DNA of 64,000 nt from Devosia faecipullorum. Its GTDB lineage: Bacteria > Pseudomonadota > Alphaproteobacteria > Rhizobiales > Devosiaceae. The notes under the pieces are model-generated. The model made no database searches. It was not told the origin of the DNA and was given only the letters and a program-made list of their open reading frames with translations. A program made the position numbers and the translations under genes. The DNA lies in the NCBI RefSeq assembly GCF_015158295.1, contig NZ_JACDXV010000002.1:319501-383500 (forward strand). The letters are read 5' to 3'. Of this stretch, positions 1-64,000 are shown one piece after another; the stretch's first letter is position 1; each line of letters starts with the position of its first letter.

Positions 1-804
1 GATGTCCCCGTTGTCCAGCGCATCGGACAGGCGCTTCAGCACGACGACGCCGACGCCGCTGCCAAAGACCGTCCCGGCGGCGCGATGGTCGAAGGCACGG
101 CAATGACCGTCGGGGGAGAGGATTTCGCCCTCCTGGAACAGATAGCCCCGGCGATGCGGCAATTCGATGGTGACGCCGCCGGCAATTGCAGTCTCGCACT
201 CACCGGCCAGAAGGCTCTGGCAGGCCATGTGCACCGCCACCAGCGAGGTCGAGCAGGCGGTCTGCACATTGACGCTGGGTCCGTGCAGGTCGAAGAGAAA
301 GGAGGCGCGGGTCGCGAGAAAATCCTTGTCATTGCCGGTATGGCGCAACAGGAACATGCCGACCTGATCAACGAGCTGACGATTGCTGCAGACGTTGAAA
401 TAGAAATAGCTGCCCATGCCGCAGCCGGCAAAGACACCGACCGGCCCACGATCTTCATCCGCGGTGCAATTGGCGTCTTCCATGGCCTCCCAGGTGCATT
501 CGAGGAATTGGCGATGCTGGGGGTCCATGATCGCCGCTTCCTTAGGGCTGAGCCCAAAAAAGTCGGCGTCGAACATTTCCATGGCCGGCAATTCAGCGGC
601 GCGACGGACATAATTGGGGTGGTGCAGACGGGTGGCGGATTCGCCGGCGTCCAGCAATTCTTCTTCCGTCAGGTCACGGATGGATTCCACGCCATTGCGC
701 AGATTGCTCCAGAACTCGTCCACATTGCGCGCGCCCGGCACGCGCAGGGCCATGCCGACGATGGCGATGTCGCTGGGGGAATATTGCTCTGAAGACGCGA
801 CCAT
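1..804 (-). CDS. Type I polyketide synthase, N-terminal ketosynthase (partial)
   Basis: Reading the minus strand from an ATG at 802-804 gives 268 uninterrupted codons that leave the window, so only the N-terminus is seen. The protein begins almost directly with a beta-ketoacyl synthase domain: SDIAIVGMALRVPGA at residues 11-25, MDPQHRQFLE at about 93-102, and the active-site nucleophile Cys184 in QTACSTSL, followed by DGHCRAFD at 232-239. The catalytic histidines lie beyond the window. KS domains of this type perform decarboxylative Claisen condensation on carrier-bound chains in the cytoplasm. With only about ten residues before the KS there is no loading domain, so the chain must arrive from another protein. 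The divergent carrier-protein-ended synthetase at 1109-5698 is the obvious donor (inference). Confidence 0.9.
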   Translation of the reverse strand, partial: MVASSEQYSPSDIAIVGMALRVPGARNVDEFWSNLRNGVESIRDLTEEELLDAGESATRLHHPNYVRRAAELPAMEMFDADFFGLSPKEAAIMDPQHRQFLECTWEAMEDANCTADEDRGPVGVFAGCGMGSYFYFNVCSNRQLVDQVGMFLLRHTGNDKDFLATRASFLFDLHGPSVNVQTACSTSLVAVHMACQSLLAGECETAIAGGVTIELPHRRGYLFQEGEILSPDGHCRAFDHRAAGTVFGSGVGVVVLKRLSDALDNGDI

Positions 805-1108
805 GACCTGCCTTTATCCTTAGGTCTGGTCCAGATGATTTGCCGCTACGGAAAGAATATCGGTGCAGGCCAGACGCATCAGAGCAAATATCATCGCTGC
901 CCGAGGCTTGCCGGAAAAACTCCGAATGTCGTTAAATTTTCCGGCTGCGCTGCAACGTGAGCAGAGAGTTAACCCTGTTGTCGCTCCGGGCACCCGGCTT
1001 AACCAAAGATTACATTGGCTCGCGCAATTCCCTTTCAAAAGATCATGATGGGCTAATCGCGGGGCCCTAGGGTGATGCGATGCGCCGCGCTGCTTTGGGG
1101 AGACGATC
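805..1108. promoter_or_regulatory. Divergent promoter region of the PKS/NRPS genes with inverted repeat
   Basis: This 304-base gap separates the divergent PKS and synthetase starts and contains no convincing gene. A perfect 9-bp inverted repeat, GCCGGAAAA at 910-918 and TTTTCCGGC at 937-945, is separated by 18 bases. Its position between two divergent promoters suggests an operator, but the binding protein is unknown. No promoter hexamers were clear enough to call. Confidence 0.45.
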
Positions 1109-4100
1109 TTGGCAATAGGTTTGAACCACGTTCTCATTGGCGATGAATCCCTGCTGGTCCAGTGCGCGGAAATTCTTCGCGAGCGCGAGCACAATGTCGC
1201 TGCCATCGTCACGCAGAACCAGAACATTGCCGATTATGCGAGACAGAACGGGATCGTCGTGCTGGATTGGGACGAGCAGCTGGAGACGCGCCTTGGCAAT
1301 ATCGGTTTCGACTGGCTGTTCAGCATCGCCAATCTGCGCATCATTCCCGAAAAGCTGCTCGAACTCGCGCGTTCCGGAGCGATCAATTTTCATGATGGCC
1401 CCCTGCCGCGCTATGCGGGATTGAACGCGCCCGCCTGGGCACTCATCGAAGGCCAGAGCCAGCATGGCGTGACCTGGCATGGAATGGAAAAGGGCGTCGA
1501 CGAAGGCGTCATCCATGCGCAAAAGCTTTTCGACATCAGCCCCGGCGAGACGGCGCTGACGCTCAACAGCAAGTGCTTTGAGGCTGGCATGGCGAGCTTT
1601 GCCGGGCTCATCGAGCGGATCGAAGCAGGCGCGTTGGAAGGACGAAGCCAAGATCTCGGCCAGCGCAGCTATTACGCCAAGGCCAAGCGTCCCGCAGCTG
1701 CCGGCACGCTGGCTTGGCACCAAAGCGCAGAAACTCTACTGCGTCTCGTCAATGGTCTCAATTTCGGCGCCGGCTATGCCAATCCGCTGGTGACGCCCAA
1801 ATTGCGAGCGTCGGATGGACTTTATCGGATTACCGATTTCAAGATCGAGCCAATGATGTCGGGCGCAATGCCCGGAACCGTCTTGGCCATATCCTCAGAT
1901 GGCGTCAGCGTCGCGACGGGCGACGCCAGTGTAATCGTCAGCGGCCAGCGGCTGGGCGACGATGCTCCGCTATTTGCGGCACTGATGATCGGTGTCATCT
2001 TGCCGACCCTGACAGCCGAGGACGATGCCGCGCTTTCGGCGCAGGTCGAACAGGCGGCGCGCCATGAAGGCACGTTCCGCAAGCGCTTGGTGGCGGCGCA
2101 GGATATCGACCTCATGGACATCGAACCGTTCTCGGAGGCACGGCCAGCTGATGTCGCCAGTGTGCCTCTCGCCTTGCCGGAGGCGGTTTCCAGCGACGAA
2201 AAGCTTCAGGCACTGGCCGTGCTGCTGGCGCGGTTGAGCGGCCAGGAGACCTTTTCGCTCGCCTATCGCTCGGCGAAGACGGCGCATTGCAATGTGCAAT
2301 TCCCGGGCTATTTCGCTGGGGCGGCACCGCTTAATGTGGTGGTGCGGGACGGTCAGAGCCTGGGCGCCTTTGTCGCGGAATTGCAGGATGAGCTGGATAG
2401 GCTGCGCCAGCAAGGTCCGTATCTGTCGGACCTGCAATACCGCTTTGCCGACATCACTGCGCCACGATTGAGCGTGGGACTTCTCGATGGCGAACAGGCG
2501 CTTGTTCTGCCCGATGGCTGCGCCTTTGCCCTGGCGATCATGCCGGGCGGCGACCATCTGCTCTTCGACCGCAATCGCATCGATGGCGCCACGATGGAAG
2601 TGCTGGCAATTCGGCTTGGCCTCGTCGCGGCGGCCTTTGCCGATCGCTCGCAGGCGCTGGCCGAGGTCGCGGTGATGTCCGGTTCCGAACAGGACCAGGT
2701 GCTGCAGGGCTGGAACGATACGGCATTGGCCTATGAGCCGGCCTGCATGCATCAGCTGTTCGAGCGCCAGGCCGATCGCACGCCGGACGCCATTGCCATT
2801 GCCGCTGGCGGCGTTGAATTGAGCTATCGCCAACTCGAGCAGCGCGCCAATGTCCTCGCCAATAAGCTTGTTGCCGCCGGGGTGGGGCCAGACGTGCTGG
2901 TCGGTCTGCATGTCACCCGTTCCGTCGACCTGTTGGCCGGCGCCCTGGGCATTCTCAAAGCCGGTGGGGCCTATGTGCCGCTCGACCCAACTTTCCCCTC
3001 GGATCGCCTGGCCCTGATGGTGGACGATAGCGCCGCGCCCATCGTTCTGGCGGAGCGGGCATTGGCCGGGAGCCTAGACGTGCAAGGCGCACGCATGGTG
3101 GTGATCGAGGATCTGCTCGCGGGCGGTGGCTCTGACGCCCGCCCCGCCGTCGCCGCCGCACCCGATAATCTCGCCTATGTCATCTATACGTCAGGCTCCA
3201 CCGGCCGGCCCAAGGGGGTGATGCTCGAGCATCGCAACGTGGCCAATTTCTTTGCCGGCATGGATCAGCGCATTGCGGTGCCGGAAACCGGCCAGCCGGT
3301 CTGGCTGGCGGTTACCAGCCTCTCCTTCGACATTTCCGTTCTGGAGCTGTTCTGGACGCTGGCTCGCGGCTTCAAGGTGGTGATCCACAATAGCGAATTG
3401 CAGGCGAACCGCGCTGTCACCCCCGCCGCGCCAATGGATTTTGGTCTGTTCTACTGGGGCAATGACGATGGTGTCGGTTCGGGGAAATATCGCCTGCTGC
3501 TGGAAGGCGCCAAATTTGCCGATCAGAACGGCTTTACGGCCATTTGGACGCCGGAGCGGCATTTTCATGCCTTCGGCGGGCCCTATCCTAATGCGGCGGT
3601 GACCGGAGCGGCGGTGGCCTCGATCACCAAAAACCTCTCTATCCGCGCCGGCAGTTGCGTTTTGCCCCTGCACCACCCGGCGCGCGTCGCCGAGGATTGG
3701 GCGGTTCTCGACAATCTCAGCGATGGCAGGGTGGGACTGGCAGTGGCGTCGGGTTGGATGCCGGAAGATTTCGTGCTGCGCCCAGAAAACGCGCCACCGA
3801 ACAACAAGGCGGCGATGCTGCGCGACGTGGAAACGCTGCGGCAGCTATGGCGCGGCGAAAAGGTCGATTTCGCCTTTGGCGAGCGCAATGTCGGGGTGGT
3901 GACGCAACCGCGCCCGGTGCAGAAGGAATTGCCGATCTGGGTGACTACGGCCGGCAATCCCGAAACCTATCGCGACGCGGCGCGGCTCGGCGCCAATGTG
4001 CTGACCCATCTGTTGGGCCAGTCCATTGCCGAGCTCAAGGACAAAATCCAGATCTATCGCGACACGTTGGTGGAAGTCGGGCGCGATCCGGCCGATTACA

Positions 4101-5698
4101 AGGTCACGCTGATGCTGCACACGCTGCTCGGCGCCGATCGGGACGAAGTGCGGGAGCGCGCCCGCGAGCCGATGAAGGATTATCTGCGCAGCGCCACGGC
4201 GCTGATCAAGCAATATGCCTGGGCCTTCCCGGCATTCAAGAAGCCGCAGGGCCTTGCCAATCCCATGGACATCGACCTCCAGGGCCTGGCCCAGGAGGAG
4301 CTGGACGCCATCCTTGACTTCGCGTTCCAGCGCTATTTCGACGATAGCGGCCTGTTCGGAACGGTGGACGATGCGGCCAGCCGCATCAATGAAATTGCCG
4401 CTATCGGGGTCGACGAAGTGGCCTGCCTGATCGATTTCGGCGTCGCCACCGACCTCGTGCTAGAACGCATGGATGTGCTGGCCGAACTCGTCGCCCGGTG
4501 CAAGCCCGCTGCCGCGACCGGCGCGGAGACTGCACCTGCCAGTCTGGCGGATCAGATCGTCGACAATGGCGTCACCCATCTGCAATTTACGCCCTCGATG
4601 GCACGAATGTTCCTGATGGGGGAAGCCGACCGCAGGGCGCTGGCGCAGGTCAAGCATCTGTTCATCGGCGGCGAAGCCTTGCCGGGAAGCCTAGTCGCGG
4701 AATTGCGCGCGGCAACGCCGGCGACCATCGAGAACATGTATGGCCCGACCGAGACCACGATCTGGTCCTCGACCGTGGCGGTTGCGGCCTCCGAACCTGG
4801 CGTGGTGCCCTTGGGGCGGCCGATTGCCAATACGCAGCTCTATGTGCTGGACCAGCATCAGCGTCCCGTGCCGCCAGGCGTTCCGGGCGAGCTCTATATC
4901 GGTGGCGACGGGGTGGGCCGGGGCTATCACAACAGGCCTGATCTCACTGAAGAACGGTTTCTGAATAACCCCTTTGCCGGTGGGCGTATGTATCGCACCG
5001 GCGATTTGACTCGCTTCCTGCCGGACGGGCGACTGCAATTTCTCGGGCGGACCGACCATCAGGTCAAGGTGCGCGGCTATCGTATCGAACTGGGTGAGAT
5101 CGAGGCGCGCATCTCCGAATTTCCGGGCGTGGCCGAGGCCGTGGTCGTGGCACGCGAGGATCGGGCCGATGACACGCGCCTCGTGGCCTATCTGCGCCAA
5201 TCGGGCGCGGTCGATGAAGCCCTGCTGCGGGCGCATCTGGGCGAGAGCCTGCCGGGACATATGATTCCGGCGCATTTCGTTACCCTGCAAAGCTTCCCCC
5301 TGACCCCCAATGCCAAGGTGGACCGCAAGGCGCTGCCGGCGCCTGAACCGGTCCGGCTCGAGGCCGAAACCCTCGACTATGTGCAGCCGGACAATTCGAT
5401 GGAGCGGGGAATAGCGGCAGTGTTCCAGCGCATTCTGGGGGTGGAGCGGGTGGGGCTGTCCGACAGTTTCTTCGCCCTTGGCGGACATTCCCTGCTCGCC
5501 GTCCAGGCCCACAGGGATCTCAAGGCCTCAATCGCGCCGAACATGGCCATAACCGACCTTTTCCGTTTCCCCACCGTTGGTGCCCTTGCGGCCCATCTGA
5601 GCGATGCCAGCGCCTCATCGGACCGGCTGAGCAAGGTGGCTGACCGCGCAGCGGCGCGGCGTGCCGCCCTGGGCAATCGACCGTTGCGGGCCTCCTGA
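1109..5698 (+). CDS. Nonribosomal peptide synthetase: formyltransferase, condensation-like remnant, adenylation domain with inserted LLM monooxygenase, carrier protein
   Basis: The 1529-residue protein starts at TTG, with GGGGAGA six bases upstream. Residues 1-310 form a formyltransferase domain with catalytic-type N93, H95 (NFHDGPLPRYAG) and D131. About 335-540 resembles only the C-terminal lobe of a condensation domain; no HHxxxDG is present. The adenylation domain has A3 (YTSGSTGRPKG, about 692-702) and A4 (FDIS, 740-743). It is then interrupted at about 776-1130 by a luciferase-like flavin monooxygenase (TIGR04020/MupA-Atu3671 type) and resumes with A5 (YGPTETT, 1211-1217) to A10. A carrier domain with GGHSL, Ser1461, ends the protein. 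My alignment to GrsA gives pocket residues D741 I742 L745 Q1159 F1185 G1187 M1210 I1218 W1219 K1403, close to the glycine code. There is no thioesterase, so the product must pass to a partner. The function is inferred as loading, oxidising and formylating an amino acid, probably glycine. Confidence 0.88.
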   Translation: MAIGLNHVLIGDESLLVQCAEILREREHNVAAIVTQNQNIADYARQNGIVVLDWDEQLETRLGNIGFDWLFSIANLRIIPEKLLELARSGAINFHDGPLPRYAGLNAPAWALIEGQSQHGVTWHGMEKGVDEGVIHAQKLFDISPGETALTLNSKCFEAGMASFAGLIERIEAGALEGRSQDLGQRSYYAKAKRPAAAGTLAWHQSAETLLRLVNGLNFGAGYANPLVTPKLRASDGLYRITDFKIEPMMSGAMPGTVLAISSDGVSVATGDASVIVSGQRLGDDAPLFAALMIGVILPTLTAEDDAALSAQVEQAARHEGTFRKRLVAAQDIDLMDIEPFSEARPADVASVPLALPEAVSSDEKLQALAVLLARLSGQETFSLAYRSAKTAHCNVQFPGYFAGAAPLNVVVRDGQSLGAFVAELQDELDRLRQQGPYLSDLQYRFADITAPRLSVGLLDGEQALVLPDGCAFALAIMPGGDHLLFDRNRIDGATMEVLAIRLGLVAAAFADRSQALAEVAVMSGSEQDQVLQGWNDTALAYEPACMHQLFERQADRTPDAIAIAAGGVELSYRQLEQRANVLANKLVAAGVGPDVLVGLHVTRSVDLLAGALGILKAGGAYVPLDPTFPSDRLALMVDDSAAPIVLAERALAGSLDVQGARMVVIEDLLAGGGSDARPAVAAAPDNLAYVIYTSGSTGRPKGVMLEHRNVANFFAGMDQRIAVPETGQPVWLAVTSLSFDISVLELFWTLARGFKVVIHNSELQANRAVTPAAPMDFGLFYWGNDDGVGSGKYRLLLEGAKFADQNGFTAIWTPERHFHAFGGPYPNAAVTGAAVASITKNLSIRAGSCVLPLHHPARVAEDWAVLDNLSDGRVGLAVASGWMPEDFVLRPENAPPNNKAAMLRDVETLRQLWRGEKVDFAFGERNVGVVTQPRPVQKELPIWVTTAGNPETYRDAARLGANVLTHLLGQSIAELKDKIQIYRDTLVEVGRDPADYKVTLMLHTLLGADRDEVRERAREPMKDYLRSATALIKQYAWAFPAFKKPQGLANPMDIDLQGLAQEELDAILDFAFQRYFDDSGLFGTVDDAASRINEIAAIGVDEVACLIDFGVATDLVLERMDVLAELVARCKPAAATGAETAPASLADQIVDNGVTHLQFTPSMARMFLMGEADRRALAQVKHLFIGGEALPGSLVAELRAATPATIENMYGPTETTIWSSTVAVAASEPGVVPLGRPIANTQLYVLDQHQRPVPPGVPGELYIGGDGVGRGYHNRPDLTEERFLNNPFAGGRMYRTGDLTRFLPDGRLQFLGRTDHQVKVRGYRIELGEIEARISEFPGVAEAVVVAREDRADDTRLVAYLRQSGAVDEALLRAHLGESLPGHMIPAHFVTLQSFPLTPNAKVDRKALPAPEPVRLEAETLDYVQPDNSMERGIAAVFQRILGVERVGLSDSFFALGGHSLLAVQAHRDLKASIAPNMAITDLFRFPTVGALAAHLSDASASSDRLSKVADRAAARRAALGNRPLRAS

Positions 5699-5708
5699 GG
5701 CAAGCGCG

Positions 5709-6422
5709 GTGCTGGACGGCCTGTTTGAGCCGAATATTGCTGTGGCCTATGGCGATCCAAGGGCGAATTGGCCCCTGGCTCTGCCGCAGGAGGAAGCCTC
5801 GATCCGCCATGCGGTGGTGAAACGGCAAGGGGAATTCCGGGCTGGGCGGGCTCTGGCCCGTGAGGCGATGGCGAAACTAGACTTGGGGCCCGCGCCGATA
5901 CTCTCCGCCGAAGATCGTGTGCCGATCTGGCCCGATGGCATGGTCGGCAGCATTAGTCATTGTGACGATTTCTGCGTGGCGGCAGTAGGTAGACGTGCTG
6001 ACGGCCTGATGGCCATCGGGGTGGATGTGGAGCCGGCGGAGGCTTTGCCCGAGGGCGTGGCGGATGAGATTTGCCTTGCGGACGAAAAGATCTGGCTGGG
6101 CAAACTTGATGATCGCGAGAGGCCGATTTTTGAACGGCTGATCTTTTGCGCCAAGGAAAGTGCCTATAAGTGCCAATATGGTGTGACGGGGCAGCTATTT
6201 GGCTTTGATGCCCTTTGTGTGCATTTCGACCACGCCCGGTTTCAGTACGAGGCCCGGTTCATGCGCGCTATTGGCCCCTTCCGTATCGGCCAGACCCTCT
6301 TTGGCCGCTATGTCATGACTGAAAAGCATCTGGTGACCGGCATGGCTCTTGGCTCTGACGCTTTTTCCCGTGCTGGCCAATCGGAAATCGGGCGCAGCGG
6401 CCGAGATTGGCCACTGGCCTGA
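5709..6422 (+). CDS. 4'-phosphopantetheinyl transferase, EntD/Sfp-like
   Basis: This enzyme transfers phosphopantetheine from CoA to the serine of carrier proteins. The 237-residue product carries the family motifs: GSISHC near residue 80, GVDVEP with the Mg-binding acidic residues near 107, and the C-terminal CAKESAYKCQY helix near 155-165. The start is taken as GTG at 5709 because GAGG at 5697-5700 sits eight bases ahead and overlaps the stop of the synthetase. The gene follows that synthetase with a gap of only ten bases, so the two are probably co-transcribed, and the enzyme probably activates Ser1461 of that protein and the carriers of the divergent PKS. It ends tail-to-tail with the next glycosyltransferase. 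Confidence 0.9.
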   Translation: MLDGLFEPNIAVAYGDPRANWPLALPQEEASIRHAVVKRQGEFRAGRALAREAMAKLDLGPAPILSAEDRVPIWPDGMVGSISHCDDFCVAAVGRRADGLMAIGVDVEPAEALPEGVADEICLADEKIWLGKLDDRERPIFERLIFCAKESAYKCQYGVTGQLFGFDALCVHFDHARFQYEARFMRAIGPFRIGQTLFGRYVMTEKHLVTGMALGSDAFSRAGQSEIGRSGRDWPLA

Positions 6423-6430
6423 ATGGTTCC

Positions 6431-7627
6431 TCAGGGCCTGGGCCCGTGGCGGTCGGTGCGGATCCAGCCCTTGCTGCCCTTGCCACGCGCCAGGGCAGCG
6501 TAGAGGCCCAGCTTGCCACCGATATAGGGAATGATGCCCAACAGCGCTCTCGCCGGCAGAACTCTGCGGCCATGGGTGAGCCAGGCCAACGCCACGCCGC
6601 CGCCAAGCAGCGCGGCATTGGCAAGTGCCAGTCCGATGGCAAGGGGTGGCAGGCCCAACAGCATTGTTAGACTCAGCGTCGAAACCAGGGCCGCGCCCAC
6701 CAGTACCAACAACATGGTCAGGGGCGGCACCAGCAGGTCGAGGATGAGCGTCAGAGCATCGAGGCGGCGCGTCTTGATGGCGGCAGGCACCAGGCGCAAG
6801 GCCTGTCCGATCATGCCCAGATGTCCCTGTTCCCATCGCTGGCGTTGCGTGGCGGCGCCGGTGCTGGAAAGCGGAAAGATGCTGTCTATCCGCGCTTCGG
6901 CGACGAAAAGCGGCGGCGTGCCGGCAAGGGCAAGCTCGACCCCGAGCTTCATGTCTTCGACAAGGCTGGCATGGGCCAGGTCGGCATCGCGAATGATGGC
7001 CCAGGGAAATGCCATCCCGGTGCCGGTCAATTGGCAGGGCAGGTTCAACCGGGCCAGTCCCCGGGGGCGCAGGTGGTTTTTGACGCGAAAGGCGAAGGCG
7101 GCTACGGCCAGTTTCAGATCGTCATTGTGAGGGGCATGCATCAGGTAGAGCCCTTGCGTGGGCCGCCCATGGTCCATGGCCTGGCGCGCCAGGACATCGA
7201 TGCAGCCAGGCTTCAGGGTGCAATCCGCATCAACGATGATGACGATTTGGGGCGGTGCTGCCTCAAGGTACCTTATTCCATAATCGAGCGCATAGCCCTT
7301 GCCGCGACGGGCGCTGTCGTGCCGCTCGATGACCTCGGCGCCCGCCCGTCGCGCCAGATCCGCCGTTGCATCCGTGCAATTGTCGGCAATGACGATCAGC
7401 CGGTCCTTCGGGGTGAGCTGCGCACGCAGATTGTCCAGAGTGGCGGCGATGCCGGCCTCTTCCTGATGCGCCGGCACGAGGATGGCCAGATCGGGGCGGC
7501 TTGCCGTTTGGACACTTCGACGCGGCGGCAACAGGCCAGCCACGATTTCGACCGCAAAGGTGAGAACCGGAACCAGGAGAACGAAATTGATCAAAATCAG
7601 CAGGGCAGACGCGACGGGCATCGACAT
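6431..7627 (-). CDS. Membrane glycosyltransferase family 2
   Basis: The 398-residue protein has an N-terminal membrane segment (about residues 5-30) and a GT2 catalytic domain: ILVPAHQEE at 49-57, the nucleotide-sugar binding D133-A-D135 in IVDADC, VEDM at 223-226 and QRQRW at 261-265. Several hydrophobic segments follow from about 275 to 350. This D,DxD,ED,(Q/R)xxRW arrangement is that of membrane-bound transferases acting at the cytoplasmic face in exopolysaccharide synthesis. It stands at the edge of the polysaccharide locus and is divergent from the WecG/TagA-type transferase, sharing the upstream region that holds a long palindrome. The sugar donor cannot be told from sequence. Confidence 0.85.
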   Translation of the reverse strand: MSMPVASALLILINFVLLVPVLTFAVEIVAGLLPPRRSVQTASRPDLAILVPAHQEEAGIAATLDNLRAQLTPKDRLIVIADNCTDATADLARRAGAEVIERHDSARRGKGYALDYGIRYLEAAPPQIVIIVDADCTLKPGCIDVLARQAMDHGRPTQGLYLMHAPHNDDLKLAVAAFAFRVKNHLRPRGLARLNLPCQLTGTGMAFPWAIIRDADLAHASLVEDMKLGVELALAGTPPLFVAEARIDSIFPLSSTGAATQRQRWEQGHLGMIGQALRLVPAAIKTRRLDALTLILDLLVPPLTMLLVLVGAALVSTLSLTMLLGLPPLAIGLALANAALLGGGVALAWLTHGRRVLPARALLGIIPYIGGKLGLYAALARGKGSKGWIRTDRHGPRP

Positions 7628-7699
7628 GTCACCAGGTTTTGCGCGGGGCCTATGCGTCCTGCATCACTGAGCAAAGATCAATCTCTGCTGCTTCGCATT

Positions 7700-7727
7700 G
7701 TTAATGATAGCGCTCGCGCTCATTAAC
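7700..7727. promoter_or_regulatory. 28-bp palindrome in divergent glycosyltransferase promoter
   Basis: GTTAATGA (7700-7707) is repeated exactly inverted as TCATTAAC (7720-7727), and three central base pairs also match. It lies 73 bases upstream of the minus-strand GT2 start and about 90 bases upstream of the plus-strand WecG start. This is a typical place for an operator controlling both. The binding factor is unknown. Confidence 0.45.
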
Positions 7728-7816
7728 GCTGTTTCATCCTTTATAGGACGCCATCATAGGTTTGCGTGGCCGTCCTCCCTATAATGAAGGTGATGTTGTG
7801 AAATAGTCGCGTGATA

Positions 7817-8617
7817 ATGACCGAACTTCTGCTCGCCGATTACGATATCCGTCCCCAAGCCCGCATCAAAAGGCATAATTTCGTAGGGGCATTTTTCGAC
7901 CACATCGAATTTGCGGACGTTTTGGTTTCCATCGAGCAGGCGCGCACCAGTCCCGGCTTCCGCTATGTGGTGACGCCCAATGTCGATCATGTGGTGCGCC
8001 TCGCCCAGCAACCCGAATATGCGCACTTTTATGAAAAGGCATGGCTCAGCCTGTGCGACAGCATGCCGATCAAGCTGGCGGCGCGTCTCAAGAGGCTCGA
8101 CCTGCCAAGGGTCACCGGCTCCGATCTGACCGTGCAATTGTTCAAGCAGGTCATCAAAGCCGGCGATCGGCTGACGCTTATCGCGCCCTCTTTGGCAGTG
8201 GTGGAGGAACTTCAGATCCAATATCCCATGCTCAAGATTCGCGCGCATGTGCCTGCGCTGGGGGTGCTCGACAAGCCGGACGAGCTTGAGCGCTGCGTGA
8301 AATTTGTAGTGGCCGAGCCGGCCGATTTCGTATTTCTGGCCATCGGCTCTCCGCAATCGGAGGCCATAGCGTTCCGGCTGTCCCAAAATGCGCGCGCCAC
8401 TGGCACCTGCCTATGTATCGGCGCGGCTCTGGAATTCATGACCGGCATGAAGCAGCGCGCGCCCCGGTGGATGTCCAATCTTGGCGTTGAATGGCTGCAC
8501 CGGCTGGCATCCGATCCCAAGCGGCTGTGGCGCCGCTATATTCTTTCCATTCCCACTTTCGCCACGCTGATTGTCCAGGAGCTGTCGAAAAAAGATGGAA
8601 GCAAACCACGCGCCTAG
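7817..8617 (+). CDS. WecG/TagA/CpsF family glycosyltransferase (GT26)
   Basis: The product is a soluble transferase of about 266 residues that by family adds a sugar to a lipid-linked intermediate (UDP-ManNAc or UDP-glucuronate-type donors are known). Visible family features are TPNVDHVVRL, the TGSDL catalytic segment, FLAIGSPQSE and the C-terminal NLGVEWLHRLASDPKRLWRRY. The start may be ATG at 7817 or GTG at 7811; neither has a good ribosome binding site. It belongs to the exopolysaccharide locus. Its stop overlaps the stop of the convergent GH9 gene by four bases. Confidence 0.87.
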   Translation: MTELLLADYDIRPQARIKRHNFVGAFFDHIEFADVLVSIEQARTSPGFRYVVTPNVDHVVRLAQQPEYAHFYEKAWLSLCDSMPIKLAARLKRLDLPRVTGSDLTVQLFKQVIKAGDRLTLIAPSLAVVEELQIQYPMLKIRAHVPALGVLDKPDELERCVKFVVAEPADFVFLAIGSPQSEAIAFRLSQNARATGTCLCIGAALEFMTGMKQRAPRWMSNLGVEWLHRLASDPKRLWRRYILSIPTFATLIVQELSKKDGSKPRA

Positions 8618-11346
8618 CGGCCGTGGATATAGAGCGCCAGAGCCGCCATGGTGGCGATGGATTGGTGCACGGTATATTCCTGCTGCATGATCAGGGCGGG
8701 GTGCTCGACCAGATATTCGAAATAGGGCAAGGCAAAACGGGGCGGGTCGATGCGCCGATCGGCAGCATGTTCGTCGGTGCCGCTTTCGGGCAGCGGTGAC
8801 CAGGGCGGGCCGAATATCCAGCCATAAGCCGTCTCGGCTTGCCCGGCCCAGCCATAGATGACGATACCCGGCGGCGGGGCGACGCCCATGGCCAGCCGAT
8901 CCTCATGCAGCGGATTGTTGACCGAACGCAGACCCAGCCCGGTGACGAGGCTGCGGCCCAGTTGATTGGCCCCGAGCATGGAATGATACCCATGCTCGAG
9001 GGCACGCAGAATGGCGGGATCGGCTGAAATTTGATGGGCGCGGATCAGCGTCTGCAATTCATGATAGCCGGGCGCACCGCCCTGCCCCCAGCCGGCGGGG
9101 GCGTCGGGATGCTTGAGGCTGGGATAGGCGAAGTGCTCCTGCGCTTCCACCACAAGTGTTGCCTCGGCCAAGATACGCGCGGTGATCTCGGCCCTGATCT
9201 TTGCATCGCCCCCCTCGGCCTGCAGATAGTCCCAGGCTGCGTCGCCCTTTTGGGTGAATATGCCCGGATCGGCGCGCCAGCCTGCCTCGAACAGGGCTGC
9301 AAAGGATGGCTCGCCGGTCAGCCGAAAGAGGGCAGCGGCGGCCGCGCTGCGATAGGGTGCGGTTTCATCAGCCAGGGCGTCGCGGCGCAGCGGCCAGGAT
9401 ATGTCGTCGAACAAACCGGTTCTGGTGCCGATGGCGATGGCGTCGGCGTAATAGGTGTCGGGATCGGCAAAGCCGCGCTCGCCGGCGGCCCAGGCGTCGA
9501 CCGCGCTATCGGCATAGAGATTGGCCCATTGGTCATGGTCCAGCTCTTTCAATATCCGGGCCATGCTGGCGGCGCTGGCGGCATATTGGTAGCTCGACAG
9601 ATGGTCGGGGGCATAGGCGAAGACGGTCTGGTGTTCAAGAAAGCTCGGCTCGCCGCGCAACGGGTGTTCGGCGCTTTCGATGCCGCCCCTGACACTGCCG
9701 TCCGCTGACTGCAGACGCCGGAAGAAGTCGAGCCCCCAGAGCGCCTCGTGCAGGATGTCGGGCAGGGAGTTTAGATCGGCATAGAGCGGATTTCGCAGCG
9801 CCTCGGCGGATTTCGGCAGACCCGTATCGTTGAGTTCGCGCCCGGCCGGGGTGGTTTCGTGCACCGCAAGCATCAGCCTTGTGACGTCGAGATGCTGCGT
9901 ACGGCGATCCCAATCGCCGGCATCCATATAGCCGCCCCAATAGGTTTGAGGGACGGGGATTTCGGTCAGCCAGTCGGGAGCCGCCGCCGCTGAAAAGGGC
10001 ACGAAACCATTGGTGGACATATTTGACCAGGAGAATGGCAGGCGCGTCTCGAATATGGTGAGGTCGGCGCCGGGCCGGAACGCTTCAGTGCGGCTATAGC
10101 CAAACCGGCCATCGAGTTCGACGCCGCTGCGATGGTTGTAAAGACCCCCCAGAGTGGTGCGTGCGGCCTCGGCCCAGACCCTGTCGGCGATGACCAGCGG
10201 GTCAGAGACGCCGAGGCCCCGGATGAGCAGGTGGTAGCGGCCGTCGCGCTCCGGCGTCCAATTGGCATAGTCGAGCGCAAAGACGAAGGTGCCAGAACGA
10301 TTGGCGCGGTGCGCGGGGGTGGCGATGGCTCCCGGCGCGAACGAGGGCGGCAAGGGCGCGGATAAGTTGCCGAGCGACATGCCGGTCGCATTTGCCGCCA
10401 TGACATCGGCGAATATGGCGCTGGCGTCCTGATCGCCGCCGAGCCGTTCCAGCGCGATGCGTTGGCCCGGGGCAAAGTCATGCGGACCTGCCATCGAGAC
10501 GTCGGTGCCGGAAATGCCGGTCAGCGCCACGGGCTCCGCCGCGCCGTCACGGTAGTCGAGCAGCAGGTTCGCGAGGCCATTGCCGGGCTCCTCGCTGTCG
10601 GGCGCCGAGCGCAGCGTGATCACGCCTGAAAAGACGGTCTCGCCGTGCTCATCGACAATCTCGAAACGGTCGAGACCATAGGTGCGAAAATCGATGGCGC
10701 CCTGATCAGGGCCGCCCGGCAGCCAGAGTGAGAGAAATCCCAATTTTCCCAGGTCGCCCCGCCTGTGACCATTCTGGGTGAGGTGGATGGCGGAGGCACG
10801 TATGCGCTTCTCATCGACTTCGAACGCGGCGTCGGGCAGCAATCCTTGCGGCCAAGAAATGCTATAGGAGCCTGCCGGCAAAGACCCGTCGAGCTTGAGA
10901 TAAAGGTCGTGGCGGAAGCTGGCGCCGGACCGTGTATCGCCATGGGACGACGGAAATATGCCGGCGTCATATGGCATGGATTTGCGATAAACGGCCAGTA
11001 CCTCCCGGTCACCAATCGGCGGATAGGCAGAGGCATCGTCAATGGTTTTACGGTCGAGATAAATCGAAGGCGGCTTGTCGGCGAGGCGAAGGTGATCCCG
11101 CTGTGGGCCGATGACCATGCCGCGCCCCGCGGCAAAATCGATCCAGGCGCCGTTGCGTTCGGGGCGGGGGGCCTCAAGGCCGATAATTTCGCCACGAATG
11201 AAGGGTGGGTCTTCGAGGATTACATGCACGATGTCGGGGGCGGCCAAGGCGATTTCGACGACACGCACAACTTGACCTTGGGCATGGCCGGGCGCGCCGA
11301 ACCAGAAGAGAGCGGCCTGCAGCAGCCCGATCATCAGGGCGCGCAT
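8614..11346 (-). CDS. Secreted glycoside hydrolase family 9 (cellulase-like)
   Basis: The 910-residue protein has a signal peptide (MRALMIGLLQAALFWFGAPGHAQ), a long N-terminal beta-rich part that fits the Ig-like domain common in GH9 enzymes, and a C-terminal GH9 alpha/alpha barrel. The barrel shows GGYMDAGDWDRR with D475 and D478 as the usual catalytic base region, ADLNSLPDILHEALWGLDFF, VTGLGLRSVNNPLHED, and near the C-terminus E890 in QQEYTVHQ as likely proton donor. GH9 enzymes cut beta-1,4-glucans. Within an exopolysaccharide cluster it probably trims, releases or edits the polymer in the periplasm rather than feeding the cell (inference). It diverges from the polymerase gene at 11432. 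Confidence 0.88.
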   Translation of the reverse strand: MRALMIGLLQAALFWFGAPGHAQGQVVRVVEIALAAPDIVHVILEDPPFIRGEIIGLEAPRPERNGAWIDFAAGRGMVIGPQRDHLRLADKPPSIYLDRKTIDDASAYPPIGDREVLAVYRKSMPYDAGIFPSSHGDTRSGASFRHDLYLKLDGSLPAGSYSISWPQGLLPDAAFEVDEKRIRASAIHLTQNGHRRGDLGKLGFLSLWLPGGPDQGAIDFRTYGLDRFEIVDEHGETVFSGVITLRSAPDSEEPGNGLANLLLDYRDGAAEPVALTGISGTDVSMAGPHDFAPGQRIALERLGGDQDASAIFADVMAANATGMSLGNLSAPLPPSFAPGAIATPAHRANRSGTFVFALDYANWTPERDGRYHLLIRGLGVSDPLVIADRVWAEAARTTLGGLYNHRSGVELDGRFGYSRTEAFRPGADLTIFETRLPFSWSNMSTNGFVPFSAAAAPDWLTEIPVPQTYWGGYMDAGDWDRRTQHLDVTRLMLAVHETTPAGRELNDTGLPKSAEALRNPLYADLNSLPDILHEALWGLDFFRRLQSADGSVRGGIESAEHPLRGEPSFLEHQTVFAYAPDHLSSYQYAASAASMARILKELDHDQWANLYADSAVDAWAAGERGFADPDTYYADAIAIGTRTGLFDDISWPLRRDALADETAPYRSAAAAALFRLTGEPSFAALFEAGWRADPGIFTQKGDAAWDYLQAEGGDAKIRAEITARILAEATLVVEAQEHFAYPSLKHPDAPAGWGQGGAPGYHELQTLIRAHQISADPAILRALEHGYHSMLGANQLGRSLVTGLGLRSVNNPLHEDRLAMGVAPPPGIVIYGWAGQAETAYGWIFGPPWSPLPESGTDEHAADRRIDPPRFALPYFEYLVEHPALIMQQEYTVHQSIATMAALALYIHGR

Positions 11347-11358
11347 CGGCAGACTTCC

Positions 11359-11396
11359 GTTAACCCCGTGTCGGCATTTCCGGTCATGTTAACCCC
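11359..11396. promoter_or_regulatory. Direct repeat GTTAACCCC in divergent promoter
   Basis: GTTAACCCC occurs at 11359-11367 and again at 11388-11396 in the 85-base region between the divergent GH9 and polymerase genes. The 29-base period is close to three helical turns, which would suit a dimeric or paired regulator. Its function is unproven. Confidence 0.3.
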
Positions 11397-11431
11397 TGAT
11401 CGCGTCCCCCATGGTATCAAAATGAGGGGAT

Positions 11432-12823
11432 GTGCCAAAGGTATCGCAGTTGAAATTCCTGGCTTTGTACATAGCTGCGCTGGCGGCGTTCCCGCTCAGT
11501 CTGCTTTTGCGAAGCAATAGCGGTTTTCATCAGATTTTCTGGACCATTTTCGGGGCGCTGCCGTTTCTGGCTGTGGCGCTACCGATTTTTGTGACCGGGA
11601 TTGTGATCTTCGAAGGCTGGATCGGCTTTGTCTATAGCCTTGAAATCGCGCTGCTCGATATTCTGGCTATTGCCGGGCTGATGAGCCTGGGCGCCAGGAG
11701 TATTGCCATACCGCTTCGATATACGCTGCCGGTGATTTTTTTCGTCTTTACCGCCGTCCTTTCCATCTTTCAGGCCGATGAGCCGCTGGCAGCGACATTT
11801 GGCGCCTGGCAGTTCGCGCGCATGGGCCTAATCATGATCGTCGTGGCCAAGCTCTGCTATGAGCCAAAGCTGGCCCTCAGCCTGTTGCGCGGCATGGCCA
11901 TCGGCATGACCATGCACCTTGTTGCGGTTATCTATCAGCGATTTGGCCTGCACCTGACGCAGACGCCGGGATTGTTCATTCATCAGAACACTTTGGGCAT
12001 GACTGCACACCTGGTCCTGTTCCCCTGCCTTGCCTTGCTCCTATATGGCTATCCGGGCCTGCGCTCGCAGTTGGCGACAGCCATGGCGACCATCGTGGTG
12101 GTGGTGTTTACCGCCTCCCGCGCCGCCGTCGGGTTTTCCGCCTTTGGCATTGGCCTCATCTATTTGTTGTCCGCCCTGACCGGGCTCACCGGACGCAAGA
12201 TGCTCTTTGCCGCTCTAGGAGTGTTGGGCCTGGCCGTGATCGGGCCGGTGGTGATTTTCTCATTCGAGCAGCGGTTCGAGGCCGCCCCCCTCACTGAGGA
12301 TCAATATGACGAGCGCGCGGCGTTCAACCGGGCGGCGACCTATATTATCGAAGACCACCCCTTCGGCGTCGGTTCGAACCATTATGTGCATGTGGCGAAA
12401 AATGAAGGTTATTCCGAACGCGCCGGGGTCGCACCCTTTGAGGGGAACCGCAACAATATCGTCCATAACGCCTATCTGCTGGCCGCGGCCGAGACCGGTT
12501 ATCTCGGGCTGTTGAGCTTCGCCATCGTGCTGCTGGTTCCGCTTTTTGTTACGGTGCGCGCGGGCTGGCGCTACCGGGACAGCGCGGAGGGACATCTCCT
12601 GCTCGGCTTCGGCGTGGCGATGGCGGTGATCTATGTGCACTCGTTCTTTGAATGGGTGATCTTCGCCAGGGAAGTTCAATACCTTTTGTTCATGACCATG
12701 GGCATGTCCTATGGGATCGTGCTGCGATTGAGGACCAGTGCGCCGGTGCGCCGGAATCGTGGCTCTGGCCTCGGTCTGGACCGGGTGATGGTCCGGCCTG
12801 TCGAGACGCCGCAATCCAGGTAG
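11432..12823 (+). CDS. O-antigen ligase/Wzy-type polysaccharide polymerase
   Basis: The 463-residue integral membrane protein has about ten to twelve hydrophobic segments and a large polar loop around residues 280-345. That loop contains the Wzy_C/WaaL-like stretch with GVGSNHYVHV and HNAYLLAAAETGYLG, where a conserved histidine is expected. Such proteins polymerise or ligate undecaprenyl-linked repeat units at the periplasmic face. GTG at 11432 is the longest start; TTG at 11450, nine bases after CAAAGG, is an equally possible start. It lies upstream of the export genes in the same direction and is best read as the repeat-unit polymerase. Confidence 0.83.
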   Translation: MPKVSQLKFLALYIAALAAFPLSLLLRSNSGFHQIFWTIFGALPFLAVALPIFVTGIVIFEGWIGFVYSLEIALLDILAIAGLMSLGARSIAIPLRYTLPVIFFVFTAVLSIFQADEPLAATFGAWQFARMGLIMIVVAKLCYEPKLALSLLRGMAIGMTMHLVAVIYQRFGLHLTQTPGLFIHQNTLGMTAHLVLFPCLALLLYGYPGLRSQLATAMATIVVVVFTASRAAVGFSAFGIGLIYLLSALTGLTGRKMLFAALGVLGLAVIGPVVIFSFEQRFEAAPLTEDQYDERAAFNRAATYIIEDHPFGVGSNHYVHVAKNEGYSERAGVAPFEGNRNNIVHNAYLLAAAETGYLGLLSFAIVLLVPLFVTVRAGWRYRDSAEGHLLLGFGVAMAVIYVHSFFEWVIFAREVQYLLFMTMGMSYGIVLRLRTSAPVRRNRGSGLGLDRVMVRPVETPQSR

Positions 12824-12945
12824 TCTGGTAACCATGAAATGAGGAAGGCCGCTGCTTTGACCTTTCCGGGGCTGGATCGCGCTGGGTGTTCAAACGCTGT
12901 TAGGGCTCCAATCCTAGAACGGACCCAAAGCGGAGTATTGGGCCT

Positions 12946-14181
12946 ATGATGAACATCTCAAGGCAGTTTGTGGCGCTGGGCGCAACGATAATGACCATGC
13001 TGTGCCTCGGCCTGGCGGCGTCGCCCGCCAGGGCCGAGGATTATCTGCTCGGTGTGCAGGACCGCTTGCGCGTCCAAGTCGCGGAATGGCCGACGCTCAG
13101 TGGGGACGTGGTCGTGGGGGCGGCCGGAGAGATTGCGCTGCCGGTTGTCGGCCGGGTCAATGCCGACGGCCTCACTGCCAGCGAACTGGGTCACCAGATC
13201 GCCACGCGCCTCCAGGAAGCGGCGGGGCTGCGAGACCTGCCGGATGCGCTGGTGGAAGTGGTGGCCTATCGCCCATTCTACATTACCGGCAATGTCACAA
13301 ATCCCGGCGAGTATAATTATCGCCCCGGCATGATCGTGCTCAACGCCGTGAGTATTGCGGGGGGCATGTATCGTTCCGACCAGCGCTCGGCCTGGGATAT
13401 CGAACGGGTGGCGATCAGCAGCCTCGGCGAAGTTTCGGTCCTCGATCTGCGCATGCGCGATCTCAAGGCCCAGCAGATCAGGCTCAAGGCCCAGATCGAT
13501 GGGCTCGAAGCCTTTCCCATGCCGGAGGCGCAATCCGATATTGAAATGACGCAGGCGCTGGATGAGCAGCAGCGTCTCTTCGAGGACAGCCGGCAACGGC
13601 GCAATGCCGCGCGCGCCAATCTCAGCGCCTCCATCGCGAGCCTCGAAAAAGAGCTCGATGCCATCAATATATCGCTCCGCGACAGCGCCGCCCGGCGCGA
13701 AGCCACCGAGACCGAACTGGCCCAGGTCCGCGAACTGGTCAAACAGAACCTGGCGGTGCAGCGGTTGGCGCCGCTCGAAGCCAGCCTCGCCCAGACGACC
13801 CGCGATCAGCAGGACCTTGAAATCAGCCGCCTTCGCGCCGAACAGCGCATACTCGAAGTGCGCAGCGAATTGACCCAATATGACGAATTGCGCCGCGCCG
13901 AGGCCATGGGCGAATTGCAGCGGGTGAATGCGCATTTGCGTGAGGTCGAGGAACAGCGTGTGGCGCTCGCCAAGCTTTTGAACGGGGCAAGCTATTATTC
14001 CGGTGAAGCGGCGCTTGCCCTCGAAGAAGACGACGCCGAGCCGCAATATCTGATCGTTCGTGTCGATGGTGACAGCGTCACCGAAACGGCGGCGACCGAG
14101 CAGACGCGCGTCATGCCCGGCGATATCGTCAAGGTGATCCGCCGGTTGAGCGGCGCCCCGGCGCCGCTGCTGGCGAACTGA
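12946..14181 (+). CDS. ExoF/Wza-like polysaccharide export protein with coiled coil
   Basis: The 411-residue secreted protein has a signal peptide ending in SPARA at residue 30. A polysaccharide-export domain follows (YLLGVQDRLRVQV...) and then an SLBB segment at about 112-145 (FYITGNVTNPGEYNYRPG). From about 165 to 350 it is rich in Leu, Glu, Gln and Arg heptads, which predicts a long coiled coil like that of rhizobial ExoF. It probably forms or gates the outer-membrane/periplasmic export channel. No lipobox cysteine is visible at the cleavage site. The next gene, encoding the inner-membrane copolymerase, starts 22 bases downstream. Confidence 0.87.
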   Translation: MMNISRQFVALGATIMTMLCLGLAASPARAEDYLLGVQDRLRVQVAEWPTLSGDVVVGAAGEIALPVVGRVNADGLTASELGHQIATRLQEAAGLRDLPDALVEVVAYRPFYITGNVTNPGEYNYRPGMIVLNAVSIAGGMYRSDQRSAWDIERVAISSLGEVSVLDLRMRDLKAQQIRLKAQIDGLEAFPMPEAQSDIEMTQALDEQQRLFEDSRQRRNAARANLSASIASLEKELDAINISLRDSAARREATETELAQVRELVKQNLAVQRLAPLEASLAQTTRDQQDLEISRLRAEQRILEVRSELTQYDELRRAEAMGELQRVNAHLREVEEQRVALAKLLNGASYYSGEAALALEEDDAEPQYLIVRVDGDSVTETAATEQTRVMPGDIVKVIRRLSGAPAPLLAN

Positions 14182-14203
14182 ACCCGGTCATGAGGATGCT
14201 GTG

Positions 14204-15754
14204 ATGCTCGAAGCCAAGATTGGTGCAGCCGAGATGGCCCCCCTTGCGCCCACGACGGTCTATGACTGGAAATGGATGCTGAAAACGCTGTTGCGTTATC
14301 GTCTGCCTATCCTGATCCTGCCGCTGGTCTGCCTGGTCGCCGCGGTGTTCTACGTGCAGACACGGCCCCCCCAATATACGGCGGCGGCGACGCTCAATGT
14401 CACCAATCTGCGCCTGTCCTCGAGCGACCGTGATACGTTCTATGCCGAGGCCCTGTTTGATCCGACCTTTATCGAAACCCAGATCCAGGTGATTGCATCG
14501 ACCCCAATTGCCTATGCTGTGATTGCAGACCAGGGGATTGCCGCGGAAGCGGCGGACGAGGTTGACGGCGCCCTGAGGGCGTTTCGCGCAGGCCTCAATG
14601 TGCAGCGGCTCGGCCAGAGCAGCCTGGTGCAGATCGCCTTCACCGCCACCGATGCGCAGCGCGCCGCGGATGTCGCCAATGCGGTGGTCGAGGCCTATGT
14701 GGAAAAACTCCTGGTCGACCGGGAGGAAACAGTCGAAGCGGCCAGCAGCTGGCTGCGCGACCGCCTGCGCGGGGTGGGCGCACAGGCGCATGTGGTTTCC
14801 CCGGCAACTGCTCCGCTCGACAAGAGCGGAATGGGTGGTACGACCATTGTCGCCCTGGCGGTGATCGGCGGTGGCTTTACCGGCATGGTGCTGTCGCTGC
14901 TCCTCGGTTTCCTCGATCGGCGCATCCGCGAGCCAGAGCAGATAGTGGCCGCCATTGGCGAAATCTGCCTCGGCATTGTGCCCAGGCTCAAGCAGAAGCG
15001 GCCCAAAGGCGGCGGGCAACCGGCTCCGGGCTCGTTTTCGTTTGACGCGGCTTCCTCGTTGCTCTCGGAAGTCAGTTCGCATCCGTCCGGCGCCATGGGA
15101 CAGAGCGTTCGCGCCGCCGCCATTGCGCCATCGCGCCGTCAGCGCATCGCCGTCACCTCGACCTTTGCCGGAGAGGGCAAGACGACGATTGCCAGCAATC
15201 TCGCCCTGATGGCGGTGCGGACGGGATCACGCGTACTCCTGGTCGATGCCAATGGCTATAATTCGGGCCTGTCGCGCCAACTAGCGCCGCAGGCCGAGCG
15301 GGGTATCTTCCACTTCCTCGCCGGTTCCGAAACACTTCTGTCCGACGTCGTGCTGCGCGACACCAGGACTGGCCTTCACCTCCTGCCCATCGGCAGCGGC
15401 GATACGGTCGGTCCGGAAATGCTGTGGTCGGATCGCATGTCCCGGCTGTTCGAGCAGGCCGAGGACTATGACCTCATCGTTTTCGACATGCCGCCGCTCA
15501 TTGCCAGTGGCGATCTGCGCGCGGCGGCCAGTTTCGTTGATAACATTCTGCTGGTGATTGCCTGGAATCGGGTCAGCGATACGCAATTGCATGCAGCGCT
15601 CAATCTGGCCGGAACCGTTCACGCCCGCCTCAAGGGGGCAGTCCTCAACCTGGCCTCATTGACCGCGCTGGAGCGCTGGGCTTCGCCGGAGGCGTCGATC
15701 ATCGCCCAGCAGCGCTCGCTCACCCGTTCCGGCAAGCCGGCAAAAAAAGTCTGA
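14204..15754 (+). CDS. ExoP-like polysaccharide copolymerase with BY-kinase domain
   Basis: A Wzz-type N-terminal domain has membrane segments near residues 30-50 and 210-232. It is fused to a cytoplasmic bacterial tyrosine-kinase-like ATPase with Walker A STFAGEGKTTIASN and Walker B LIVFDMPPL. ATG at 14204 is preferred because GAGGA at 14192-14196 is seven bases ahead; a GTG at 14201 is also possible. Two things are odd. The periplasmic part is only about 160 residues, much shorter than in ExoP-type proteins, and the Walker A' motif reads VDAN instead of DxD, while the C-terminus lacks a tyrosine cluster. It probably sets chain length and works with the ExoF-like protein; autophosphorylation is doubtful. 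Confidence 0.86.
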   Translation: MLEAKIGAAEMAPLAPTTVYDWKWMLKTLLRYRLPILILPLVCLVAAVFYVQTRPPQYTAAATLNVTNLRLSSSDRDTFYAEALFDPTFIETQIQVIASTPIAYAVIADQGIAAEAADEVDGALRAFRAGLNVQRLGQSSLVQIAFTATDAQRAADVANAVVEAYVEKLLVDREETVEAASSWLRDRLRGVGAQAHVVSPATAPLDKSGMGGTTIVALAVIGGGFTGMVLSLLLGFLDRRIREPEQIVAAIGEICLGIVPRLKQKRPKGGGQPAPGSFSFDAASSLLSEVSSHPSGAMGQSVRAAAIAPSRRQRIAVTSTFAGEGKTTIASNLALMAVRTGSRVLLVDANGYNSGLSRQLAPQAERGIFHFLAGSETLLSDVVLRDTRTGLHLLPIGSGDTVGPEMLWSDRMSRLFEQAEDYDLIVFDMPPLIASGDLRAAASFVDNILLVIAWNRVSDTQLHAALNLAGTVHARLKGAVLNLASLTALERWASPEASIIAQQRSLTRSGKPAKKV

Positions 15755-15758
15755 TTCC

Positions 15759-16964
15759 ATGTCTCTGGGCTATCTGCTCAACACCTATCCCGCCCCCAGC
15801 GGAACCTTCATCCGCAATGAGATCGAGGCGTTGGAAGCGCGTGGGTTGGAGGTGCGCAGGCTGGCTGTCCGCCGTTTTGCCGGCCAGCTGGTCGATCAGG
15901 CCGACCGGGCCGAGCAGGATAAGACCCATTATCTCCTCGATGGCAATGGCGCGCAAATGGTGCTGGCGGGCCTTTGGCACGCGCTGACCCATCCGCTCGA
16001 TTTCGCGCGGGCGCTGCCCGCCTGGTATGGCTTGCTGCGTGAGGCGGGCGGCGGGGTCGTGCGCCATAGTGCCTATCTGGTGCAGGCGGCCTATCTGACT
16101 CAATTGGCCGAGCGTGATGGCATCACCCATATCCACAGCCATTTCAGCAATAATGCGCCGGCGGTGGCGATGCTCTCGCATAGAATGGGTGGGCCGAGCT
16201 TCAGCTTTACCGCCCATGGCCCGGACGAGTTCGTCGACGCGCCAAAACTGAGTTTTGCAGCCAAGATCGCCGATGCGGCCTTTGTCATCGCCATTTCCGG
16301 CTATTGTCGCGAATTGCTGAGCGGGCTCGCTGCGAACCGGACGGATGCAAAAAAAATCCATATCGCCCGCTGCGGGCTCGACCTCGACAAGTTCGACCCG
16401 GCCCCGCCAGTCGCGTCGCATAATCAGACATTGGTCTGTGTCGGGCGGTTATGCCCGCAAAAGGGGCAGGTGCATATTCCAGCGGCGGTCGCCGCGCTCA
16501 GGCCACGATTTCCCGATCTCAAGGTAATTCTCGTAGGTGACGGGGAGAGCCGCGCCCTGATCGAAGCCGAAATCGAAAAATATGGTGTGGGGGATGCGGT
16601 GCACCTCCATGGCTGGGCCGACAATGGGACGGTGCGGGAGCTTATCGCGAAGAGCCGCGCATTGCTGCTGCCCAGCTATGCCGAAGGCCTGCCGGTGGTG
16701 ATCATGGAGGCTTTTGCCCTGGGGCGGCCGGTGATTTCAACGACGATTGCCGGCATTCCCGAACTGGTGGACGAGCAATGCGGCTGGTTGATCGCACCCG
16801 GCGACCATGAGCAATTGGTCGCCTCCATCCGTTCGGCGCTCACCGCCAGCCCGGAACGCCTGGCGGAGATGGGCCAGGAAGGGCGCGCCCGGATCGAACG
16901 CCAGCACGACCGCCGCCTGCTGGCGCAGACGCTCGAGACCCTGTTCCGCCAAAACGGGGCTTGA
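15759..16964 (+). CDS. Glycosyltransferase family 4
   Basis: The 401-residue GT-B protein begins with a Rossmann-like acceptor domain (NTYPAPSGTFIRNEIEALE) and ends with a GT1/GT4 donor domain: VGRLCPQKG near residues 228-236 and the EGLPVVIMEAFALGRPVI box near 308-325 with the E-x7-E pair. Retaining transferases of this family add hexoses to lipid-linked oligosaccharide in the cytoplasm. It begins four bases after the copolymerase stop, so it is translated from the same transcript. Donor and linkage are unknown. Confidence 0.87.
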   Translation: MSLGYLLNTYPAPSGTFIRNEIEALEARGLEVRRLAVRRFAGQLVDQADRAEQDKTHYLLDGNGAQMVLAGLWHALTHPLDFARALPAWYGLLREAGGGVVRHSAYLVQAAYLTQLAERDGITHIHSHFSNNAPAVAMLSHRMGGPSFSFTAHGPDEFVDAPKLSFAAKIADAAFVIAISGYCRELLSGLAANRTDAKKIHIARCGLDLDKFDPAPPVASHNQTLVCVGRLCPQKGQVHIPAAVAALRPRFPDLKVILVGDGESRALIEAEIEKYGVGDAVHLHGWADNGTVRELIAKSRALLLPSYAEGLPVVIMEAFALGRPVISTTIAGIPELVDEQCGWLIAPGDHEQLVASIRSALTASPERLAEMGQEGRARIERQHDRRLLAQTLETLFRQNGA

Positions 16965-16969
16965 GGGGC

Positions 16970-17950
16970 TTACTTATATTCGATGAGACCGGCGTGGCGC
17001 TTCAATCTGGCATTGGCAAAATATTGCAGCGCGCCGAGCATTTCGGGGAATTTTCCTAATACCAGAAAAAACGCGCGCGCCCAGCCAAAGCGGCCTTCGC
17101 CGCGATAGCGGATACCAAGCCGGGCGACTTGCAGAGGATAAATCAGCAATAGCACCAGAGCGGCCGGATGGATCAGCGCCAGCAGGGGAATGGCCAGGGG
17201 CAGCACAAGACCCCAGAGCAATATGCTTTTGGTCTGCCGGTCCCAGATGCCGAAGGGCGATCCGGCATGGCGCCGCGACACTTCGGCAAAGGCATGGCCG
17301 CCGCGCTGGGCGCGCCGCCAATATTGCCCGAAGCGGGTAATATTGGCGTCGTGCAGCGTCATTTCCGCGTCCAGCCGCCAGATGCGCCAGCCGGTCTGCC
17401 GCAGGCGCACGCAAAGCTCCGGCTCTTCACCGGCGATCAGATCGTCTGAATAGCCGCCGACCGCATCGAAGGCGGTGCTGCGCACCAGAATATCGCCGCC
17501 GCATTCGTTGGCCTCGCCAATGGGCGTGTTCCATTCGGCATCGCAGAGCCGATTGTAGATGGAGCGTTCGGGAAATTGTTCGCGCCGTCTGCCGCTGACA
17601 ATGGCTATGCCCGGTTCCGCCCGGAGAAAGGGCGCGGCCTTGCCGATCCAATCGGCATCAAGGGTGCAGTCGCCGTCGACGAACTGGATGAATTCGAGGT
17701 CTGGAAACTGAATGGCCAGCGCGCGGCGACCAGCATTGCGGGCTCTTGCGGCGGTGAAGGGGATGTCTGGAGTCAGCACGATGGTCTTGGCACCGAGGCG
17801 CTCGGCCGCATCGGCACTGCCGTCCGTCGAACCGGAATCGACATAGATGCAGGCGTGAACAAGCGTGCCCAAGGAGTTCAGACAGGCAATGAGGCGCTCG
17901 CCCTCGTTTCGCCCGATGACCACGATGCCGATACCAGCTTGTTCACTCAT
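16970..17950 (-). CDS. Glycosyltransferase family 2
   Basis: The 326-residue protein has a GT-A fold start (IGIVVIGRNEGERL), FVDGDCTLD as the DxD nucleotide-sugar site near residue 91, and GEEPELCVRLRQTGW as the ED-containing acceptor region near 195. One or two hydrophobic segments follow between about 245 and 275, which would tether it to the inner membrane. It is tail-to-tail with the GT4 gene, six bases apart, on the other strand. It probably adds one sugar of the repeat unit. Confidence 0.85.
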   Translation of the reverse strand: MSEQAGIGIVVIGRNEGERLIACLNSLGTLVHACIYVDSGSTDGSADAAERLGAKTIVLTPDIPFTAARARNAGRRALAIQFPDLEFIQFVDGDCTLDADWIGKAAPFLRAEPGIAIVSGRRREQFPERSIYNRLCDAEWNTPIGEANECGGDILVRSTAFDAVGGYSDDLIAGEEPELCVRLRQTGWRIWRLDAEMTLHDANITRFGQYWRRAQRGGHAFAEVSRRHAGSPFGIWDRQTKSILLWGLVLPLAIPLLALIHPAALVLLLIYPLQVARLGIRYRGEGRFGWARAFFLVLGKFPEMLGALQYFANARLKRHAGLIEYK

Positions 17951-18214
17951 GGCAATACGTTTCCATCAAAGGGCGTTCTCAAGCCCGCCAGATAGCCGAA
18001 GCCCGTGTCAAACGAAACGCGGCAGATGCCGATTTTCGCCGCCAGAGCTGAGTAGCGTCGTTTGGATTGGCCGCAGACTAATTGTATCGGCTTAACGCTT
18101 TGCAAGTGCCGGTGCGGAGATAAACTTCGCAGGAAAGCCTGACCGACCCGACTGCGTTGTTCCGACGCGATCATGACGCGGGGGGGCATGGATGAAAAGG
18201 CCGGTGGACGGATA

Positions 18215-19234
18215 ATGAGTGAATTGGGGCGGATTGCGCTGGCGTTTGCCGGTCTGGTGCTCTTGGGCGCCCTGGGGAGCAGCGCTCATTTTGGCCCGAT
18301 TGCGTCTCTGCCATCCGAGACGAGTGCAGATCAAGGCCGGCCCCTCGATCTGCGCATCATTCAATCCGGGCATAGTTTGACAGATCCCATTCCGCCGCTG
18401 CTTCGCGATCTGGCGATTGCCGCTGGGGCCCCGGTCGATATCCAAATAGAGCGCTCCACCAGTCCAGGGAGCACGATGGACTATCGTTGGAGCCACGGGC
18501 CAGATCCGGGGATGCAAGATGCGCGGCATGACATTGGGGGCTACGATTTATTGGTGCTGACCGAGCGGGTGCCGCTGCCTGACGCCATGCGCCGACACAA
18601 TTCTGTGGGAAGGGCGCTGGAATGGCTGCGCCATGCGCATCGATATGGAGATGAGGGCAAGGGCGCGCCTACCATGCTTTATGCCAGCTGGGTCGATATC
18701 AGCAGCGGACCCGGCTACGCCAATCCTTACAATGATCCGGAGGGGAACATTCCCTGGCGGCAGCGGCTGGAACTGGAATTTGCGCGTTGGATCGAGATCG
18801 CAGAGATTGTAAATCGGCATCGCACCCCCGGTGCCGCGCCCATGGACATCATTCCCGCGACCTTGGTGATGGCTGCGGCCTACGACGCCATCGCGGGGGG
18901 CGGCGCCGTCGGCATCGATGATCTCGGTCAGCTTTTTTCAGATGACATTCATCTCAGCGGCGCCGGCGCCTATCTTGTTGCGCTGACGCAATTCGCGTCG
19001 ATCTATGATCGAGACCCGCGCGGCCTGCCCGTCCCGTCCGGAATTGAGGCAGAGGTCAAGCCGGCAACGGCGCGATGGATGCAGGACCTGGTCTGGAACG
19101 TGGTCCAGAACTACCAGGCAAGCGTCGTCCGCTATCGCAGCGATTATGCGAGCTTCACCGCTGGGGACTTGCAGACCTGCCTCTGGGCGGACTTGACCGG
19201 CCAGAGGCAGGTCTGTCTGGCCGATCAACAATAA
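18215..19234 (+). CDS. Secreted SGNH/GDSL-like hydrolase, unassigned
   Basis: The 339-residue protein starts with a signal peptide or anchor (MSELGRIALAFAGLVLLGALGSSAH). IIQSGHSLTD places a candidate nucleophile, Ser54, in an SGNH block I-like motif, and FSDDIHLSGAGAY near residue 246 supplies the Asp-x-x-His of block V. Blocks II and III are not obvious, so the fold assignment is tentative. SGNH enzymes often remove or add O-acetyl groups on polysaccharides, which would suit its place at the end of the exopolysaccharide locus. ATG at 18188 would add nine residues; 18215 gives a normal signal peptide. Confidence 0.6.
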   Translation: MSELGRIALAFAGLVLLGALGSSAHFGPIASLPSETSADQGRPLDLRIIQSGHSLTDPIPPLLRDLAIAAGAPVDIQIERSTSPGSTMDYRWSHGPDPGMQDARHDIGGYDLLVLTERVPLPDAMRRHNSVGRALEWLRHAHRYGDEGKGAPTMLYASWVDISSGPGYANPYNDPEGNIPWRQRLELEFARWIEIAEIVNRHRTPGAAPMDIIPATLVMAAAYDAIAGGGAVGIDDLGQLFSDDIHLSGAGAYLVALTQFASIYDRDPRGLPVPSGIEAEVKPATARWMQDLVWNVVQNYQASVVRYRSDYASFTAGDLQTCLWADLTGQRQVCLADQQ

Positions 19235-19325
19235 GGCAGCTTTGCAGGTGGCGCAGAGGCATGTCCATTGCTGCCGGTATTGGGTTTGGCTTTTCAGGCC
19301 GCAAGCGATAGGGCTTCGGCAAAGG

Positions 19326-19350
19326 ATTGCCCGGCCAAGCGCCGGGCAAT
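19326..19350. terminator. Hairpin between convergent genes
   Basis: ATTGCCCGG (19326-19334) pairs perfectly with CCGGGCAAT (19342-19350) across a seven-base loop. It lies between the convergent SGNH gene and the ABC permease operon. A strong stem with only a short T-run nearby suggests a bidirectional but imperfect terminator. Confidence 0.5.
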
Positions 19351-19371
19351 GAAAGCGGGAATGGCGAGCCG

Positions 19372-20133
19372 TTACTGGCTCTCTTCGGTGACGATCAACC
19401 GGCTCAGCAAGGACACGAGGCCCACGGCGATGGCGGCATAGAGGACGATCAAAAGAATGACCGCATAGAGCTGATCCATGGAGAATACGGTCCCATATTT
19501 CTTCACCAGGCCGCCGAGGCCAATAATGGCGATCAGCACTTCGCCATTGATGAGACCCTTGACCCCGCGCGCCACGCCCAGCCGGAGACCGGCGAGGAAG
19601 TAGGGTGCGCCGGCCGGTAGCCGCACGTCGCGGAAGGTGGCCCAGCGGCTGGCGCCGAAGGAATGCGCCATCTCGATGAGGCGAGGATCGCTCGAGCGCA
19701 TGGCGGTAGCCGCATTGGTGGCGACAATGAAGACCGAGAAGGCGACCACCGTGGCGATGCGCGTCGCCGGGCCGATGCCGAAGATCATCAGGAAAACCGG
19801 CACGAACGCGATCAGCGGCGCCGAAAGGCCGGCCTTGACGTAGGGGCCGATGGCCACATCGACAAAACGCGACAGGCCCATGCCGATGCCGATCAGGCTG
19901 CCGAAGACCAGCGAGATCACCAGCCCGTAGATCAGCGCCAGGGTGCTGTCGAGCAGCGGCGCGGTGACATCGCCGCTGGCCCAAAGCTTGTAGAAGGCGG
20001 CGAGAACGTCCGACAAGGGTGGTAGGGTCAGCAGGTCGGTGCTGCGGCCACCGATTTCCCAGATTGCGGCAAGCACCAAGAGCGAGATGAGGAAGGGGCC
20101 CTTGCGTTGGACCAGATCTGCAATATTGGCCAT
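19372..20133 (-). CDS. ABC transporter permease, nitrate/sulfonate/taurine type (second permease)
   Basis: The 253-residue membrane protein has about six hydrophobic segments and the EAA loop that docks to the ATPase (MAHSFGASRWATFRDVRLPAGAPYFLAGLRLG). The start ATG at 20131-20133 overlaps the stop of the ATPase gene as ATGA, so translation is coupled. It pairs with the other permease of this operon, which is unusual because SsuC/TauC-type systems normally use one permease gene. The substrate is unknown; it follows from the binding protein at 21742-22704. Confidence 0.87.
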   Translation of the reverse strand: MANIADLVQRKGPFLISLLVLAAIWEIGGRSTDLLTLPPLSDVLAAFYKLWASGDVTAPLLDSTLALIYGLVISLVFGSLIGIGMGLSRFVDVAIGPYVKAGLSAPLIAFVPVFLMIFGIGPATRIATVVAFSVFIVATNAATAMRSSDPRLIEMAHSFGASRWATFRDVRLPAGAPYFLAGLRLGVARGVKGLINGEVLIAIIGLGGLVKKYGTVFSMDQLYAVILLIVLYAAIAVGLVSLLSRLIVTEESQ

Positions 20134-20930
20134 CACGCCGCCTGCCCATCATCCTGGATCATGCCGCGCAGCCGGTCCCAGACAAAGCCGGTGAGTTCGA
20201 CGAAGCGCGGATCGCGACGGGTCTCCTCGGTGCGTGGCCGCGGCAGGTCGACGTCGATGACATCGGTGACGTGACCGGGGCGCGCGCCCATGATCACCAC
20301 CTTGTCGGAAAGGAACACGGCTTCATCCATCGCATGGGTGATGAAGAGCACCGACAGGTCAGTCTTGGCCCAAATGTCAAGCAGATCGGTCTGGAGGATC
20401 AGCCGGGTCTGCGCGTCGATGGCGGAAAAGGGCTCATCCATCAACAGCAATTGCGGCGACACCGCCAGCGCCCGTGCCAGGCCCACGCGCTGCTGCATGC
20501 CGCCTGAAAGCTGGCGGGGATAGGAATTCTCGAAATCTTCCAGTCCGACCGATTTCAGCAAGGTGCGGGCAATGGCATAGCGCTCCGGCTTGGCCATGCC
20601 ACGCACCTTGAGGCCGAAGGACACATTGTCGATAATGGTCATCCAGGGGAGGAGGGCGAAGGATTGAAAGACGGTGGCGCGCTCGGGGCCGGGGCCGCTG
20701 ACGGGCTTGCCGAGCACTTCAACGCTGCCTTCGTCCCAGCCCAGAATGCCGCCGACCATTTTCAGCATCGTCGTCTTGCCGCAGCCGCTGGGGCCGATAA
20801 TCGAGACGAATTCGCCGCGTCCCACGGTGAGGTTGACGCTTTCCAGCGCCTTCATGCGCTGTCCGCCTGACGGGCCGTAATACTTGGTGAGGTTACGGAT
20901 GGAAATGGCGGGGCTTTGTAGATCGGTCAT
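20133..20930 (-). CDS. ABC transporter ATP-binding protein, SsuB/TauB type
   Basis: The 265-residue nucleotide-binding subunit contains Walker A GPSGCGKTT, Q-loop FQSFALLPW, signature LSGGMQQR, Walker B LLLMDEP and the H-loop ITHAMDEA. ATG at 20928-20930 overlaps the stop of the first permease gene, which decides this start over an in-frame ATG twelve codons earlier. It powers the importer formed by the two flanking permeases. Confidence 0.9.
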   Translation of the reverse strand: MTDLQSPAISIRNLTKYYGPSGGQRMKALESVNLTVGRGEFVSIIGPSGCGKTTMLKMVGGILGWDEGSVEVLGKPVSGPGPERATVFQSFALLPWMTIIDNVSFGLKVRGMAKPERYAIARTLLKSVGLEDFENSYPRQLSGGMQQRVGLARALAVSPQLLLMDEPFSAIDAQTRLILQTDLLDIWAKTDLSVLFITHAMDEAVFLSDKVVIMGARPGHVTDVIDVDLPRPRTEETRRDPRFVELTGFVWDRLRGMIQDDGQAA

Positions 20931-21742
20931 GATTGACTCCAGCGACCGAGGCGACGCTCGATCCATTCAACGATGCTCATCAGCAGCACACCCTCGAGAA
21001 CGATGGTGACGGCGACGGCGAGCACCGGGGCAACACGGAAACGGCCTTGCAGGTCGGCGATCAGGCTGCCGACACCCGCCCCCACGATGGTGAGTTCTGC
21101 GACGACCATGCCGATCAGTGCCTGGCCCAGGGCGATGCGAATGCCAGCCATGATGCCGGGGACGGCGGCAGGCAGGATAATGTCGCGCATGATCAGCCAG
21201 CGCGACGCGCCGAAGCTGGTGGCCATTTCGGTCAGCACCGGATCGACCCGGCGCACGGCGACCGCCGTGTTGATGATGACATAGGGGATGCCGAACAGGG
21301 TGACGACCGCAACGCGGGCGGCGAAGGTCAGGCCAAGCAAGGCCTGGATCACCGGAATAAGCGCGATGATCGGGATGGCGACGAGAAAGTTCAGATAGGG
21401 CGAGACGATGAGGTCGACCAGCCGCACCCGTGCGGTGAAAACGCCGATGGGTACGCCGATCAGCACGATCAGGGCAAAACCGGCCACCAGCGTCTGATTG
21501 GTGATCAGCAGCGCCAATTGCAGGGTGCCGTCGCTCACCAGCGACCAGAAAGCGGCCAGCGTGCGCCCGAAAGTGGGAAACAGCAGGCCAATCGTGTCAT
21601 TGCCTGCCATTTGCCAGGCGCCCAGGAAGGCCATGAGCATGCCGATGCGCACAACAATGCGCCCGGCGCTGGTGTCGACCAGGCTGTCCAGGGTCAGGCG
21701 GGGCTTGTGTGCCCCGCCTTTGTTTGGTTCGGTTGCGCGCAT
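20927..21742 (-). CDS. ABC transporter permease, nitrate/sulfonate/taurine type (first permease)
   Basis: The 271-residue membrane protein has about six hydrophobic segments and an EAA loop (MATSFGASRWLIMRDIILPAAVPGIMAGIRIALG). Its ATG at 21740-21742 overlaps the stop of the binding-protein gene by one base (TAATG). It forms the membrane channel together with the product of 19372-20133. Confidence 0.88.
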   Translation of the reverse strand: MRATEPNKGGAHKPRLTLDSLVDTSAGRIVVRIGMLMAFLGAWQMAGNDTIGLLFPTFGRTLAAFWSLVSDGTLQLALLITNQTLVAGFALIVLIGVPIGVFTARVRLVDLIVSPYLNFLVAIPIIALIPVIQALLGLTFAARVAVVTLFGIPYVIINTAVAVRRVDPVLTEMATSFGASRWLIMRDIILPAAVPGIMAGIRIALGQALIGMVVAELTIVGAGVGSLIADLQGRFRVAPVLAVAVTIVLEGVLLMSIVEWIERRLGRWSQS

Positions 21743-22704
21743 TACTCGGCCAGGACTTTGTCCAGCGGCCCACGATTGGCAACGTCGGCAGGCGTCTTGA
21801 TATTCTCGAAGGGCTCGCCGTCATTGTTGAAGAAGTTGATGGTGTCCATCACTTCACGATCGCTCAGGCCGCCGTCGAGCGGCCAGACCTGTGCCGCCAG
21901 GAAGGCCTCCACGATGGACGGCATGGCGTCGGGGTCGATTTCACCGAGCAGATCGCGACCCTTCTCGACCAGCAGGTCGGGATTGGCGTAGCTTTCACGG
22001 TAGACGTCCAGATGGACGCGGATCCAGTCCTCGATCAATTGCGGATTGTCGGCGATGAAGCTCTGCTGGGCCGCGAACGCCGCTCGCATGATCGGCATCA
22101 TCTTGGTGAAATCGCCGGTGATGATGAATTCGTCGGGCCGGGCGCGCTGCAGCAGCGTCCAGTCCTGCAGGTCGACGACGCTGGAATCGAGCTGGTTGGC
22201 CAGGAGGGCGGCCAAGCGGTTGTCCGACCCTTCGATAACGGTCAGGTTGGCCTTGGTGTCGGGGCAGGTCTGTGCCAGCCACTGGATGGCAAGCTGGCCC
22301 ACAAAAGAGCCGGTGGATTGAATGCCGACGGTCTTGCCATCGAGCGATTCACAATTGGGCAGGTCGGCCTTGGACACCAGCAGGAATTCGTTGGTATTGG
22401 CGCCCATGAAGAAACGGCTGTCGAGGCCCTGATCGATCGCGTCCATCACCTGGGCGATGGCGGTGATCTGCACCGCGCCGGTTGCCGCGGCCTGCAATTG
22501 GTTGCTGTTGCCGCCCAGCTCGGCCACTTCGATATCGTAACCCATATCGGTCAGGCGATCGATCGCTACGGCGGTCGGCAAATAGCCTACGGCCCAGCCC
22601 GAAAAGCCGAACACCGCATCGGCCGATGCCGCCGGTGCTGCGCCCAGCAGCACTGCCGCGATGGCCGCGACGCTTGTTCTTGTCCAATTTCCTGAAATAC
22701 GCAT
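21742..22704 (-). CDS. ABC transporter periplasmic substrate-binding protein (NMT1/SsuA-like)
   Basis: The 320-residue protein has a signal peptide ending in APAASA near residue 29, followed by a type II periplasmic binding fold (FGFSGWAVGYLPTAVAIDRLTDMGYDIEVAELGG and GKTVGIQSTGSFVGQLA). It is the first gene of the minus-strand ABC operon and is divergent from the GntR regulator at 22884. A 12-bp palindrome lies 66 bases upstream and is the likely operator. The ligand is not predictable; relatives bind thiamine precursors, sulfonates or aromatic acids. Confidence 0.88.
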   Translation of the reverse strand: MRISGNWTRTSVAAIAAVLLGAAPAASADAVFGFSGWAVGYLPTAVAIDRLTDMGYDIEVAELGGNSNQLQAAATGAVQITAIAQVMDAIDQGLDSRFFMGANTNEFLLVSKADLPNCESLDGKTVGIQSTGSFVGQLAIQWLAQTCPDTKANLTVIEGSDNRLAALLANQLDSSVVDLQDWTLLQRARPDEFIITGDFTKMMPIMRAAFAAQQSFIADNPQLIEDWIRVHLDVYRESYANPDLLVEKGRDLLGEIDPDAMPSIVEAFLAAQVWPLDGGLSDREVMDTINFFNNDGEPFENIKTPADVANRGPLDKVLAE

Positions 22705-22769
22705 TCGGATCGTCCTCCACTTCCGATGATGAAGCTTACTAAAAAGCGCGACGGCAAAACCGTCAAGCG

Positions 22770-22781
22770 ATTTTCGAAAAT
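22770..22781. promoter_or_regulatory. Perfect palindrome ATTTTCGAAAAT, probable GntR operator
   Basis: The 12-bp perfect palindrome lies in the AT-rich spacer between the divergent ABC operon and the GntR gene. The same half-site, ATTTTCGA, recurs on both arms of an inverted repeat just after the GntR gene (23569-23601). This links it to that regulator by position, although binding is inferred. Confidence 0.55.
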
Positions 22782-22883
22782 ATATATCTATTTCGGTTTT
22801 ATAATTGCTTATCCAAAATCCCGTTGCGTGGGATGGTTGGCGGGCCTACTAATCACGAGGCGAGTGGGAGATTTGTTGCCGAC

Positions 22884-23567
22884 ATGACCATGAACGAACA
22901 GCCAACCCTGAATGCCACCGTGTTCAATCTGCTGCGGCAGGACATTCTGACGGGCCGCCTGCTTCCGGGGGAGCGTCTGCGCGCCGAAACGCTGCGCCAG
23001 CGCTATGATGTCGGTGGCAGTCCTGTTCGCGAGGCGCTGATGCGCCTTGAGGCCGAGGACTTCGTCGTGCTCGAGCAGAACAAAGGCTTTCGAGTTGCCG
23101 GCGTTTCGGCGGCGCACCTGCAAGATCTGTCCCGCACACGCGTGGAAATCGAGGCAATTGCGCTCAGATGGTCGATTGCAAGGGGCGGTGTGGACTGGGA
23201 ATCGGCCATTATTGCCTCCATGCACCGCCTGGCCAGCGTTCCCAAGCGGCTCGATGCAGAGGGGCTGGAGCGCAATGTGGATTGGTTGCGATACCATCGC
23301 GAATTCCATGCTGCGCTGGTGGCGGCCTGCGATTCTCCTGTTCTGGTCGGCATGCGCAATCACCTCTTTGATCAGGCTGAGCGCTATGTCGCACTTTCGA
23401 TTTCGGTGAGCGGCGAGCTGCGCGACGATGTCTCCGAGCATCAGGGCATCATGGATGCGGCGCTGGCTAGGGACATTGATCTCACCCTTGCCCTCAACCG
23501 CCGTCACATCGAAAGAACCACGAAGAAGCTGCTGACGGCCATCGAACACTATGAATCGGCTGCCTAA
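22884..23567 (+). CDS. GntR-family transcriptional regulator, FCD type
   Basis: The 227-residue protein has an N-terminal winged helix (NLLRQDILTGRLLPGERLRAETLRQRYDVGGSPVREALMRLEAEDFV) and a C-terminal helical FCD ligand domain with conserved metal-site-type histidines (YHREFH, SEHQGIMDA, RRHIERT). ATG at 22884 is preferred; a longer frame begins at 22824 but its first twenty residues are not regulator-like. It is divergent from the ABC importer and probably represses it until the imported compound or a metabolite binds the FCD domain. Confidence 0.85.
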   Translation: MTMNEQPTLNATVFNLLRQDILTGRLLPGERLRAETLRQRYDVGGSPVREALMRLEAEDFVVLEQNKGFRVAGVSAAHLQDLSRTRVEIEAIALRWSIARGGVDWESAIIASMHRLASVPKRLDAEGLERNVDWLRYHREFHAALVAACDSPVLVGMRNHLFDQAERYVALSISVSGELRDDVSEHQGIMDAALARDIDLTLALNRRHIERTTKKLLTAIEHYESAA

Positions 23568-23568
23568 G

Positions 23569-23601
23569 TATTTTCGATAATTGTATGAATAATCGAAAAT
23601 A
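23569..23601. repeat. AT-rich inverted repeat after the GntR gene
   Basis: A 13-base left arm (TATTTTCGATAAT, 23569-23581) is matched by the inverted right arm (23589-23601) with one mismatch and a seven-base loop. The arms contain the ATTTTCGA half-site of the palindrome at 22770. It could be a second regulator site or an AT-rich terminator between convergent genes; no T-run follows. Confidence 0.5.
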
Positions 23602-23708
23602 TGTGCTTATTGGTCGCGAAGGGTGTCGATTGGACACCATTCGCGCGCCTCTGGCGTTCCAGTGTTTTTTGCATGCTAGGCGGGCTTAGGGCGCCATCCC
23701 GGCAATGT

Positions 23709-24032
23709 TCAGGCTTTGCCCTTGAGCTCGACCAGAATGTTGGAATAACGGGCGGTGCCGACATTCTCCAATTCGTGCGGGGTGCCGGGTTCTCGCCACA
23801 GCACGTCACCGGGAGCCTCTGATGTCGGGCGCTCGCGGCCATCAGCAAAACGCATGACATTGTCGCCATCGGTCAGGGGTACGACGAGGTAAGGCAGGTC
23901 GTGACGGTGCCAGGCCTGGATCTCGCCCGGGTCCAGATCGAGCCTCCAGACACGCACAATGTCGTTCTCGAAGATGATGGTGTCGCCGATAGTGCCCAGT
24001 TCCGTGTCCTCGGGCATGGTCTTCGCAGCCAT
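23709..24032 (-). CDS. Small cupin protein
   Basis: The 107-residue single-domain cupin has motif 1 WHRHDLPYLVVPLTDG, with two histidines but no clear glutamate, and motif 2 PGDVLWREPGTPHELEN with the third histidine. It is the last gene of the catabolic operon, four bases after the amidohydrolase stop. Cupins of this size can be dioxygenases, isomerases or ligand-binding proteins. The metal ligands are present, but catalysis cannot be assigned. Confidence 0.75.
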   Translation of the reverse strand: MAAKTMPEDTELGTIGDTIIFENDIVRVWRLDLDPGEIQAWHRHDLPYLVVPLTDGDNVMRFADGRERPTSEAPGDVLWREPGTPHELENVGTARYSNILVELKGKA

Positions 24033-24036
24033 GGAT

Positions 24037-25011
24037 CTATTCCTCAGAAAGTTTGCGCTTCAACAGATTTGGATTGGTCGTCACATAGGCAAGGCGCCGT
24101 TCTGGAGCAAAGATTGCCAATTGCTCGGCTGGTTCGATGATCCCCATGGGAAAGGGCCAGTCAGAACCAAAAACCACCTTGTCGGCGCCGAACGTGGCTT
24201 CAGCATGAATTGCCGCCGCCTCGCTATGACAGATGCAGTCGACATAGACATTGGGATGGGCGGCGATGGGCGAAGCGGCGTTTTCGAGGCCGGGACGCGC
24301 AGTGTCGGCGCCGCGTTGAAAGCGGCCGGCGACCATGGGCAGCAAGCCCCCGCCATGGGCGAAGCAGGTGGTCATGCCTGGATAGCGATCGAGAATGCCT
24401 TCAAACATCAGATGCGCAAGAGCGACGGCGGATTCGTAGGGATTGCCCAATAGATTGGTGAGGTAGAAGGATTTCAGCCGCCCATCGGCGCATTCTCCGG
24501 GATGGAAGAAGACGAAGCTCCTGGCGTTGTCCAAGGCCTCCCAGAGCGGGGTGAAGGCCGGATCGCCCAGGGTACGGTTATCGCCTGTGCCCGCTGGCAT
24601 GGCAAAAAAACGGTGACCGCGGGCCGCAGCCTCCCGAACGATATCTACCGCCAGCGCCGGATGTTCGGTGGGCAGATGCAGCAAGGCCGTCAGCTTGCCA
24701 TTGGCAGCGTCGCAGACCCGCATGAGGCCATCGTTGAGATAACGAAACCATGCCGAAGCCGCCTCGCCCTGCAATTGCTGGCGATATGCCGGCGGCGGGG
24801 CGGAGACATAGGCGTGTTCGACCTGATTGGAGTCCATCCACTTGAGCAGCGCGGCGGGGTCATAGATCGTCTTGATCCCGACCTTGTGGCCGTCAATGGT
24901 CATGACCCGGCTGGCGTCGCTCCAGCTCACATCGGCGATATTGGCCAGACCGGCTTCATCCACCGGGATCAGATGCGCATGAACGTCGAGGACTATGGGT
25001 TCAGTCATCAT
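24037..25011 (-). CDS. Amidohydrolase-2 family metal-dependent hydrolase/decarboxylase
   Basis: A TIM-barrel protein of about 324 residues begins with the metal-binding DVHAHLIP, has FAHGGGLLP as the later histidine and ends with GSDWPFPMG carrying the catalytic aspartate. The family includes ACMSD, gamma-resorcylate decarboxylase and 4-oxalomesaconate hydratase, all of aromatic catabolism. The start is ATG at 25011 or 25008; both overlap the stop of the monooxygenase gene. The longer in-frame stretch upstream reads as the other frame of that gene and was excluded. A ring-cleavage product or an aromatic carboxylate is a likely substrate (inference). Confidence 0.85.
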   Translation of the reverse strand: MMTEPIVLDVHAHLIPVDEAGLANIADVSWSDASRVMTIDGHKVGIKTIYDPAALLKWMDSNQVEHAYVSAPPPAYRQQLQGEAASAWFRYLNDGLMRVCDAANGKLTALLHLPTEHPALAVDIVREAAARGHRFFAMPAGTGDNRTLGDPAFTPLWEALDNARSFVFFHPGECADGRLKSFYLTNLLGNPYESAVALAHLMFEGILDRYPGMTTCFAHGGGLLPMVAGRFQRGADTARPGLENAASPIAAHPNVYVDCICHSEAAAIHAEATFGADKVVFGSDWPFPMGIIEPAEQLAIFAPERRLAYVTTNPNLLKRKLSEE

Positions 25012-26579
25012 GCGCGTCCCAGAATCTTCTTGTAGATCGTCGAAATGTCGGCGCCGTTCATCGGCAGGATGGCAGCGACGTGATCGTCGGGGCGAACCAG
25101 CACGACCATGTCCTCGCCGATGCCCAGTTTGGTGCGGAGGCGGTTGCCCGAATCGAAGAGGGCGCGGTCGCGCAGCCCGCTGTCCATAGGCGCGTCCCAG
25201 CGAGACACGACATAACTCTTGAGGCCCGGCAGATCGTCGGGAGGAAGGACGGGGCGGCGGCGCGCATCGGTGAAATAGAGTGCGACAAAGCTGTCGTCGC
25301 ACAGATCATGGACATGAAGGCGGCGGCCGGCGCCGTCGAAGATCGGCATGTCGGCAATACGGTCGCCAATGCGCAAGGCATGCCGTCCGGATTTGACGAT
25401 CGACCAGTCTCCCGCGCCCTCCGGATCCACACGGGCGCTGAGTAGGGTGCGGGTCATGGCCGTGGCCCAGTCCGCATCGTCCTCCGCGCCTGGTGTCGTC
25501 GCCAATGCGTTGGCGCCGCCGCCGGTTCCCATCAGCTTGCGCGCGGCCTCAGCCATTTCGCCCGAGCCATGTGCGGCCAGCGGGCGCTGCTCGCGCTCGT
25601 AGCCATCGAGCAGGCTGTCATCGGCCCAACCACGCAGCACCCAGGCCAGACGCCAGGGCAGGTTGATGGCGTCGAGCACGCCGGTATTGAGCCCGAGCGC
25701 CCACATCGGGGTGATGAGATGGGCCGCGTCACCGGCGAGAAACACCCTGTTGGTCCGCCATTTCGTGGCGATGCGATGGTGGACGCGATAGATAACGGTA
25801 TTGAGCACTTCGAGCGAGGACACTTCGCCGATGAAGTGCCTTGCCTTGGCCTCTAATTCCTCACGACTGGCTTCCTCGGCGCCCGGCGCCAGCGGGAACA
25901 GGAAGCGCCAGCAATGGGGCTGGCGCACCAGGATCATCCATTCCTGCGGGTCGGCGAAATAGGCAAGATAGGGATAGTCGCGCGGATTGTCCTTATCGAG
26001 ATCGACCTTGATGTCCACCAGCATGTAACGGACGTCGAGCGAGATGCCTTCGACCTCGACGCCGAGCTGGGCGCGAATGGTGGAGCGGCCGCCATCACAG
26101 GCGATGAGATAGGAACCCTCCACCTCGATGATCCCCTCGGGCGTCTCGAAACGGGCAACCACACCGTCTTCGACTTCTCGGAAATCGAGCAATTTGTGGC
26201 GGAGATTGACCCAGCCTTCCGGCAGGTTATCGAGCCCGCGCGCCAGGATGGGTTCGAGATGGTGCTGCGGAATATTAAGAACGAAGGGGAAGCGGGTGTC
26301 GTCAACGAGCTTGTCGAGCTGCACCGACTTGCGGCGCATATTGGTAGCGCGCTCAATGTCGCCGATCTCGTCAACCCGCAGAGCGTCGGCGAGGACGGCC
26401 TCGTCCATGCCATAGCGCCGGAAGGCCTCAAGCGTGCGGGTCAGAATGGTGCCGGCCTTGGTGTCAGAGGAGTAGGAACTGTCCTCTTCGAAGGAGCGGA
26501 ACTCGACATTATAGAATTTGAGGGCGAGCGCCGTCATTAAACCAACGGGACCAGCGCCGACGACGAGAACAGGCTTCAT
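25008..26579 (-). CDS. FAD-dependent aromatic monooxygenase, MhpA/phenol hydroxylase-like
   Basis: The 523-residue class A flavoprotein monooxygenase has GAGPVGL (FAD dinucleotide fold, residues 8-14), CDGGRSTIRAQLG in the DG motif, FLAGDAAHLITPMWALGLNTGV in the GD motif, and a C-terminal thioredoxin-like domain as in phenol hydroxylases. Such enzymes use NAD(P)H and O2 to hydroxylate an aromatic or enol substrate in the cytoplasm. It starts two bases after the SDR stop and overlaps the amidohydrolase start, so it sits centrally in the operon and probably performs the activating oxidation. Confidence 0.88.
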   Translation of the reverse strand: MKPVLVVGAGPVGLMTALALKFYNVEFRSFEEDSSYSSDTKAGTILTRTLEAFRRYGMDEAVLADALRVDEIGDIERATNMRRKSVQLDKLVDDTRFPFVLNIPQHHLEPILARGLDNLPEGWVNLRHKLLDFREVEDGVVARFETPEGIIEVEGSYLIACDGGRSTIRAQLGVEVEGISLDVRYMLVDIKVDLDKDNPRDYPYLAYFADPQEWMILVRQPHCWRFLFPLAPGAEEASREELEAKARHFIGEVSSLEVLNTVIYRVHHRIATKWRTNRVFLAGDAAHLITPMWALGLNTGVLDAINLPWRLAWVLRGWADDSLLDGYEREQRPLAAHGSGEMAEAARKLMGTGGGANALATTPGAEDDADWATAMTRTLLSARVDPEGAGDWSIVKSGRHALRIGDRIADMPIFDGAGRRLHVHDLCDDSFVALYFTDARRRPVLPPDDLPGLKSYVVSRWDAPMDSGLRDRALFDSGNRLRTKLGIGEDMVVLVRPDDHVAAILPMNGADISTIYKKILGRA

Positions 26580-26581
26580 TT

Positions 26582-27325
26582 TCAGGTATCCATATCCCTG
26601 GAATAGGCCATTTCGCGGGTAAGAGCGGACGCGGTCATCGTGGCGGCGTCGGAGAGCAGGAACATCAGCGGGCCAACCACGTCTTCGGCGGAGCCGACGC
26701 CCAGCGTGCTCTTCCAACTCTCGCCATCCTGCCCCGGATTGGCATTGCGATATTGCGGGGTGTCGATAACGCCGGGCCAGATAACGTTGACGCGCACCCG
26801 ATGCTCGGCAACTTCCTTGGCAGCGCTCTTGAGGAAGGCGATCAGCCCGGCCTTGCTGGTGGCATAGGCAGAGGCCTTGGCCCAGCCCTGATTGGCGAGG
26901 CCGGAGGAGAAGGCGATGACGGAGCCGCGACGGCGGGCGATCATGCCGGGAATAGCCGCCTGATAGCACCAGACGACGCCATTGAGATTGACGCCGATGA
27001 CGCGCTCCCATTCAGCCGGATCCATGTCGTGGATAGCGGTGCGTGGCTGGATGGCGGCGCCACAGACCAGACCGTCGATGGCGCCGTGCTCGGCTTCGAT
27101 GGCGCCGAACATGGCCTGGACCTCGGCGCGGTTCGAGACGTCCAGCCGGCGGGTGTCGATCCGGGCGTCGAGGCCCCGGAGTTCGGCCATGGCCATCTCG
27201 TCCCGGTCACAGACGACGGCCTGGGCCCCGGCGGCGGACACCGCCAGCGCCAAGGCGCGACCAATGCCGTTGGCGCCGCCGGTGATGACGATCACATCGC
27301 CCTTGCCGTCGAAGTGAGCTTTCAT
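26582..27325 (-). CDS. Short-chain dehydrogenase/reductase
   Basis: The 247-residue classical SDR has TGGANGIG (cofactor glycine motif, about 15-22), CGAAI corresponding to NNAG, and the catalytic Ser near AFSSG with Tyr/Lys in SAYATSK. D-type cofactor recognition (VVCDRDE) favours NAD. Its ATG overlaps the stop of the FAH gene as ATGA. It probably oxidises or reduces a hydroxyl/keto intermediate of the operon's pathway; the substrate is unknown. Confidence 0.87.
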   Translation of the reverse strand: MKAHFDGKGDVIVITGGANGIGRALALAVSAAGAQAVVCDRDEMAMAELRGLDARIDTRRLDVSNRAEVQAMFGAIEAEHGAIDGLVCGAAIQPRTAIHDMDPAEWERVIGVNLNGVVWCYQAAIPGMIARRRGSVIAFSSGLANQGWAKASAYATSKAGLIAFLKSAAKEVAEHRVRVNVIWPGVIDTPQYRNANPGQDGESWKSTLGVGSAEDVVGPLMFLLSDAATMTASALTREMAYSRDMDT

Positions 27326-28230
27326 TCAGGTGCACTCATTGATGCGATGTCAGAACTGCCGTGCAGGTCGGTAAGGACCATACGGTTGCGCAATTCGCCC
27401 AGCCCGGTGGCTGCCACGACCATTTCGTCACCGTCCTTAAGGCGGACCGCCGGCTCGCGGGCATTGCCGATGCCGGCGGGGGTGCCGGTGATGATGACGT
27501 CGCCCACTTCGAGCGTCATGCCGAAGGACAATTCGGCCACCAGTTCGGCAATCGGAAAGGCCATCTGCTTGAGCTTGGCGCTCTGCATGGTCTGTCCGTT
27601 AAGGGTCAGAGACAGGGTCATTTCGGGGATGTCGAGTTCGTCGCCGGTGACGATATAGGGGCCGAGCGGCATCGTATTGTCGATGCTCTTGCCCTTGAGC
27701 CATTGCCCGCCATGGCGGCGCTGCAAGTCGCGCTGCGAGATGTCGTTGGCGAGGAAATAGCCAAAGACATAATCCAGCGCTTCGGCCTTGGACACCGAAC
27801 GGCAGCGCTTGCCGATGACGATGGCGACTTCGGCCTCGTAATCCCATTTGGCCGAAATATGAGGATCGTAGGCGACGTCATCATAGGGACCGATAACGGT
27901 GTTCGGGCCCTTAGTGAAAAAGGTCGGCGCCTTGGGTGCGTCGACGTCCTGACCTTCGCGCTTGCCCTTGCTCTCTTCGAAATGATCCCAGTAGTTCCAG
28001 CCGGTGCACAGAATGTCGCGCGAGAAACGCTGGATCGGGGCCATGAATCTGGCATCGGCCAGCGGCACCTGAACGAGGGTGGGATCGGCTGAAAGAGCCT
28101 TGATCGCTTCGGCGCCCTTGCCGATCAGAGTCACCGCGTCGCCGGCATCAGCGAGCAGAACGCGAACGAAAGCGGCTTCGACCAGCCCCACGCGGGGCTG
28201 GCCATCCAATTGAATCGTACAGAGTTTCAT
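27322..28230 (-). CDS. Fumarylacetoacetate hydrolase family protein
   Basis: The 302-residue protein has the FAH fold, with a metal-binding segment WDYEAEVAIVIGKRCR near residues 130-145, FLANDISQRDLQ and TGTPAGIGNAREP near the C-terminus. Members cleave beta-diketo acids or hydrate, decarboxylate or open 2-oxo acids, typically late in aromatic catabolism. In this operon it would act on the ring-opened product. It starts eight bases after the RidA stop. Confidence 0.86.
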   Translation of the reverse strand: MKLCTIQLDGQPRVGLVEAAFVRVLLADAGDAVTLIGKGAEAIKALSADPTLVQVPLADARFMAPIQRFSRDILCTGWNYWDHFEESKGKREGQDVDAPKAPTFFTKGPNTVIGPYDDVAYDPHISAKWDYEAEVAIVIGKRCRSVSKAEALDYVFGYFLANDISQRDLQRRHGGQWLKGKSIDNTMPLGPYIVTGDELDIPEMTLSLTLNGQTMQSAKLKQMAFPIAELVAELSFGMTLEVGDVIITGTPAGIGNAREPAVRLKDGDEMVVAATGLGELRNRMVLTDLHGSSDIASMSAPE

Positions 28231-28237
28231 TTTTTGC

Positions 28238-28636
28238 CTAGCCGTTCGGCAGCACAGCGATGGCGCTGATTTCGATCAGATAGTCGGGGTTCACCATCTT
28301 GGAGACTTCCACCATGGTGGAGGCCGGCATCGGCGCGGCGAAATATTCAGCGCGAATCTTCTGGATGATGGCGAAGTGCTCGATATTGCGGACATAGACG
28401 TCGACGCGCACCACGTCGTCGAGGGTGCCGCCGGCCGCTTCAACGGCAGCCTGAACGTTCTGGCAGACCTGGTGGGTCTGCTTTTCGATGCTGCCGATGC
28501 CGGCGACGGTGCCGTCAACGGTGCGCGCCGTCATGCCGGAGACGAAGACGAGCTTGCCGCGTGCTTCGATGGCGGTGGCCTGGGAGAAGTGGCCGTTGGG
28601 CTTGGCAAGCTTGTCGCTGGTGATGTTGGTCTTCAT
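28238..28636 (-). CDS. RidA/YjgF-family protein
   Basis: The 132-residue Rid protein starts at ATG 28636 (MKTNITSDKL). Family features are QATAIEARGKLVFVSGMTARTVDG, QVCQNVQAAVEAAGG and the C-terminal YLIEISAIAVLP. The arginine that binds the carboxylate in true RidA (in PARS-V-EV) is replaced: this protein reads PASTMVEV. It is therefore probably not a standard enamine/imine deaminase, although Rid-fold enzymes in aromatic and nitrogen pathways differ at this site. Its place in the operon suggests handling of a reactive intermediate. Confidence 0.83.
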   Translation of the reverse strand: MKTNITSDKLAKPNGHFSQATAIEARGKLVFVSGMTARTVDGTVAGIGSIEKQTHQVCQNVQAAVEAAGGTLDDVVRVDVYVRNIEHFAIIQKIRAEYFAAPMPASTMVEVSKMVNPDYLIEISAIAVLPNG

Positions 28637-28649
28637 GACTGCCTCGTAA

Positions 28650-29705
28650 TTAGATGAAAGAACGAAGATCAAGGCCAAGCGCAGTGCCGGCTTCGATCAG
28701 GGAATCATAGGCAGCGGCGCTCAGCTTGACGCGGCCGCCTGCGCGCTGACGCGCGGCATGGGCGAATTCGCCCGGTGCATAGACACGATCGACGCCGGGG
28801 GCGAGGCGCGATGCGGAAACACGGTCCTGCTCGGACTTGGCGCGCTGCTCATATTCGGGACGCGCCACGAAGTGGCCGACATCGATAGCGATGAAGACAT
28901 TCGAGCATTGATAGGGGTCGTCGAGCTTGCCATAGAGCGGGCGCACATTGGCGCCCATGGCGCCGCCCGAGAGGCCGCCACTCAACAGGTCGATGATGAA
29001 GGCCAGGCCGAAACCCTTGGGGCCTGCCGCCGGCAGCAGCATGCCGTCGATGGCGGCCTTGGGATCGGTGGTGGGGGTGCCTTGGCGGTCGGCAGCCCAG
29101 CCTTCGGGAATGGATTGACCGGCCGCGGCCGCATTGCGGATTTTGCCCATGGCCGCAGCGCTCATCGCCATATCCACTTCGGGCGCGAATTCACCGGCAC
29201 TGGGCACTGCGATGGCGATCGGATTGTTGCCGACCAAGGCTTCGGCGCCACCGGTGACCGGCATCAGCGGACGGGTATTGGACATGACCATGCCGACGCA
29301 GCCCTGGTCCGCCAACATGCGCGCATAGCGCCCCGCCGTGCCGAAATGGAAGGCATTGCGGACGGCGATCGTGGCCATCCCGTATTTTCGGGCACGCTCA
29401 ACGGCCAGATCGACGGCCTGGCGTGCGGTCAACTGGCCGAGGGCGTGGCCTGCGTCCAGAACGACGGCAGCCTCGCGATCACTCAGGATTTCGCCCTTGG
29501 AGCGCCTCGATACCGAGCCGGACTTGATGCGGTCCAGATACATGGGAACCAGCATGGCGCCATGGGAGGCAACGCCTTCCAGGTCCGCCGCCACCAGATC
29601 TTCGGCGACAATCAGGGCATCGTCGCCGGCAATGCCAAGTGCGGTGAAGCAATCGGCGATGGCCTTGATCAGCGCATCGGCGGCGAGATCATGAGCGGCA
29701 GACAT
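28650..29705 (-). CDS. Ldh2/malate-type NAD(P)-dependent 2-hydroxyacid dehydrogenase
   Basis: The 351-residue protein belongs to the YlbC/AllD/DpkA family: LVAADLEGVASHGAMLVPMYLDRIKSG at the start, the catalytic-histidine region AVRNAFHFGTAGRYA and GGAEALVGNNPIAIAVP. It has the usual family length. Members oxidise (S)-2-hydroxyacids such as ureidoglycolate or sulfolactate, or reduce cyclic imines. Its ATG overlaps the stop of the upstream cupin gene by one base (TGATG). Confidence 0.86.
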   Translation of the reverse strand: MSAAHDLAADALIKAIADCFTALGIAGDDALIVAEDLVAADLEGVASHGAMLVPMYLDRIKSGSVSRRSKGEILSDREAAVVLDAGHALGQLTARQAVDLAVERARKYGMATIAVRNAFHFGTAGRYARMLADQGCVGMVMSNTRPLMPVTGGAEALVGNNPIAIAVPSAGEFAPEVDMAMSAAAMGKIRNAAAAGQSIPEGWAADRQGTPTTDPKAAIDGMLLPAAGPKGFGLAFIIDLLSGGLSGGAMGANVRPLYGKLDDPYQCSNVFIAIDVGHFVARPEYEQRAKSEQDRVSASRLAPGVDRVYAPGEFAHAARQRAGGRVKLSAAAYDSLIEAGTALGLDLRSFI

Positions 29706-30115
29706 CAGCGCGCATCCTCGTCGTTATCATACCAGTCCGGGCGCACCGGATAATGCGGGCCGTCATAGATTTCCACCACGACGGTTTCTTCATGGGCAAT
29801 CGTGGGGCCATGAACATTGCCCTTGGGATTGCAATAGAAGGCGCCCGGCTTCAGCGTCACGCCGGTCTTGGTGTATTCGTAATGCCCGGAGAGGCAGAAC
29901 ATCATCTGGTTGGATGCATGCAGGTGCGGTGAGGGGATGCCCACGCCCTTCTCGAACTTGATCAGCGCGACGGAAGCGCCAGTCTCGTCATCCCGCCAGA
30001 GCATTTTCTCATGCACGCCCTTCAGCGATTTGGGGCGCCAAGGCATCTCGTCGGTCTTGAGCAGCAGCTCCTCGAGGCCCGGGCGCTCGCCACCGATCTT
30101 ATTCGCATCGCCCAT
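29705..30115 (-). CDS. Cupin domain protein, first gene of catabolic operon
   Basis: The 136-residue cupin starts at ATG 30115, decided by AGGAGG seven bases upstream; longer in-frame starts precede that site. Motif 1 is SPHLHASNQMMFCLSGHYEY, with HxH but Gln in place of the usual Glu, and motif 2 is PGAFYCNPKGNVHG with the remaining His. It could be a non-haem dioxygenase of the acetylacetone or 2,4'-dihydroxyacetophenone type, or an isomerase. A conserved promoter motif lies 32-54 bases upstream. Confidence 0.78.
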   Translation of the reverse strand: MGDANKIGGERPGLEELLLKTDEMPWRPKSLKGVHEKMLWRDDETGASVALIKFEKGVGIPSPHLHASNQMMFCLSGHYEYTKTGVTLKPGAFYCNPKGNVHGPTIAHEETVVVEIYDGPHYPVRPDWYDNDEDAR

Positions 30116-30427
30116 CACGAGCCTCCTGAATTCCATTCGCTTTTCATATGATATTTCAAGTGAAGTGAAAAGCAAGTTCTTTTTGCCAAACACAATAGGT
30201 TTCAGGCGTTTAGTTGGGGATGTTGCTGGCGCTGTGCGATGTGTTTTCCACCAAGCACGCCATATTGGATGCGCCCAAGGTCGGCGGCTTTGCTTTGGAG
30301 GCGGCGGGGTCTCGTTGTGCCCCGCTACGCACCCTCCGGAATGGCGAGGCATGAAAATTCTCACGCCACGCGGATGTTCCAATGACGCGGCCGGCGCCCC
30401 CAAGGGGAGCCGCCCGGCGGAACCGGG
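30116..30427. promoter_or_regulatory. Intergenic promoter region of the catabolic operon
   Basis: This 312-base gap separates the GntR stop from the cupin start. It contains the shared 23-bp motif at 30147-30169 and the cupin ribosome binding site. I saw no gene in the remainder, which includes some GC-rich imperfect hairpins near 30385-30420 that may end the GntR transcript. Confidence 0.4.
30147..30169 (-). promoter_or_regulatory. Shared 23-bp motif upstream of catabolic operon
   Basis: On the minus strand it begins CACTTCAC, continues TGAAATATC and ends TATG, 32 bases before the cupin start. The sequence at 32852-32874 matches it at 21 of 23 positions and has the same orientation to its downstream gene. 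The AT-rich half (ATATC/CATATG) has partial dyad symmetry, as expected for a GntR-type operator overlapping a promoter. Confidence 0.65.
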
Positions 30428-31153
30428 CTAGCCGCCGATATGGGGAAAGCGCCCCAGTTTGGGAGCTTGGGCCTGAAGGTGATCGAGCCGTTCATGCAGC
30501 GCCCTGATATGGTCGGCCATGGCGTCTCCGGCGGCTTGGTCGTCGCCGGCCGCAATAGCCTGAGCGATCAGCAGGTGCTGCTCATTGCTCTTCGGGACGT
30601 CGATAGTCTGCCACAGGTTCAGGTACCAGAACCGGGTGGAGCGCTCGTGCAGCATGCGTCCGAAATCGCCCATCATGCTATTGCCGGACATGCGTCCGAT
30701 TTCCCGATGGAACCAGCGGTCATTGCTGGTGAAGGCGGGAATGTCGGGAGGATCGACATTGGCGTCGGTCGCGGTGGCTATGGCAAGCAGCTGAGTGACA
30801 TCGTCGGACGAAAGTTCGCCCGTCTTGACGTTGATGGCGCAATTGCGGGCCAGTTCGGGCTCGACGGTGAGGCGCGCTTCCAGGATCTTGATGATTTCGG
30901 CAAGGCTGTCCGGCTGGACAATGATGCCCTTGCGGGGAAGAACTTCTATCAATCCTTCCAGGTGCAGTCGTTGCAGGGCCTGGTGAACAGGTGTGCGGCC
31001 AATATTGAGCTGGGCGCAGATCGCGGCCTCATTGAGGTATTGTCCCGGCAGGAAGTGCAGAGCAATCACCTTTTCCTTGATCGCCTCATAGGCCTGATCA
31101 ACGAGCGACAGCTCGTCGCCACGCGATGTGCTTTTCTCCTTCCTCGAGACCAT
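30428..31153 (-). CDS. GntR-family transcriptional regulator, FCD type
   Basis: The 241-residue regulator has the N-terminal winged helix (QAYEAIKEKVIALHFLPGQYLNEAAICAQLNIGRTPVHQALQRLHLEGLIEV) and a C-terminal FCD-like helical domain (DRWFHREIGR, SNEQHLLIAQAI, ADHIRALHERL). It lies between the catabolic operon and the second ABC importer, all on the same strand. A near-identical motif precedes both, so it is the best candidate to control both units in response to the substrate. Confidence 0.86.
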   Translation of the reverse strand: MVSRKEKSTSRGDELSLVDQAYEAIKEKVIALHFLPGQYLNEAAICAQLNIGRTPVHQALQRLHLEGLIEVLPRKGIIVQPDSLAEIIKILEARLTVEPELARNCAINVKTGELSSDDVTQLLAIATATDANVDPPDIPAFTSNDRWFHREIGRMSGNSMMGDFGRMLHERSTRFWYLNLWQTIDVPKSNEQHLLIAQAIAAGDDQAAGDAMADHIRALHERLDHLQAQAPKLGRFPHIGG

Positions 31154-31250
31154 GTCGTTCCTTTGACTTTCTACGTTTTATACAGGATACAGCGCCGCCC
31201 GAAACATCCTAGGCCATTTCGGGCGGCGCCGTAATCTTTTGATCGCCTAA

Positions 31251-32018
31251 CTAGTGCCCGTGGCTTTTGGGCGGCAACCAGCGCGACAGGGCAACTTCGA
31301 CCAGCTCGATCAGCCCGTAAACGCCCAGGCCCATGAAAGACAAGGCGAAAAGGGCGGCAAAGGCCAGCGGCGTGTTCAATTGCGATGTCGCCGAGAGCAG
31401 CAGATAGCCCAGACCGGAGGAGGCGCCCATGAACTCTCCGATAACGGCACCAATGACGGCCAGGGTAATGGCGACCTTGGCCCCGGTCAGCACGTGAGGC
31501 AATGCCGCGGGGAACTGCACCTTGGCGAACATCTGCCAGGGCGATGCCTTCATGCTGCGCGCCAGTTCGATCAGTTCACGCGGGGTGGCCCGCAATCCTG
31601 CCGCGGTGTCGATGATGATCGGGAAAAAGGCCACCAGCCAGACAATCGCCAGCTTCGATTCAAGGCCCGTGCCCAACCAGACCAGGATCATCGGAGCGAG
31701 GGCGACCTTGGGCACCGATTGCAAGGCGACCAGCAGTGGATAGAACATCAGATTGAGCGCCCGCGAATTGGCGATGGCGACGGCTAGGGGGATGCCAATC
31801 ACCAATGCCAGCAGGAAGCCAAGCAGTGTCTCCTGCAGCGTCACCCAGCTTTCGCGCATGATCAGCGGAAAGCGGTTGATGAAGGCCCAGAACACATCTT
31901 CTGGCGCGGGAAGCAGGACCGGGGAGACCTTGATTATTTCGGTCGCGACAATCCATAGGCCCAGAATGAGCAGGAGACCGAGTGTCGGATAGACGAAGCG
32001 TTGTAGAGTCGGCGTCAT
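31251..32018 (-). CDS. ABC transporter permease, nitrate/sulfonate type
   Basis: The 255-residue permease has about six membrane segments and the EAA loop LARSMKASPWQMFAKVQFPAALPHVLTGAKVAITLA. ATG at 32016-32018 is used because it lies one base after the ATPase stop; the longer frame overlaps that gene. It forms the channel of the second importer in this region, with the ATPase at 32020 and the binding protein at 32933. Confidence 0.88.
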   Translation of the reverse strand: MTPTLQRFVYPTLGLLLILGLWIVATEIIKVSPVLLPAPEDVFWAFINRFPLIMRESWVTLQETLLGFLLALVIGIPLAVAIANSRALNLMFYPLLVALQSVPKVALAPMILVWLGTGLESKLAIVWLVAFFPIIIDTAAGLRATPRELIELARSMKASPWQMFAKVQFPAALPHVLTGAKVAITLAVIGAVIGEFMGASSGLGYLLLSATSQLNTPLAFAALFALSFMGLGVYGLIELVEVALSRWLPPKSHGH

Positions 32019-32019
32019 C

Positions 32020-32781
32020 TCAGTGCCCCTTAATGATGCCAAGTGCCTCGCTGGCGTGGCGCTCTGCTTTGATAAATTCTGGCATGAATCGCATTTCCTG
32101 GGTGCGATGTGCCGGGAGTTCGACCGGAATTTCGAGCTGAACGCGGGCGGGACGCCGCGAGAAGACTACGATCCGGTCGGCCAGATAGACCGACTCGGCG
32201 ACCGAATGGGTAACAAAGAGCACTGCTGCATTGGTCTCGTGCTTTACCTTGAGCAGCAGGTCGTTCATCTCGAGCCGAGTAAACTCATCGAGGGCCCCGA
32301 AGGGTTCATCCATCAGCAGCAATTTAGGCTTGTGAATAAGGGCGCGGCACAATGAAACGCGCTGCTGCATGCCGCCGGAAAGTTCATGGGGGCGCGCATG
32401 GGCAAAGCCAGCCAGTCCGGTCAGTTCCAGCAATTCATCGGCCCGATCCAGGGCTGAATCGCGCCTGCGCAGGATCTCCATGGGGAAGAGCACATTCTCG
32501 CGCACCGTGCGCCACGGCATCAAGCTGGCCTGCTGGAAGACGAAGCCGTAATCCGAATAGGGGCCGTTGACCGGTTTGTCATCCACGACAACCGTCCCGG
32601 AAGTGAGCGGCAAGAGGCCCGAAACAATTTTCAGCAATGTCGTCTTGCCGCAGCCGCTCGGTCCGAGCAGCGAGATAAACTCATTCTTTTCGACAGTCAG
32701 ATTGGCTTCTTCAAGGGCGACGATCTGCCGTTCACCCTCGCCGAACACCTTTCGGACGTTTCTGATTTCTACAAACGACAA
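32020..32781 (-). CDS. ABC transporter ATP-binding protein, SsuB/TauB type
   Basis: The 253-residue ATPase has Walker A GPSGCGKTT, Q-loop VFQQASLMPW, signature LSGGMQQR, Walker B LLLMDEPFGALD and H-loop VTHSVAES. It is the first gene of a minus-strand pair that diverges from the binding-protein gene. The 151-base spacer between them carries the shared 23-bp motif, so both halves of the importer are likely co-regulated. Confidence 0.9.
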   Translation of the reverse strand: MSFVEIRNVRKVFGEGERQIVALEEANLTVEKNEFISLLGPSGCGKTTLLKIVSGLLPLTSGTVVVDDKPVNGPYSDYGFVFQQASLMPWRTVRENVLFPMEILRRRDSALDRADELLELTGLAGFAHARPHELSGGMQQRVSLCRALIHKPKLLLMDEPFGALDEFTRLEMNDLLLKVKHETNAAVLFVTHSVAESVYLADRIVVFSRRPARVQLEIPVELPAHRTQEMRFMPEFIKAERHASEALGIIKGH

Positions 32782-32851
32782 TCGTCACTACCTCGTCTCT
32801 TGCCCTTGGCCGATGCAACAGACACGCCTCAACGCCCTGCGCAAGCACTTG

Positions 32852-32874
32852 CACTTCACCTGAAATATCTTATG
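32852..32874 (+). promoter_or_regulatory. Shared 23-bp motif in divergent importer promoter
   Basis: It begins CACTTCAC and continues TGAAATATC then TATG, differing at two positions from the copy at 30147-30169. Here it is extended by GATAT so that ATATC-TTAT-GATAT forms an inverted repeat. It lies 59 bases before the binding-protein start and 71 bases before the divergent ATPase start. Confidence 0.65.
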
Positions 32875-32932
32875 ATATGGAAACGGTCAACGCTTCGTGG
32901 GACGTGGCCGGTAAAATCACAAGGGAACAACG

Positions 32933-33931
32933 ATGCTTAATAAAATTCTTGGAGTAGCAGCGGCCATTGCCGGCCTTGCTGTGGCGCCAGCGATCGCGCA
33001 GGACACCAAATTGACGTTCATTCTCGACTTCATCAGCCTGGGTCGCCACGCGCCATGGTATGTGGCGCTCGAAAAGGGATATTTCGCCGAGGAAGGCCTT
33101 GACGTCGAGATACTGCCCTCCAAGGGAACCGCCGACGCCATTCGTGGTGTGGTGACCGGGCTTGCTCCAGTCGGCTTCATCGACGTGCCGAGCCTGGTGG
33201 CCGCGGGTCCGAGCGCCGCCGAGATCAAGATCGTCGCCAGTGCCTATGTTGAAGCACCCTATTGTGTGTATTCGCTCAATCCCGGCGCCAATATCACCTC
33301 CGCCGAACAGCTGGTCGGCCTGAAGTTCGGGTCGAGCTCCGCTTCGTTCCTGCCGCAGATCTGGCGTGCCGTCATGAACATGAACGGCCTGGATCCCTCG
33401 ACGCTGGAAGTGGTCAATGTGGACGCCGGTGCGCGCGTGCCGATGCTGGCGGCTGGCCAGATCGACGGCGTCGATCAGTTCCTCATGGCAGCTCCGGCGA
33501 TCAAGCGCGCCGCGCCCGACAAGGAGCCGGTCTGCCTTTTCGCGCCCGATCTCGGTCTTGATATCTATTCGAACTCCATCGGCTTCAACAAAGCCTTCCT
33601 CGAAGCCAATCCCGATACCGCCAAGGCTTTCGTCCGTGCTGCCCTCAAGGGCTGGCAGTACACGATGGCCAATCGCGACGAAGCCGCAGACATCATGGTC
33701 GGCCGCGTTGAAACGCTCGACCGGGATATTGTGCGAGAAGAGATCGACCTGCTTGAGCGCATCGCCATGAACGATGACGTTGCTGAAAATGGCTTTGGCT
33801 ATATCGATATTGAGAAGATGGCTCGTACCGTGGCCTTTATCAACGACAATGTTGAAATTGAGGGTGCGAAGCTGACTGCCGAAGACGTCTATGTCCCCGG
33901 CTATCTGCCGGAGGAGCCCGTCCGTCCGTAG
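32933..33931 (+). CDS. ABC transporter substrate-binding protein, NMT1/THI5-like
   Basis: The 332-residue secreted protein has a signal peptide ending in APAIAQ at about residue 23. Its NMT1 fold shows LDFISLGRHAPWYVALEKGYFAEEGLDVEILPSKG as the first lobe and NSIGFNKAFLEANPDTAKAFVRA later. Such proteins bind pyrimidine-like or small aromatic compounds. It is divergent from its ATPase and permease genes and ends at a strong terminator. A link to the catabolic operon is supported by the shared motif. Confidence 0.88.
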   Translation: MLNKILGVAAAIAGLAVAPAIAQDTKLTFILDFISLGRHAPWYVALEKGYFAEEGLDVEILPSKGTADAIRGVVTGLAPVGFIDVPSLVAAGPSAAEIKIVASAYVEAPYCVYSLNPGANITSAEQLVGLKFGSSSASFLPQIWRAVMNMNGLDPSTLEVVNVDAGARVPMLAAGQIDGVDQFLMAAPAIKRAAPDKEPVCLFAPDLGLDIYSNSIGFNKAFLEANPDTAKAFVRAALKGWQYTMANRDEAADIMVGRVETLDRDIVREEIDLLERIAMNDDVAENGFGYIDIEKMARTVAFINDNVEIEGAKLTAEDVYVPGYLPEEPVRP

Positions 33932-33951
33932 GCGGACCAATGGCCTGATTT

Positions 33952-33983
33952 GCGCCGCCCTTCGGGGCGGCGCATTTGTTTTT
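33952..33983 (+). terminator. Rho-independent terminator
   Basis: A perfect nine-base-pair GC stem, GCGCCGCCC and GGGCGGCGC, closes the stable loop TTCG and is followed by ATTTGTTTTT. It lies 21 bases after the binding-protein stop. Confidence 0.93.
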
Positions 33984-34136
33984 ACGGCAGACAAGGCTCG
34001 AAGCCGCTGCGCATGAGCTGTGCCTGCCGGTCTGACCGGCGCTTCGTCGCAGCCGCCAGCCCCGGTCCTTCCTTCAGGCGATATGTCGGGGCGCTGGGAT
34101 CAGGCGGCATGAGTCAACATTAATTGCAGAAAAAGA

Positions 34137-34151
34137 TTTCGCACAGCGGAA
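34137..34151. promoter_or_regulatory. IclR-type operator candidate upstream of TRAP genes
   Basis: TTTCGCACAGCGGAA has half-sites TTTCGC and GCGGAA around three bases. Its reverse complement matches the site at 39499-39513 at 14 of 15 positions. It lies 82 bases ahead of the TRAP binding-protein start. The rest of the 301-base gap from 33932 to 34232 holds the terminator, a possible -10 TAGAAT at 34194 and no gene. Confidence 0.6.
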
Positions 34152-34232
34152 CAAACTTGCTCGACAGCGGGGAAAATAGCGACTTAGGCTTCGACTAGAA
34201 TGCATTTGGTTCGAATACCTCTGGAGGGGGCA

Positions 34233-35231
34233 ATGAAACTTCCCACTTGGCTAGCTCTGTCGGCATTGCTGATGTCGTCCGTTGCGGTTCAGGCACAGGA
34301 CTATACGATCAAGGTCGCGTCTTCGACGGCGAATGACGTCATCCAGGTCTGGATGGACGCCTTCAAGGCCGGCATCGAGGCGCAATCCGCTGGGCGCATT
34401 GTGGTTGAACTCTATCCGGCCAATCAGCTGGGGCAGGTGCCTGCCACCATCGAGGGTGTGTCGTTCGGCACGATCGAAGTGACCGTGCCGGCCTCCGGCT
34501 TCTTCATTCCGATGGATTCGCGCTTCGAGGTTCTCGACGTGCCGAGCCTGTTCAGCGACATGGACCATGCCGCGCGCGTGCTTGCCGATCCGGAAGTGGT
34601 GGAGCGGATCTCGACCTATGGCAATGATCGTGGATTGGTGCCGATCGCGGTATTCCCGCATAGCCCGATGGGCGTGCTGACCATCAATGGCGTGCCGACC
34701 ATGGAATCCTTGACCGGGCAGCGCATCCGCGCGGTCGGTCCTACGGCTCTGCATATCGAGCCGCTGACCAGCCTGGGCGCCTTGCCGACGGCAATGCCGC
34801 TGGGCGAGGTGATGCCAGCGATGCAGAACAAGATGGTGGACGGGCTGATGGCCGGCGTGTCGGTATTCCCGTCGCTGCGCTTCTATGACATCGCCAAGGA
34901 CATCACCCTGTTGCCCAACAGCTACGCCTTCGCGGCCGCCGTGGCCAGCCAGGACTTCCTGGCACGGCTTGATGACGAATTGGGCGCCATGGTTCGCCAG
35001 GAGGCGCTCAACGCCACCGCAGTGGCCAATCAATGGAACGTAGAAGCCGTCAGCAAGGCCATGGCCACCTGGCGCGAAAATGGCGGTACGGTGGTGAGCT
35101 GGACCGCCGAAGAGGATCAGAGCTATCTCGCCAATATCGAGGCGCATCTGCCAAAGATTCTCGAATCGAACCCGGCTCTTGGGCCTGAGATCGATTTCAT
35201 GCGGGAAGCAGCTGCGCGTCTTGCGCAATAG
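34233..35231 (+). CDS. TRAP transporter substrate-binding protein, DctP family
   Basis: The 332-residue periplasmic protein has a signal peptide MKLPTWLALSALLMSSVAVQAQ and the DctP fold: AFKAGIEAQSAGRIVVELYPANQLG, and GQRIRAVGPTA with the arginine that usually binds the ligand carboxylate. ATG at 34233 is chosen for the strong GGAGGGGG eight bases ahead; an earlier ATG at 34200 lacks one. It feeds the DctQM permease encoded next. The presence of an acyl-CoA ligase in the same regulon suggests a carboxylic acid ligand. Confidence 0.9.
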   Translation: MKLPTWLALSALLMSSVAVQAQDYTIKVASSTANDVIQVWMDAFKAGIEAQSAGRIVVELYPANQLGQVPATIEGVSFGTIEVTVPASGFFIPMDSRFEVLDVPSLFSDMDHAARVLADPEVVERISTYGNDRGLVPIAVFPHSPMGVLTINGVPTMESLTGQRIRAVGPTALHIEPLTSLGALPTAMPLGEVMPAMQNKMVDGLMAGVSVFPSLRFYDIAKDITLLPNSYAFAAAVASQDFLARLDDELGAMVRQEALNATAVANQWNVEAVSKAMATWRENGGTVVSWTAEEDQSYLANIEAHLPKILESNPALGPEIDFMREAAARLAQ

Positions 35232-35297
35232 TTCCAACAATAGTCCCGTCCGCTGGCCCTGATGCCAGCGGACGGTTCACTTTGCCCGGGGGAAAGC

Positions 35298-35786
35298 GTG
35301 AAATTCATCCAGACGGCCAGCGGTCTGCTCAAGACGGTGCTGGCGTTGGCGCTGATCGGCCTGGTGCTGATGAGCTGCGTCAATATCGTGTTGCGCTACC
35401 TGTTCAACGTGAACTGGATCGCCGCCGACGAGATTCAGGTCTTCATCATGATCGCCATCGCTTTCATCGGTGCCATCGTGGTGAGCGCCGAGGGCCGGCA
35501 ATTGCGGGTCGATGTGCTGGGGCAAATGGCAACACCCATCGTGCAGAAAATGCTCGGTTTGCTCGAGGCGCTGGTGACCACGCTGGTCAGCGGCTTTGTC
35601 GCCTATCATTCCTGGGCCTTCCTCGCCCGGGCCTTTGCCATGGGGCAGCGCGGCGGCTCGTCGGGCATTCCCATGTGGATCCCCCATGCCAGCGTCACTT
35701 TGTGCTTTGCCGCCCTGACCCTGCTGGGCCTGCTGAAAATCGTCGAGGCTATAAGGTCTCTGAGCGCCGGGGAGCGCGCCGCATGA
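35298..35786 (+). CDS. TRAP transporter small permease, DctQ family
   Basis: The 162-residue protein has four hydrophobic segments and the DctQ signature WIAADEIQVFIMIAIAFIGAIVVSAEGRQLRVDVL. GTG at 35298 has GGGGGAAAG ahead of it. Its stop overlaps the DctM start as ATGA. It is the small membrane subunit of the Na+-driven TRAP importer. Confidence 0.88.
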   Translation: MKFIQTASGLLKTVLALALIGLVLMSCVNIVLRYLFNVNWIAADEIQVFIMIAIAFIGAIVVSAEGRQLRVDVLGQMATPIVQKMLGLLEALVTTLVSGFVAYHSWAFLARAFAMGQRGGSSGIPMWIPHASVTLCFAALTLLGLLKIVEAIRSLSAGERAA

Positions 35787-37069
35787 TCTGGACCCTGGCT
35801 TTTGTTCCCGTCGCGCTGCTGGTGCTGGGATTTCCGATTTTTCTGGTACTGCTGAGCGGAGTGACGCTCAGCCTCGTTTTGTTCATGAACATGCCGATGG
35901 CGGTATTGCAGCAGACACTGTTCGCCTCGGTCAACGCCTATACGCTTTTGGCGCTGCCCTTCTTCATCTTCGCCGGCGAATTGATGGACCGTGGCGGCAT
36001 TGCCTCGCGGCTGGTCAATCTCGTTCAGGCCAGCATGGGCCGTGTGCCTGGCAAGCTGCCGCTGACTGCGGTGGGCACCGGCGCCATTTTCGGCGCTATT
36101 ACCGGCGTCGGTGCTGCCTCGGTCGCCACTGTGGGCAAGGTCACCTATCCGCCGCTGCGTAAGGCCGGCTATGGCGAAGAATTCTCCGCCGGCCTGTTGG
36201 TCTCTGTGGGCGCGGTCGGCGTTATCCTGCCGCCCTCGATCCCGATGATCATCTATGGCGCCTCGGCCGAACAGTCGATTCCGCGGCTTTACGCGGCCGG
36301 CATCGGTCCAGGTCTTTTGATCCTGCTGCTGCTGGCCCTCTATAGCATGTGGGTCGGTCGCACGGTCGATGGCCCCTCCGAGCGCTTCAGCCTTGCCCGT
36401 TTCGGGTCAGCGCTCAAGGATGGCATCTGGGCACTGGGCGTGCCGGTCGTCATCCTCGGCGGCATTTACGGCGGTATATTCTCGCCTACCGAGGCGGCGG
36501 CAGTAGCCTGCCTTTACGCCATGGTGGTGACGGTGTTCGTCATGCGCGAACTCGATTTTTCCGGCGTTTTGGCAGCAGCGCGCAATACGGTGGTGTTCAC
36601 CGCGCAAATCCTTTTGATCGTGGCCTGTGCCGGTGTGTTCTCCTGGATCATTACCGTCAATCAGGTGCCGGCCAACATCGTGGGCTGGATGCAGAGCCTT
36701 AATATCGAGTCCTGGGTGTTGATGATCGTCATCAACATCCTATTGCTGGCGGTGGGCTGCGTGCTCGATCCGCTTTCGGCAATTCTTCTGCTGACGCCGC
36801 TGCTGCTGCCGGTGATTGTCGCCATCGGTGTCGATCCCATCCATTTCGGCATGATCATCACGGTCAACCTCGCCATAGGCCTGTTTACGCCACCGATGGG
36901 AATGAACCTGTTCGTACTGCAATCGATGTTCGGCACCAAGCTGTCGGTGGCGTTCCGCGGCACCATTCCTTTCCTCGGCATCTACCTCCTCGCCCTGGCG
37001 CTGGTGACCTTCGTGCCGGCGATCTCGGAATTCGGGGTGAACCTGTTCATGCCGACGCAAGGCAATTGA
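35783..37069 (+). CDS. TRAP transporter large permease, DctM family
   Basis: The 428-residue protein has about twelve hydrophobic segments and DctM features: LPFFIFAGELMDRGGI, GVGAASVATVGKVTYPPLRKAGY and VGAVGVILPPSIPMIIYG, with FTPPMGMNLFVLQSM near the end. The ATG at 35783 overlaps the DctQ stop. An in-frame extension back to 35282 reads through the other frame of DctQ and is not real. It is the transport subunit of the system. Confidence 0.92.
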   Translation: MIWTLAFVPVALLVLGFPIFLVLLSGVTLSLVLFMNMPMAVLQQTLFASVNAYTLLALPFFIFAGELMDRGGIASRLVNLVQASMGRVPGKLPLTAVGTGAIFGAITGVGAASVATVGKVTYPPLRKAGYGEEFSAGLLVSVGAVGVILPPSIPMIIYGASAEQSIPRLYAAGIGPGLLILLLLALYSMWVGRTVDGPSERFSLARFGSALKDGIWALGVPVVILGGIYGGIFSPTEAAAVACLYAMVVTVFVMRELDFSGVLAAARNTVVFTAQILLIVACAGVFSWIITVNQVPANIVGWMQSLNIESWVLMIVINILLLAVGCVLDPLSAILLLTPLLLPVIVAIGVDPIHFGMIITVNLAIGLFTPPMGMNLFVLQSMFGTKLSVAFRGTIPFLGIYLLALALVTFVPAISEFGVNLFMPTQGN

Positions 37070-37118
37070 TGTGACGGGCAGGGCGGCGGTCGCCGCCCCT
37101 GCATCAGGAGATAATTCA

Positions 37119-38615
37119 ATGACTATTCTGACCGGCAGCGACCTCATCATTGGGGTCGCAGGTGCGGGAGCAATGGGGGCGGGGATCGCCCAGGTCGCGG
37201 CAGCCTCGGGTCGCATGGTGCTGGTGTTCGACAGTCGGCCCGGCGCGGCGGCTGCGGCGCGGGAGGGGGTGCTGGCTCGCTTCGCCCGCCGGGTCGCCGA
37301 CGGCAAGGAAGACGCCAGGGCGCTGGACATGCTGGCCAGCAATCTGCGGGCGGTGGACGAGCTGAGCGCGCTGGCGCCCTGCGGTCTGGTCATCGAAGCC
37401 ATTATTGAGGACGTGGAGGCCAAGCGCGCGCTATTTGCCGAACTGGCCGGACTGGTGAGCGCCGACGCGGTGCTGGCCTCCAATACCTCCTCGATCCCGA
37501 TCGGGGTGCTGGCCGCCCGGCTGCCAAATCCCGAACGGGTCGTGGGGCTGCATTTCTTCAATCCCGTGCCGGTCATGAGGCTGGTCGAGGTGATCCGCAC
37601 CCCCGGCACTGCCGATTGGGTGATCGAGGGGCTGCTGGCGCTGGCCCGCGCCATGGGACGGACGCCAGTGGAAGTGCGCGACACGCCGGGCTTTCTGGTC
37701 AATTTCGGCGGCCGCGCCTATACGACCGAGGCGCTGGCAATCGTCCAGGAAAACGTCGCCACGCCGGCCCAGATTGATGCCATCATGCGCGATTGCTGTG
37801 GCTTCCGCATGGGGCCGTTTGAGCTGATGGACCTGACCGGCATGGACGTCAACTACCCGGTCACCGCCTTCGTGCATCAGAACCATTTCGCCGATCCCCG
37901 GCTGCGCTCGACGCCGCAGCATCGCTATCTCTTCGATGTCGGCCAGCTTGGCCGCAAGACCGGGCGCGGCTTTTTCGATTATGGCGAGGGCGCCGTCCGG
38001 CCCGATGCCGATACGCGCAGTGACGTCGCGCCGGCCAGTGTCGTGGTGGTGCCGGAGCCAAATGCGGCACTCCTGGCGCTGCTGGGCGAGATCGGCGTAC
38101 CGGTGCTGGCGCAGGACGACGGGCGCGCGCCGATCCTTGTAGCGCTGACGGGAGAGGATGGCTCGAGCTTCTGCGCTCGAACCGGCGCCGACCATCGCCG
38201 GCTGGTGGCGCTGGACCTGGCGTTCAATGTGTCCAAGCGAGTGACGCTGATGACCCCGCCGCAGGTCGATAAGGACGTGCTCGCCTCGGTCGTGGCGCTG
38301 TTTGTCGCCACACGTGCGGTCACGGTGATCGCCGACTCCGCCGGCTTCGTTGCGCAGCGTATTTGCGGCATGGTGGCCAATCTGGGCTGCGAAATGGCGC
38401 AGATCGGGCTGGCGCGTCCGACCGACATCGATATTGCGATGCAGCTTGGCCTCAATTACCCGCTGGGGCCGCTGGCTCTGGCTGACCGCATGGGCACGGA
38501 TGTGCTGTTCGAAGTGATGAGCCAATTGCAGCGGCAGAGCGGCGATGACCGCTACCGGCCGAGCCAATGGTTGCGCCGTCGGGCCCAATTGGGCCTGTCG
38601 GCCCTGGCCGAATAG
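37119..38615 (+). CDS. 3-hydroxyacyl-CoA dehydrogenase, PaaC/PaaH-like
   Basis: The 498-residue protein starts at ATG 37119 after CAGGAGATA. It has an NAD fold GAGAMGAGIAQVAAASG, the LASNTSSIPI segment, catalytic VGLHFFNPVPVMRLVEVI, and two C-terminal dimerisation domains (DTPGFLVNFGGRAY and, in a second copy, DSAGFVAQRICGMVANLGCEMAQ). This long form is typical of the 3-hydroxyadipyl-CoA dehydrogenase of phenylacetate catabolism. It follows the TRAP genes by 49 bases and is probably co-transcribed with them. Confidence 0.87.
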   Translation: MTILTGSDLIIGVAGAGAMGAGIAQVAAASGRMVLVFDSRPGAAAAAREGVLARFARRVADGKEDARALDMLASNLRAVDELSALAPCGLVIEAIIEDVEAKRALFAELAGLVSADAVLASNTSSIPIGVLAARLPNPERVVGLHFFNPVPVMRLVEVIRTPGTADWVIEGLLALARAMGRTPVEVRDTPGFLVNFGGRAYTTEALAIVQENVATPAQIDAIMRDCCGFRMGPFELMDLTGMDVNYPVTAFVHQNHFADPRLRSTPQHRYLFDVGQLGRKTGRGFFDYGEGAVRPDADTRSDVAPASVVVVPEPNAALLALLGEIGVPVLAQDDGRAPILVALTGEDGSSFCARTGADHRRLVALDLAFNVSKRVTLMTPPQVDKDVLASVVALFVATRAVTVIADSAGFVAQRICGMVANLGCEMAQIGLARPTDIDIAMQLGLNYPLGPLALADRMGTDVLFEVMSQLQRQSGDDRYRPSQWLRRRAQLGLSALAE

Positions 38616-38631
38616 GGCTGCTGGGAGCACT

Positions 38632-38735
38632 GGATCATCTCATCGTTTCGTTGAAACGGCGAGGTGATCCAAGCCCTTGTTTTGGTCGCGTTTCCGAGCC
38701 GCAAATCCATTGCCACTTTTGCTGGAAGCGCTCTA
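38632..38735. repeat. Interspersed palindromic element (RIME-like candidate)
   Basis: An 18-base imperfect hairpin (left arm 38632-38649, right arm 38653-38670, fifteen canonical pairs) is followed by a stretch with GTCGCGTTTCCGAGCCGCAA and ends GCTGGAAGCGCTCTA. The GGAA-n-GCTCTA end resembles short mosaic repeats widespread in Hyphomicrobiales. It lies between convergent genes, and its end forms the IclR stop codon. It may also act as a bidirectional terminator. Confidence 0.45.
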
Positions 38736-39482
38736 AACCTGTTCGAGGCGTTGAGCGACCGTGCGGATCGCTTCGGTCAAGGGACCGCGCATGATTGTCT
38801 CCGAGACGCTGCCGGTGGAGATGGGGATGGTCAGCGCCGCCACTTCATTGGCCGTGCGCACGGCCACCGAGACGCCGCCGATACCTGGCCGCCAGGCGTC
38901 GCGGATCATGGCGATGCCGTCCGCCGTGGCCTGTTCGTAGCAACGATCGAAAACCGCCATATCGCCCTGACGCGCGGTGATATAGCTGCGTACCCGGGTC
39001 GCCAGCGTGCGGCGTTCCCGTTCGGGCAGGGCGGCCATGAGGGCAATGCCGGCGGCGGAGACGGCGATGGGCAAACGGCCGCCCATTGCCAGGCGAACCG
39101 CCACCATATTGGTTCCGGGAACCACTTCCACGAAGGTGATATGCAAGCCATCCCGCACGGCCAGCGCTGCGGTTTCGCCGGTCATTTCGGCCAGATGCTT
39201 GAGCAGGGGCCGGGCGCGCTCGATCAGCGACATGCCCGCTAGGATCGGATAGCCCAGCGCCAGATTTTTCGGCGTCAGTTCATAGGCGCGCCCACCGGGG
39301 GCGAGCCGGGTATAACCGAGCGCGGTGAGGGTGTGGGTGAGGCGCGACACGGTCGACGGTGCCAATTGCGTCGCCTTGGACAATTCGCCATTGCTGAGCG
39401 GCCGCTGGGCCCGCGACAAAGCCTCCAGCAGGCCCAGGCCGCGCGCGAGGGCATCCACGAATTGCCGGTCGGCAGCCGCCAT
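38733..39482 (-). CDS. IclR-family transcriptional regulator
   Basis: The 249-residue regulator has an N-terminal winged helix (ALARGLGLLEALSRAQRPLSNGELSKATQLAPSTVSRLTHTL) and an IclR effector domain (AALAVRDGLHITFVEVV, LPIAVSAAGIALMAALPE, DAWRPGIGGVSVAVR). ATG at 39482 is preceded by GGAGA; the longer frame would need a TTG. It is divergent from the acyl-CoA ligase operon and convergent with the TRAP operon. Operator-like sites at both promoters suggest it controls both. Confidence 0.88.
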   Translation of the reverse strand: MAAADRQFVDALARGLGLLEALSRAQRPLSNGELSKATQLAPSTVSRLTHTLTALGYTRLAPGGRAYELTPKNLALGYPILAGMSLIERARPLLKHLAEMTGETAALAVRDGLHITFVEVVPGTNMVAVRLAMGGRLPIAVSAAGIALMAALPERERRTLATRVRSYITARQGDMAVFDRCYEQATADGIAMIRDAWRPGIGGVSVAVRTANEVAALTIPISTGSVSETIMRGPLTEAIRTVAQRLEQV

Positions 39483-39498
39483 TCTTCTCTCCAAATCT

Positions 39499-39513
39499 TT
39501 CCGCTGTGCAAAA
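39499..39513. promoter_or_regulatory. IclR-type operator candidate in divergent promoter
   Basis: TTCCGCTGTGCAAAA lies 17 bases upstream of the IclR start and about 134 bases before the ligase start. It matches the reverse complement of the TRAP-promoter site at 34137-34151 at 14 of 15 positions. A further TTTTCGCAG half-site follows at 39518. Confidence 0.6.
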
Positions 39514-39646
39514 AGAATTTTCGCAGTTATCGGTTGCGATTAGCATGGCTATCGCCGATTGTCGAGCATGACGGGTCCGCCAAAACGGGCTGCGATTGCG
39601 TATTTCCCCTGGCGTTCGCGCCAAAATGCCGAGGTAAATCAGTCCG

Positions 39647-41173
39647 ATGCTGACCGGCGATATCCTGCGGCGCTCCGCCGAGCGCTTTCCGAACAAACCG
39701 GCCGTGCTGTGGCAGGGGACGTCCCTGACCTACGCCGATCTCAACGCCAATGCCAATCGTCTCGCCAATGCCTTGCATGGCTTGGGCGTGAGCAAGGGCG
39801 CCAAGGTGGGGATCGTCAGCCGTAACCGCGCCGACTACGCCATTGCCTTTTTCGGTGTGGCAAGGTCCGGGGCGGTGCTGGTCAATGTGTCGGTGCTCTA
39901 TGCTCCCGAGGAGCTGCATTTCGTCCTCGACAAGGCCGATGTCGAGGTGCTGCTGATAGAGGATGTGTTCCTCGACAAGCTCCAATCCATCCGCGGGCGG
40001 CTCGACAAGGTCAAGTCGGTCTGGGTGATCGGCGGCGCCGGGGCGGATCGCTTTGAGAGCCTGCTGGCGCAAGGTGGCGAGGACTATCCGGCGGTGGAGA
40101 TCGGCGAGGACGATCCCTTCTGCATGACCTATACCGGCGGCACGACCGGGCGGCCCAAGGGCGTGTTGTGCAGCCATCGCAATCGGGTGATCACCGCGCA
40201 TACCGTGGCCGTTGAAGAGGCGCTCGACGAGCGCGATGTGGTCGGCATTGTCACGCCGATGTTCCATGTCGCCGCGCTCAATATCATGTTCCAACCGGCC
40301 ATGCTGGTGGGCGCTACCGTCACCTTCCTTTCCAAATGGGGCGTGGCCGATTTCGCCGCCATGGCGCGCGAGACCAGGATGACGGCGGCCTTCATGGTGC
40401 CGACCCAGGTGGCGATGATGCTCACCGATCCCGGCTTCGATCCGGCCAATTTCACCACTTTCGGCAAGCTCACCTTTGCCGGTGCACCCATGCCCGATTG
40501 GGTGCAGCGCGAGCTGATGGAAAAGCTGCCGGCAGTGAAGATGACCCAGATTTACGGCCAGTCCGAAGTGGGCGTGCTGACGGCGCTGCGGCATTGGTAT
40601 CTGCCCGAGAAACTGTCCTCCATCGGGCGGCAGGCATTCAACGTCGACGTCGCGGTGGTTGATCCCGACGGTCGGCCGGTCGCGCCGGGCGAGATCGGCG
40701 AAATCGTCTCGCGCGGCCACAATGTGATGCTCGAATATTATAACGAACCCGAGCAGACCAAGGCGTTTTTCCGCCATGGCTGGGGCTGGACCGGCGATGT
40801 CGGCACCATCGATGAAGCCGGCTTCATCACGCTGGTGGACCGATCCAAGGACATGATCATTTCGGGGGGCGAAAACGTCTATCCCAAGGAAATCGAGAAT
40901 GTCATCTACGAACTGCCCGAAGTGAGCGAATGCGCTGTTTTCGGCATTCCCGACGACAAATGGGGCGAAGTTCCAGCGGCCTATGTGGTGCTCAAAAAGG
41001 GCGCCGTTTTGGCCGAAGATAGATTGGTCGAGCATTGCGCCGGGAAGCTGGCCCGCTTCAAGCGGCCCCGCATCGTCAAATTCCTTGAGGCTTTCCCCAA
41101 GACCTCGATGGGCAAGATTCAGAAAAACGTCCTGCGCGAAAGCTACTGGCAGGGACGGGAGAAGAAGATATGA
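39647..41173 (+). CDS. Acyl-CoA/aryl-CoA ligase (AMP-forming)
   Basis: The 508-residue ANL-family ligase has P-loop [13 protein letters not shown] near residue 162, YGQSEVGV near 305, the hinge region [36 protein letters not shown] and the C-terminal catalytic lysine in [13 protein letters not shown]. It activates a carboxylic acid to its CoA thioester through an acyl-adenylate. It is the first gene of a five-gene operon and overlaps the next gene. The sequence does not tell aromatic from aliphatic acids. Confidence 0.87.
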
Positions 41174-41979
41174 CTGATCGCTACGCCGACTATAAGCGGC
41201 TCCGTTTCGATTGGCCGGAGGAGCGCATCCTGCGCATCACCATGGACAATCCGGGCCGGCTCAATTCCGCCGACGCTGTCATGCATGGCGAATTGGTGCG
41301 CGTCTGGCGCGACATTGACGCCGATTCTAAGGTCAATGCGGTGATCATTCGCGGCGCCGGCGAGGCCTTTTCCTCTGGCGGCGATCTCGATCTGGTGAAG
41401 GAAATGACCGAGGATTTCGGCACCCTGACCCGGGTGTGGAAGGAGGCGCGCGACCTCGTCTACAATATCATCAACTGCTCCAAGCCGTTGGTATCGGCGA
41501 TGCAGGGCCCTGCCGTCGGCGCCGGGCTCGTCGCGGGTCTGTTGGCGGATGTGTCGATTGCCGGGCGCAATGCCCGCATCATCGACGGCCATACCCGGCT
41601 GGGCGTGGCTGCGGGCGATCATGCCGCCATCGTCTGGCCGCTGCTATGCGGCCTGGCCAAGGCGAAATATTACCTCTTGCTGTGCGAGGCGCTGAGCGGG
41701 GAAGAAGCCGAACGGATCGGGCTGGTTTCGCTCTGCGTCGATGACGATCAGGTGCACGAGAAGGCCCTGGAAGTGGCGCGCAAGCTGGCCAAGGGTTCGC
41801 CCTCGGCGCTGCGCTGGACCAAATATGCGCTCAACAATTGGTTGCGCATGGCCGGGCCCACTTTCGATACGTCGCTGGCGCTCGAATTCATGGGCTTCAC
41901 CGGTCCGGATGCCCGCGAGGGTCTGGCTTCGCTCAAGGAAAAGCGCCGCCCCAATTTCAATCCCGACTCGGCGCTCTGA
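41170..41979 (+). CDS. Crotonase-family protein lacking hydratase glutamates
   Basis: The 269-residue crotonase-fold protein starts at ATG 41170, overlapping the ligase stop. The oxyanion-hole regions are present ([11 protein letters not shown] and [21 protein letters not shown]). By alignment to rat enoyl-CoA hydratase, Glu144 is replaced by Val and Glu164 by His ([18 protein letters not shown]). It is therefore unlikely to be a normal hydratase. It could be an isomerase, hydrolase or ring-modifying member. Its position second in the operon suggests it acts early on the CoA ester. Confidence 0.82.
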
Positions 41980-41981
41980 GC

Positions 41982-43187
41982 ATGACCCAGGCCTATATCT
42001 GTGCCGGCGTCCGCACGCCGATCGGCCGCTATGGCGGCGCGCTGGCCGGCTTCCGTCCCGATGACCTGGCCGCCCATGTCATCAAGGCGCTGCTGGAGCG
42101 GGTGCCCAATCTCGCCGATGCGCCCATCGACGATGTCTATATGGGCTGCGCCAACCAGGCCGGCGAGGACAATCGCAATGTCGCGCGCATGGCTGGATTG
42201 CTGGCCGGGCTGGCGGTCGATGTGCCGGGGCTGACGTTGAACCGGCTCTGCGGTTCGGGGCTCGATGCGGTCGGACTGGCGGCGCGCAGCATCCGCGCCG
42301 GAGAGGCCGACCTGATCATTGCCGGGGGCGTCGAATCGATGTCGCGCGCGCCCTTCGTCATGGGCAAGGCCGAAACCGCCTATGCGCGGCAGGCCGAGCT
42401 TCATGACACCACCATTGGCTGGCGCTTCGTCAATCCGCTGCTGGAACGGCAATATGGCATCGATTCCATGCCGGAAACCGCCGAGAACGTGGCCGAACAA
42501 TTTGGCATTTCCCGCGCCGATCAGGACGCCTTTGCGCTGCGCTCGCAGGAGCGTACGGCGCGGGCGCAGGAGAGCGGCCGCCTTGCCGAGGAAATCGTGG
42601 CGTTGCAGCAGGTGCAGCGCAAGGGGCCGGCTTTGACCATCGAGCGCGACGAACATCCGCGCGCGACCACGTTGGAGCAATTGAGCCAGTTGCGCACACC
42701 GTTCCGCGCCAATGGCACGGTGACGGCCGGCAATGCCTCGGGGGTCAATGATGGGGCGGCGGCGCTGCTGATCGCTTCGGAACGGGCGGTCGAGCGTTAT
42801 GGGCTGACGCCGCTGGCGCGGATCACCGGGCTGGCGACAGCCGGGGTTGAGCCGCGCATCATGGGGATCGGACCCGCACCGGCGACGCGCAAGCTGCTGG
42901 CGCGGCTGGGCCTGTCCATCGGCGACATGGATGTTGTGGAGCTGAACGAGGCTTTTGCCGCCCAAGCGTTGGCGGTGCTCCGCGACCTGGGGCTGCCCGA
43001 CGCGGCCGAACACGTCAATCCCAATGGCGGCGCCATTGCGCTTGGCCATCCCCTGGGCATGTCGGGGGCCAGGCTGGCGCTGACGGCGGCGCTAGAATTG
43101 AAACATCGCCAGACCCGGAATGCCCTCTGCACAATGTGTGTCGGCGTCGGACAGGGCATTGCCCTCACGCTGGAGGCGGTGGCATGA
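41982..43187 (+). CDS. pcaF: Thiolase, 3-oxoadipyl-CoA thiolase-like
   Basis: The 401-residue protein matches the length of PcaF/PaaJ. It shows the nucleophilic cysteine in [14 protein letters not shown] (near residue 90), [19 protein letters not shown] with the catalytic histidine, and [10 protein letters not shown] with the second cysteine. ATG at 41982 follows the previous stop by two bases. It releases acetyl-CoA from a 3-oxoacyl-CoA, probably 3-oxoadipyl-CoA, as the last step of the pathway. The gene symbol is by similarity of length and motifs, not proven. Confidence 0.85.
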
Positions 43188-43954
43188 GTGAAGTGCTTCT
43201 GGAGCGTCCTTCGTCGGCAGTGGCCATTGTGCGGCTCAACCGGCCCGAAGTGCGCAATGCGCTCAACCTGTCGATACGCCAGCAATTGGCCGAGACCTTC
43301 AAGGCGCTGGCGGGTGACCAGCAATTGCGCTGCGTGGTCCTCACCGGCAACGAGCAGGCCTTTGCCGCCGGCGCCGATATTGCCGACATGTCGCGTATCG
43401 ACGCCATCGAAATGTATCATCGCCACACCGAGCGCCTATGGGGCGCGGTCGGCGAATGCGCGGTGCCGGTCATTGCGGCGGTCAATGGCTTTGCCCTCGG
43501 TGGCGGGCTCGAACTGGCCATGCATGCCGACATCATCATCGCAGGCAAGGGCGCCCGGCTCGGGCAGCCCGAAGTCAATGTCGGCATCATGCCGGGCGCG
43601 GGCGGCACGCAGCGCCTTACCCGTGCCGTCGGCAAATTCCGCGCCATGCTGATGTGCTTGTCGGGAGAAATCGTCACGGCGGACGAGGCCTTTGCCATGG
43701 GCCTGGTCAGCCGCGTGGTCGACGATGCCGAAGTGCTCGACAATGCGCTGGCCTTGGCCGAGAAAATCGCCCGCATGCCGCCGATTGCCGTGGCGCAGAT
43801 AAAGGAAGTCATCCTTCTGGGGGCCGATGCGCCGCTGGCGACAGCGCTGGCGCTGGAGCGCAAGGCGGTGCAATTATTGTTCGCCAGCCGCGACAAGGCG
43901 GAAGGCATGACGGCGTTCCTGGAAAAGCGCCGGCCCAACTATAGCGGGCAATGA
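43184..43954 (+). CDS. Enoyl-CoA hydratase, PaaF-like
   Basis: The 256-residue crotonase keeps both hydratase glutamates: [19 protein letters not shown] and [22 protein letters not shown]. This supports true syn-hydration of a 2-enoyl-CoA. ATG at 43184 overlaps the thiolase stop as ATGA, so a longer in-frame start is not used. With the dehydrogenase at 37119 and the thiolase it completes a beta-oxidation turn. Confidence 0.87.
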
Positions 43955-44733
43955 GCATGGATGAGCTCGTGCGCCTGCGCATCGAGTCGGGCGTGGCCTA
44001 TCTGACGCTGAACCGGCCCGCCAAGCTCAATGCCATTTCCATCCCGCTGCGTGACGCGCTGCTGGAAGCGCTGGCCAGTATCCGCGCCGACAAAACCATC
44101 GGCTGCGTGGTGCTGGACGCCGAAGGGCGTGCCTTTTGCGCCGGTCAGGATCTCGAGGAACGGGCGCCGATTCTGGACGGCGAGGACATGGATCTGGGGC
44201 AGGCACTGAGCGAGGGCATCAATCGTGTCATTGCCGAACTCGTCGCCTTGCCGCAGCCGAGTATCGCCGCCGTGCAGGGGGTGGCATTGGGAGCAGGAGC
44301 CAGTCTGGCGCTGGCCTGTGACCTCGTGGTCATGACTCCGGCCGCGGCGCTGGATTTCGGCTTCGTGCGCCTGGGCCTCGTGCCCGATAGCGGCGCCAGC
44401 TGGCTGCTACCGCGCAAGGTTGGTTCGGCGCGGGCCTCCATGTGCCTGTTGACCGGCGCCCGTATCGGGTCGACGCAATCGCTGGCATGGGGATTGGCCA
44501 GCGCCGTGGCCGAAACCGAGCCGGAACTGCGCGCCATGGTGGAAGAAATGGCCGCCAATATTGCCCGATTGCCCCCAAGCGCCGTCCAGGCGACCAAGAC
44601 CCTGCTGGAGCACAGTGGCGGTCAGACCCTGGGCGGGCAATTGCGGCGCGAGGCCGAGGCGCAGGCTCTACGGGGCCGTAGCCAGGACTACAAGAAAGCG
44701 CTCGCCCGCTTCCTGAAGCGCTCTGATGGTTGA
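43951..44733 (+). CDS. Crotonase, PaaG-like epoxyphenylacetyl-CoA isomerase family
   Basis: The 260-residue crotonase lacks both hydratase glutamates but has LDFGFVRLGLVPDSGASWLLPRKVG. Its aspartate in VPD matches the catalytic Asp of PaaG. PaaG shifts double bonds and opens the epoxide ring in phenylacetate degradation, and also isomerises dehydroadipyl-CoA. The start is ATG 43951, overlapping the previous stop, or ATG 43957. It is the last gene of the operon. Confidence 0.83.
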   Translation: MSMDELVRLRIESGVAYLTLNRPAKLNAISIPLRDALLEALASIRADKTIGCVVLDAEGRAFCAGQDLEERAPILDGEDMDLGQALSEGINRVIAELVALPQPSIAAVQGVALGAGASLALACDLVVMTPAAALDFGFVRLGLVPDSGASWLLPRKVGSARASMCLLTGARIGSTQSLAWGLASAVAETEPELRAMVEEMAANIARLPPSAVQATKTLLEHSGGQTLGGQLRREAEAQALRGRSQDYKKALARFLKRSDG

Positions 44734-45050
44734 GTGCAGCCGTCCCTAGCCGATTGGAGGATTTCATGCAGATTGCTCCTCCTCTGGCACTGCCCTTCAC
44801 TGGGTGAAGGCAGGCTCCCGCCTCGGCTTTTCCACCATAAGGGCGGACCCGATGACATGTCGGCACAAGCGGCGGTAATCCCAAGCCAAGTCTATCCAAT
44901 ATAATGCAATTCCAGCCTCAGTTGCACGCCAAGTCGCAGCGCTGACGGCGCTGGCGGGAACCAATTGGTCTCGGATTGCGCCGTGCGATCGAGATAGCCG
45001 GTTGACTCTTTTCGTGCTCCATAGAATAGTTCGTCTAGTTGCCGAACTAA
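44734..45050. other. Intergenic region between CoA operon and ROK gene
   Basis: This 317-base gap holds a hairpin at 44790-44813 (arms CTGCC-C-TTCAC and GTGAAGGCAG with a one-base bulge) that could end the upstream operon, though no T-run follows directly. Near the right end are TTGACT at 45002 and AATAGT at 45025, a possible promoter for the ROK gene. No gene was recognised. Confidence 0.4.
45027..45049. promoter_or_regulatory. ROK operator candidate
   Basis: TAGTTCG (45027-45033) and CGAACTA (45043-45049) form a perfect inverted repeat with a nine-base spacer. It overlaps the likely -10 region and lies directly ahead of the ROK coding start, as expected for an autoregulated repressor site. 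Confidence 0.55.
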
Positions 45051-45062
45051 TTGGATCGCGCC

Positions 45063-46277
45063 TTGAGTGAATCGCTTCGCCTCTCCCGCCAGTTCTCCCT
45101 GCGCTCCGTCGTGGAAGCCATTGTCCAGGGTGGCGCGATCTCGCGTGCCTCCATCGCCAAGCAGACCGGCCTGTCCAAGCAGACCATTTCGGAAGTGATG
45201 CGCCAGCTTGAAGACGAAGGCTGGGTGCGCGAAACCGGACGCACCAGCGGCCATGTGGGGCGCACGGCGGTCACCTATGAGATCGTTCCTACCGCGGCCT
45301 ATATCGGAGCCGTCGATCTGGGCGGCACCAAGGTGCGTGTCGCGATCTGCAACCTTGCCTGTCAGGTGATCGGCGAAGTGATGGAGCCGACCCATAAGGA
45401 TGGCGGCGCCGCCATCATCGCCCAGATTGCCCGATTGATGCAAAATGCCGCCGAAAACTGCGGCATCGAGATGGCGAAGCTGCGCATCGCGGTGATCGGC
45501 GTGCCGGGCGCGCCCCAGGCCGATAGCGGCAAGGTTCTGCTCGCCCCCAATATTGCCGGCTTCGACCAGATGGACGTGGCCTCCGAACTGGAGTCGGCGC
45601 TCGGTTGCGATGTCATGCTGGAAAATGACGTCAACCTCGCCGTGCTCGGGGAAAGCTGGCTGGGCGTCGGGCAGGGGCACGACAATCTGGCCTATATCGC
45701 CCTGGGCACGGGCGTTGGCAGCGGCTTGATGCTCAATGGCCAATTGGTTCGCGGCGCCAACAATGCGGCGGGCGAGCTGGGCTTTCTGCCTTTCGGCGCC
45801 GATCCGTTCGAGCCGGAATCGCTACGGGCAGGTGCCTTCGAGCGGTTGGCGGCGTCCTATGGAATCCTGGCGCGCTATCGCAGCCTTGCCGGATCCGATG
45901 CGAGCGTCCCCGCCATCTTCGACAAGGCCAATGCTGGCGAGGCCCATGCCGTTGCCGTGCTCGACGAGACCGCGCGGCTTCTGGCCCGAGGCATTGGCGC
46001 GATTGCCGCCATTGCCAATCCCGACAAGGTCATTCTCGGCGGCTCGATCGGCACAAGAGAGGAATTGGTGGCGCGCGTCAAAGCGATGCTGCCCATCTGC
46101 TTTCCCTATTCGGTCGCGGTGGAAGCCAGCGAATTGGGGGAGCATGCGGCTCTGGTTGGCGCGACCGCCATTGGCCTCAATCATCTGCATAATACGCTTT
46201 TTGGCGCCGATGCGCCCGAATCCCGCATTTCGCTGCCCCCGGCCAATGCCGTTTCGATACGCGAGGCGCTCAATTGA
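45063..46277 (+). CDS. ROK-family transcriptional regulator
   Basis: The protein of about 404 residues has an N-terminal winged helix (VVEAIVQGGAISRASIAKQTGLSKQTISEVMRQLEDEGWV) and a sugar-kinase-like domain with DLGGTK (phosphate loop), ENDVNLA with the catalytic-type Asp, and GTGVGSGL. The usual ROK zinc motif CxCGxxGC after GELGH is missing; here the region reads GELGFLPFGADPFEPES. The start is TTG 45063 or TTG 45051; no ATG is near. It precedes the ABC/sulfatase genes by 72 bases and probably controls them in response to a sugar-like ligand. Confidence 0.86.
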   Translation: MSESLRLSRQFSLRSVVEAIVQGGAISRASIAKQTGLSKQTISEVMRQLEDEGWVRETGRTSGHVGRTAVTYEIVPTAAYIGAVDLGGTKVRVAICNLACQVIGEVMEPTHKDGGAAIIAQIARLMQNAAENCGIEMAKLRIAVIGVPGAPQADSGKVLLAPNIAGFDQMDVASELESALGCDVMLENDVNLAVLGESWLGVGQGHDNLAYIALGTGVGSGLMLNGQLVRGANNAAGELGFLPFGADPFEPESLRAGAFERLAASYGILARYRSLAGSDASVPAIFDKANAGEAHAVAVLDETARLLARGIGAIAAIANPDKVILGGSIGTREELVARVKAMLPICFPYSVAVEASELGEHAALVGATAIGLNHLHNTLFGADAPESRISLPPANAVSIREALN

Positions 46278-46349
46278 TCCCTGCATGCCGGCCCATGCGT
46301 GACGCCTGCTCCGCCCCTGCGCCAGAAACCGTCTTTGAAGGATAGCAAC

Positions 46350-47144
46350 ATGGCACAATCCGAAGCCGTATCATTGCCCGCAAAGACGGGGCCCCGGATC
46401 GACAAGACCGCCCTCGTTCTCGCTCCGATCTCCATCCTAGGCGGGATTGGCCTGTGGTGGCTCGCTACCACGCTCACCGCGACGCCGCTGCCCGGGCCGG
46501 TGGAAGTGCTGGAGCGGTTCGTAAAATCCTTTGCCAGCGGGCAATGGTGGTCCGATACGCGCGCCTCGCTGACCCGCGTCTTGACCGGCTTTGCGCTCGG
46601 GGTGCTGCTGGCCATTCCGGTTGGCTTTCTCATGGGCTGGTACAAGGTCGCGCGAGGGCTGATCGATCCCTGGATTCAGTTCTTCCGCGTCATCCCGCCG
46701 CTGGCCATCATTCCGCTGGCCATCGTCACCATGGGGATCGATGAGACGCCCAAGATCTTCGTGATCTTTCTCGCCTCCTTCTTGTCCTCCGTCGTCGCGG
46801 CCTATCAGGGCGTCGTCAGCGTGGACAAGACCTTCATCAATGCCGCCCGCGTGTTGGGCGCTTCGGACTGGGTGATCTTCACCCGCGTCGTCATCCCTGC
46901 TTCGACCCCGTTCATCCTTGTCGGCTTCCGTATCGGACTGGGTTCGGCCTGGGCGACCGTGGTGGCCGCCGAACTCATCGCCGCGCAGGGCGGGCTCGGT
47001 TTCCGCATGCAGCAGGGCCAGCTCTATTACGATCTTCCCATCATCTTCGTGTCGCTCATTTCCATCGGTGTCCTGGGCCTGCTGATGGATCGGGTCGTCG
47101 TCCTGGCGGAGCGCAAGCTCACTGCCTGGCAGGAAAGGATCTGA
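46350..47144 (+). CDS. ABC transporter permease, SsuC/TauC type
   Basis: The 264-residue permease starts at ATG 46350 after GAAGGATA. It has about six membrane segments and the EAA loop [46 protein letters not shown]. It is the channel of the importer encoded with the ATPase and binding protein that follow at three- and six-base spacings. The operon context with a sulfatase points to a sulfate ester or sulfonate as substrate (inference). Confidence 0.9.
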
Positions 47145-47147
47145 ACC

Positions 47148-47948
47148 ATGACCATTTCCTCCGAGGTCAAAATCCGCTTCGAGAATGTCGGACGGGTTTT
47201 CGGTTCCGCCAGCGGCACGTTTACGGCGCTGGAGAACTTCAATCTCGACGTCTATGACGGCGAATTCATCACCGTTGTCGGCCCCTCGGGCTGCGGCAAG
47301 TCCACGGCGATGAACATCGTGGCCGGCCTGCTCGAGGTCAGCAATGGGCGCTGCCTCGTCGATGGCGAGGCCGTGTCCGGCCCCGGCCCCGACCGCGGCG
47401 TCATCTTCCAGCAATATGCCCTGTTCCCGTGGCTGAGCGTGCGCGACAATGTCGAATTCGGGCTCAAGCTCAAGGGGCTTGGCCGCGAGGAGCGCCGGCG
47501 GATCGCGGCGCATTACATCGATCTGGTCGGCCTGTCGGATTTCGCCGATGCCCTGCCCAAAATGCTCTCGGGCGGCATGAAGCAGCGTTGCGCCATTGCC
47601 CGCGCCTATGCCGTCAATCCCAAGGTCCTGCTGATGGACGAACCGTTCGGCGCGCTCGATGCGCTGACCCGCGTTCGCATGCAGGAGCAATTGCTGGAAA
47701 CCTGGTCGAAAGAGCGTCGCACCGTGATGTTCATCACCCATGACGTGGATGAGGCCGTGTACCTCGCCAATCGGGTGATCGTCATGGCGGCCCGCCCCGG
47801 CCGGCTCCAGGAAGTGATCAATGTGGATCTGCCCTATCCACGCACCGAGGACATTCGTCTCTCGCCCGAATTTGCGGAAATCCGCAATAAAGTCTGGCAC
47901 GCCGTCTATACGAGACCTGGCCAGCAATCCAACCCGCAGGAGGAGTAG
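47148..47948 (+). CDS. ABC transporter ATP-binding protein, SsuB/TauB type
   Basis: The 266-residue ATPase has Walker A GPSGCGKST, Q-loop FQQYALFPW, signature LSGGMKQR, Walker B LLMDEPFGALDAL and H-loop ITHDVDEA. It begins three bases after the permease stop and energises the same importer. Confidence 0.92.
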   Translation: MTISSEVKIRFENVGRVFGSASGTFTALENFNLDVYDGEFITVVGPSGCGKSTAMNIVAGLLEVSNGRCLVDGEAVSGPGPDRGVIFQQYALFPWLSVRDNVEFGLKLKGLGREERRRIAAHYIDLVGLSDFADALPKMLSGGMKQRCAIARAYAVNPKVLLMDEPFGALDALTRVRMQEQLLETWSKERRTVMFITHDVDEAVYLANRVIVMAARPGRLQEVINVDLPYPRTEDIRLSPEFAEIRNKVWHAVYTRPGQQSNPQEE

Positions 47949-47954
47949 GTTAAA

Positions 47955-48920
47955 ATGCACAAGCGCAATCTGATCAAACTGGTCGCCGGCCTGGCGCTGA
48001 GCGGGGTATTTCTCGGCCCGGTCATGGCGCAGGAGCCCACCACCATTCGCATGGGCTATATCGCCGACTATTTCGGCTCGAGCATGGCCGCGATCGCCAC
48101 CAAGCAGGATCTGTGGTCCAAGCACGGGCTCAAGGCCGAACTCAGCGTCTTCACCAATGGCCCGATCCAGGTTCAGGCCCTGGGCGCGGGATCGCTGGAC
48201 TTCGCCTATATCGGACCGGGTGCCCTGTGGCTGCCGGCTTCGGGGCAGGCCAAGGTGATCGCGATCAATGCCCTGGGCGCCACTGACCGCGTCATTGCCC
48301 AGCCGGGCATCGAATCGCTGGAGGATCTGCGCGGCAAGCGGGTTGCGGTGCCCGAAGGCACGTCCGGCGACATGCTGCTGCGCCTAGCGCTCGAGGAAGC
48401 CGGGATGAGCCTTGACGACGTGGAAACCATCATGATGGACCCCAGCACCATCGTCACGGCCTTCTCCGCAGGTCAGGTCGATGCCGCCGGCATCTGGTAT
48501 CCGTTCGTCGACATCATTCGCCAGCGCATCCCCGGGCTCAACGAATTGTCCAAGAACGAGGACTTCTTCCCCGAAGTGGCCTTTCCGAGCTCGTTCATCG
48601 TTTCCAACGCCATGGCCGAGGACGAGGACACGATCCGCAAGGTCAATGCCGTCATCAAGGACGCGCTCGACTATCGCCGCGACAATCTCGATGAAGCGGT
48701 GGCCATCACCGCCGAATTCCTCGGCGTGCCCGCCGAGCCACTGGCGGCCGAAGCGGTGCAGGCCCGCCTGCCCAGCTCCGAGGAGCTGGAAGCGCTGACC
48801 CTTGATGGCAGCGTCCAGGGCTGGCTCGATACGCTGGCAGGGCTCTATGTGGCGTTCGGCCGTATCGAAAATCCGCAGCCGGCATCCGAATTCTATCTGG
48901 GCGATTTCTTCGCCAAGTAG
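47955..48920 (+). CDS. ABC transporter substrate-binding protein, SsuA-like
   Basis: The 321-residue protein has a signal peptide ending near VMAQ at residue 26. Its periplasmic-binding fold shows RMGYIADYFGSSMAAIATKQDLWSKHGLKAELSVFTNGPIQVQALGAGSLDFAYIGPG, typical of aliphatic sulfonate binders, and GKRVAVPEGTSGDMLL. It is followed by a strong hairpin and then the sulfatase gene. The ligand is unproven; a sulfated small molecule fits the context. Confidence 0.88.
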   Translation: MHKRNLIKLVAGLALSGVFLGPVMAQEPTTIRMGYIADYFGSSMAAIATKQDLWSKHGLKAELSVFTNGPIQVQALGAGSLDFAYIGPGALWLPASGQAKVIAINALGATDRVIAQPGIESLEDLRGKRVAVPEGTSGDMLLRLALEEAGMSLDDVETIMMDPSTIVTAFSAGQVDAAGIWYPFVDIIRQRIPGLNELSKNEDFFPEVAFPSSFIVSNAMAEDEDTIRKVNAVIKDALDYRRDNLDEAVAITAEFLGVPAEPLAAEAVQARLPSSEELEALTLDGSVQGWLDTLAGLYVAFGRIENPQPASEFYLGDFFAK

Positions 48921-48933
48921 TTCGTTGCGTCCC

Positions 48934-48963
48934 GAACCTCCGCGCCGCAGGGTGCGGAGGTTC
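48934..48963 (+). terminator. Stem-loop between binding-protein and sulfatase genes
   Basis: A perfect ten-base-pair stem, GAACCTCCGC and GCGGAGGTTC, with a ten-base loop starts 14 bases after the binding-protein stop. No T-run follows, so it more likely stabilises the upstream mRNA or attenuates read-through than ends transcription fully. Confidence 0.5.
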
Positions 48964-48979
48964 ACCACATTCTTGCATC

Positions 48980-50557
48980 ATGGATAGACTGGCTATGACG
49001 ACAACCCGGCCCAATATCGTGTTCATCATGGCCGATGACCACGCCGCGAACGCGATTTCCTGCTATGGCTCGGGTCTCAACGCCACGCCCCATATCGATC
49101 GGCTGGCGCATGAGGGCATGCGGCTCGATCATTGCTATGTCACCAATTCCATCTGTACGCCCAGCCGGGCGTCGATCCTGACCGGCACCTATAATCACGT
49201 GAACGGGGTGACGACGCTGGCGACGCATCTCGACAATCGCCTGCCCAATGTCGCCCGCCATCTGCGCGCCTCCGGCTATCAGACCGGCATGTTCGGCAAA
49301 TGGCATCTGGGCGAAGGCAAGGAACATGAGCCTTCGGGGTTCGATGCCTGGTCGGTTCTGCCCGGACAGGGGGATTATTTCGACCCGGTGATGATCGATG
49401 CCGAGGGGCCGAAGGTCGAGCCGGGCTATGCCAGCGACATCATCACCGACAAGACCATCGATTTCCTCGAGGCGCGCGATCCGGATCGTCCCTTCTTCGT
49501 GATGTGCCACCACAAGGCGCCGCACCGCCCCTTCGTGCCGCATCCGCGCTACCGTGATCTCTATGTCGAGGATCTGCCGGTGCCGGATACCTATGACGAC
49601 GATTACAGCAATCGCGCCTCGGCGGCCGAACTGGCCAAGATGCGGATTCGCCGCGACATGACCTATGAGGATCTCGGCCTGATCCAGCCCGAAGGCGGGG
49701 ACGAGATCGGCGAAGCCCAGCGCAGCGAAAACGGGTTCGTCGGCCGCAAGGTGCCCGATCCCGAAGATGTCAGCGGGCTGGTCCTCATCGACAAGGACAC
49801 CGGAGAGAACTTCACCTTCGCCACGCGGCGGGAACTCGACCTCTTCAAGTATCAGCGCTATATCAAGCGCTATCTGCGCACAATTGCCGGTATTGACGAC
49901 AATGTGGGGCGGCTGCTCGATTATCTCGACGCCAATGGGCTGAGCCAGGACACCATCGTCATCTATACGTCCGATCAGGGCTTTTTCCTGGGCGAGCACG
50001 GCTGGTTCGACAAGCGCTTCATGTATGAAGAATCGCTGCAAATGCCCTTCGTCATCCGCTATCCGCGCGCCATCAAGGCCGGCGCCATTTCCAAGCGCAT
50101 CGCCAGCAATGTCGATTTCGCGCCGACCTTCCTCGACTATGCCGGACTGCCCATGCCCAGCTATATGCAGGGGGTGAGCCTGCGTCCGCTCCTTGAAGAC
50201 AAGGCGGGCGAGGATTGGCAGGAAGTCGCCTATCACCGCTACTGGATGCACAAGGATTATTATCACAATGCCTTTGCCCATTACGGGGTGCGCGACAGCC
50301 GCTACAAGCTGATCTACTGGTATAATGAAGCCTTGGACCAGCCCGGCGCGTTCGACGGCGACGAGCCGCCCGAATGGGAATTGTTCGATTGCCTCGAAGA
50401 CCCCAGCGAAATGTTCAACCTTTCCAATGATCCCGCCTATCGCGAAGTGTTCCTCGCCATGCTGACCAAGCTCGATGCCAAGATGGCGGAGGTCGGCGAT
50501 GTGCCCGAGCACGACAGCGCGGCATTGCGCGCCGGCCTCGAGGCATCCTCCCGGTGA
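48980..50557 (+). CDS. Type I formylglycine-dependent sulfatase
   Basis: The 525-residue protein hydrolyses sulfate esters. The metal-site start NIVFIMADDH and the maturation motif CTPSR (C59-R63 counted from 48980) are present, followed by GKWHLG, CHHKAPHRPF and YTSDQGFFLGEHGWFDKRFMYEESLQMP. The C-terminal ELFDCLEDPSEMFNLSNDP resembles the DUF4976 end common in carbohydrate and choline-type sulfatases. No signal peptide is visible, so it acts in the cytoplasm on imported substrate. The start is ATG 48980 or 48995; neither has a strong ribosome binding site. Cys59 is probably converted by the maturase encoded next. Confidence 0.9.
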   Translation: MDRLAMTTTRPNIVFIMADDHAANAISCYGSGLNATPHIDRLAHEGMRLDHCYVTNSICTPSRASILTGTYNHVNGVTTLATHLDNRLPNVARHLRASGYQTGMFGKWHLGEGKEHEPSGFDAWSVLPGQGDYFDPVMIDAEGPKVEPGYASDIITDKTIDFLEARDPDRPFFVMCHHKAPHRPFVPHPRYRDLYVEDLPVPDTYDDDYSNRASAAELAKMRIRRDMTYEDLGLIQPEGGDEIGEAQRSENGFVGRKVPDPEDVSGLVLIDKDTGENFTFATRRELDLFKYQRYIKRYLRTIAGIDDNVGRLLDYLDANGLSQDTIVIYTSDQGFFLGEHGWFDKRFMYEESLQMPFVIRYPRAIKAGAISKRIASNVDFAPTFLDYAGLPMPSYMQGVSLRPLLEDKAGEDWQEVAYHRYWMHKDYYHNAFAHYGVRDSRYKLIYWYNEALDQPGAFDGDEPPEWELFDCLEDPSEMFNLSNDPAYREVFLAMLTKLDAKMAEVGDVPEHDSAALRAGLEASSR

Positions 50558-50561
50558 CGAG

Positions 50562-51524
50562 ATGAACGGATGCTGCCTGCCCAAGCCCGTGCCGGAGCGG
50601 TCAGCGCCAGAAAAGGTGCCGGGCGGGCTCGCGGTCGCTTCCGGCCCCGGGCATGATCGCGTAGCGGCCCGGCCCATAGCGGGGGGCGCATCCTTTGTCG
50701 GCACCAATGACCCAGCCATCCCGCAGGATGGCGAAGGCCCCGAGCGGGCTGTGACCCTTGCCGATTTCCTGCTGTCGCCGACGAGCGTGACCAATCGGCA
50801 ATTCGAAATCTTTGTCGAAGAGACCGGCTATGTCACCGAGGCCGAGCGGCTTGGCTGGTCGCCGGTTTTCGATGGCAGCGAGCGTCCTGCTTTCGCGAAT
50901 GCGCCGGTGGGGGACGGGCTGCCGTGGTGGCATATAGTCAATGGAGCGAATTGGAAGTGCCCCGAGGGGCCGGACAGCACCATTGCCGGGCGCATGGATC
51001 ATCCCGTGGTGCAGGTGTCGTGGAACGATGCCAATGCCTATGCAAATTGGGCGGGGGGGCGGCTGCCGCGGGAGGCGGAATGGGAGCATGCAGCGCGCGG
51101 TGGCGCGATCCGCAAGCGCTTTCCCTGGGGCGATGAGGAGCCGGATGACGACAAGGCTTTGTGCAATATCTGGCAGGGAAATTTCCCTCACCACAACAGC
51201 CTGCGCGACGGCTATCTGCGCACCGCGCCGGCGCGCAGCTTCGCGCCCAATGCGCTGGGCCTTTTCAACATGGCCGGTAATGTCTGGGAGTGGAGCGCCG
51301 ACGCCTTTCGCATCCGCTCCATGGGAATAGGTGCGCAACAGCGCAACGCCCTTGCCGCCCGGCATGGAGAGCGGGTGCTGAAGGGAGGCTCCTTTCTGTG
51401 CCACATTTCCTATTGCTATCGCTATCGGATAGCGGCGCGGACCGCCATGTCGCCCGATAGCGCCTCGAGCAATGTCGGCTTCCGCATCGCCTTCGACCCC
51501 CTCGAAAGTGGAGCCGTGGCCTGA
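50562..51524 (+). CDS. Formylglycine-generating enzyme (sulfatase-modifying factor)
   Basis: The 320-residue FGE-sulfatase-domain protein has the active-site segment GGSFLCHISYCYRYRIAAR with C280 and C285, the pair that binds copper in aerobic FGEs, and typical blocks TNRQFEIFVEETGY, WNDANAYANWAGGRLPREAEWEHAARGG and NMAGNVWEWSAD. It oxidises the sulfatase cysteine to formylglycine with O2. It lacks a signal peptide, like its neighbour, and starts four bases after the sulfatase stop. Confidence 0.92.
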   Translation: MNGCCLPKPVPERSAPEKVPGGLAVASGPGHDRVAARPIAGGASFVGTNDPAIPQDGEGPERAVTLADFLLSPTSVTNRQFEIFVEETGYVTEAERLGWSPVFDGSERPAFANAPVGDGLPWWHIVNGANWKCPEGPDSTIAGRMDHPVVQVSWNDANAYANWAGGRLPREAEWEHAARGGAIRKRFPWGDEEPDDDKALCNIWQGNFPHHNSLRDGYLRTAPARSFAPNALGLFNMAGNVWEWSADAFRIRSMGIGAQQRNALAARHGERVLKGGSFLCHISYCYRYRIAARTAMSPDSASSNVGFRIAFDPLESGAVA

Positions 51525-51582
51525 TAATCGAATTGGGCACAGAAGCCCGTGATTCAACCCGGCTGCTTCGCCCAGGTTTCCA

Positions 51583-52518
51583 ATGCCCATTTACCTGCCC
51601 ATTGCCGAGCTTTCAGTCGATCTGTTCTTCCTGGTCGGCATCGGTACGGCAATCGGCTTCATTTCCGGGCTTTTCGGGGTCGGCGGCGGCTTTCTGCTGA
51701 CGCCGCTCCTATTGTTTTCCGGCGTGCCAGCGCCGGTCGCGGTCGCCTCGGTCACCGCGCAGGTCGCGGCATCTTCGACTTCGGGCGCCATTTCCCATTT
51801 TCGACGCGGCGGCGTCGATCTCAAAATGGCGTTCTATCTGGTCTGTGGCGGCGTTGTTGGGGCGTTCGTCGCCATCTGGCTGCTGTCCGTATTGCGCACG
51901 CTGGGCCTGTTCGATCTCTTCATCGCCTTCGGTTATCTGCTGCTGCTGGGCTCGATGGGCGTCTTGATGATGGTCGAATCCGTGCAGGCGCTTCTGGCGT
52001 CCCGCCGCAATGCCTTGGTGGTGACGCGGCGCAAGCAGAACCAGCTCACCTGGCTGCAGCGGCTGCCGCTTCGCACGCGGTTCCGGCGATCGCGCCTTTA
52101 TATCTCCATTCTGCCCATCATCGCCATTGGCTTTCTCGTGGGCATATTGGGGGCGCTGCTTGGCCTGGGGGGCGGCTTTGTGCTCGTCCCGGCGCTGGTC
52201 TATCTGATCCGCGTTCCCGGCAACGTGGTTATCGGCACCTCGCTGATCCATCTTCTGGTGGTGATGGCGGTGACCTGCATATTGCAGGCGGTGAACAATC
52301 AGTCGGTCGATATTCTTTTGGCGTTTTGCCTGATGGTGGGCGGCGTGGCCGGGGCTCAATTCGGCGCCGCGGCCGGTCAGTCGCTCAAGGGTGAGCAATT
52401 GCGCGGCCTGCTGGCCCTGCTTATCCTGGCGGTGGCGACGCGCTTTGGAATTTCCATCATCACCATGCCGGCCGATCCCTTCGCCTTCGAGGTCATCGGT
52501 TTCGGTGAGATTCTGTGA
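51583..52518 (+). CDS. TauE/SafE (TSUP) family sulfite/sulfur-compound exporter
   Basis: The 311-residue membrane protein has about eight hydrophobic segments and two TSUP repeats: GFISGLFGVGGGFLLTPLLLFSG near residue 24 and GILGALLGLGGGFVLVPALVYL near 188. The family exports sulfite, sulfoacetate or related anions. It starts 58 bases after the maturase and could remove sulfate or sulfite freed by the sulfatase. The pairing with the next gene is, however, common by itself in alphaproteobacteria. Confidence 0.88.
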   Translation: MPIYLPIAELSVDLFFLVGIGTAIGFISGLFGVGGGFLLTPLLLFSGVPAPVAVASVTAQVAASSTSGAISHFRRGGVDLKMAFYLVCGGVVGAFVAIWLLSVLRTLGLFDLFIAFGYLLLLGSMGVLMMVESVQALLASRRNALVVTRRKQNQLTWLQRLPLRTRFRRSRLYISILPIIAIGFLVGILGALLGLGGGFVLVPALVYLIRVPGNVVIGTSLIHLLVVMAVTCILQAVNNQSVDILLAFCLMVGGVAGAQFGAAAGQSLKGEQLRGLLALLILAVATRFGISIITMPADPFAFEVIGFGEIL

Positions 52519-53276
52519 TGAGACATGTCCTCCTCGTGCTGATCGGCCTTATCGGCTTCTCCCTGACGGCGCTGCCAAATGCATCCGCGCAGGGCGTGGT
52601 GCTGGCAAATTCCGATCCCGTGGTCACCATCCATTCCAATTTCGCCGGCCAGGCCTTCAGCCTTTTCGGGGCCATTGACCCGCAGGAAATCGGTGTGCCC
52701 GATCGGGCGCAATATGATGCGGTGATCGTCATCGAGGGGCCGCCGCAGGACCAGCGCGTCAGCATGAGCGGGCGGCAGGCGGGTATCGTGCTCACCACGC
52801 AGACCGCGACCTATCGGGGTGTGCCGAGCTATTATGCGGTGCTGTCGAGCCGCCCGCTCAATGTCATGCTGTCGCCGGAAATGCAGAATGATCCCGGTTT
52901 CGACCCACTCGCCGTCATCGCGGCGGCGCGGGTATCGGGCGATCCCATGTTCGACGAGGAATTGCGGCGCCTGCGCCGCAAGGCCGGCACGCTGATCGAA
53001 AGCGGCATGGGCGTGGCGTTTCTCTCGCGCACGGCTTTCGCCGCCCGGATCGACCTGCCCTCCAATGTCGCCAATGGCCTTTATGGCGCCAGGGCCTATA
53101 TCTTTGTGGATGGCGAAATGATCAGCAGCACCATTACCCGATTTTCGGTGCGCACCGAAGGGTTCGAGCGCTTTGTCGCTACCATGGCGGTGCGCCAACC
53201 GCTGCTTTATGGCATCGCCGCGGTGTTGCTGGCGCTGCTGACCGGCTGGCTGGGCGGCCTTTTGTTCAAGCGCTGA
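52518..53276 (+). CDS. TIGR02186-type periplasmic membrane-anchored protein
   Basis: The 252-residue protein has a signal peptide (MRHVLLVLIGLIGFSLTALPNASAQ), a periplasmic beta-rich part beginning VVLANSDPVVTIHSNFAGQAFSLFGAI, and one C-terminal membrane segment (about 228-248). ATG at 52518 overlaps the exporter stop as TGATG. The family is known chiefly as the conserved neighbour of TauE-like exporters. Its role is unknown, perhaps assisting the exporter. Confidence 0.82.
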   Translation: MRHVLLVLIGLIGFSLTALPNASAQGVVLANSDPVVTIHSNFAGQAFSLFGAIDPQEIGVPDRAQYDAVIVIEGPPQDQRVSMSGRQAGIVLTTQTATYRGVPSYYAVLSSRPLNVMLSPEMQNDPGFDPLAVIAAARVSGDPMFDEELRRLRRKAGTLIESGMGVAFLSRTAFAARIDLPSNVANGLYGARAYIFVDGEMISSTITRFSVRTEGFERFVATMAVRQPLLYGIAAVLLALLTGWLGGLLFKR

Positions 53277-53396
53277 GCCGGGCGGCCGCTCGAGCGCTCT
53301 AGCACCAATGAAGGGCTGGCGCCCCGGGCTTTGATGGCTTATTGCCGCGCCTTAAGGCCGGGACGCTGTCGAGCCCGCCGGGCTGAAGGACTTTTC

Positions 53397-54215
53397 ATGT
53401 CGGTTCACACACCCGCCAGACGCCTCACCACGCGCGATATTGCCGCCATGCGCCGGCGCGGCGAGCCCATAGCCATGCTGACCGCCTATGATGCGATCAT
53501 GGCCGCGCTGGTCGAAAGCGCCGGGATCGACATGATCCTGATCGGCGATAGCCTGGGCAATGTGGTGCTGGGGCACGAGACCACCCTGCCGGTGACGCTC
53601 GATGACATGATCCGTCACGCGGCGGCGGTAAAGCGCGGGACGTCGCGGGCGCTCTTGGTCTGCGACATGCCGTTCGGCTCGGTGACCGATCCGGCACAGG
53701 CCCTGGCCAATGCGGTGCGCGTCATGAAGGAAACCGGCGTCGAGGCGGTCAAGGTCGAGGGTGGTCTCGCCATGGTGCCAATGGTCGAGGCGCTGGTGGC
53801 CCATGGAATCGCCGTGATCGGCCATATCGGGCTGACGCCGCAGGCGGTGCACCAGATGGGCGGCTATTACATGCATGGCAAGGACGACGCCTCGGCGGCG
53901 CGGCTGCGCGAGGAGGCCAAGGCCCTTGAAGCGGCAGGCGTTTTCGCGCTGGTGCTCGAATGCGTGACCCCGGCGCTGGCCTCCGAGATCACCCGCGCCC
54001 TGACCATCCCCACGATCGGCATCGGCTCCGGGAAGGACTGCGCTGGACAGGTGCTGGTGGTCAATGATCTGATCGGGCTCAATGTCAGCCCGCCCCCGGG
54101 CTTTGCCCGGCCGCGCGCCGATGTCGCCGCTATCATTCGCGGCGCCGTGGGGGAATATGTGGCCGAGACCAAGGCCGAAAGGCAGCCGATCCCGATGTCC
54201 CGGCGGGCGGAATAA
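53397..54215 (+). CDS. panB: 3-methyl-2-oxobutanoate hydroxymethyltransferase
   Basis: The 272-residue enzyme makes ketopantoate from 2-oxoisovalerate and methylenetetrahydrofolate in pantothenate synthesis. Motifs are MLTAYDAIMAALVESAGIDMILIGDSLGNVVLGHETTLPVT, AVKVEGG, HIGLTPQAVHQMGGY and GIGSGKDCAGQVLVVNDLIGL. ATG at 53397 has GAAGGA ahead. Its stop overlaps the coaBC start by one base. Confidence 0.95.
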   Translation: MSVHTPARRLTTRDIAAMRRRGEPIAMLTAYDAIMAALVESAGIDMILIGDSLGNVVLGHETTLPVTLDDMIRHAAAVKRGTSRALLVCDMPFGSVTDPAQALANAVRVMKETGVEAVKVEGGLAMVPMVEALVAHGIAVIGHIGLTPQAVHQMGGYYMHGKDDASAARLREEAKALEAAGVFALVLECVTPALASEITRALTIPTIGIGSGKDCAGQVLVVNDLIGLNVSPPPGFARPRADVAAIIRGAVGEYVAETKAERQPIPMSRRAE

Positions 54216-55426
54216 TGGCCAATATTGTGATCGCCGTTTCCGGCTCGATTTCCGCCTATAAGATCGCCGATGTCGTGTCTGAATTGGGCAAGGCGGGCCA
54301 CCAGGTTCAGTGTCTCTTGACCCGCAGCGCCCGGGAGTTCGTCAGCCCGCTGGTTCTTGAAACCCTGAGTGGTCGCAAGGCTTTATCGGAGATTTTCGGT
54401 CCCGATATTTCAGGCACCGAGCATATCGATCTGGCGCGCTGGGCGGAATTGATCGTCTTCGCGCCAGCGAGCGCCAATATGCTGGCGCGACTGGCTCTGG
54501 GGCTGGCCGATGACCTGCCCTCCACTGTAGCGCTGGCGAGCGAGGCGCCATTGCTGATCGCTCCGGCGATGAATACCGTGATGTGGGAAAAACCCATTGT
54601 GCAACAGCACCTTGCGGCGCTGGTGGCGCGCGGCGCCGAAGTGATCGATCCGGCTTCTGGGTTGCTGGCCTGCGGGGAAGTGGGCATGGGCAGGCTGGCG
54701 CCAGTCGCCGATATCGTCGCGGCAATCGAGCGGGCGCTGCGGCCCGTCGCGGCCCCGGACCTTGAGGGCAAGCGCATTCTGATCACTGCCGGGCCGACGA
54801 CCACGCCGATCGATGCGGTGCGCTATATCACCAATCATTCGACCGGGCGGATGGGCGCCGCCATGGCCGAGGAAGCGCTGCGGCGCGGGGCCGTGGTGGA
54901 TTACGTGCTCGGTATCGACAAGGGCGTGGTGCGGCCGGTCGCGCCGCGTGGCGCCGAGGGGCGGCTGCACCTCATCGAAGTGCGCAGCGCCGAGGAGATG
55001 GCGGCGGCGGCGCTGGAAAAACTGCCGCTCACGCAAGGCGTTATCGCCAGCGCGGCGGTGATGGATTATGCGGTGGCCGCTCCATCGGCGCGCAAGCTCA
55101 AGCGGGGAGCGGAAGCCATCGCGCTCGACCTAGTGCCGTCCGTCGATGTGCTGGGCGCCTTGCGTAGGGCGGCGAAAGATCAATGGTTTCTGGGTTTTGC
55201 CGCCGAAACGGACCATGTCGAGGCGCATGGCAGGGGCAAGCTCGAGGCCAAGGGACTGGATTTCCTCTTTGCCAATCAGGTCGCCAGACTGGGTGAGACG
55301 GGCGCGACCGGCTTTGCGGTTTCGACCAATGCGGGCGTGTTGCTGGGCAAGGATGGATTGCGGCAGGAATTGGGGCTGGGCAGCAAGACCGAGATCGCCA
55401 GGCAGATCTGGGATCTGATCGCATGA
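54215..55426 (+). CDS. coaBC: Bifunctional phosphopantothenoylcysteine decarboxylase/phosphopantothenate-cysteine ligase
   Basis: In the 403-residue fusion protein, the N-terminal CoaC flavoprotein domain has SGSISAYK, GTEHIDLARW with the catalytic His, PAMNTVMW and ACGEVGMGRLA with the active cysteine. The CoaB domain begins at about residue 188 with TAGPTTTPIDAVRYITNHSTGRMG. It converts phosphopantothenate to phosphopantetheine for CoA. It sits between panB and panC with overlapping codons, so supply of pantothenate and its use are transcriptionally linked. Confidence 0.95.
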   Translation: MANIVIAVSGSISAYKIADVVSELGKAGHQVQCLLTRSAREFVSPLVLETLSGRKALSEIFGPDISGTEHIDLARWAELIVFAPASANMLARLALGLADDLPSTVALASEAPLLIAPAMNTVMWEKPIVQQHLAALVARGAEVIDPASGLLACGEVGMGRLAPVADIVAAIERALRPVAAPDLEGKRILITAGPTTTPIDAVRYITNHSTGRMGAAMAEEALRRGAVVDYVLGIDKGVVRPVAPRGAEGRLHLIEVRSAEEMAAAALEKLPLTQGVIASAAVMDYAVAAPSARKLKRGAEAIALDLVPSVDVLGALRRAAKDQWFLGFAAETDHVEAHGRGKLEAKGLDFLFANQVARLGETGATGFAVSTNAGVLLGKDGLRQELGLGSKTEIARQIWDLIA

Positions 55427-56295
55427 CCTTGATCTTGAAGGATAAAGCGGCGTTGCGCGCCTGGCGTTCCAGCCTGCCCGCCGAGGTGAAACTGGGTTTC
55501 GTGCCGACCATGGGCGCGCTGCATGCGGGCCATATCAGCCTCATGGAACAGGCGCGGGCCGGCTCGGATCGCGTCATTGCCTCGATCTTCGTCAACCCCT
55601 TGCAGTTCGGGGCCAATGAAGATCTGTCGCGCTATCCGCGGCCGCTGGAGGCTGATCTGGCCAAGCTGGAAGCGGCGGGGGTGGAGGCGCTGTTCCTGCC
55701 TTCGGTGGATGACATGTATCCCCCTGGCTCCTCAACTTTCGTTGATGAATCAATGGCTTCGCTGCCATTGTGCGGAGCGGAGCGACCGGGACATTTTCGC
55801 GGCGTCGCGACCGTGGTGCTCAAATTGTTCAATCTGGTGCAGCCGCAGATCGCCTGGTTCGGCCAGAAGGACGCCCAGCAATGCGCGGTAATCGAGCGCA
55901 TGGTGCGCGACCTCGACGTGCCGGTCGAAATCCGGCGCGGGGCCATTGTGCGGGAGGCGGATGGGCTGGCGCTGAGTTCGCGCAATGTCTATCTGAGCGC
56001 CGAGGATAGGGCCGCTGCACCCCTGATTTATCAAAGCCTTAAGGCAGCCGAAGCGGCATATCTCGCCGGCGAGACGGAGGCGGAGAAATTGTCGGCGCTG
56101 GGGCTGTCGGTGCTGGCGCGTTCGGACCGGCTCGTGCCGCAATATTGGGAATTGCGCGACCCTGAAAGCCTCGGGACCATCGCCAGAGTGGGGCCGGGCG
56201 GCGCCTTGCTCGCCATTGCCGCATTTCTCGGCAAAACCCGGCTGATCGACAATCTTTTATTGCTCCCGGATCGCCGTCCAGAGGCGATTAGTTAA
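55423..56295 (+). CDS. panC: Pantoate-beta-alanine ligase
   Basis: The 290-residue ligase condenses pantoate and beta-alanine with ATP to give pantothenate. It has the HIGH-like site VPTMGALHAGHISLM, the VNPLQFGANEDLSRYPRP block, GQKDAQQ and the KMSKS-like GLALSSRNVYLS. The ATG overlaps the coaBC stop as ATGA. Confidence 0.95.
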   Translation: MTLILKDKAALRAWRSSLPAEVKLGFVPTMGALHAGHISLMEQARAGSDRVIASIFVNPLQFGANEDLSRYPRPLEADLAKLEAAGVEALFLPSVDDMYPPGSSTFVDESMASLPLCGAERPGHFRGVATVVLKLFNLVQPQIAWFGQKDAQQCAVIERMVRDLDVPVEIRRGAIVREADGLALSSRNVYLSAEDRAAAPLIYQSLKAAEAAYLAGETEAEKLSALGLSVLARSDRLVPQYWELRDPESLGTIARVGPGGALLAIAAFLGKTRLIDNLLLLPDRRPEAIS

Positions 56296-56310
56296 CGGAC
56301 TGCTAACCTT

Positions 56311-56688
56311 TCACGCCGGGGCCAGCTTGTTGTCGCCGAAATAGCGCAGGGGCCGGATTTCGTAGGAGCCCCTGCCCGGATTGGCCACGGCCAGACGCCT
56401 GGCGAAATCGACCGCCTCATCCATGTTTTCGCAATCGGCGACATAGAAGCCAAGAAATTGTTCCTTGGTTTCGGCAAAGGGGCCGTCAAAGACGATCGGA
56501 TCGCCGGAGGACTTTTTGAGCGTCCTGGCCTCGTCGGTATTCCAGAGGCGGACGACAGGGCCCAGCTTGCCCTTCGCGCTCATGCCGGCCTGAACGGCGC
56601 CAAGCCGCTCCATGCAGGCGGCGTCTTCCTCGGCCGTCCAGCGCGAGACTTCCTCTTCTTCATTATAGCAGAGAATGGCGTAGAGCAT
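56311..56688 (-). CDS. YciI/YCII-domain protein (DGPF type)
   Basis: The 125-residue protein starts after GGAGGTG and carries the DGPF signature in IVFDGPFAETKEQFLGFYVADCENMDEAVDFA. These ferredoxin-fold proteins often sit next to ECF sigma factors, but none is seen here. Biochemical function is not established. It is convergent with panC. Confidence 0.85.
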   Translation of the reverse strand: MLYAILCYNEEEEVSRWTAEEDAACMERLGAVQAGMSAKGKLGPVVRLWNTDEARTLKKSSGDPIVFDGPFAETKEQFLGFYVADCENMDEAVDFARRLAVANPGRGSYEIRPLRYFGDNKLAPA

Positions 56689-56800
56689 CGGGACACCTCC
56701 AGAACACGATTATCGCGCCGTGCGCGGCGCCAGGCAATCGGGTTCGGCGCGCCGGCGTGTTGTTTCGCCGCGAATTGTCCGAACATTGCCGATAGGCTTT

Positions 56801-57655
56801 TCAGTCCGATGTGCCGGCAATGGTGATCGTGGCGCCGATGGAGGCGGTGACGATGGCGGTAATGCCGATGATCTGTCCAGGGGCAAGCGTCTCGTGAAGG
56901 ATGATAAGCCCGGAGAGGGCCGCCAAGGCGGGCTGGCCGCTCATCAGGATGCCGAAGAGGCGCGCCGGGATATGGGGCAGGGCCACCATGTCGAGCGCAT
57001 GGGGAATGGCGCTGGAAAGGAGCGCCACGGCAAGGGCCAGCGGCAGGATGGCGGGATCGAGCATGCCCGCGCCGGCGGTGAAGATGCCGAAGGGCAGGGC
57101 GATGCAGGCGGCGGTGGCGACCCCCAGCGCGGCGATATGGGCGCCGCCACCAGTGCCGGCGCGCTGGCCGAAAATGATATAGCCGGCCCAACAGGCGCCC
57201 GCGCAGAGGGCGAGGACGACGCCGAGGGGTGAAATGTCGCCCGCATTGCCGCTCCAGGGCAGGAGCAGGGCAAAGCCGGCCATGGCCAGCACGATCCAGA
57301 AAAAGTCGAGTGGACGGCGGGCGCCGAACAAGGCCACGGCCAAGGGGCCGGTAAATTCGAGCGCCACCGCAATGCCGAGGGGGATGTGTTCGAGCGCGGC
57401 GTAAAAGAAAAGGTTCATCGCCCCCATGGCCCCGCCATAGAGCAGGACGGCGCGCCATTGCAGGCGGTCGAGCCGGTGCCGCCAGGGGCGGAAGACTGCG
57501 AAGAGGACCAGGGCGGCCAGGGTGAGGCGCAGGGCCGTGGCCCCGGCGGCCCCGACCAGCGGAAACAGCATTTTGGCAAAGCTGGCCCCGGTCTGGGTGA
57601 AGACCATGCCCAGAGTGACAAGCAGGACCGGAAGAAGGACGGAATTGGGCCGCAC
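56801..57655 (-). CDS. RhtA-like EamA/DMT-family exporter
   Basis: The 284-residue membrane protein has about ten hydrophobic segments forming two EamA repeats. LEHIPLGIAVALEFTGPLAVAL and SAIPHALDMVALPHIPARLFGILMSGQPALAAL are characteristic of RhtA, an exporter of threonine and homoserine. The start is GTG at 57655, without a clear ribosome binding site. It is preceded by the intergenic stretch with two palindromic repeats. Confidence 0.84.
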   Translation of the reverse strand: MRPNSVLLPVLLVTLGMVFTQTGASFAKMLFPLVGAAGATALRLTLAALVLFAVFRPWRHRLDRLQWRAVLLYGGAMGAMNLFFYAALEHIPLGIAVALEFTGPLAVALFGARRPLDFFWIVLAMAGFALLLPWSGNAGDISPLGVVLALCAGACWAGYIIFGQRAGTGGGAHIAALGVATAACIALPFGIFTAGAGMLDPAILPLALAVALLSSAIPHALDMVALPHIPARLFGILMSGQPALAALSGLIILHETLAPGQIIGITAIVTASIGATITIAGTSD

Positions 57656-57777
57656 GGGAACGGGGCTTTCGCGGGGAGGAGGCAGGTTCGCTGCTTGTAG
57701 CGGAGTTTTGCGTCGAGGTGGAGAGCGGGTTTACGTGGGAGTGCGGCTTCCTTGCCATCGGGCACGGGGAAAGTTTC

Positions 57778-57818
57778 GAACCCCCACCCCAACCCCTCCC
57801 CTCAGGGGGGAGGGAGGC
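57778..57818 (+). repeat. REP-like palindromic element, copy A
   Basis: The element begins GAACCCCCA, continues through CTCCCCTCA and folds back with a G-rich arm ending GGGAGGC. It has the same layout and orientation as copy B 132 bases away. Such CCCCTCAAGGGG-cored palindromes recur between genes in many Hyphomicrobiales. Confidence 0.55.
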
Positions 57819-57909
57819 GATGGAGCCGCGAGACTGGTGTGTTGAAAGGGTTGCAGAGGTTGTTTGACGGGGCCGGTCTGTCGGGCGGGTGGAGAGAATG
57901 AATGGTCCT

Positions 57910-57950
57910 GAACCCCCATTCTCTATCCTCCCCTCAAGGGGGAGGGGAGC
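57910..57950 (+). repeat. REP-like palindromic element, copy B
   Basis: It begins GAACCCCCA like copy A, and CCTCCCC TCAAG GGGGAGG forms a tight hairpin. It lies 26 bases beyond the murB stop, so it may also serve as the murB transcript end. Confidence 0.55.
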
Positions 57951-57975
57951 AGGAACCGTTAGGTTTGGGCTGCCC

Positions 57976-58992
57976 CTACAAAAATACCGGCTCTTCGTGA
58001 AGCTGGACACCGAAGCGGGTTCTTACGGTCGATTTGACGTGGTTGGCGAGGGCGGCGATGTCGGCTTGCTGGCCGCCGCCGTGATTGACGACGACCAGGG
58101 CATGGCGATCGGAAATGCCGACGGGGCCGAGGCGGAAGCCTTTGAGGCCGGATTTCTCGATCAGCCAGCCGGCGGAGAGTTTCAGCCTGCCATCGGGCTG
58201 GGGGAAATGCGGGGCGGCGGGAAATTCGGCCAGCAGGGGCGCGGCCATTTCGGCGCTGACAATGGGGTTCTGGAAGAAGGAGCCGGCATTGGGATGAAGG
58301 CGCCAATCGGGCAGCTTGCTCTGGCGCAGCGCGATCACCCGCTCCATGACCGATTGGGGCGTGAGCGCTGGATCATCGGCCAGTTCGGCGAGGCCGGCGA
58401 AATTGAGATTGGGCCGCCAATCCCTCGGCAGCGCCAGGCGAATGGAGAGGACGATATAGCGGTCCTTATCCTCTTTGAAGACGGAATGGCGATAGGCGAA
58501 GGCGCAATCGGCGCGGGTGAAGCTCGTCGTCCCGCCGCTGTTCCGGTCATAGACCATGGCGGATTCGAAGAGGTCGGCCAGTTCGGCCCCATAGGCGCCG
58601 ATATTCTGCACCGGCGCGGCGCCGGCCGTGCCGGGGATGAGAGCGAGGTTTTCGAGCCCCCCCAGGCCCTGCTCGACGCTCCAGCACACAAGGTCATGCC
58701 AGGTCTCCCCGGCCTGGGCCTCGATGATGGTGACGTCTTCCCGCTGCTCGATTATCGCCTTGCCCCTGGTCGCCATCAGGGCGGTGATGCCGTCAAAATC
58801 GGCGGCCAAAACCACATTGCTGCCCCCCCCAAGCACCCGGACCGGCAGGGCGCGGCGCGCCGCTTCGGCAAACAGGATCGGCAATTGGGCGGCGTTTTCG
58901 ATGGCGATGCCGAAGCGCGAGCGGGCGCGCAGCGCCAGGGTATTGCGGGAAGAGAGGTCGAAATCGGGGATGAGGCTGGCTTGGGGATTCAT
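57976..58992 (-). CDS. murB: UDP-N-acetylenolpyruvoylglucosamine reductase, E. coli type (type I)
   Basis: The 338-residue flavoenzyme reduces UDP-GlcNAc-enolpyruvate to UDP-MurNAc in peptidoglycan synthesis. It has FAD-site LGGGSNVVLAADFDG, IPGTAGAAPVQNIGAYGAEL, the type I-specific tyrosine loop FAYRHSVFK, NAGSFFQNP with the catalytic serine, and EEPVF with the final glutamate. ATG 58992 or 59004 may start it. It is not in a cell-wall (dcw) cluster. The close likeness to E. coli MurB is unusual for an alphaproteobacterium, where type II is normal. Confidence 0.92.
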   Translation of the reverse strand: MNPQASLIPDFDLSSRNTLALRARSRFGIAIENAAQLPILFAEAARRALPVRVLGGGSNVVLAADFDGITALMATRGKAIIEQREDVTIIEAQAGETWHDLVCWSVEQGLGGLENLALIPGTAGAAPVQNIGAYGAELADLFESAMVYDRNSGGTTSFTRADCAFAYRHSVFKEDKDRYIVLSIRLALPRDWRPNLNFAGLAELADDPALTPQSVMERVIALRQSKLPDWRLHPNAGSFFQNPIVSAEMAAPLLAEFPAAPHFPQPDGRLKLSAGWLIEKSGLKGFRLGPVGISDRHALVVVNHGGGQQADIAALANHVKSTVRTRFGVQLHEEPVFL

Positions 58993-59159
58993 GTCGCTAT
59001 GCATTGGTCGCCGTCATTCATGGCTTGTCTCGATAGACCGGGTGGGGGTGGGAGGCGAGGAATTTCTTTCGCAGGCGGAAAAAGCCGCCCCGTTGACACT
59101 TTGTTCCGGCTTCACCATGTTGCGCGCTCTTTGAATGCTGTTGCGGAACGGATCGCCGA

Positions 59160-61799
59160 ATGAAGGTCGTCGTCGTTGAAAGTCCGGCCAAGGCCAAGAC
59201 AATCAACAAATATTTGGGCAAGGATTATGAAGTCCTGGCCAGCTTCGGCCATATCCGCGACCTGCCGGCCAAGGACGGATCGGTCCGTCCGGACGAAGAT
59301 TTCGCCATGTCCTGGGAAGTGGACAGCGCGGCCAAAAAGCGCATCGCCGATATTGCCGGGGCGCTCAAGGGCGCCGATGGCCTGATCCTGGCCACCGACC
59401 CTGATCGCGAGGGCGAGGCGATTTCCTGGCATATCCTGGACGTGCTGCGCGCCAAGAAGGCGCTGAAAAAGGATGTGCCGGTGCAGCGGGTGGTGTTCAA
59501 CGCCATCACCAAGGACGCAGTGACCGCCGCCATGGCCAAGCCGCGTGATATCGACATGCCGCTGGTGGACGCCTATCTGGCGCGCCGGGCGCTCGATTAT
59601 CTCGTCGGCTTCACGCTCTCGCCCATTCTGTGGCGCAAATTGCCGGGCTCGCGCTCGGCGGGGCGCGTGCAATCGGTGGCGTTGCGGCTGGTGTCGGAAC
59701 GCGAAGCGGAAATCGAGAAATTCCGGGCCGATGAATATTGGTCGGTCGAGGCGCAGCTGGCCCAGGGCGGCAAGAGCTTTCTGGCGCGGCTGTTCTCGGT
59801 GGACGGCAAAAAGACCGACAAGCTCGACATCCGCACCGGCGAAGACGCGGCCGCGCTCAAGGCGCTGATCGAAGCCGGCCAGTTCAATGTGGCCAATGTC
59901 GAAAAGAAACCGACCAAGCGCAATCCCTATGCGCCCTTCACCACCTCGAGCCTCCAGCAGGATGCGTCCTCGCGGCTGGGCCTGTCGCCATCGCGCACCA
60001 TGCAGATCGCCCAGCGGCTCTATGAGGACGGGCTGATCACCTATATGCGAACCGACGCGGTGCAGATGGCCCCCGAGGGTATTGCCATGGCGCGCTCGGT
60101 GATCGGGAAATATTTCGGCGAGGATTATCTGCCCGAAAAGCCCCGGCTCTATCAGACCAAGGCCAAGAATGCGCAGGAAGCGCACGAGGCCATCCGCCCC
60201 ACCGACATGTTCAAGCGGCCGGAAAATCTCAGCCTCGATGCCGACCAGCAAAAGCTCTATGGGCTGATCTGGCGCCGCACCCTGGCCAGCCAGATGCGCT
60301 CGGCCGAAATCGACCGCACCTCGGTCGACATTGCCGTCAATGTGCCCGGACGCGCGGTGAGCCTGCGCGCCACCGGGTCGGTGGTGACTTTCCCGGGCTT
60401 TTTGACGCTCTATGGCGTCGAGGCCAAGGGCGATGGCGAGGATGAGGACGAAGATGGCTGCGAATTGCCTCCGCTCTCGGTGGGCGACAAGCCGGCGCTG
60501 AAACAGGTCGAGATCGCGCAGCATTTCACCCAACCGCCGGCCCGCTATACCGAGGCGAGCCTGATCAAGAAGATGGAAGAGCTGGGCATTGGCCGGCCCT
60601 CGACCTATGCGGCGACGCTGGGCACGCTCAAGGACCGCAATTACGTGCGGCTCGAAGGCAAGGCGCTTCATCCCGAGGATCGGGGGCGGATCGTCACCTC
60701 GTTCCTCGAAAGCTTCTTCACCCGCTATGTCGAATATGGCTTTACGGCGCATCTGGAAGAACAGCTCGACCAAGTGTCAGCCGGCGAACTCGACTACAAG
60801 GTGCTGTTGCGCGATTTCTGGAAGGATTTCACCGCCGCCACCGAGGAAATCAAGGATCTGCGCGTCTCCGAAGTGCTGGATGCGCTCAACGATCTTCTGG
60901 CCGACCACATTTTCCCGGCGCGCGAGGATGGGTCCGATCCGCGCAAATGCCCCACTTGCGGCACCGGCACGCTGTCGCTGAAACTGGGCAAGTTCGGCGC
61001 TTTTATCGGCTGCTCGAACTATCCCGAATGCAAGCACACGATGCAATTGTCCGATGCGGCCAGCGGCAATGCCGCCGAGGCGGCGGCGGGCGACGGCATC
61101 TTGGGCACCGATCCGGAAAGCGGCGAGGAAGTGCATCTCAAATCCGGGCGGTTCGGGCCCTATGTGCAGCTCGGCGAGGGCAAGGAGCCCAAGCGGAGTT
61201 CCCTGCCCAAGGGCTGGGACGCGGCTGCGATGACGCTCGAAAAGGCGCTGCAATTGCTCAGCCTGCCGCGGGAAGTGGGCCTGCATCCCGAAACCGGCCA
61301 GATGATCATGGCCGGGCTCGGGCGCTATGGGCCGTTCATCCTGCATGAGGGCAAATATGCCAATCTGCCGGACGTCGAAGAGGTGTTCACCGTCGGCATC
61401 AACCGCGCGGTGGATCTGATCGCGCAAAAGGCGGCGGGCGGTTTCCAGCGCGCCAGCGCTTCGGCGATCAACACGTTCGAGCATGAGGGCGGGCCGATCA
61501 AGATCGCCGTGGGCCGGTTCGGACCCTATGCCAATCAGGGCAAGGTCTATGCCAATATTCCCAAGGACATCAAACCCGAGGATGTGACGCTGGAACAGGC
61601 CGTGGCGCTGATCGCCGCCAAGATCGAGGCGGGGGGCGGCAAGAAGAAGGCACCGGCGAAAAAGGCGGCGGCCAAGAAGCCCGCAGCCAAAAAGGCTGCC
61701 GCTCCCAAGGAAGCGACAGCGAAAAAGCCCGCGGCCAAGACCACCAAGGCCAAGACGAGCAAAGCCAAGACTGCGCCCGAGGAAGACGTCCCGTTTTGA
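59160..61799 (+). CDS. topA: DNA topoisomerase I (type IA)
   Basis: The 879-residue enzyme relaxes negative supercoils. The N-terminal Toprim domain has VVVESPAKAKTI and ATDPDREGEAI; the active-site tyrosine is Y295 in TYMRTDA. A C4 zinc-binding motif CPTCGTGTLSLKLGKFGAFIGCSNYPEC lies near residues 599-626 and two further topoisomerase repeats follow (LKSGRFGPYVQLG, GLGRYGPFILHEG). The last 55 residues are a Lys/Ala-rich tail (KKAAAKKPAAKKAA), common in alphaproteobacterial TopA and presumably DNA-binding. It is divergent from murB. Confidence 0.96.
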   Translation: MKVVVVESPAKAKTINKYLGKDYEVLASFGHIRDLPAKDGSVRPDEDFAMSWEVDSAAKKRIADIAGALKGADGLILATDPDREGEAISWHILDVLRAKKALKKDVPVQRVVFNAITKDAVTAAMAKPRDIDMPLVDAYLARRALDYLVGFTLSPILWRKLPGSRSAGRVQSVALRLVSEREAEIEKFRADEYWSVEAQLAQGGKSFLARLFSVDGKKTDKLDIRTGEDAAALKALIEAGQFNVANVEKKPTKRNPYAPFTTSSLQQDASSRLGLSPSRTMQIAQRLYEDGLITYMRTDAVQMAPEGIAMARSVIGKYFGEDYLPEKPRLYQTKAKNAQEAHEAIRPTDMFKRPENLSLDADQQKLYGLIWRRTLASQMRSAEIDRTSVDIAVNVPGRAVSLRATGSVVTFPGFLTLYGVEAKGDGEDEDEDGCELPPLSVGDKPALKQVEIAQHFTQPPARYTEASLIKKMEELGIGRPSTYAATLGTLKDRNYVRLEGKALHPEDRGRIVTSFLESFFTRYVEYGFTAHLEEQLDQVSAGELDYKVLLRDFWKDFTAATEEIKDLRVSEVLDALNDLLADHIFPAREDGSDPRKCPTCGTGTLSLKLGKFGAFIGCSNYPECKHTMQLSDAASGNAAEAAAGDGILGTDPESGEEVHLKSGRFGPYVQLGEGKEPKRSSLPKGWDAAAMTLEKALQLLSLPREVGLHPETGQMIMAGLGRYGPFILHEGKYANLPDVEEVFTVGINRAVDLIAQKAAGGFQRASASAINTFEHEGGPIKIAVGRFGPYANQGKVYANIPKDIKPEDVTLEQAVALIAAKIEAGGGKKKAPAKKAAAKKPAAKKAAAPKEATAKKPAAKTTKAKTSKAKTAPEEDVPF

Positions 61800-61931
61800 T
61801 CCGGAGCGGCCGGGCGGCGATTGACCTCCCGCCGCGAAGGCTTTAGCCCTTGGCTGGCCGGAACAAAGGATGAATCTCACGCAGGATTTGCCTCGACTGG
61901 CGGAAACCCATGTCTGCCGAGGAGCTGGAGC

Positions 61932-62615
61932 GTGGCTGAGCTGATTTTTCCGGTCCCCGAGCCGGTGCTGGTGCCGATCCGGGGCGGCGGGGCCTTTCCG
62001 GTGCGGCGCATCTATTGCGTGGGACGCAATTATGCCGAGCATGCCCGCGAAATGGGCCATGACACGCGCGAGAAGCCATTCTTTTTCGACAAGCCCGCCG
62101 ATGCGGTGCTGACCGGGGGTGCGGCCATGGCCTATCCGCCCCAGACAGGCGATCTGCACCACGAGATCGAACTGGTCGTCGCCATCGGGAGGGACGGCAG
62201 CGACATTGCCGAGGCGGCGGCGCTGGACCATGTGTGGGGCTATGGCGTCGGGCTCGACATGACGCGGCGCGACTTGCAGGCCGAGGCCAAGAAGGCCGGA
62301 CGCCCCTGGACTTTCGCCAAGGGGTTCGATCAATCTGCGCCGCTGGGCGAGCTGGTCGGGGCGGAGGCGATCGGGCATCCGCAACGGGGCGCGATCAGGC
62401 TTTTGGTCAATGGCGTCGAGCGGCAGCGCGGCGATCTGGGCGAGCAGATCTGGAGCGTGGCCGAAACCATCGCCTTTCTCAGCCGCTTCGTCGGGCTCAA
62501 GGCCGGCGACCTGATCATGACCGGCACGCCCGCAGGGGTCGGGGCGGTGTCGCGCGGCGATGCGCTTGAAGGGGAAATCGAGGGCGTGGGCCGGGTCAGG
62601 ACGGTGATCGTCTGA
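61932..62615 (+). CDS. Fumarylacetoacetate hydrolase family protein
   Basis: The 227-residue protein starts at GTG 61932 after GGAGCTGGAG. It has the short FAH fold: [32 protein letters not shown] with metal-binding Glu residues, [20 protein letters not shown] and [11 protein letters not shown]. It resembles fumarylpyruvate hydrolases. It overlaps the next gene as TGATG and is not linked to the catabolic operon at 23709-30115. Confidence 0.87.
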
Positions 62616-63706
62616 TGGCGCCGGTCTGGTCCAGCCAGCAGGATGCGGCCCTGCTCGCGGTGTCGGCCTGGCTCAAGGACCGCAATGGCAAGCAGGTGTT
62701 CCGCCTGTTCGGCTGGGCGGGGACCGGCAAGTCGACGCTGGCCGTGCATCTGGCCCAGGACGTGCGCAATGTGAAATTCGCCGCCTTTACCGGCAAGGCG
62801 GCGATGGTGATGCGCAAGCGCGGCTGCAAGGGCGCGCAGACCATCCACAGCCTCATCTATACGCTGGTCTCCGAAAAGGAAGGCGAGCCGCGCTTCGTGC
62901 TCGATCCGGAAAGCCCGGCCGCCGATGCCGATCTCATCGTCATCGACGAAGTTTCGATGGTGGACGAGGTGCTGGGGGCGGACCTGCTCTCCTTCGGGGT
63001 GAAAGTGCTGGTGCTGGGCGATCCGTTCCAATTGCCGCCGGTGCAGGGGGCCGGGTTCTTCATCAATGAGGAGCCCGACATCATGCTGACCGAAATCCAC
63101 CGGCAGGCGGCGGACAATCCGATCATCCAGCTTTCCATGGCGGTGCGCGAGGGCGGCTTCCTCGATCATGGCCGCTATGGCGACAGCGTGGTGGTGGGCC
63201 GCGACCAGGTGGACCGGGACGCGGTGCTGAACGCCGACCAAGTGCTGGTGGGGCGCAACAAGACCCGGCTGACCTATAATGACCGCCTGCGCGAATTGAA
63301 GGGCTTGCCGTTTCACGAGCCGGTTCTGGGCGACCGGATGGTGTGCCTCAGAAACAATCCGCGCAAGCGCCTGCTCAACGGACAGATCTGGATCGTCACC
63401 GACGCCACGCGCCGCAGCAATGGCAAATGGAGCCTGCTGCTGGCCGATGATGAGGGCAAGGGCGAGACGAGGGTCTTGACCCACAAGGCGTTTTTCTCCG
63501 GCGAGGAAGACGCGATGAGCTGGCCGGAGCGGCGGCAATTCGACGAATTTACCTTCGGCTATTGCCTTACTGTCCATAAGGCGCAGGGCAGCCAATGGGA
63601 CAATGTCTATCTGTTTGACGAGAGCTTCGTGTTTCGCGAGGAACGGGCGCGCTGGCTCTATACCGGGATCACGCGGGCGGCGGAAAAGATCACCATCGTC
63701 AGTTGA
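62615..63706 (+). CDS. RecD-like superfamily 1 DNA helicase/ATPase
   Basis: The 363-residue protein has Walker A GWAGTGKST at about 32-40, FTGKAAMVMRKRG, Walker B LIVIDEVSMVDE, GDPFQLPPV (motif III), EIHRQ (motif IV) and a UvrD_C_2 end with TVHKAQGSQWD and YTGITRA. This is the helicase core of RecD/Dda without extra N-terminal domains. It probably unwinds DNA in repair or recombination; no recB or recC lies nearby. Confidence 0.87.
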   Translation: MAPVWSSQQDAALLAVSAWLKDRNGKQVFRLFGWAGTGKSTLAVHLAQDVRNVKFAAFTGKAAMVMRKRGCKGAQTIHSLIYTLVSEKEGEPRFVLDPESPAADADLIVIDEVSMVDEVLGADLLSFGVKVLVLGDPFQLPPVQGAGFFINEEPDIMLTEIHRQAADNPIIQLSMAVREGGFLDHGRYGDSVVVGRDQVDRDAVLNADQVLVGRNKTRLTYNDRLRELKGLPFHEPVLGDRMVCLRNNPRKRLLNGQIWIVTDATRRSNGKWSLLLADDEGKGETRVLTHKAFFSGEEDAMSWPERRQFDEFTFGYCLTVHKAQGSQWDNVYLFDESFVFREERARWLYTGITRAAEKITIVS

Positions 63707-63913
63707 GAAACGCCTTGCGCCGGGCCTGTCCCGGCAATGGCGTTCATTGCGGAATGCCCACCGGCATGAACCCCGGAGACGGCGAAGCGGGAGATGGCCG
63801 GGGCCCCAGCCCAAGTTCGGCCAAACTTGACCGCGCCTATAGCGATTGGGCGGGGCGATGCTTGCGCCCGGTCCAGTCCTGGCCCATCCTTTAAGACTTC
63901 ACCGGAGACGCGC

Positions 63914-64000
63914 ATGCAGCACGATACCCTTTTGATCTCGACGATCGTCGCGGGTCTGGTGCTGGCCTATATCCTGGGCATGCTCGCCAATCGGCTGCGA
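63914..64000 (+). CDS. KefB/YbaL-like cation:proton antiporter (N-terminus, partial)
   Basis: The frame opens at ATG 63914 after GGAGACG and runs out of the window after 29 codons. MQHDTLLISTIVAGLVLAYI and LGMLANRLR match the start of CPA2 antiporters of the KefB/YbaL kind, which begin with a short polar stretch and a first membrane helix. The identity rests on these residues only. The 207-base gap before it holds a short GCCGGG/CCCGGC hairpin near 63720-63736. Confidence 0.65.
   Translation, partial: MQHDTLLISTIVAGLVLAYILGMLANRLR

Follow-up and report, generated by a model that had tools for sequence, protein, structure and literature searches.

A single gene of Devosia faecipullorum encodes a synthetase that combines a formyltransferase (FT), the C-terminal lobe of a condensation domain, a glycine-type adenylation (A) domain with an inserted luciferase-like monooxygenase (MOX) and a carrier domain, and it is located in an exopolysaccharide-type gene cluster. 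The window, i.e., the whole stretch of DNA that was analyzed, comprises 64,000 nucleotides (contig NZ_JACDXV010000002.1, positions 319,501 to 383,500 of the forward strand; assembly GCF_015158295.1). The architecture recurs in numerous genera of the Rhizobiales and the Rhodobacterales as well as in a second phylum. We read the synthetase, tentatively and with slightly less than even confidence, as the module that starts a short hybrid assembly line serving an exopolysaccharide.

Table 1. Features of the synthetase gene and of the adjacent genes in the window.
Feature	Position	Strand	Basis or remark
FT-condensation C-lobe-A(Gly) with inserted MOX-carrier synthetase	1109..5698	+	1529 aa, TTG start
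Formyltransferase (FT), ArnA/Fmt type, N and C subdomains; N93, H95, D131	1109..1978	+	Pfam, alignment, fold model
Condensation domain C-terminal lobe, without HHxxxDG lobe	2141..2713	+	Profile match to PDB, motif scan
Adenylation domain, first part (to A4)	2741..3403	+	Pfam, code alignment
Inserted FMN-dependent luciferase-like monooxygenase (MOX), TIGR04020	3440..4489	+	Pfam, NCBIfam, PDB match
Adenylation domain, second part (A5 onward)	4514..5338	+	Pfam, NCBIfam, code alignment
Carrier domain, Ser1461	5411..5599	+	Pfam PP-binding, alignment
Type I PKS, KS-AT-KR-DH-ACP-TE, 2126 aa, N-terminal part in window	1..804	-	Pfam ketoacyl-synt, Acyl_transf_1, KR, PS-DH, PP-binding, Thioesterase
4'-phosphopantetheinyl transferase (PPTase), longest reading, GTG within synthetase gene end	5661..6422	+	ORF list, Pfam
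Family 2 glycosyltransferase, EpsU-like (under that model's cut-off)	6431..7627	-	Domain models
WecG/TagA/CpsF glycosyltransferase	7811..8617	+	Domain models
Glycoside hydrolase family 9 (GH9)	8614..11346	-	Pfam
Wzy_C protein (O-antigen ligase/polymerase type)	11432..12823	+	Pfam
Polysaccharide export protein	12946..14181	+	Pfam
Wzz chain-length/ATPase protein	14201..15754	+	Domain models
Family 4 glycosyltransferase, EpsE-like (under that model's cut-off)	15759..16964	+	Domain models
Family 2 glycosyltransferase	16970..17950	-	Pfam
SGNH/GDSL-like protein	18173..19234	+	Alignment, model; N-terminal hydrophobic helix

Domain organization of the synthetase

Pfam and NCBIfam models placed FT, A domain, MOX and carrier in one open reading frame and in the order given in the preliminary description of this DNA, which had proposed a Pfam/TIGRFAM search including TIGR04020; both formyltransferase and monooxygenase were matched. 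Formyl_trans_N was found at residues 55–160 (1.6e-18) and, weakly, Formyl_trans_C at residues 199–279 (2.2e-4; 21.8 bits, cut-off 21.1). AMP-binding was matched in two stretches from residue 551 on and AMP-binding_C at residues 1330–1403, with Bac_luciferase at residues 785–1103 (1.7e-49) and PP-binding at residues 1435–1497. The TIGR04020 model (MupA/Atu3671 family) was matched at residues 778–1127 with 469.4 bits (cut-off 244.45) and over positions 1–340 of its 341. Among the six TIGR04020 matches in the source genome (3.4 Mb, 22 contigs), the synthetase is the only one over the cut-off. In genome annotation, genes of this kind go by the name of their monooxygenase.

The best sequence match of the FT is ArnA (5.2e-21), followed by Fmt (about 1e-13) and LgrA (3e-4). 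An AlphaFold model of residues 1–560, built from 37 sequences (mean pLDDT 94.5), has ArnA (2bln) as its best structural match (E 7.7e-24) and matches Fmt structures as well; the extent of the match, about 310 columns, implies that both FT subdomains are present. Sequence and modeled fold both indicate a full FT of the ArnA/Fmt type. An LgrA-type origin as the nearest kin of the FT is ruled out, as ArnA and Fmt are far better matches by sequence and fold. The likeness to formyl-loading in gramicidin initiation, which had been pointed out before, holds for the F-A-PCP type of organization but not for the FT itself, which is only distantly like that of LgrA and nearer to ArnA/Fmt. The residues of the proposed triad, N93, H95 and D131, are conserved in 83, 83 and 82 of the 86 aligned proteins, respectively; the exceptions are gaps, plus one F at position 95 and one S at position 131, both of which likely come from locus L087. 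In a motif scan of the 86 rows, the FT motif was missing in L042, L074, L087 and L094. The first two are short frames, L087 still has an FT match with the motif NFFDGPLP, and L094 (Deinococcus) was scored as FT-less because its FT match begins upstream of the MOX reading frame.

The condensation-like lobe that had been described between FT and A domain could be assigned by profile comparison. A profile of residues 345–545 from 29 loci matches PDB structures of NRPS condensation domains in their C-terminal lobe: the final part of the profile, which includes the C-A linker, corresponds to about residues 400–470 of the PDB constructs (best 1.4e-14) and its first part, weakly, to about residues 250–330 (best 3.6e-4). 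No HHxxxDG motif was found in the synthetase protein. Among 100 proteins that contain the FT motif, 99 lack HHxxxD upstream of the A domain, the remaining one (L038) having it inside its C-lobe. By sequence, the synthetase is therefore of the formyl-loading kind that has no functional condensation domain upstream of the A domain, with the C-terminal lobe only. Its alignment with a C-A(MOX)-T protein of Streptomyces begins at residue 369 (42.9% identity). All four of the FT-less A(MOX) relatives examined, a set without L129 and the stand-alone proteins L102–L107, have a whole condensation domain, with the motifs HHIATDG (Streptomyces), HHIAGDG (Nostoc), HHLLMDG (L130) and, read by eye, PHIVLDG (L131); the domain of L131 aligns near full length with that of Streptomyces. 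Since the C-lobe alone goes with an FT and the whole domain with its absence, the FT occupies the place of the catalytic lobe, as if it had replaced the lobe bearing HHxxxDG.

The ten-residue code of the A domain is DILQFGMIWK, with seven positions invariant in 86 of 86 rows. We take this to be a glycine code, going by the published code, and it agrees with the glycine-type specificity proposed earlier. As previously claimed, the MOX lies between A4 (residues 740–749) and A5 (residues 1209–1219) and the carrier serine is Ser1461, a position that is S in 85 of the 86 aligned proteins. The closest solved structure to the MOX is the PuwE domain 6ket (1.4e-104). The motif ERHFHAFGG was kept in 82 of 86 rows, and a looser form in just 13 of 20 in the distant set. 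Compared with the synthetase, the best 80 of at least 559 loci show 67–80% identity in the MOX and 38–55% in the FT, the loci having been selected by MOX similarity. A Pfam scan of 20 neighboring proteins found no flavin reductase; in the FT-less Streptomyces relative, a flavin reductase gene adjoins.

In a MOX tree of 68 rows, the proteins with FT are not cleanly separated from those lacking it (7 changes, bootstrap 4–7). One clade (100/97) unites 54 rows, of which one (L115) is cut; the sole FT-less label there, that of L075, is an artefact, since the motif scan covered the first 400 residues and its FT begins near residue 447. Outside this clade, long branches with and without FT are intermixed, so that one fusion and several fusions both fit the tree.

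The gene cluster around the synthetase

The adjacent PKS named in the preliminary description is a divergent type I PKS upstream of the synthetase, whose gene extends about 5.6 kb before the window (L008:10424-16804). The second motif of its DH domain, read by eye, is DIATG and not D-x-x-x-Q/H, which makes dehydration by the PKS uncertain. Downstream of the synthetase, polysaccharide genes run to about 19.2 kb, and a polyprenyl glycosylphosphotransferase, one of five in the genome, is encoded about 9 kb upstream of it. Of the gene set of a Wzx/Wzy-type cluster, glycosylphosphotransferase, Wzy, export, chain-length and glycosyltransferase genes were found. No PF13440 flippase was detected within 250 kb; the four of the genome are located on C1, on C3, or more than 250 kb away on C2. 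The exopolysaccharide-type cluster is the most informative fact about the surroundings of the synthetase and was absent from the first reading.

ABC transporters flank the cluster on both sides. They score best, below cut-off, against models such as those for 2-aminoethylphosphonate and taurine/sulfonate transport and not against siderophore models. The Pfam scan of 20 neighboring proteins revealed no TonB receptor and no member of the ATP-pyrophosphatase family (CongE/OzmP-type cyclodehydratases). Neither a siderophore cluster nor an oxazole starter is supported, as these 20 neighbors include no siderophore uptake gene and no cyclodehydratase-type gene.

The product of the last gene in Table 1 has no match to a Pfam family. 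All 24 aligned rows share its motifs GHSL, TE and DxxH without change. It aligns with proteins encoded after the PPTase in several Rhodobacterales and after a glycosyltransferase in several Rhizobiales, and queries of the Rhodobacterales and the Rhizobiales type match one and the same place in L137. The N terminus of the modeled protein (mean pLDDT 76.6) forms a helix, and the sole PDB match of the model with E<0.001 is the DUF4886 protein 4i8i (8.8e-7), which is presumably SGNH-like; the SGNH esterase 3mil and PatB were matched weakly (0.018–0.03) amid unrelated folds. Given its N-terminal hydrophobic helix, the protein is probably exported.

Distribution and association with polysaccharide genes

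The survey of proteins with the same domain order, which had been suggested earlier, began with at least 559 candidates in genome contigs that encode a relative of the MOX, of which the best 80 were kept as loci. Among these best 80 of at least 559, tblastn identified the FT in 79, the remaining one (L074) being cut by a contig end, and the ketosynthase (KS) in 67, with best segments 64–85% identical. The KS was not found in 13 of these best 80 loci, i.e., in seven short or cut stretches and, by tblastn, in the full 21 kb stretches L029, L040, L041, L053, L063 and L067. Relatives of the PPTase were found in 69 and SGNH-class relatives in just 41 of the best 80 of at least 559 loci (tblastn). 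A unique or strain-specific fusion is ruled out by the recurrence across genera and phyla.

At least one polysaccharide class was present in 74 and at least two in 46 of the 80 loci (best 80 of at least 559; tblastn), and a class other than glycosyltransferase in 49. By class, the best 80 of at least 559 loci comprise 71 with glycosyltransferase, 35 with flippase, 24 with sugar transferase, 9 with export and 7 with Wzy genes. The controls were 16 stretches, each 20 kb long, drawn from 16 genomes that also contain loci of this set (L010–L046), none of them Rhodobacterales by title; at least one class was found in 1 of 16, two or more classes in 0 of 16 and a non-glycosyltransferase class in 0 of 16. 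A glycosyltransferase was present in one control and a distant KS (27%) in one. As the polysaccharide queries were drawn from these clusters, which favors the loci over the controls, and as many loci come from related genera, the contrast of 74/80 with 1/16 is not to be read as a probability. No polysaccharide class was found in the four FT-less relatives. Glycosyltransferase is the sole class in 25 of the best 80 of at least 559 loci, and in 8 of these 25 it is the one located between PKS and synthetase in several Rhodobacterales, which may belong to the assembly line itself. PF02397 was found within 30 kb in 26 of 30 genomes, a count by coordinate with contigs unmatched, the nearest copy lying off the contig in at least two (G404, G400); preference is given here to the tblastn count, with the sugar transferase in 24 of the best 80 of at least 559 loci.

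Aminobacter pUSP1 has nearly the same gene order as the Devosia cluster, plus a flippase. On a Ruegeria conchae plasmid, PKS, family 2 glycosyltransferase, synthetase, PPTase and SGNH-like protein are encoded beside rhamnose and exosortase genes, and on a second Ruegeria plasmid sugar genes accompany PKS, glycosyltransferase and synthetase, a transposase fragment lying near the expected place of the PPTase.

In an evenly drawn sample of the class, 11 of 385 genomes, the source genome included, had a TIGR04020 match over the cut-off, and 7 of these 11 matches lie in frames of 1503–1630 aa. Furthermore, a match at E 1e-80 or better was found in 23 of 235 genomes from the phylum of the Myxococcales MAG (L060). 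The FT was identified in 18 of 20 regions fetched from this phylum; among these 18 loci, 11 have a KS, 4 a PPTase, 12 at least one polysaccharide class, 3 at least two and 6 a class other than glycosyltransferase. The polysaccharide link is weaker there than in the best 80 loci.

Proposed function and comparison with known systems

Several known systems resemble parts of the synthetase. CongA (conglobatin), PtxE (phthoxazolin) and OzmO (oxazolomycin) are described, in the available parts of the literature, as F-A(Gly)-PCP loaders whose chain is extended by a PKS. Carrier-bound formylation was shown for linear gramicidin, as stated in the available part of the conglobatin paper, and is proposed for CongA and PtxE. 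The synthetase shares with these loaders the formyltransferase, the glycine-type A domain, the carrier and the PKS partner, whereas their descriptions, as far as the available excerpts go, mention no inserted monooxygenase. According to the same excerpts, these clusters carry a CongE/OzmP cyclodehydratase for oxazole formation and their products are free, in contrast to the neighborhood described here, where none of the 20 neighbors is of this type. LgrA, the linear gramicidin synthetase, has F-A-PCP initiation in common and is the best overall PDB sequence match (6mfz), but its FT is far from that of the synthetase, as its score given above indicates. To our knowledge, LgrA has neither a MOX nor a half condensation domain between F and A.

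A further kind comprises modules with a MOX within the glycine A domain. In the case of myxothiazol and melithiazol, we take these modules to be MtaG and MelG. Their MOX, located between A4 and A5 of a glycine A domain as in the synthetase, is credited with C-alpha hydroxylation in the available parts of two papers (PMC10204066, PMC11342130); corallorazine-like A2-MOx modules are alike in the available description. However, an MtaG/MelG-type module acts on and ends a chain, following a whole condensation domain, whereas in the synthetase an N-terminal FT takes the place of the acyl-adding lobe, only half of the condensation domain is left, the TE is on the separate PKS and the module would start the chain. 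The MOX of PuwE, proposed in the available text to yield a 2-hydroxyacyl unit, sits there next to an aminotransferase, the two being flanked by a PKS and an NRPS module, and does not split an A domain. Stand-alone TIGR04020 monooxygenases belong to the same family and score over the cut-off but consist of 360–368 aa alone; they make up 6 of 7 TIGR04020 matches in 39 genomes of the genus of L015 (Agrobacterium sp. by title). Loaders for formyl-glycine and glycine A domains split by a MOX have both been published; our search of the open-licence literature found no paper on an FT + MOX module or on an exopolysaccharide decorated in this way by PKS/NRPS.

In the proposed mechanism, the split A domain, with its observed code and motifs, would activate glycine and load it onto Ser1461 of the carrier, and the ArnA/Fmt-type FT, judging from fold and triad, would formylate the glycyl amine. 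The FT would thereby supply the N-acyl group that, in other glycine modules, a growing chain presents to the MOX domain. As MOX domains of this kind encounter N-acyl-glycine and an FT N-acylates the first residue of a chain, this is a suggested reason why both are located together. By precedent, the MOX would then hydroxylate the alpha carbon using reduced FMN from a general reductase. The N-formyl-alpha-hydroxyglycyl unit would pass to the partner PKS, which would extend and release it, and the product would end up as a substituent on the polysaccharide that the adjacent genes produce. The SGNH-like protein would perhaps attach, move or trim it outside the cell, which is the weakest step of the scheme. 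The earlier idea of one polypeptide carrying out activation, oxidation and formylation of a single amino acid is compatible with the intact motifs and with the precedents, and may be retained as a prediction.

The polysaccharide role would stay the same if the hydroxylated formyl-glycyl-carrier lost formamide and the resulting glyoxylyl-carrier primed the PKS, the FT then merely making glycine a MOX substrate. Such a cleavage, which we consider rather unlikely, corresponds to the myxothiazol and melithiazol modules, where hydroxylated glycine falls apart to leave carrier-bound glyoxylate according to the available parts of PMC10204066 and PMC11342130, and the insertion site and glycine code of the synthetase match those modules; it is not obligatory, however, as solanimycin B is reported, in the text available, with an intact alpha-hydroxyglycyl residue. 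Very improbable is a formylglycine starter without further change, in which the MOX would be inactive or act elsewhere and an ordinary F-A(Gly)-T loader like that of conglobatin would deliver a product to the polysaccharide. F-A(Gly)-PCP loaders feeding a PKS are indeed known from the literature cited for CongA, PtxE and OzmO, but the MOX is better conserved than the FT among the best 80 of at least 559 loci (67–80% against 38–55%, loci selected by MOX), its motif ERHFHAFGG is kept in 82 of 86 rows, and the cyclodehydratase-like (ATP-pyrophosphatase) family is missing among the 20 neighbors scanned.

The association with polysaccharide genes bears on an unlikely third possibility, i.e., that the assembly line yields a small diffusible compound, such as a siderophore, an antibiotic or a signal, with polysaccharide genes nearby by chance or through shared regulation. 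The MOX family namesake is presumably an Agrobacterium gene associated with a siderophore. ABC transporters on both sides of the cluster also fit a free metabolite, and the paper on Paracoccus marcusii CP157 lists, in its available part, a hybrid cluster (homoserine lactone-NRPS-PKS) on a plasmid of 225 kb that is probably the plasmid of a relative; the terms 'polysaccharide', 'glycosyltransferase' and 'capsul' are absent from its main text. On the other hand, polysaccharide genes occur in 74 of the best 80 of at least 559 loci and in 1 of 16 controls, and they are again present in 12 of 18 FT loci of another phylum. Moreover, no TonB receptor was found among the 20 neighbors scanned, and the flanking ABC transporters score best on non-siderophore models, below cut-off.

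Our preferred reading, a loading module serving an exopolysaccharide, would correspond to a recurrent, undescribed NRPS/PKS class that serves the cell surface and not a free natural product, in which a polyketide acyl group primed with N-formyl-(hydroxy)glycine is built onto exopolysaccharide by a glycosyltransferase encoded in the cluster or an exported SGNH-like enzyme in Alphaproteobacteria and Myxococcota; we regard this as possible, with a likelihood a little under one half. The exchange of an FT for the acyl-adding condensation lobe, either of which could give the MOX an N-acyl-glycine substrate, means that a single protein would allow a direct test of whether formylation or hydroxylation comes first. 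A role in the polysaccharide would be a more important finding than the module itself. Clusters of this kind are catalogued as ordinary secondary-metabolite clusters, and if the reading is true, a search for metabolites in the culture medium would overlook the substituent; within the literature searched, nobody seems to have looked for it. The recurring gene set suggests an undescribed chemical decoration of bacterial polysaccharides, and many soil, plant-associated and marine bacteria would then carry polysaccharides with a substituent made by NRPS/PKS.

Variants of the formyltransferase and monooxygenase

The formyltransferase of one related synthetase (L087) carries the motif NFFDGPLP, in which the catalytic histidine is replaced by phenylalanine. 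A serine is aligned with the position of the catalytic aspartate, and an aspartate lies one residue earlier. Judged from these residues, the L087 protein is a natural variant in which formylation has possibly been lost.

Six of the seven matches in the genus of locus L015 are stand-alone monooxygenases of 360-368 amino acids (L102-L107), with a carrier-domain match located a few hundred bases away.

Related loci on plasmids

On a Deinococcus plasmid, the formyltransferase match begins upstream of the monooxygenase reading frame, and a PKS and capsule-type genes adjoin the two. On plasmids of the Roseobacter group, genes for the VPLPA-CTERM exosortase XrtD were found close to the synthetase, in L090 together with rhamnose genes. 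The synthetase partner in Aliiroseovarius is annotated as a single NRPS/PKS gene of about 3080 amino acids, which exceeds the usual PKS in size.

Coordinates of features in the window and in related loci
Locus	Position	Feature
L087	7631-12301	Synthetase with variant formyltransferase
L094 (Deinococcus plasmid)	10001-15108	Formyltransferase/monooxygenase
L090	134-5220	XrtD and rhamnose genes
L092	33413-34350	XrtD
L092 (Aliiroseovarius)	19498-28746	NRPS/PKS partner
L008	3068-7033	ABC transporter
Window	48980-50557	Sulfatase, SGSH_C type
Window	8614-11346	Family 9 glycoside hydrolase

Genes in and around the window cluster

Next to the sugar transferase gene lies an ABC transporter, roughly 9-13 kb ahead of the window; this transporter scored highest with 2-aminoethylphosphonate models, below their cut-off. 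The sulfatase lies outside the cluster, in the same half of the window as TRAP transporter, coaBC-like and topA-like genes. The glycoside hydrolase lies within the cluster and has relatives in 7 of the 80 related loci. Based on this enzyme, the backbone of the cluster polysaccharide is perhaps beta-glucan-like.
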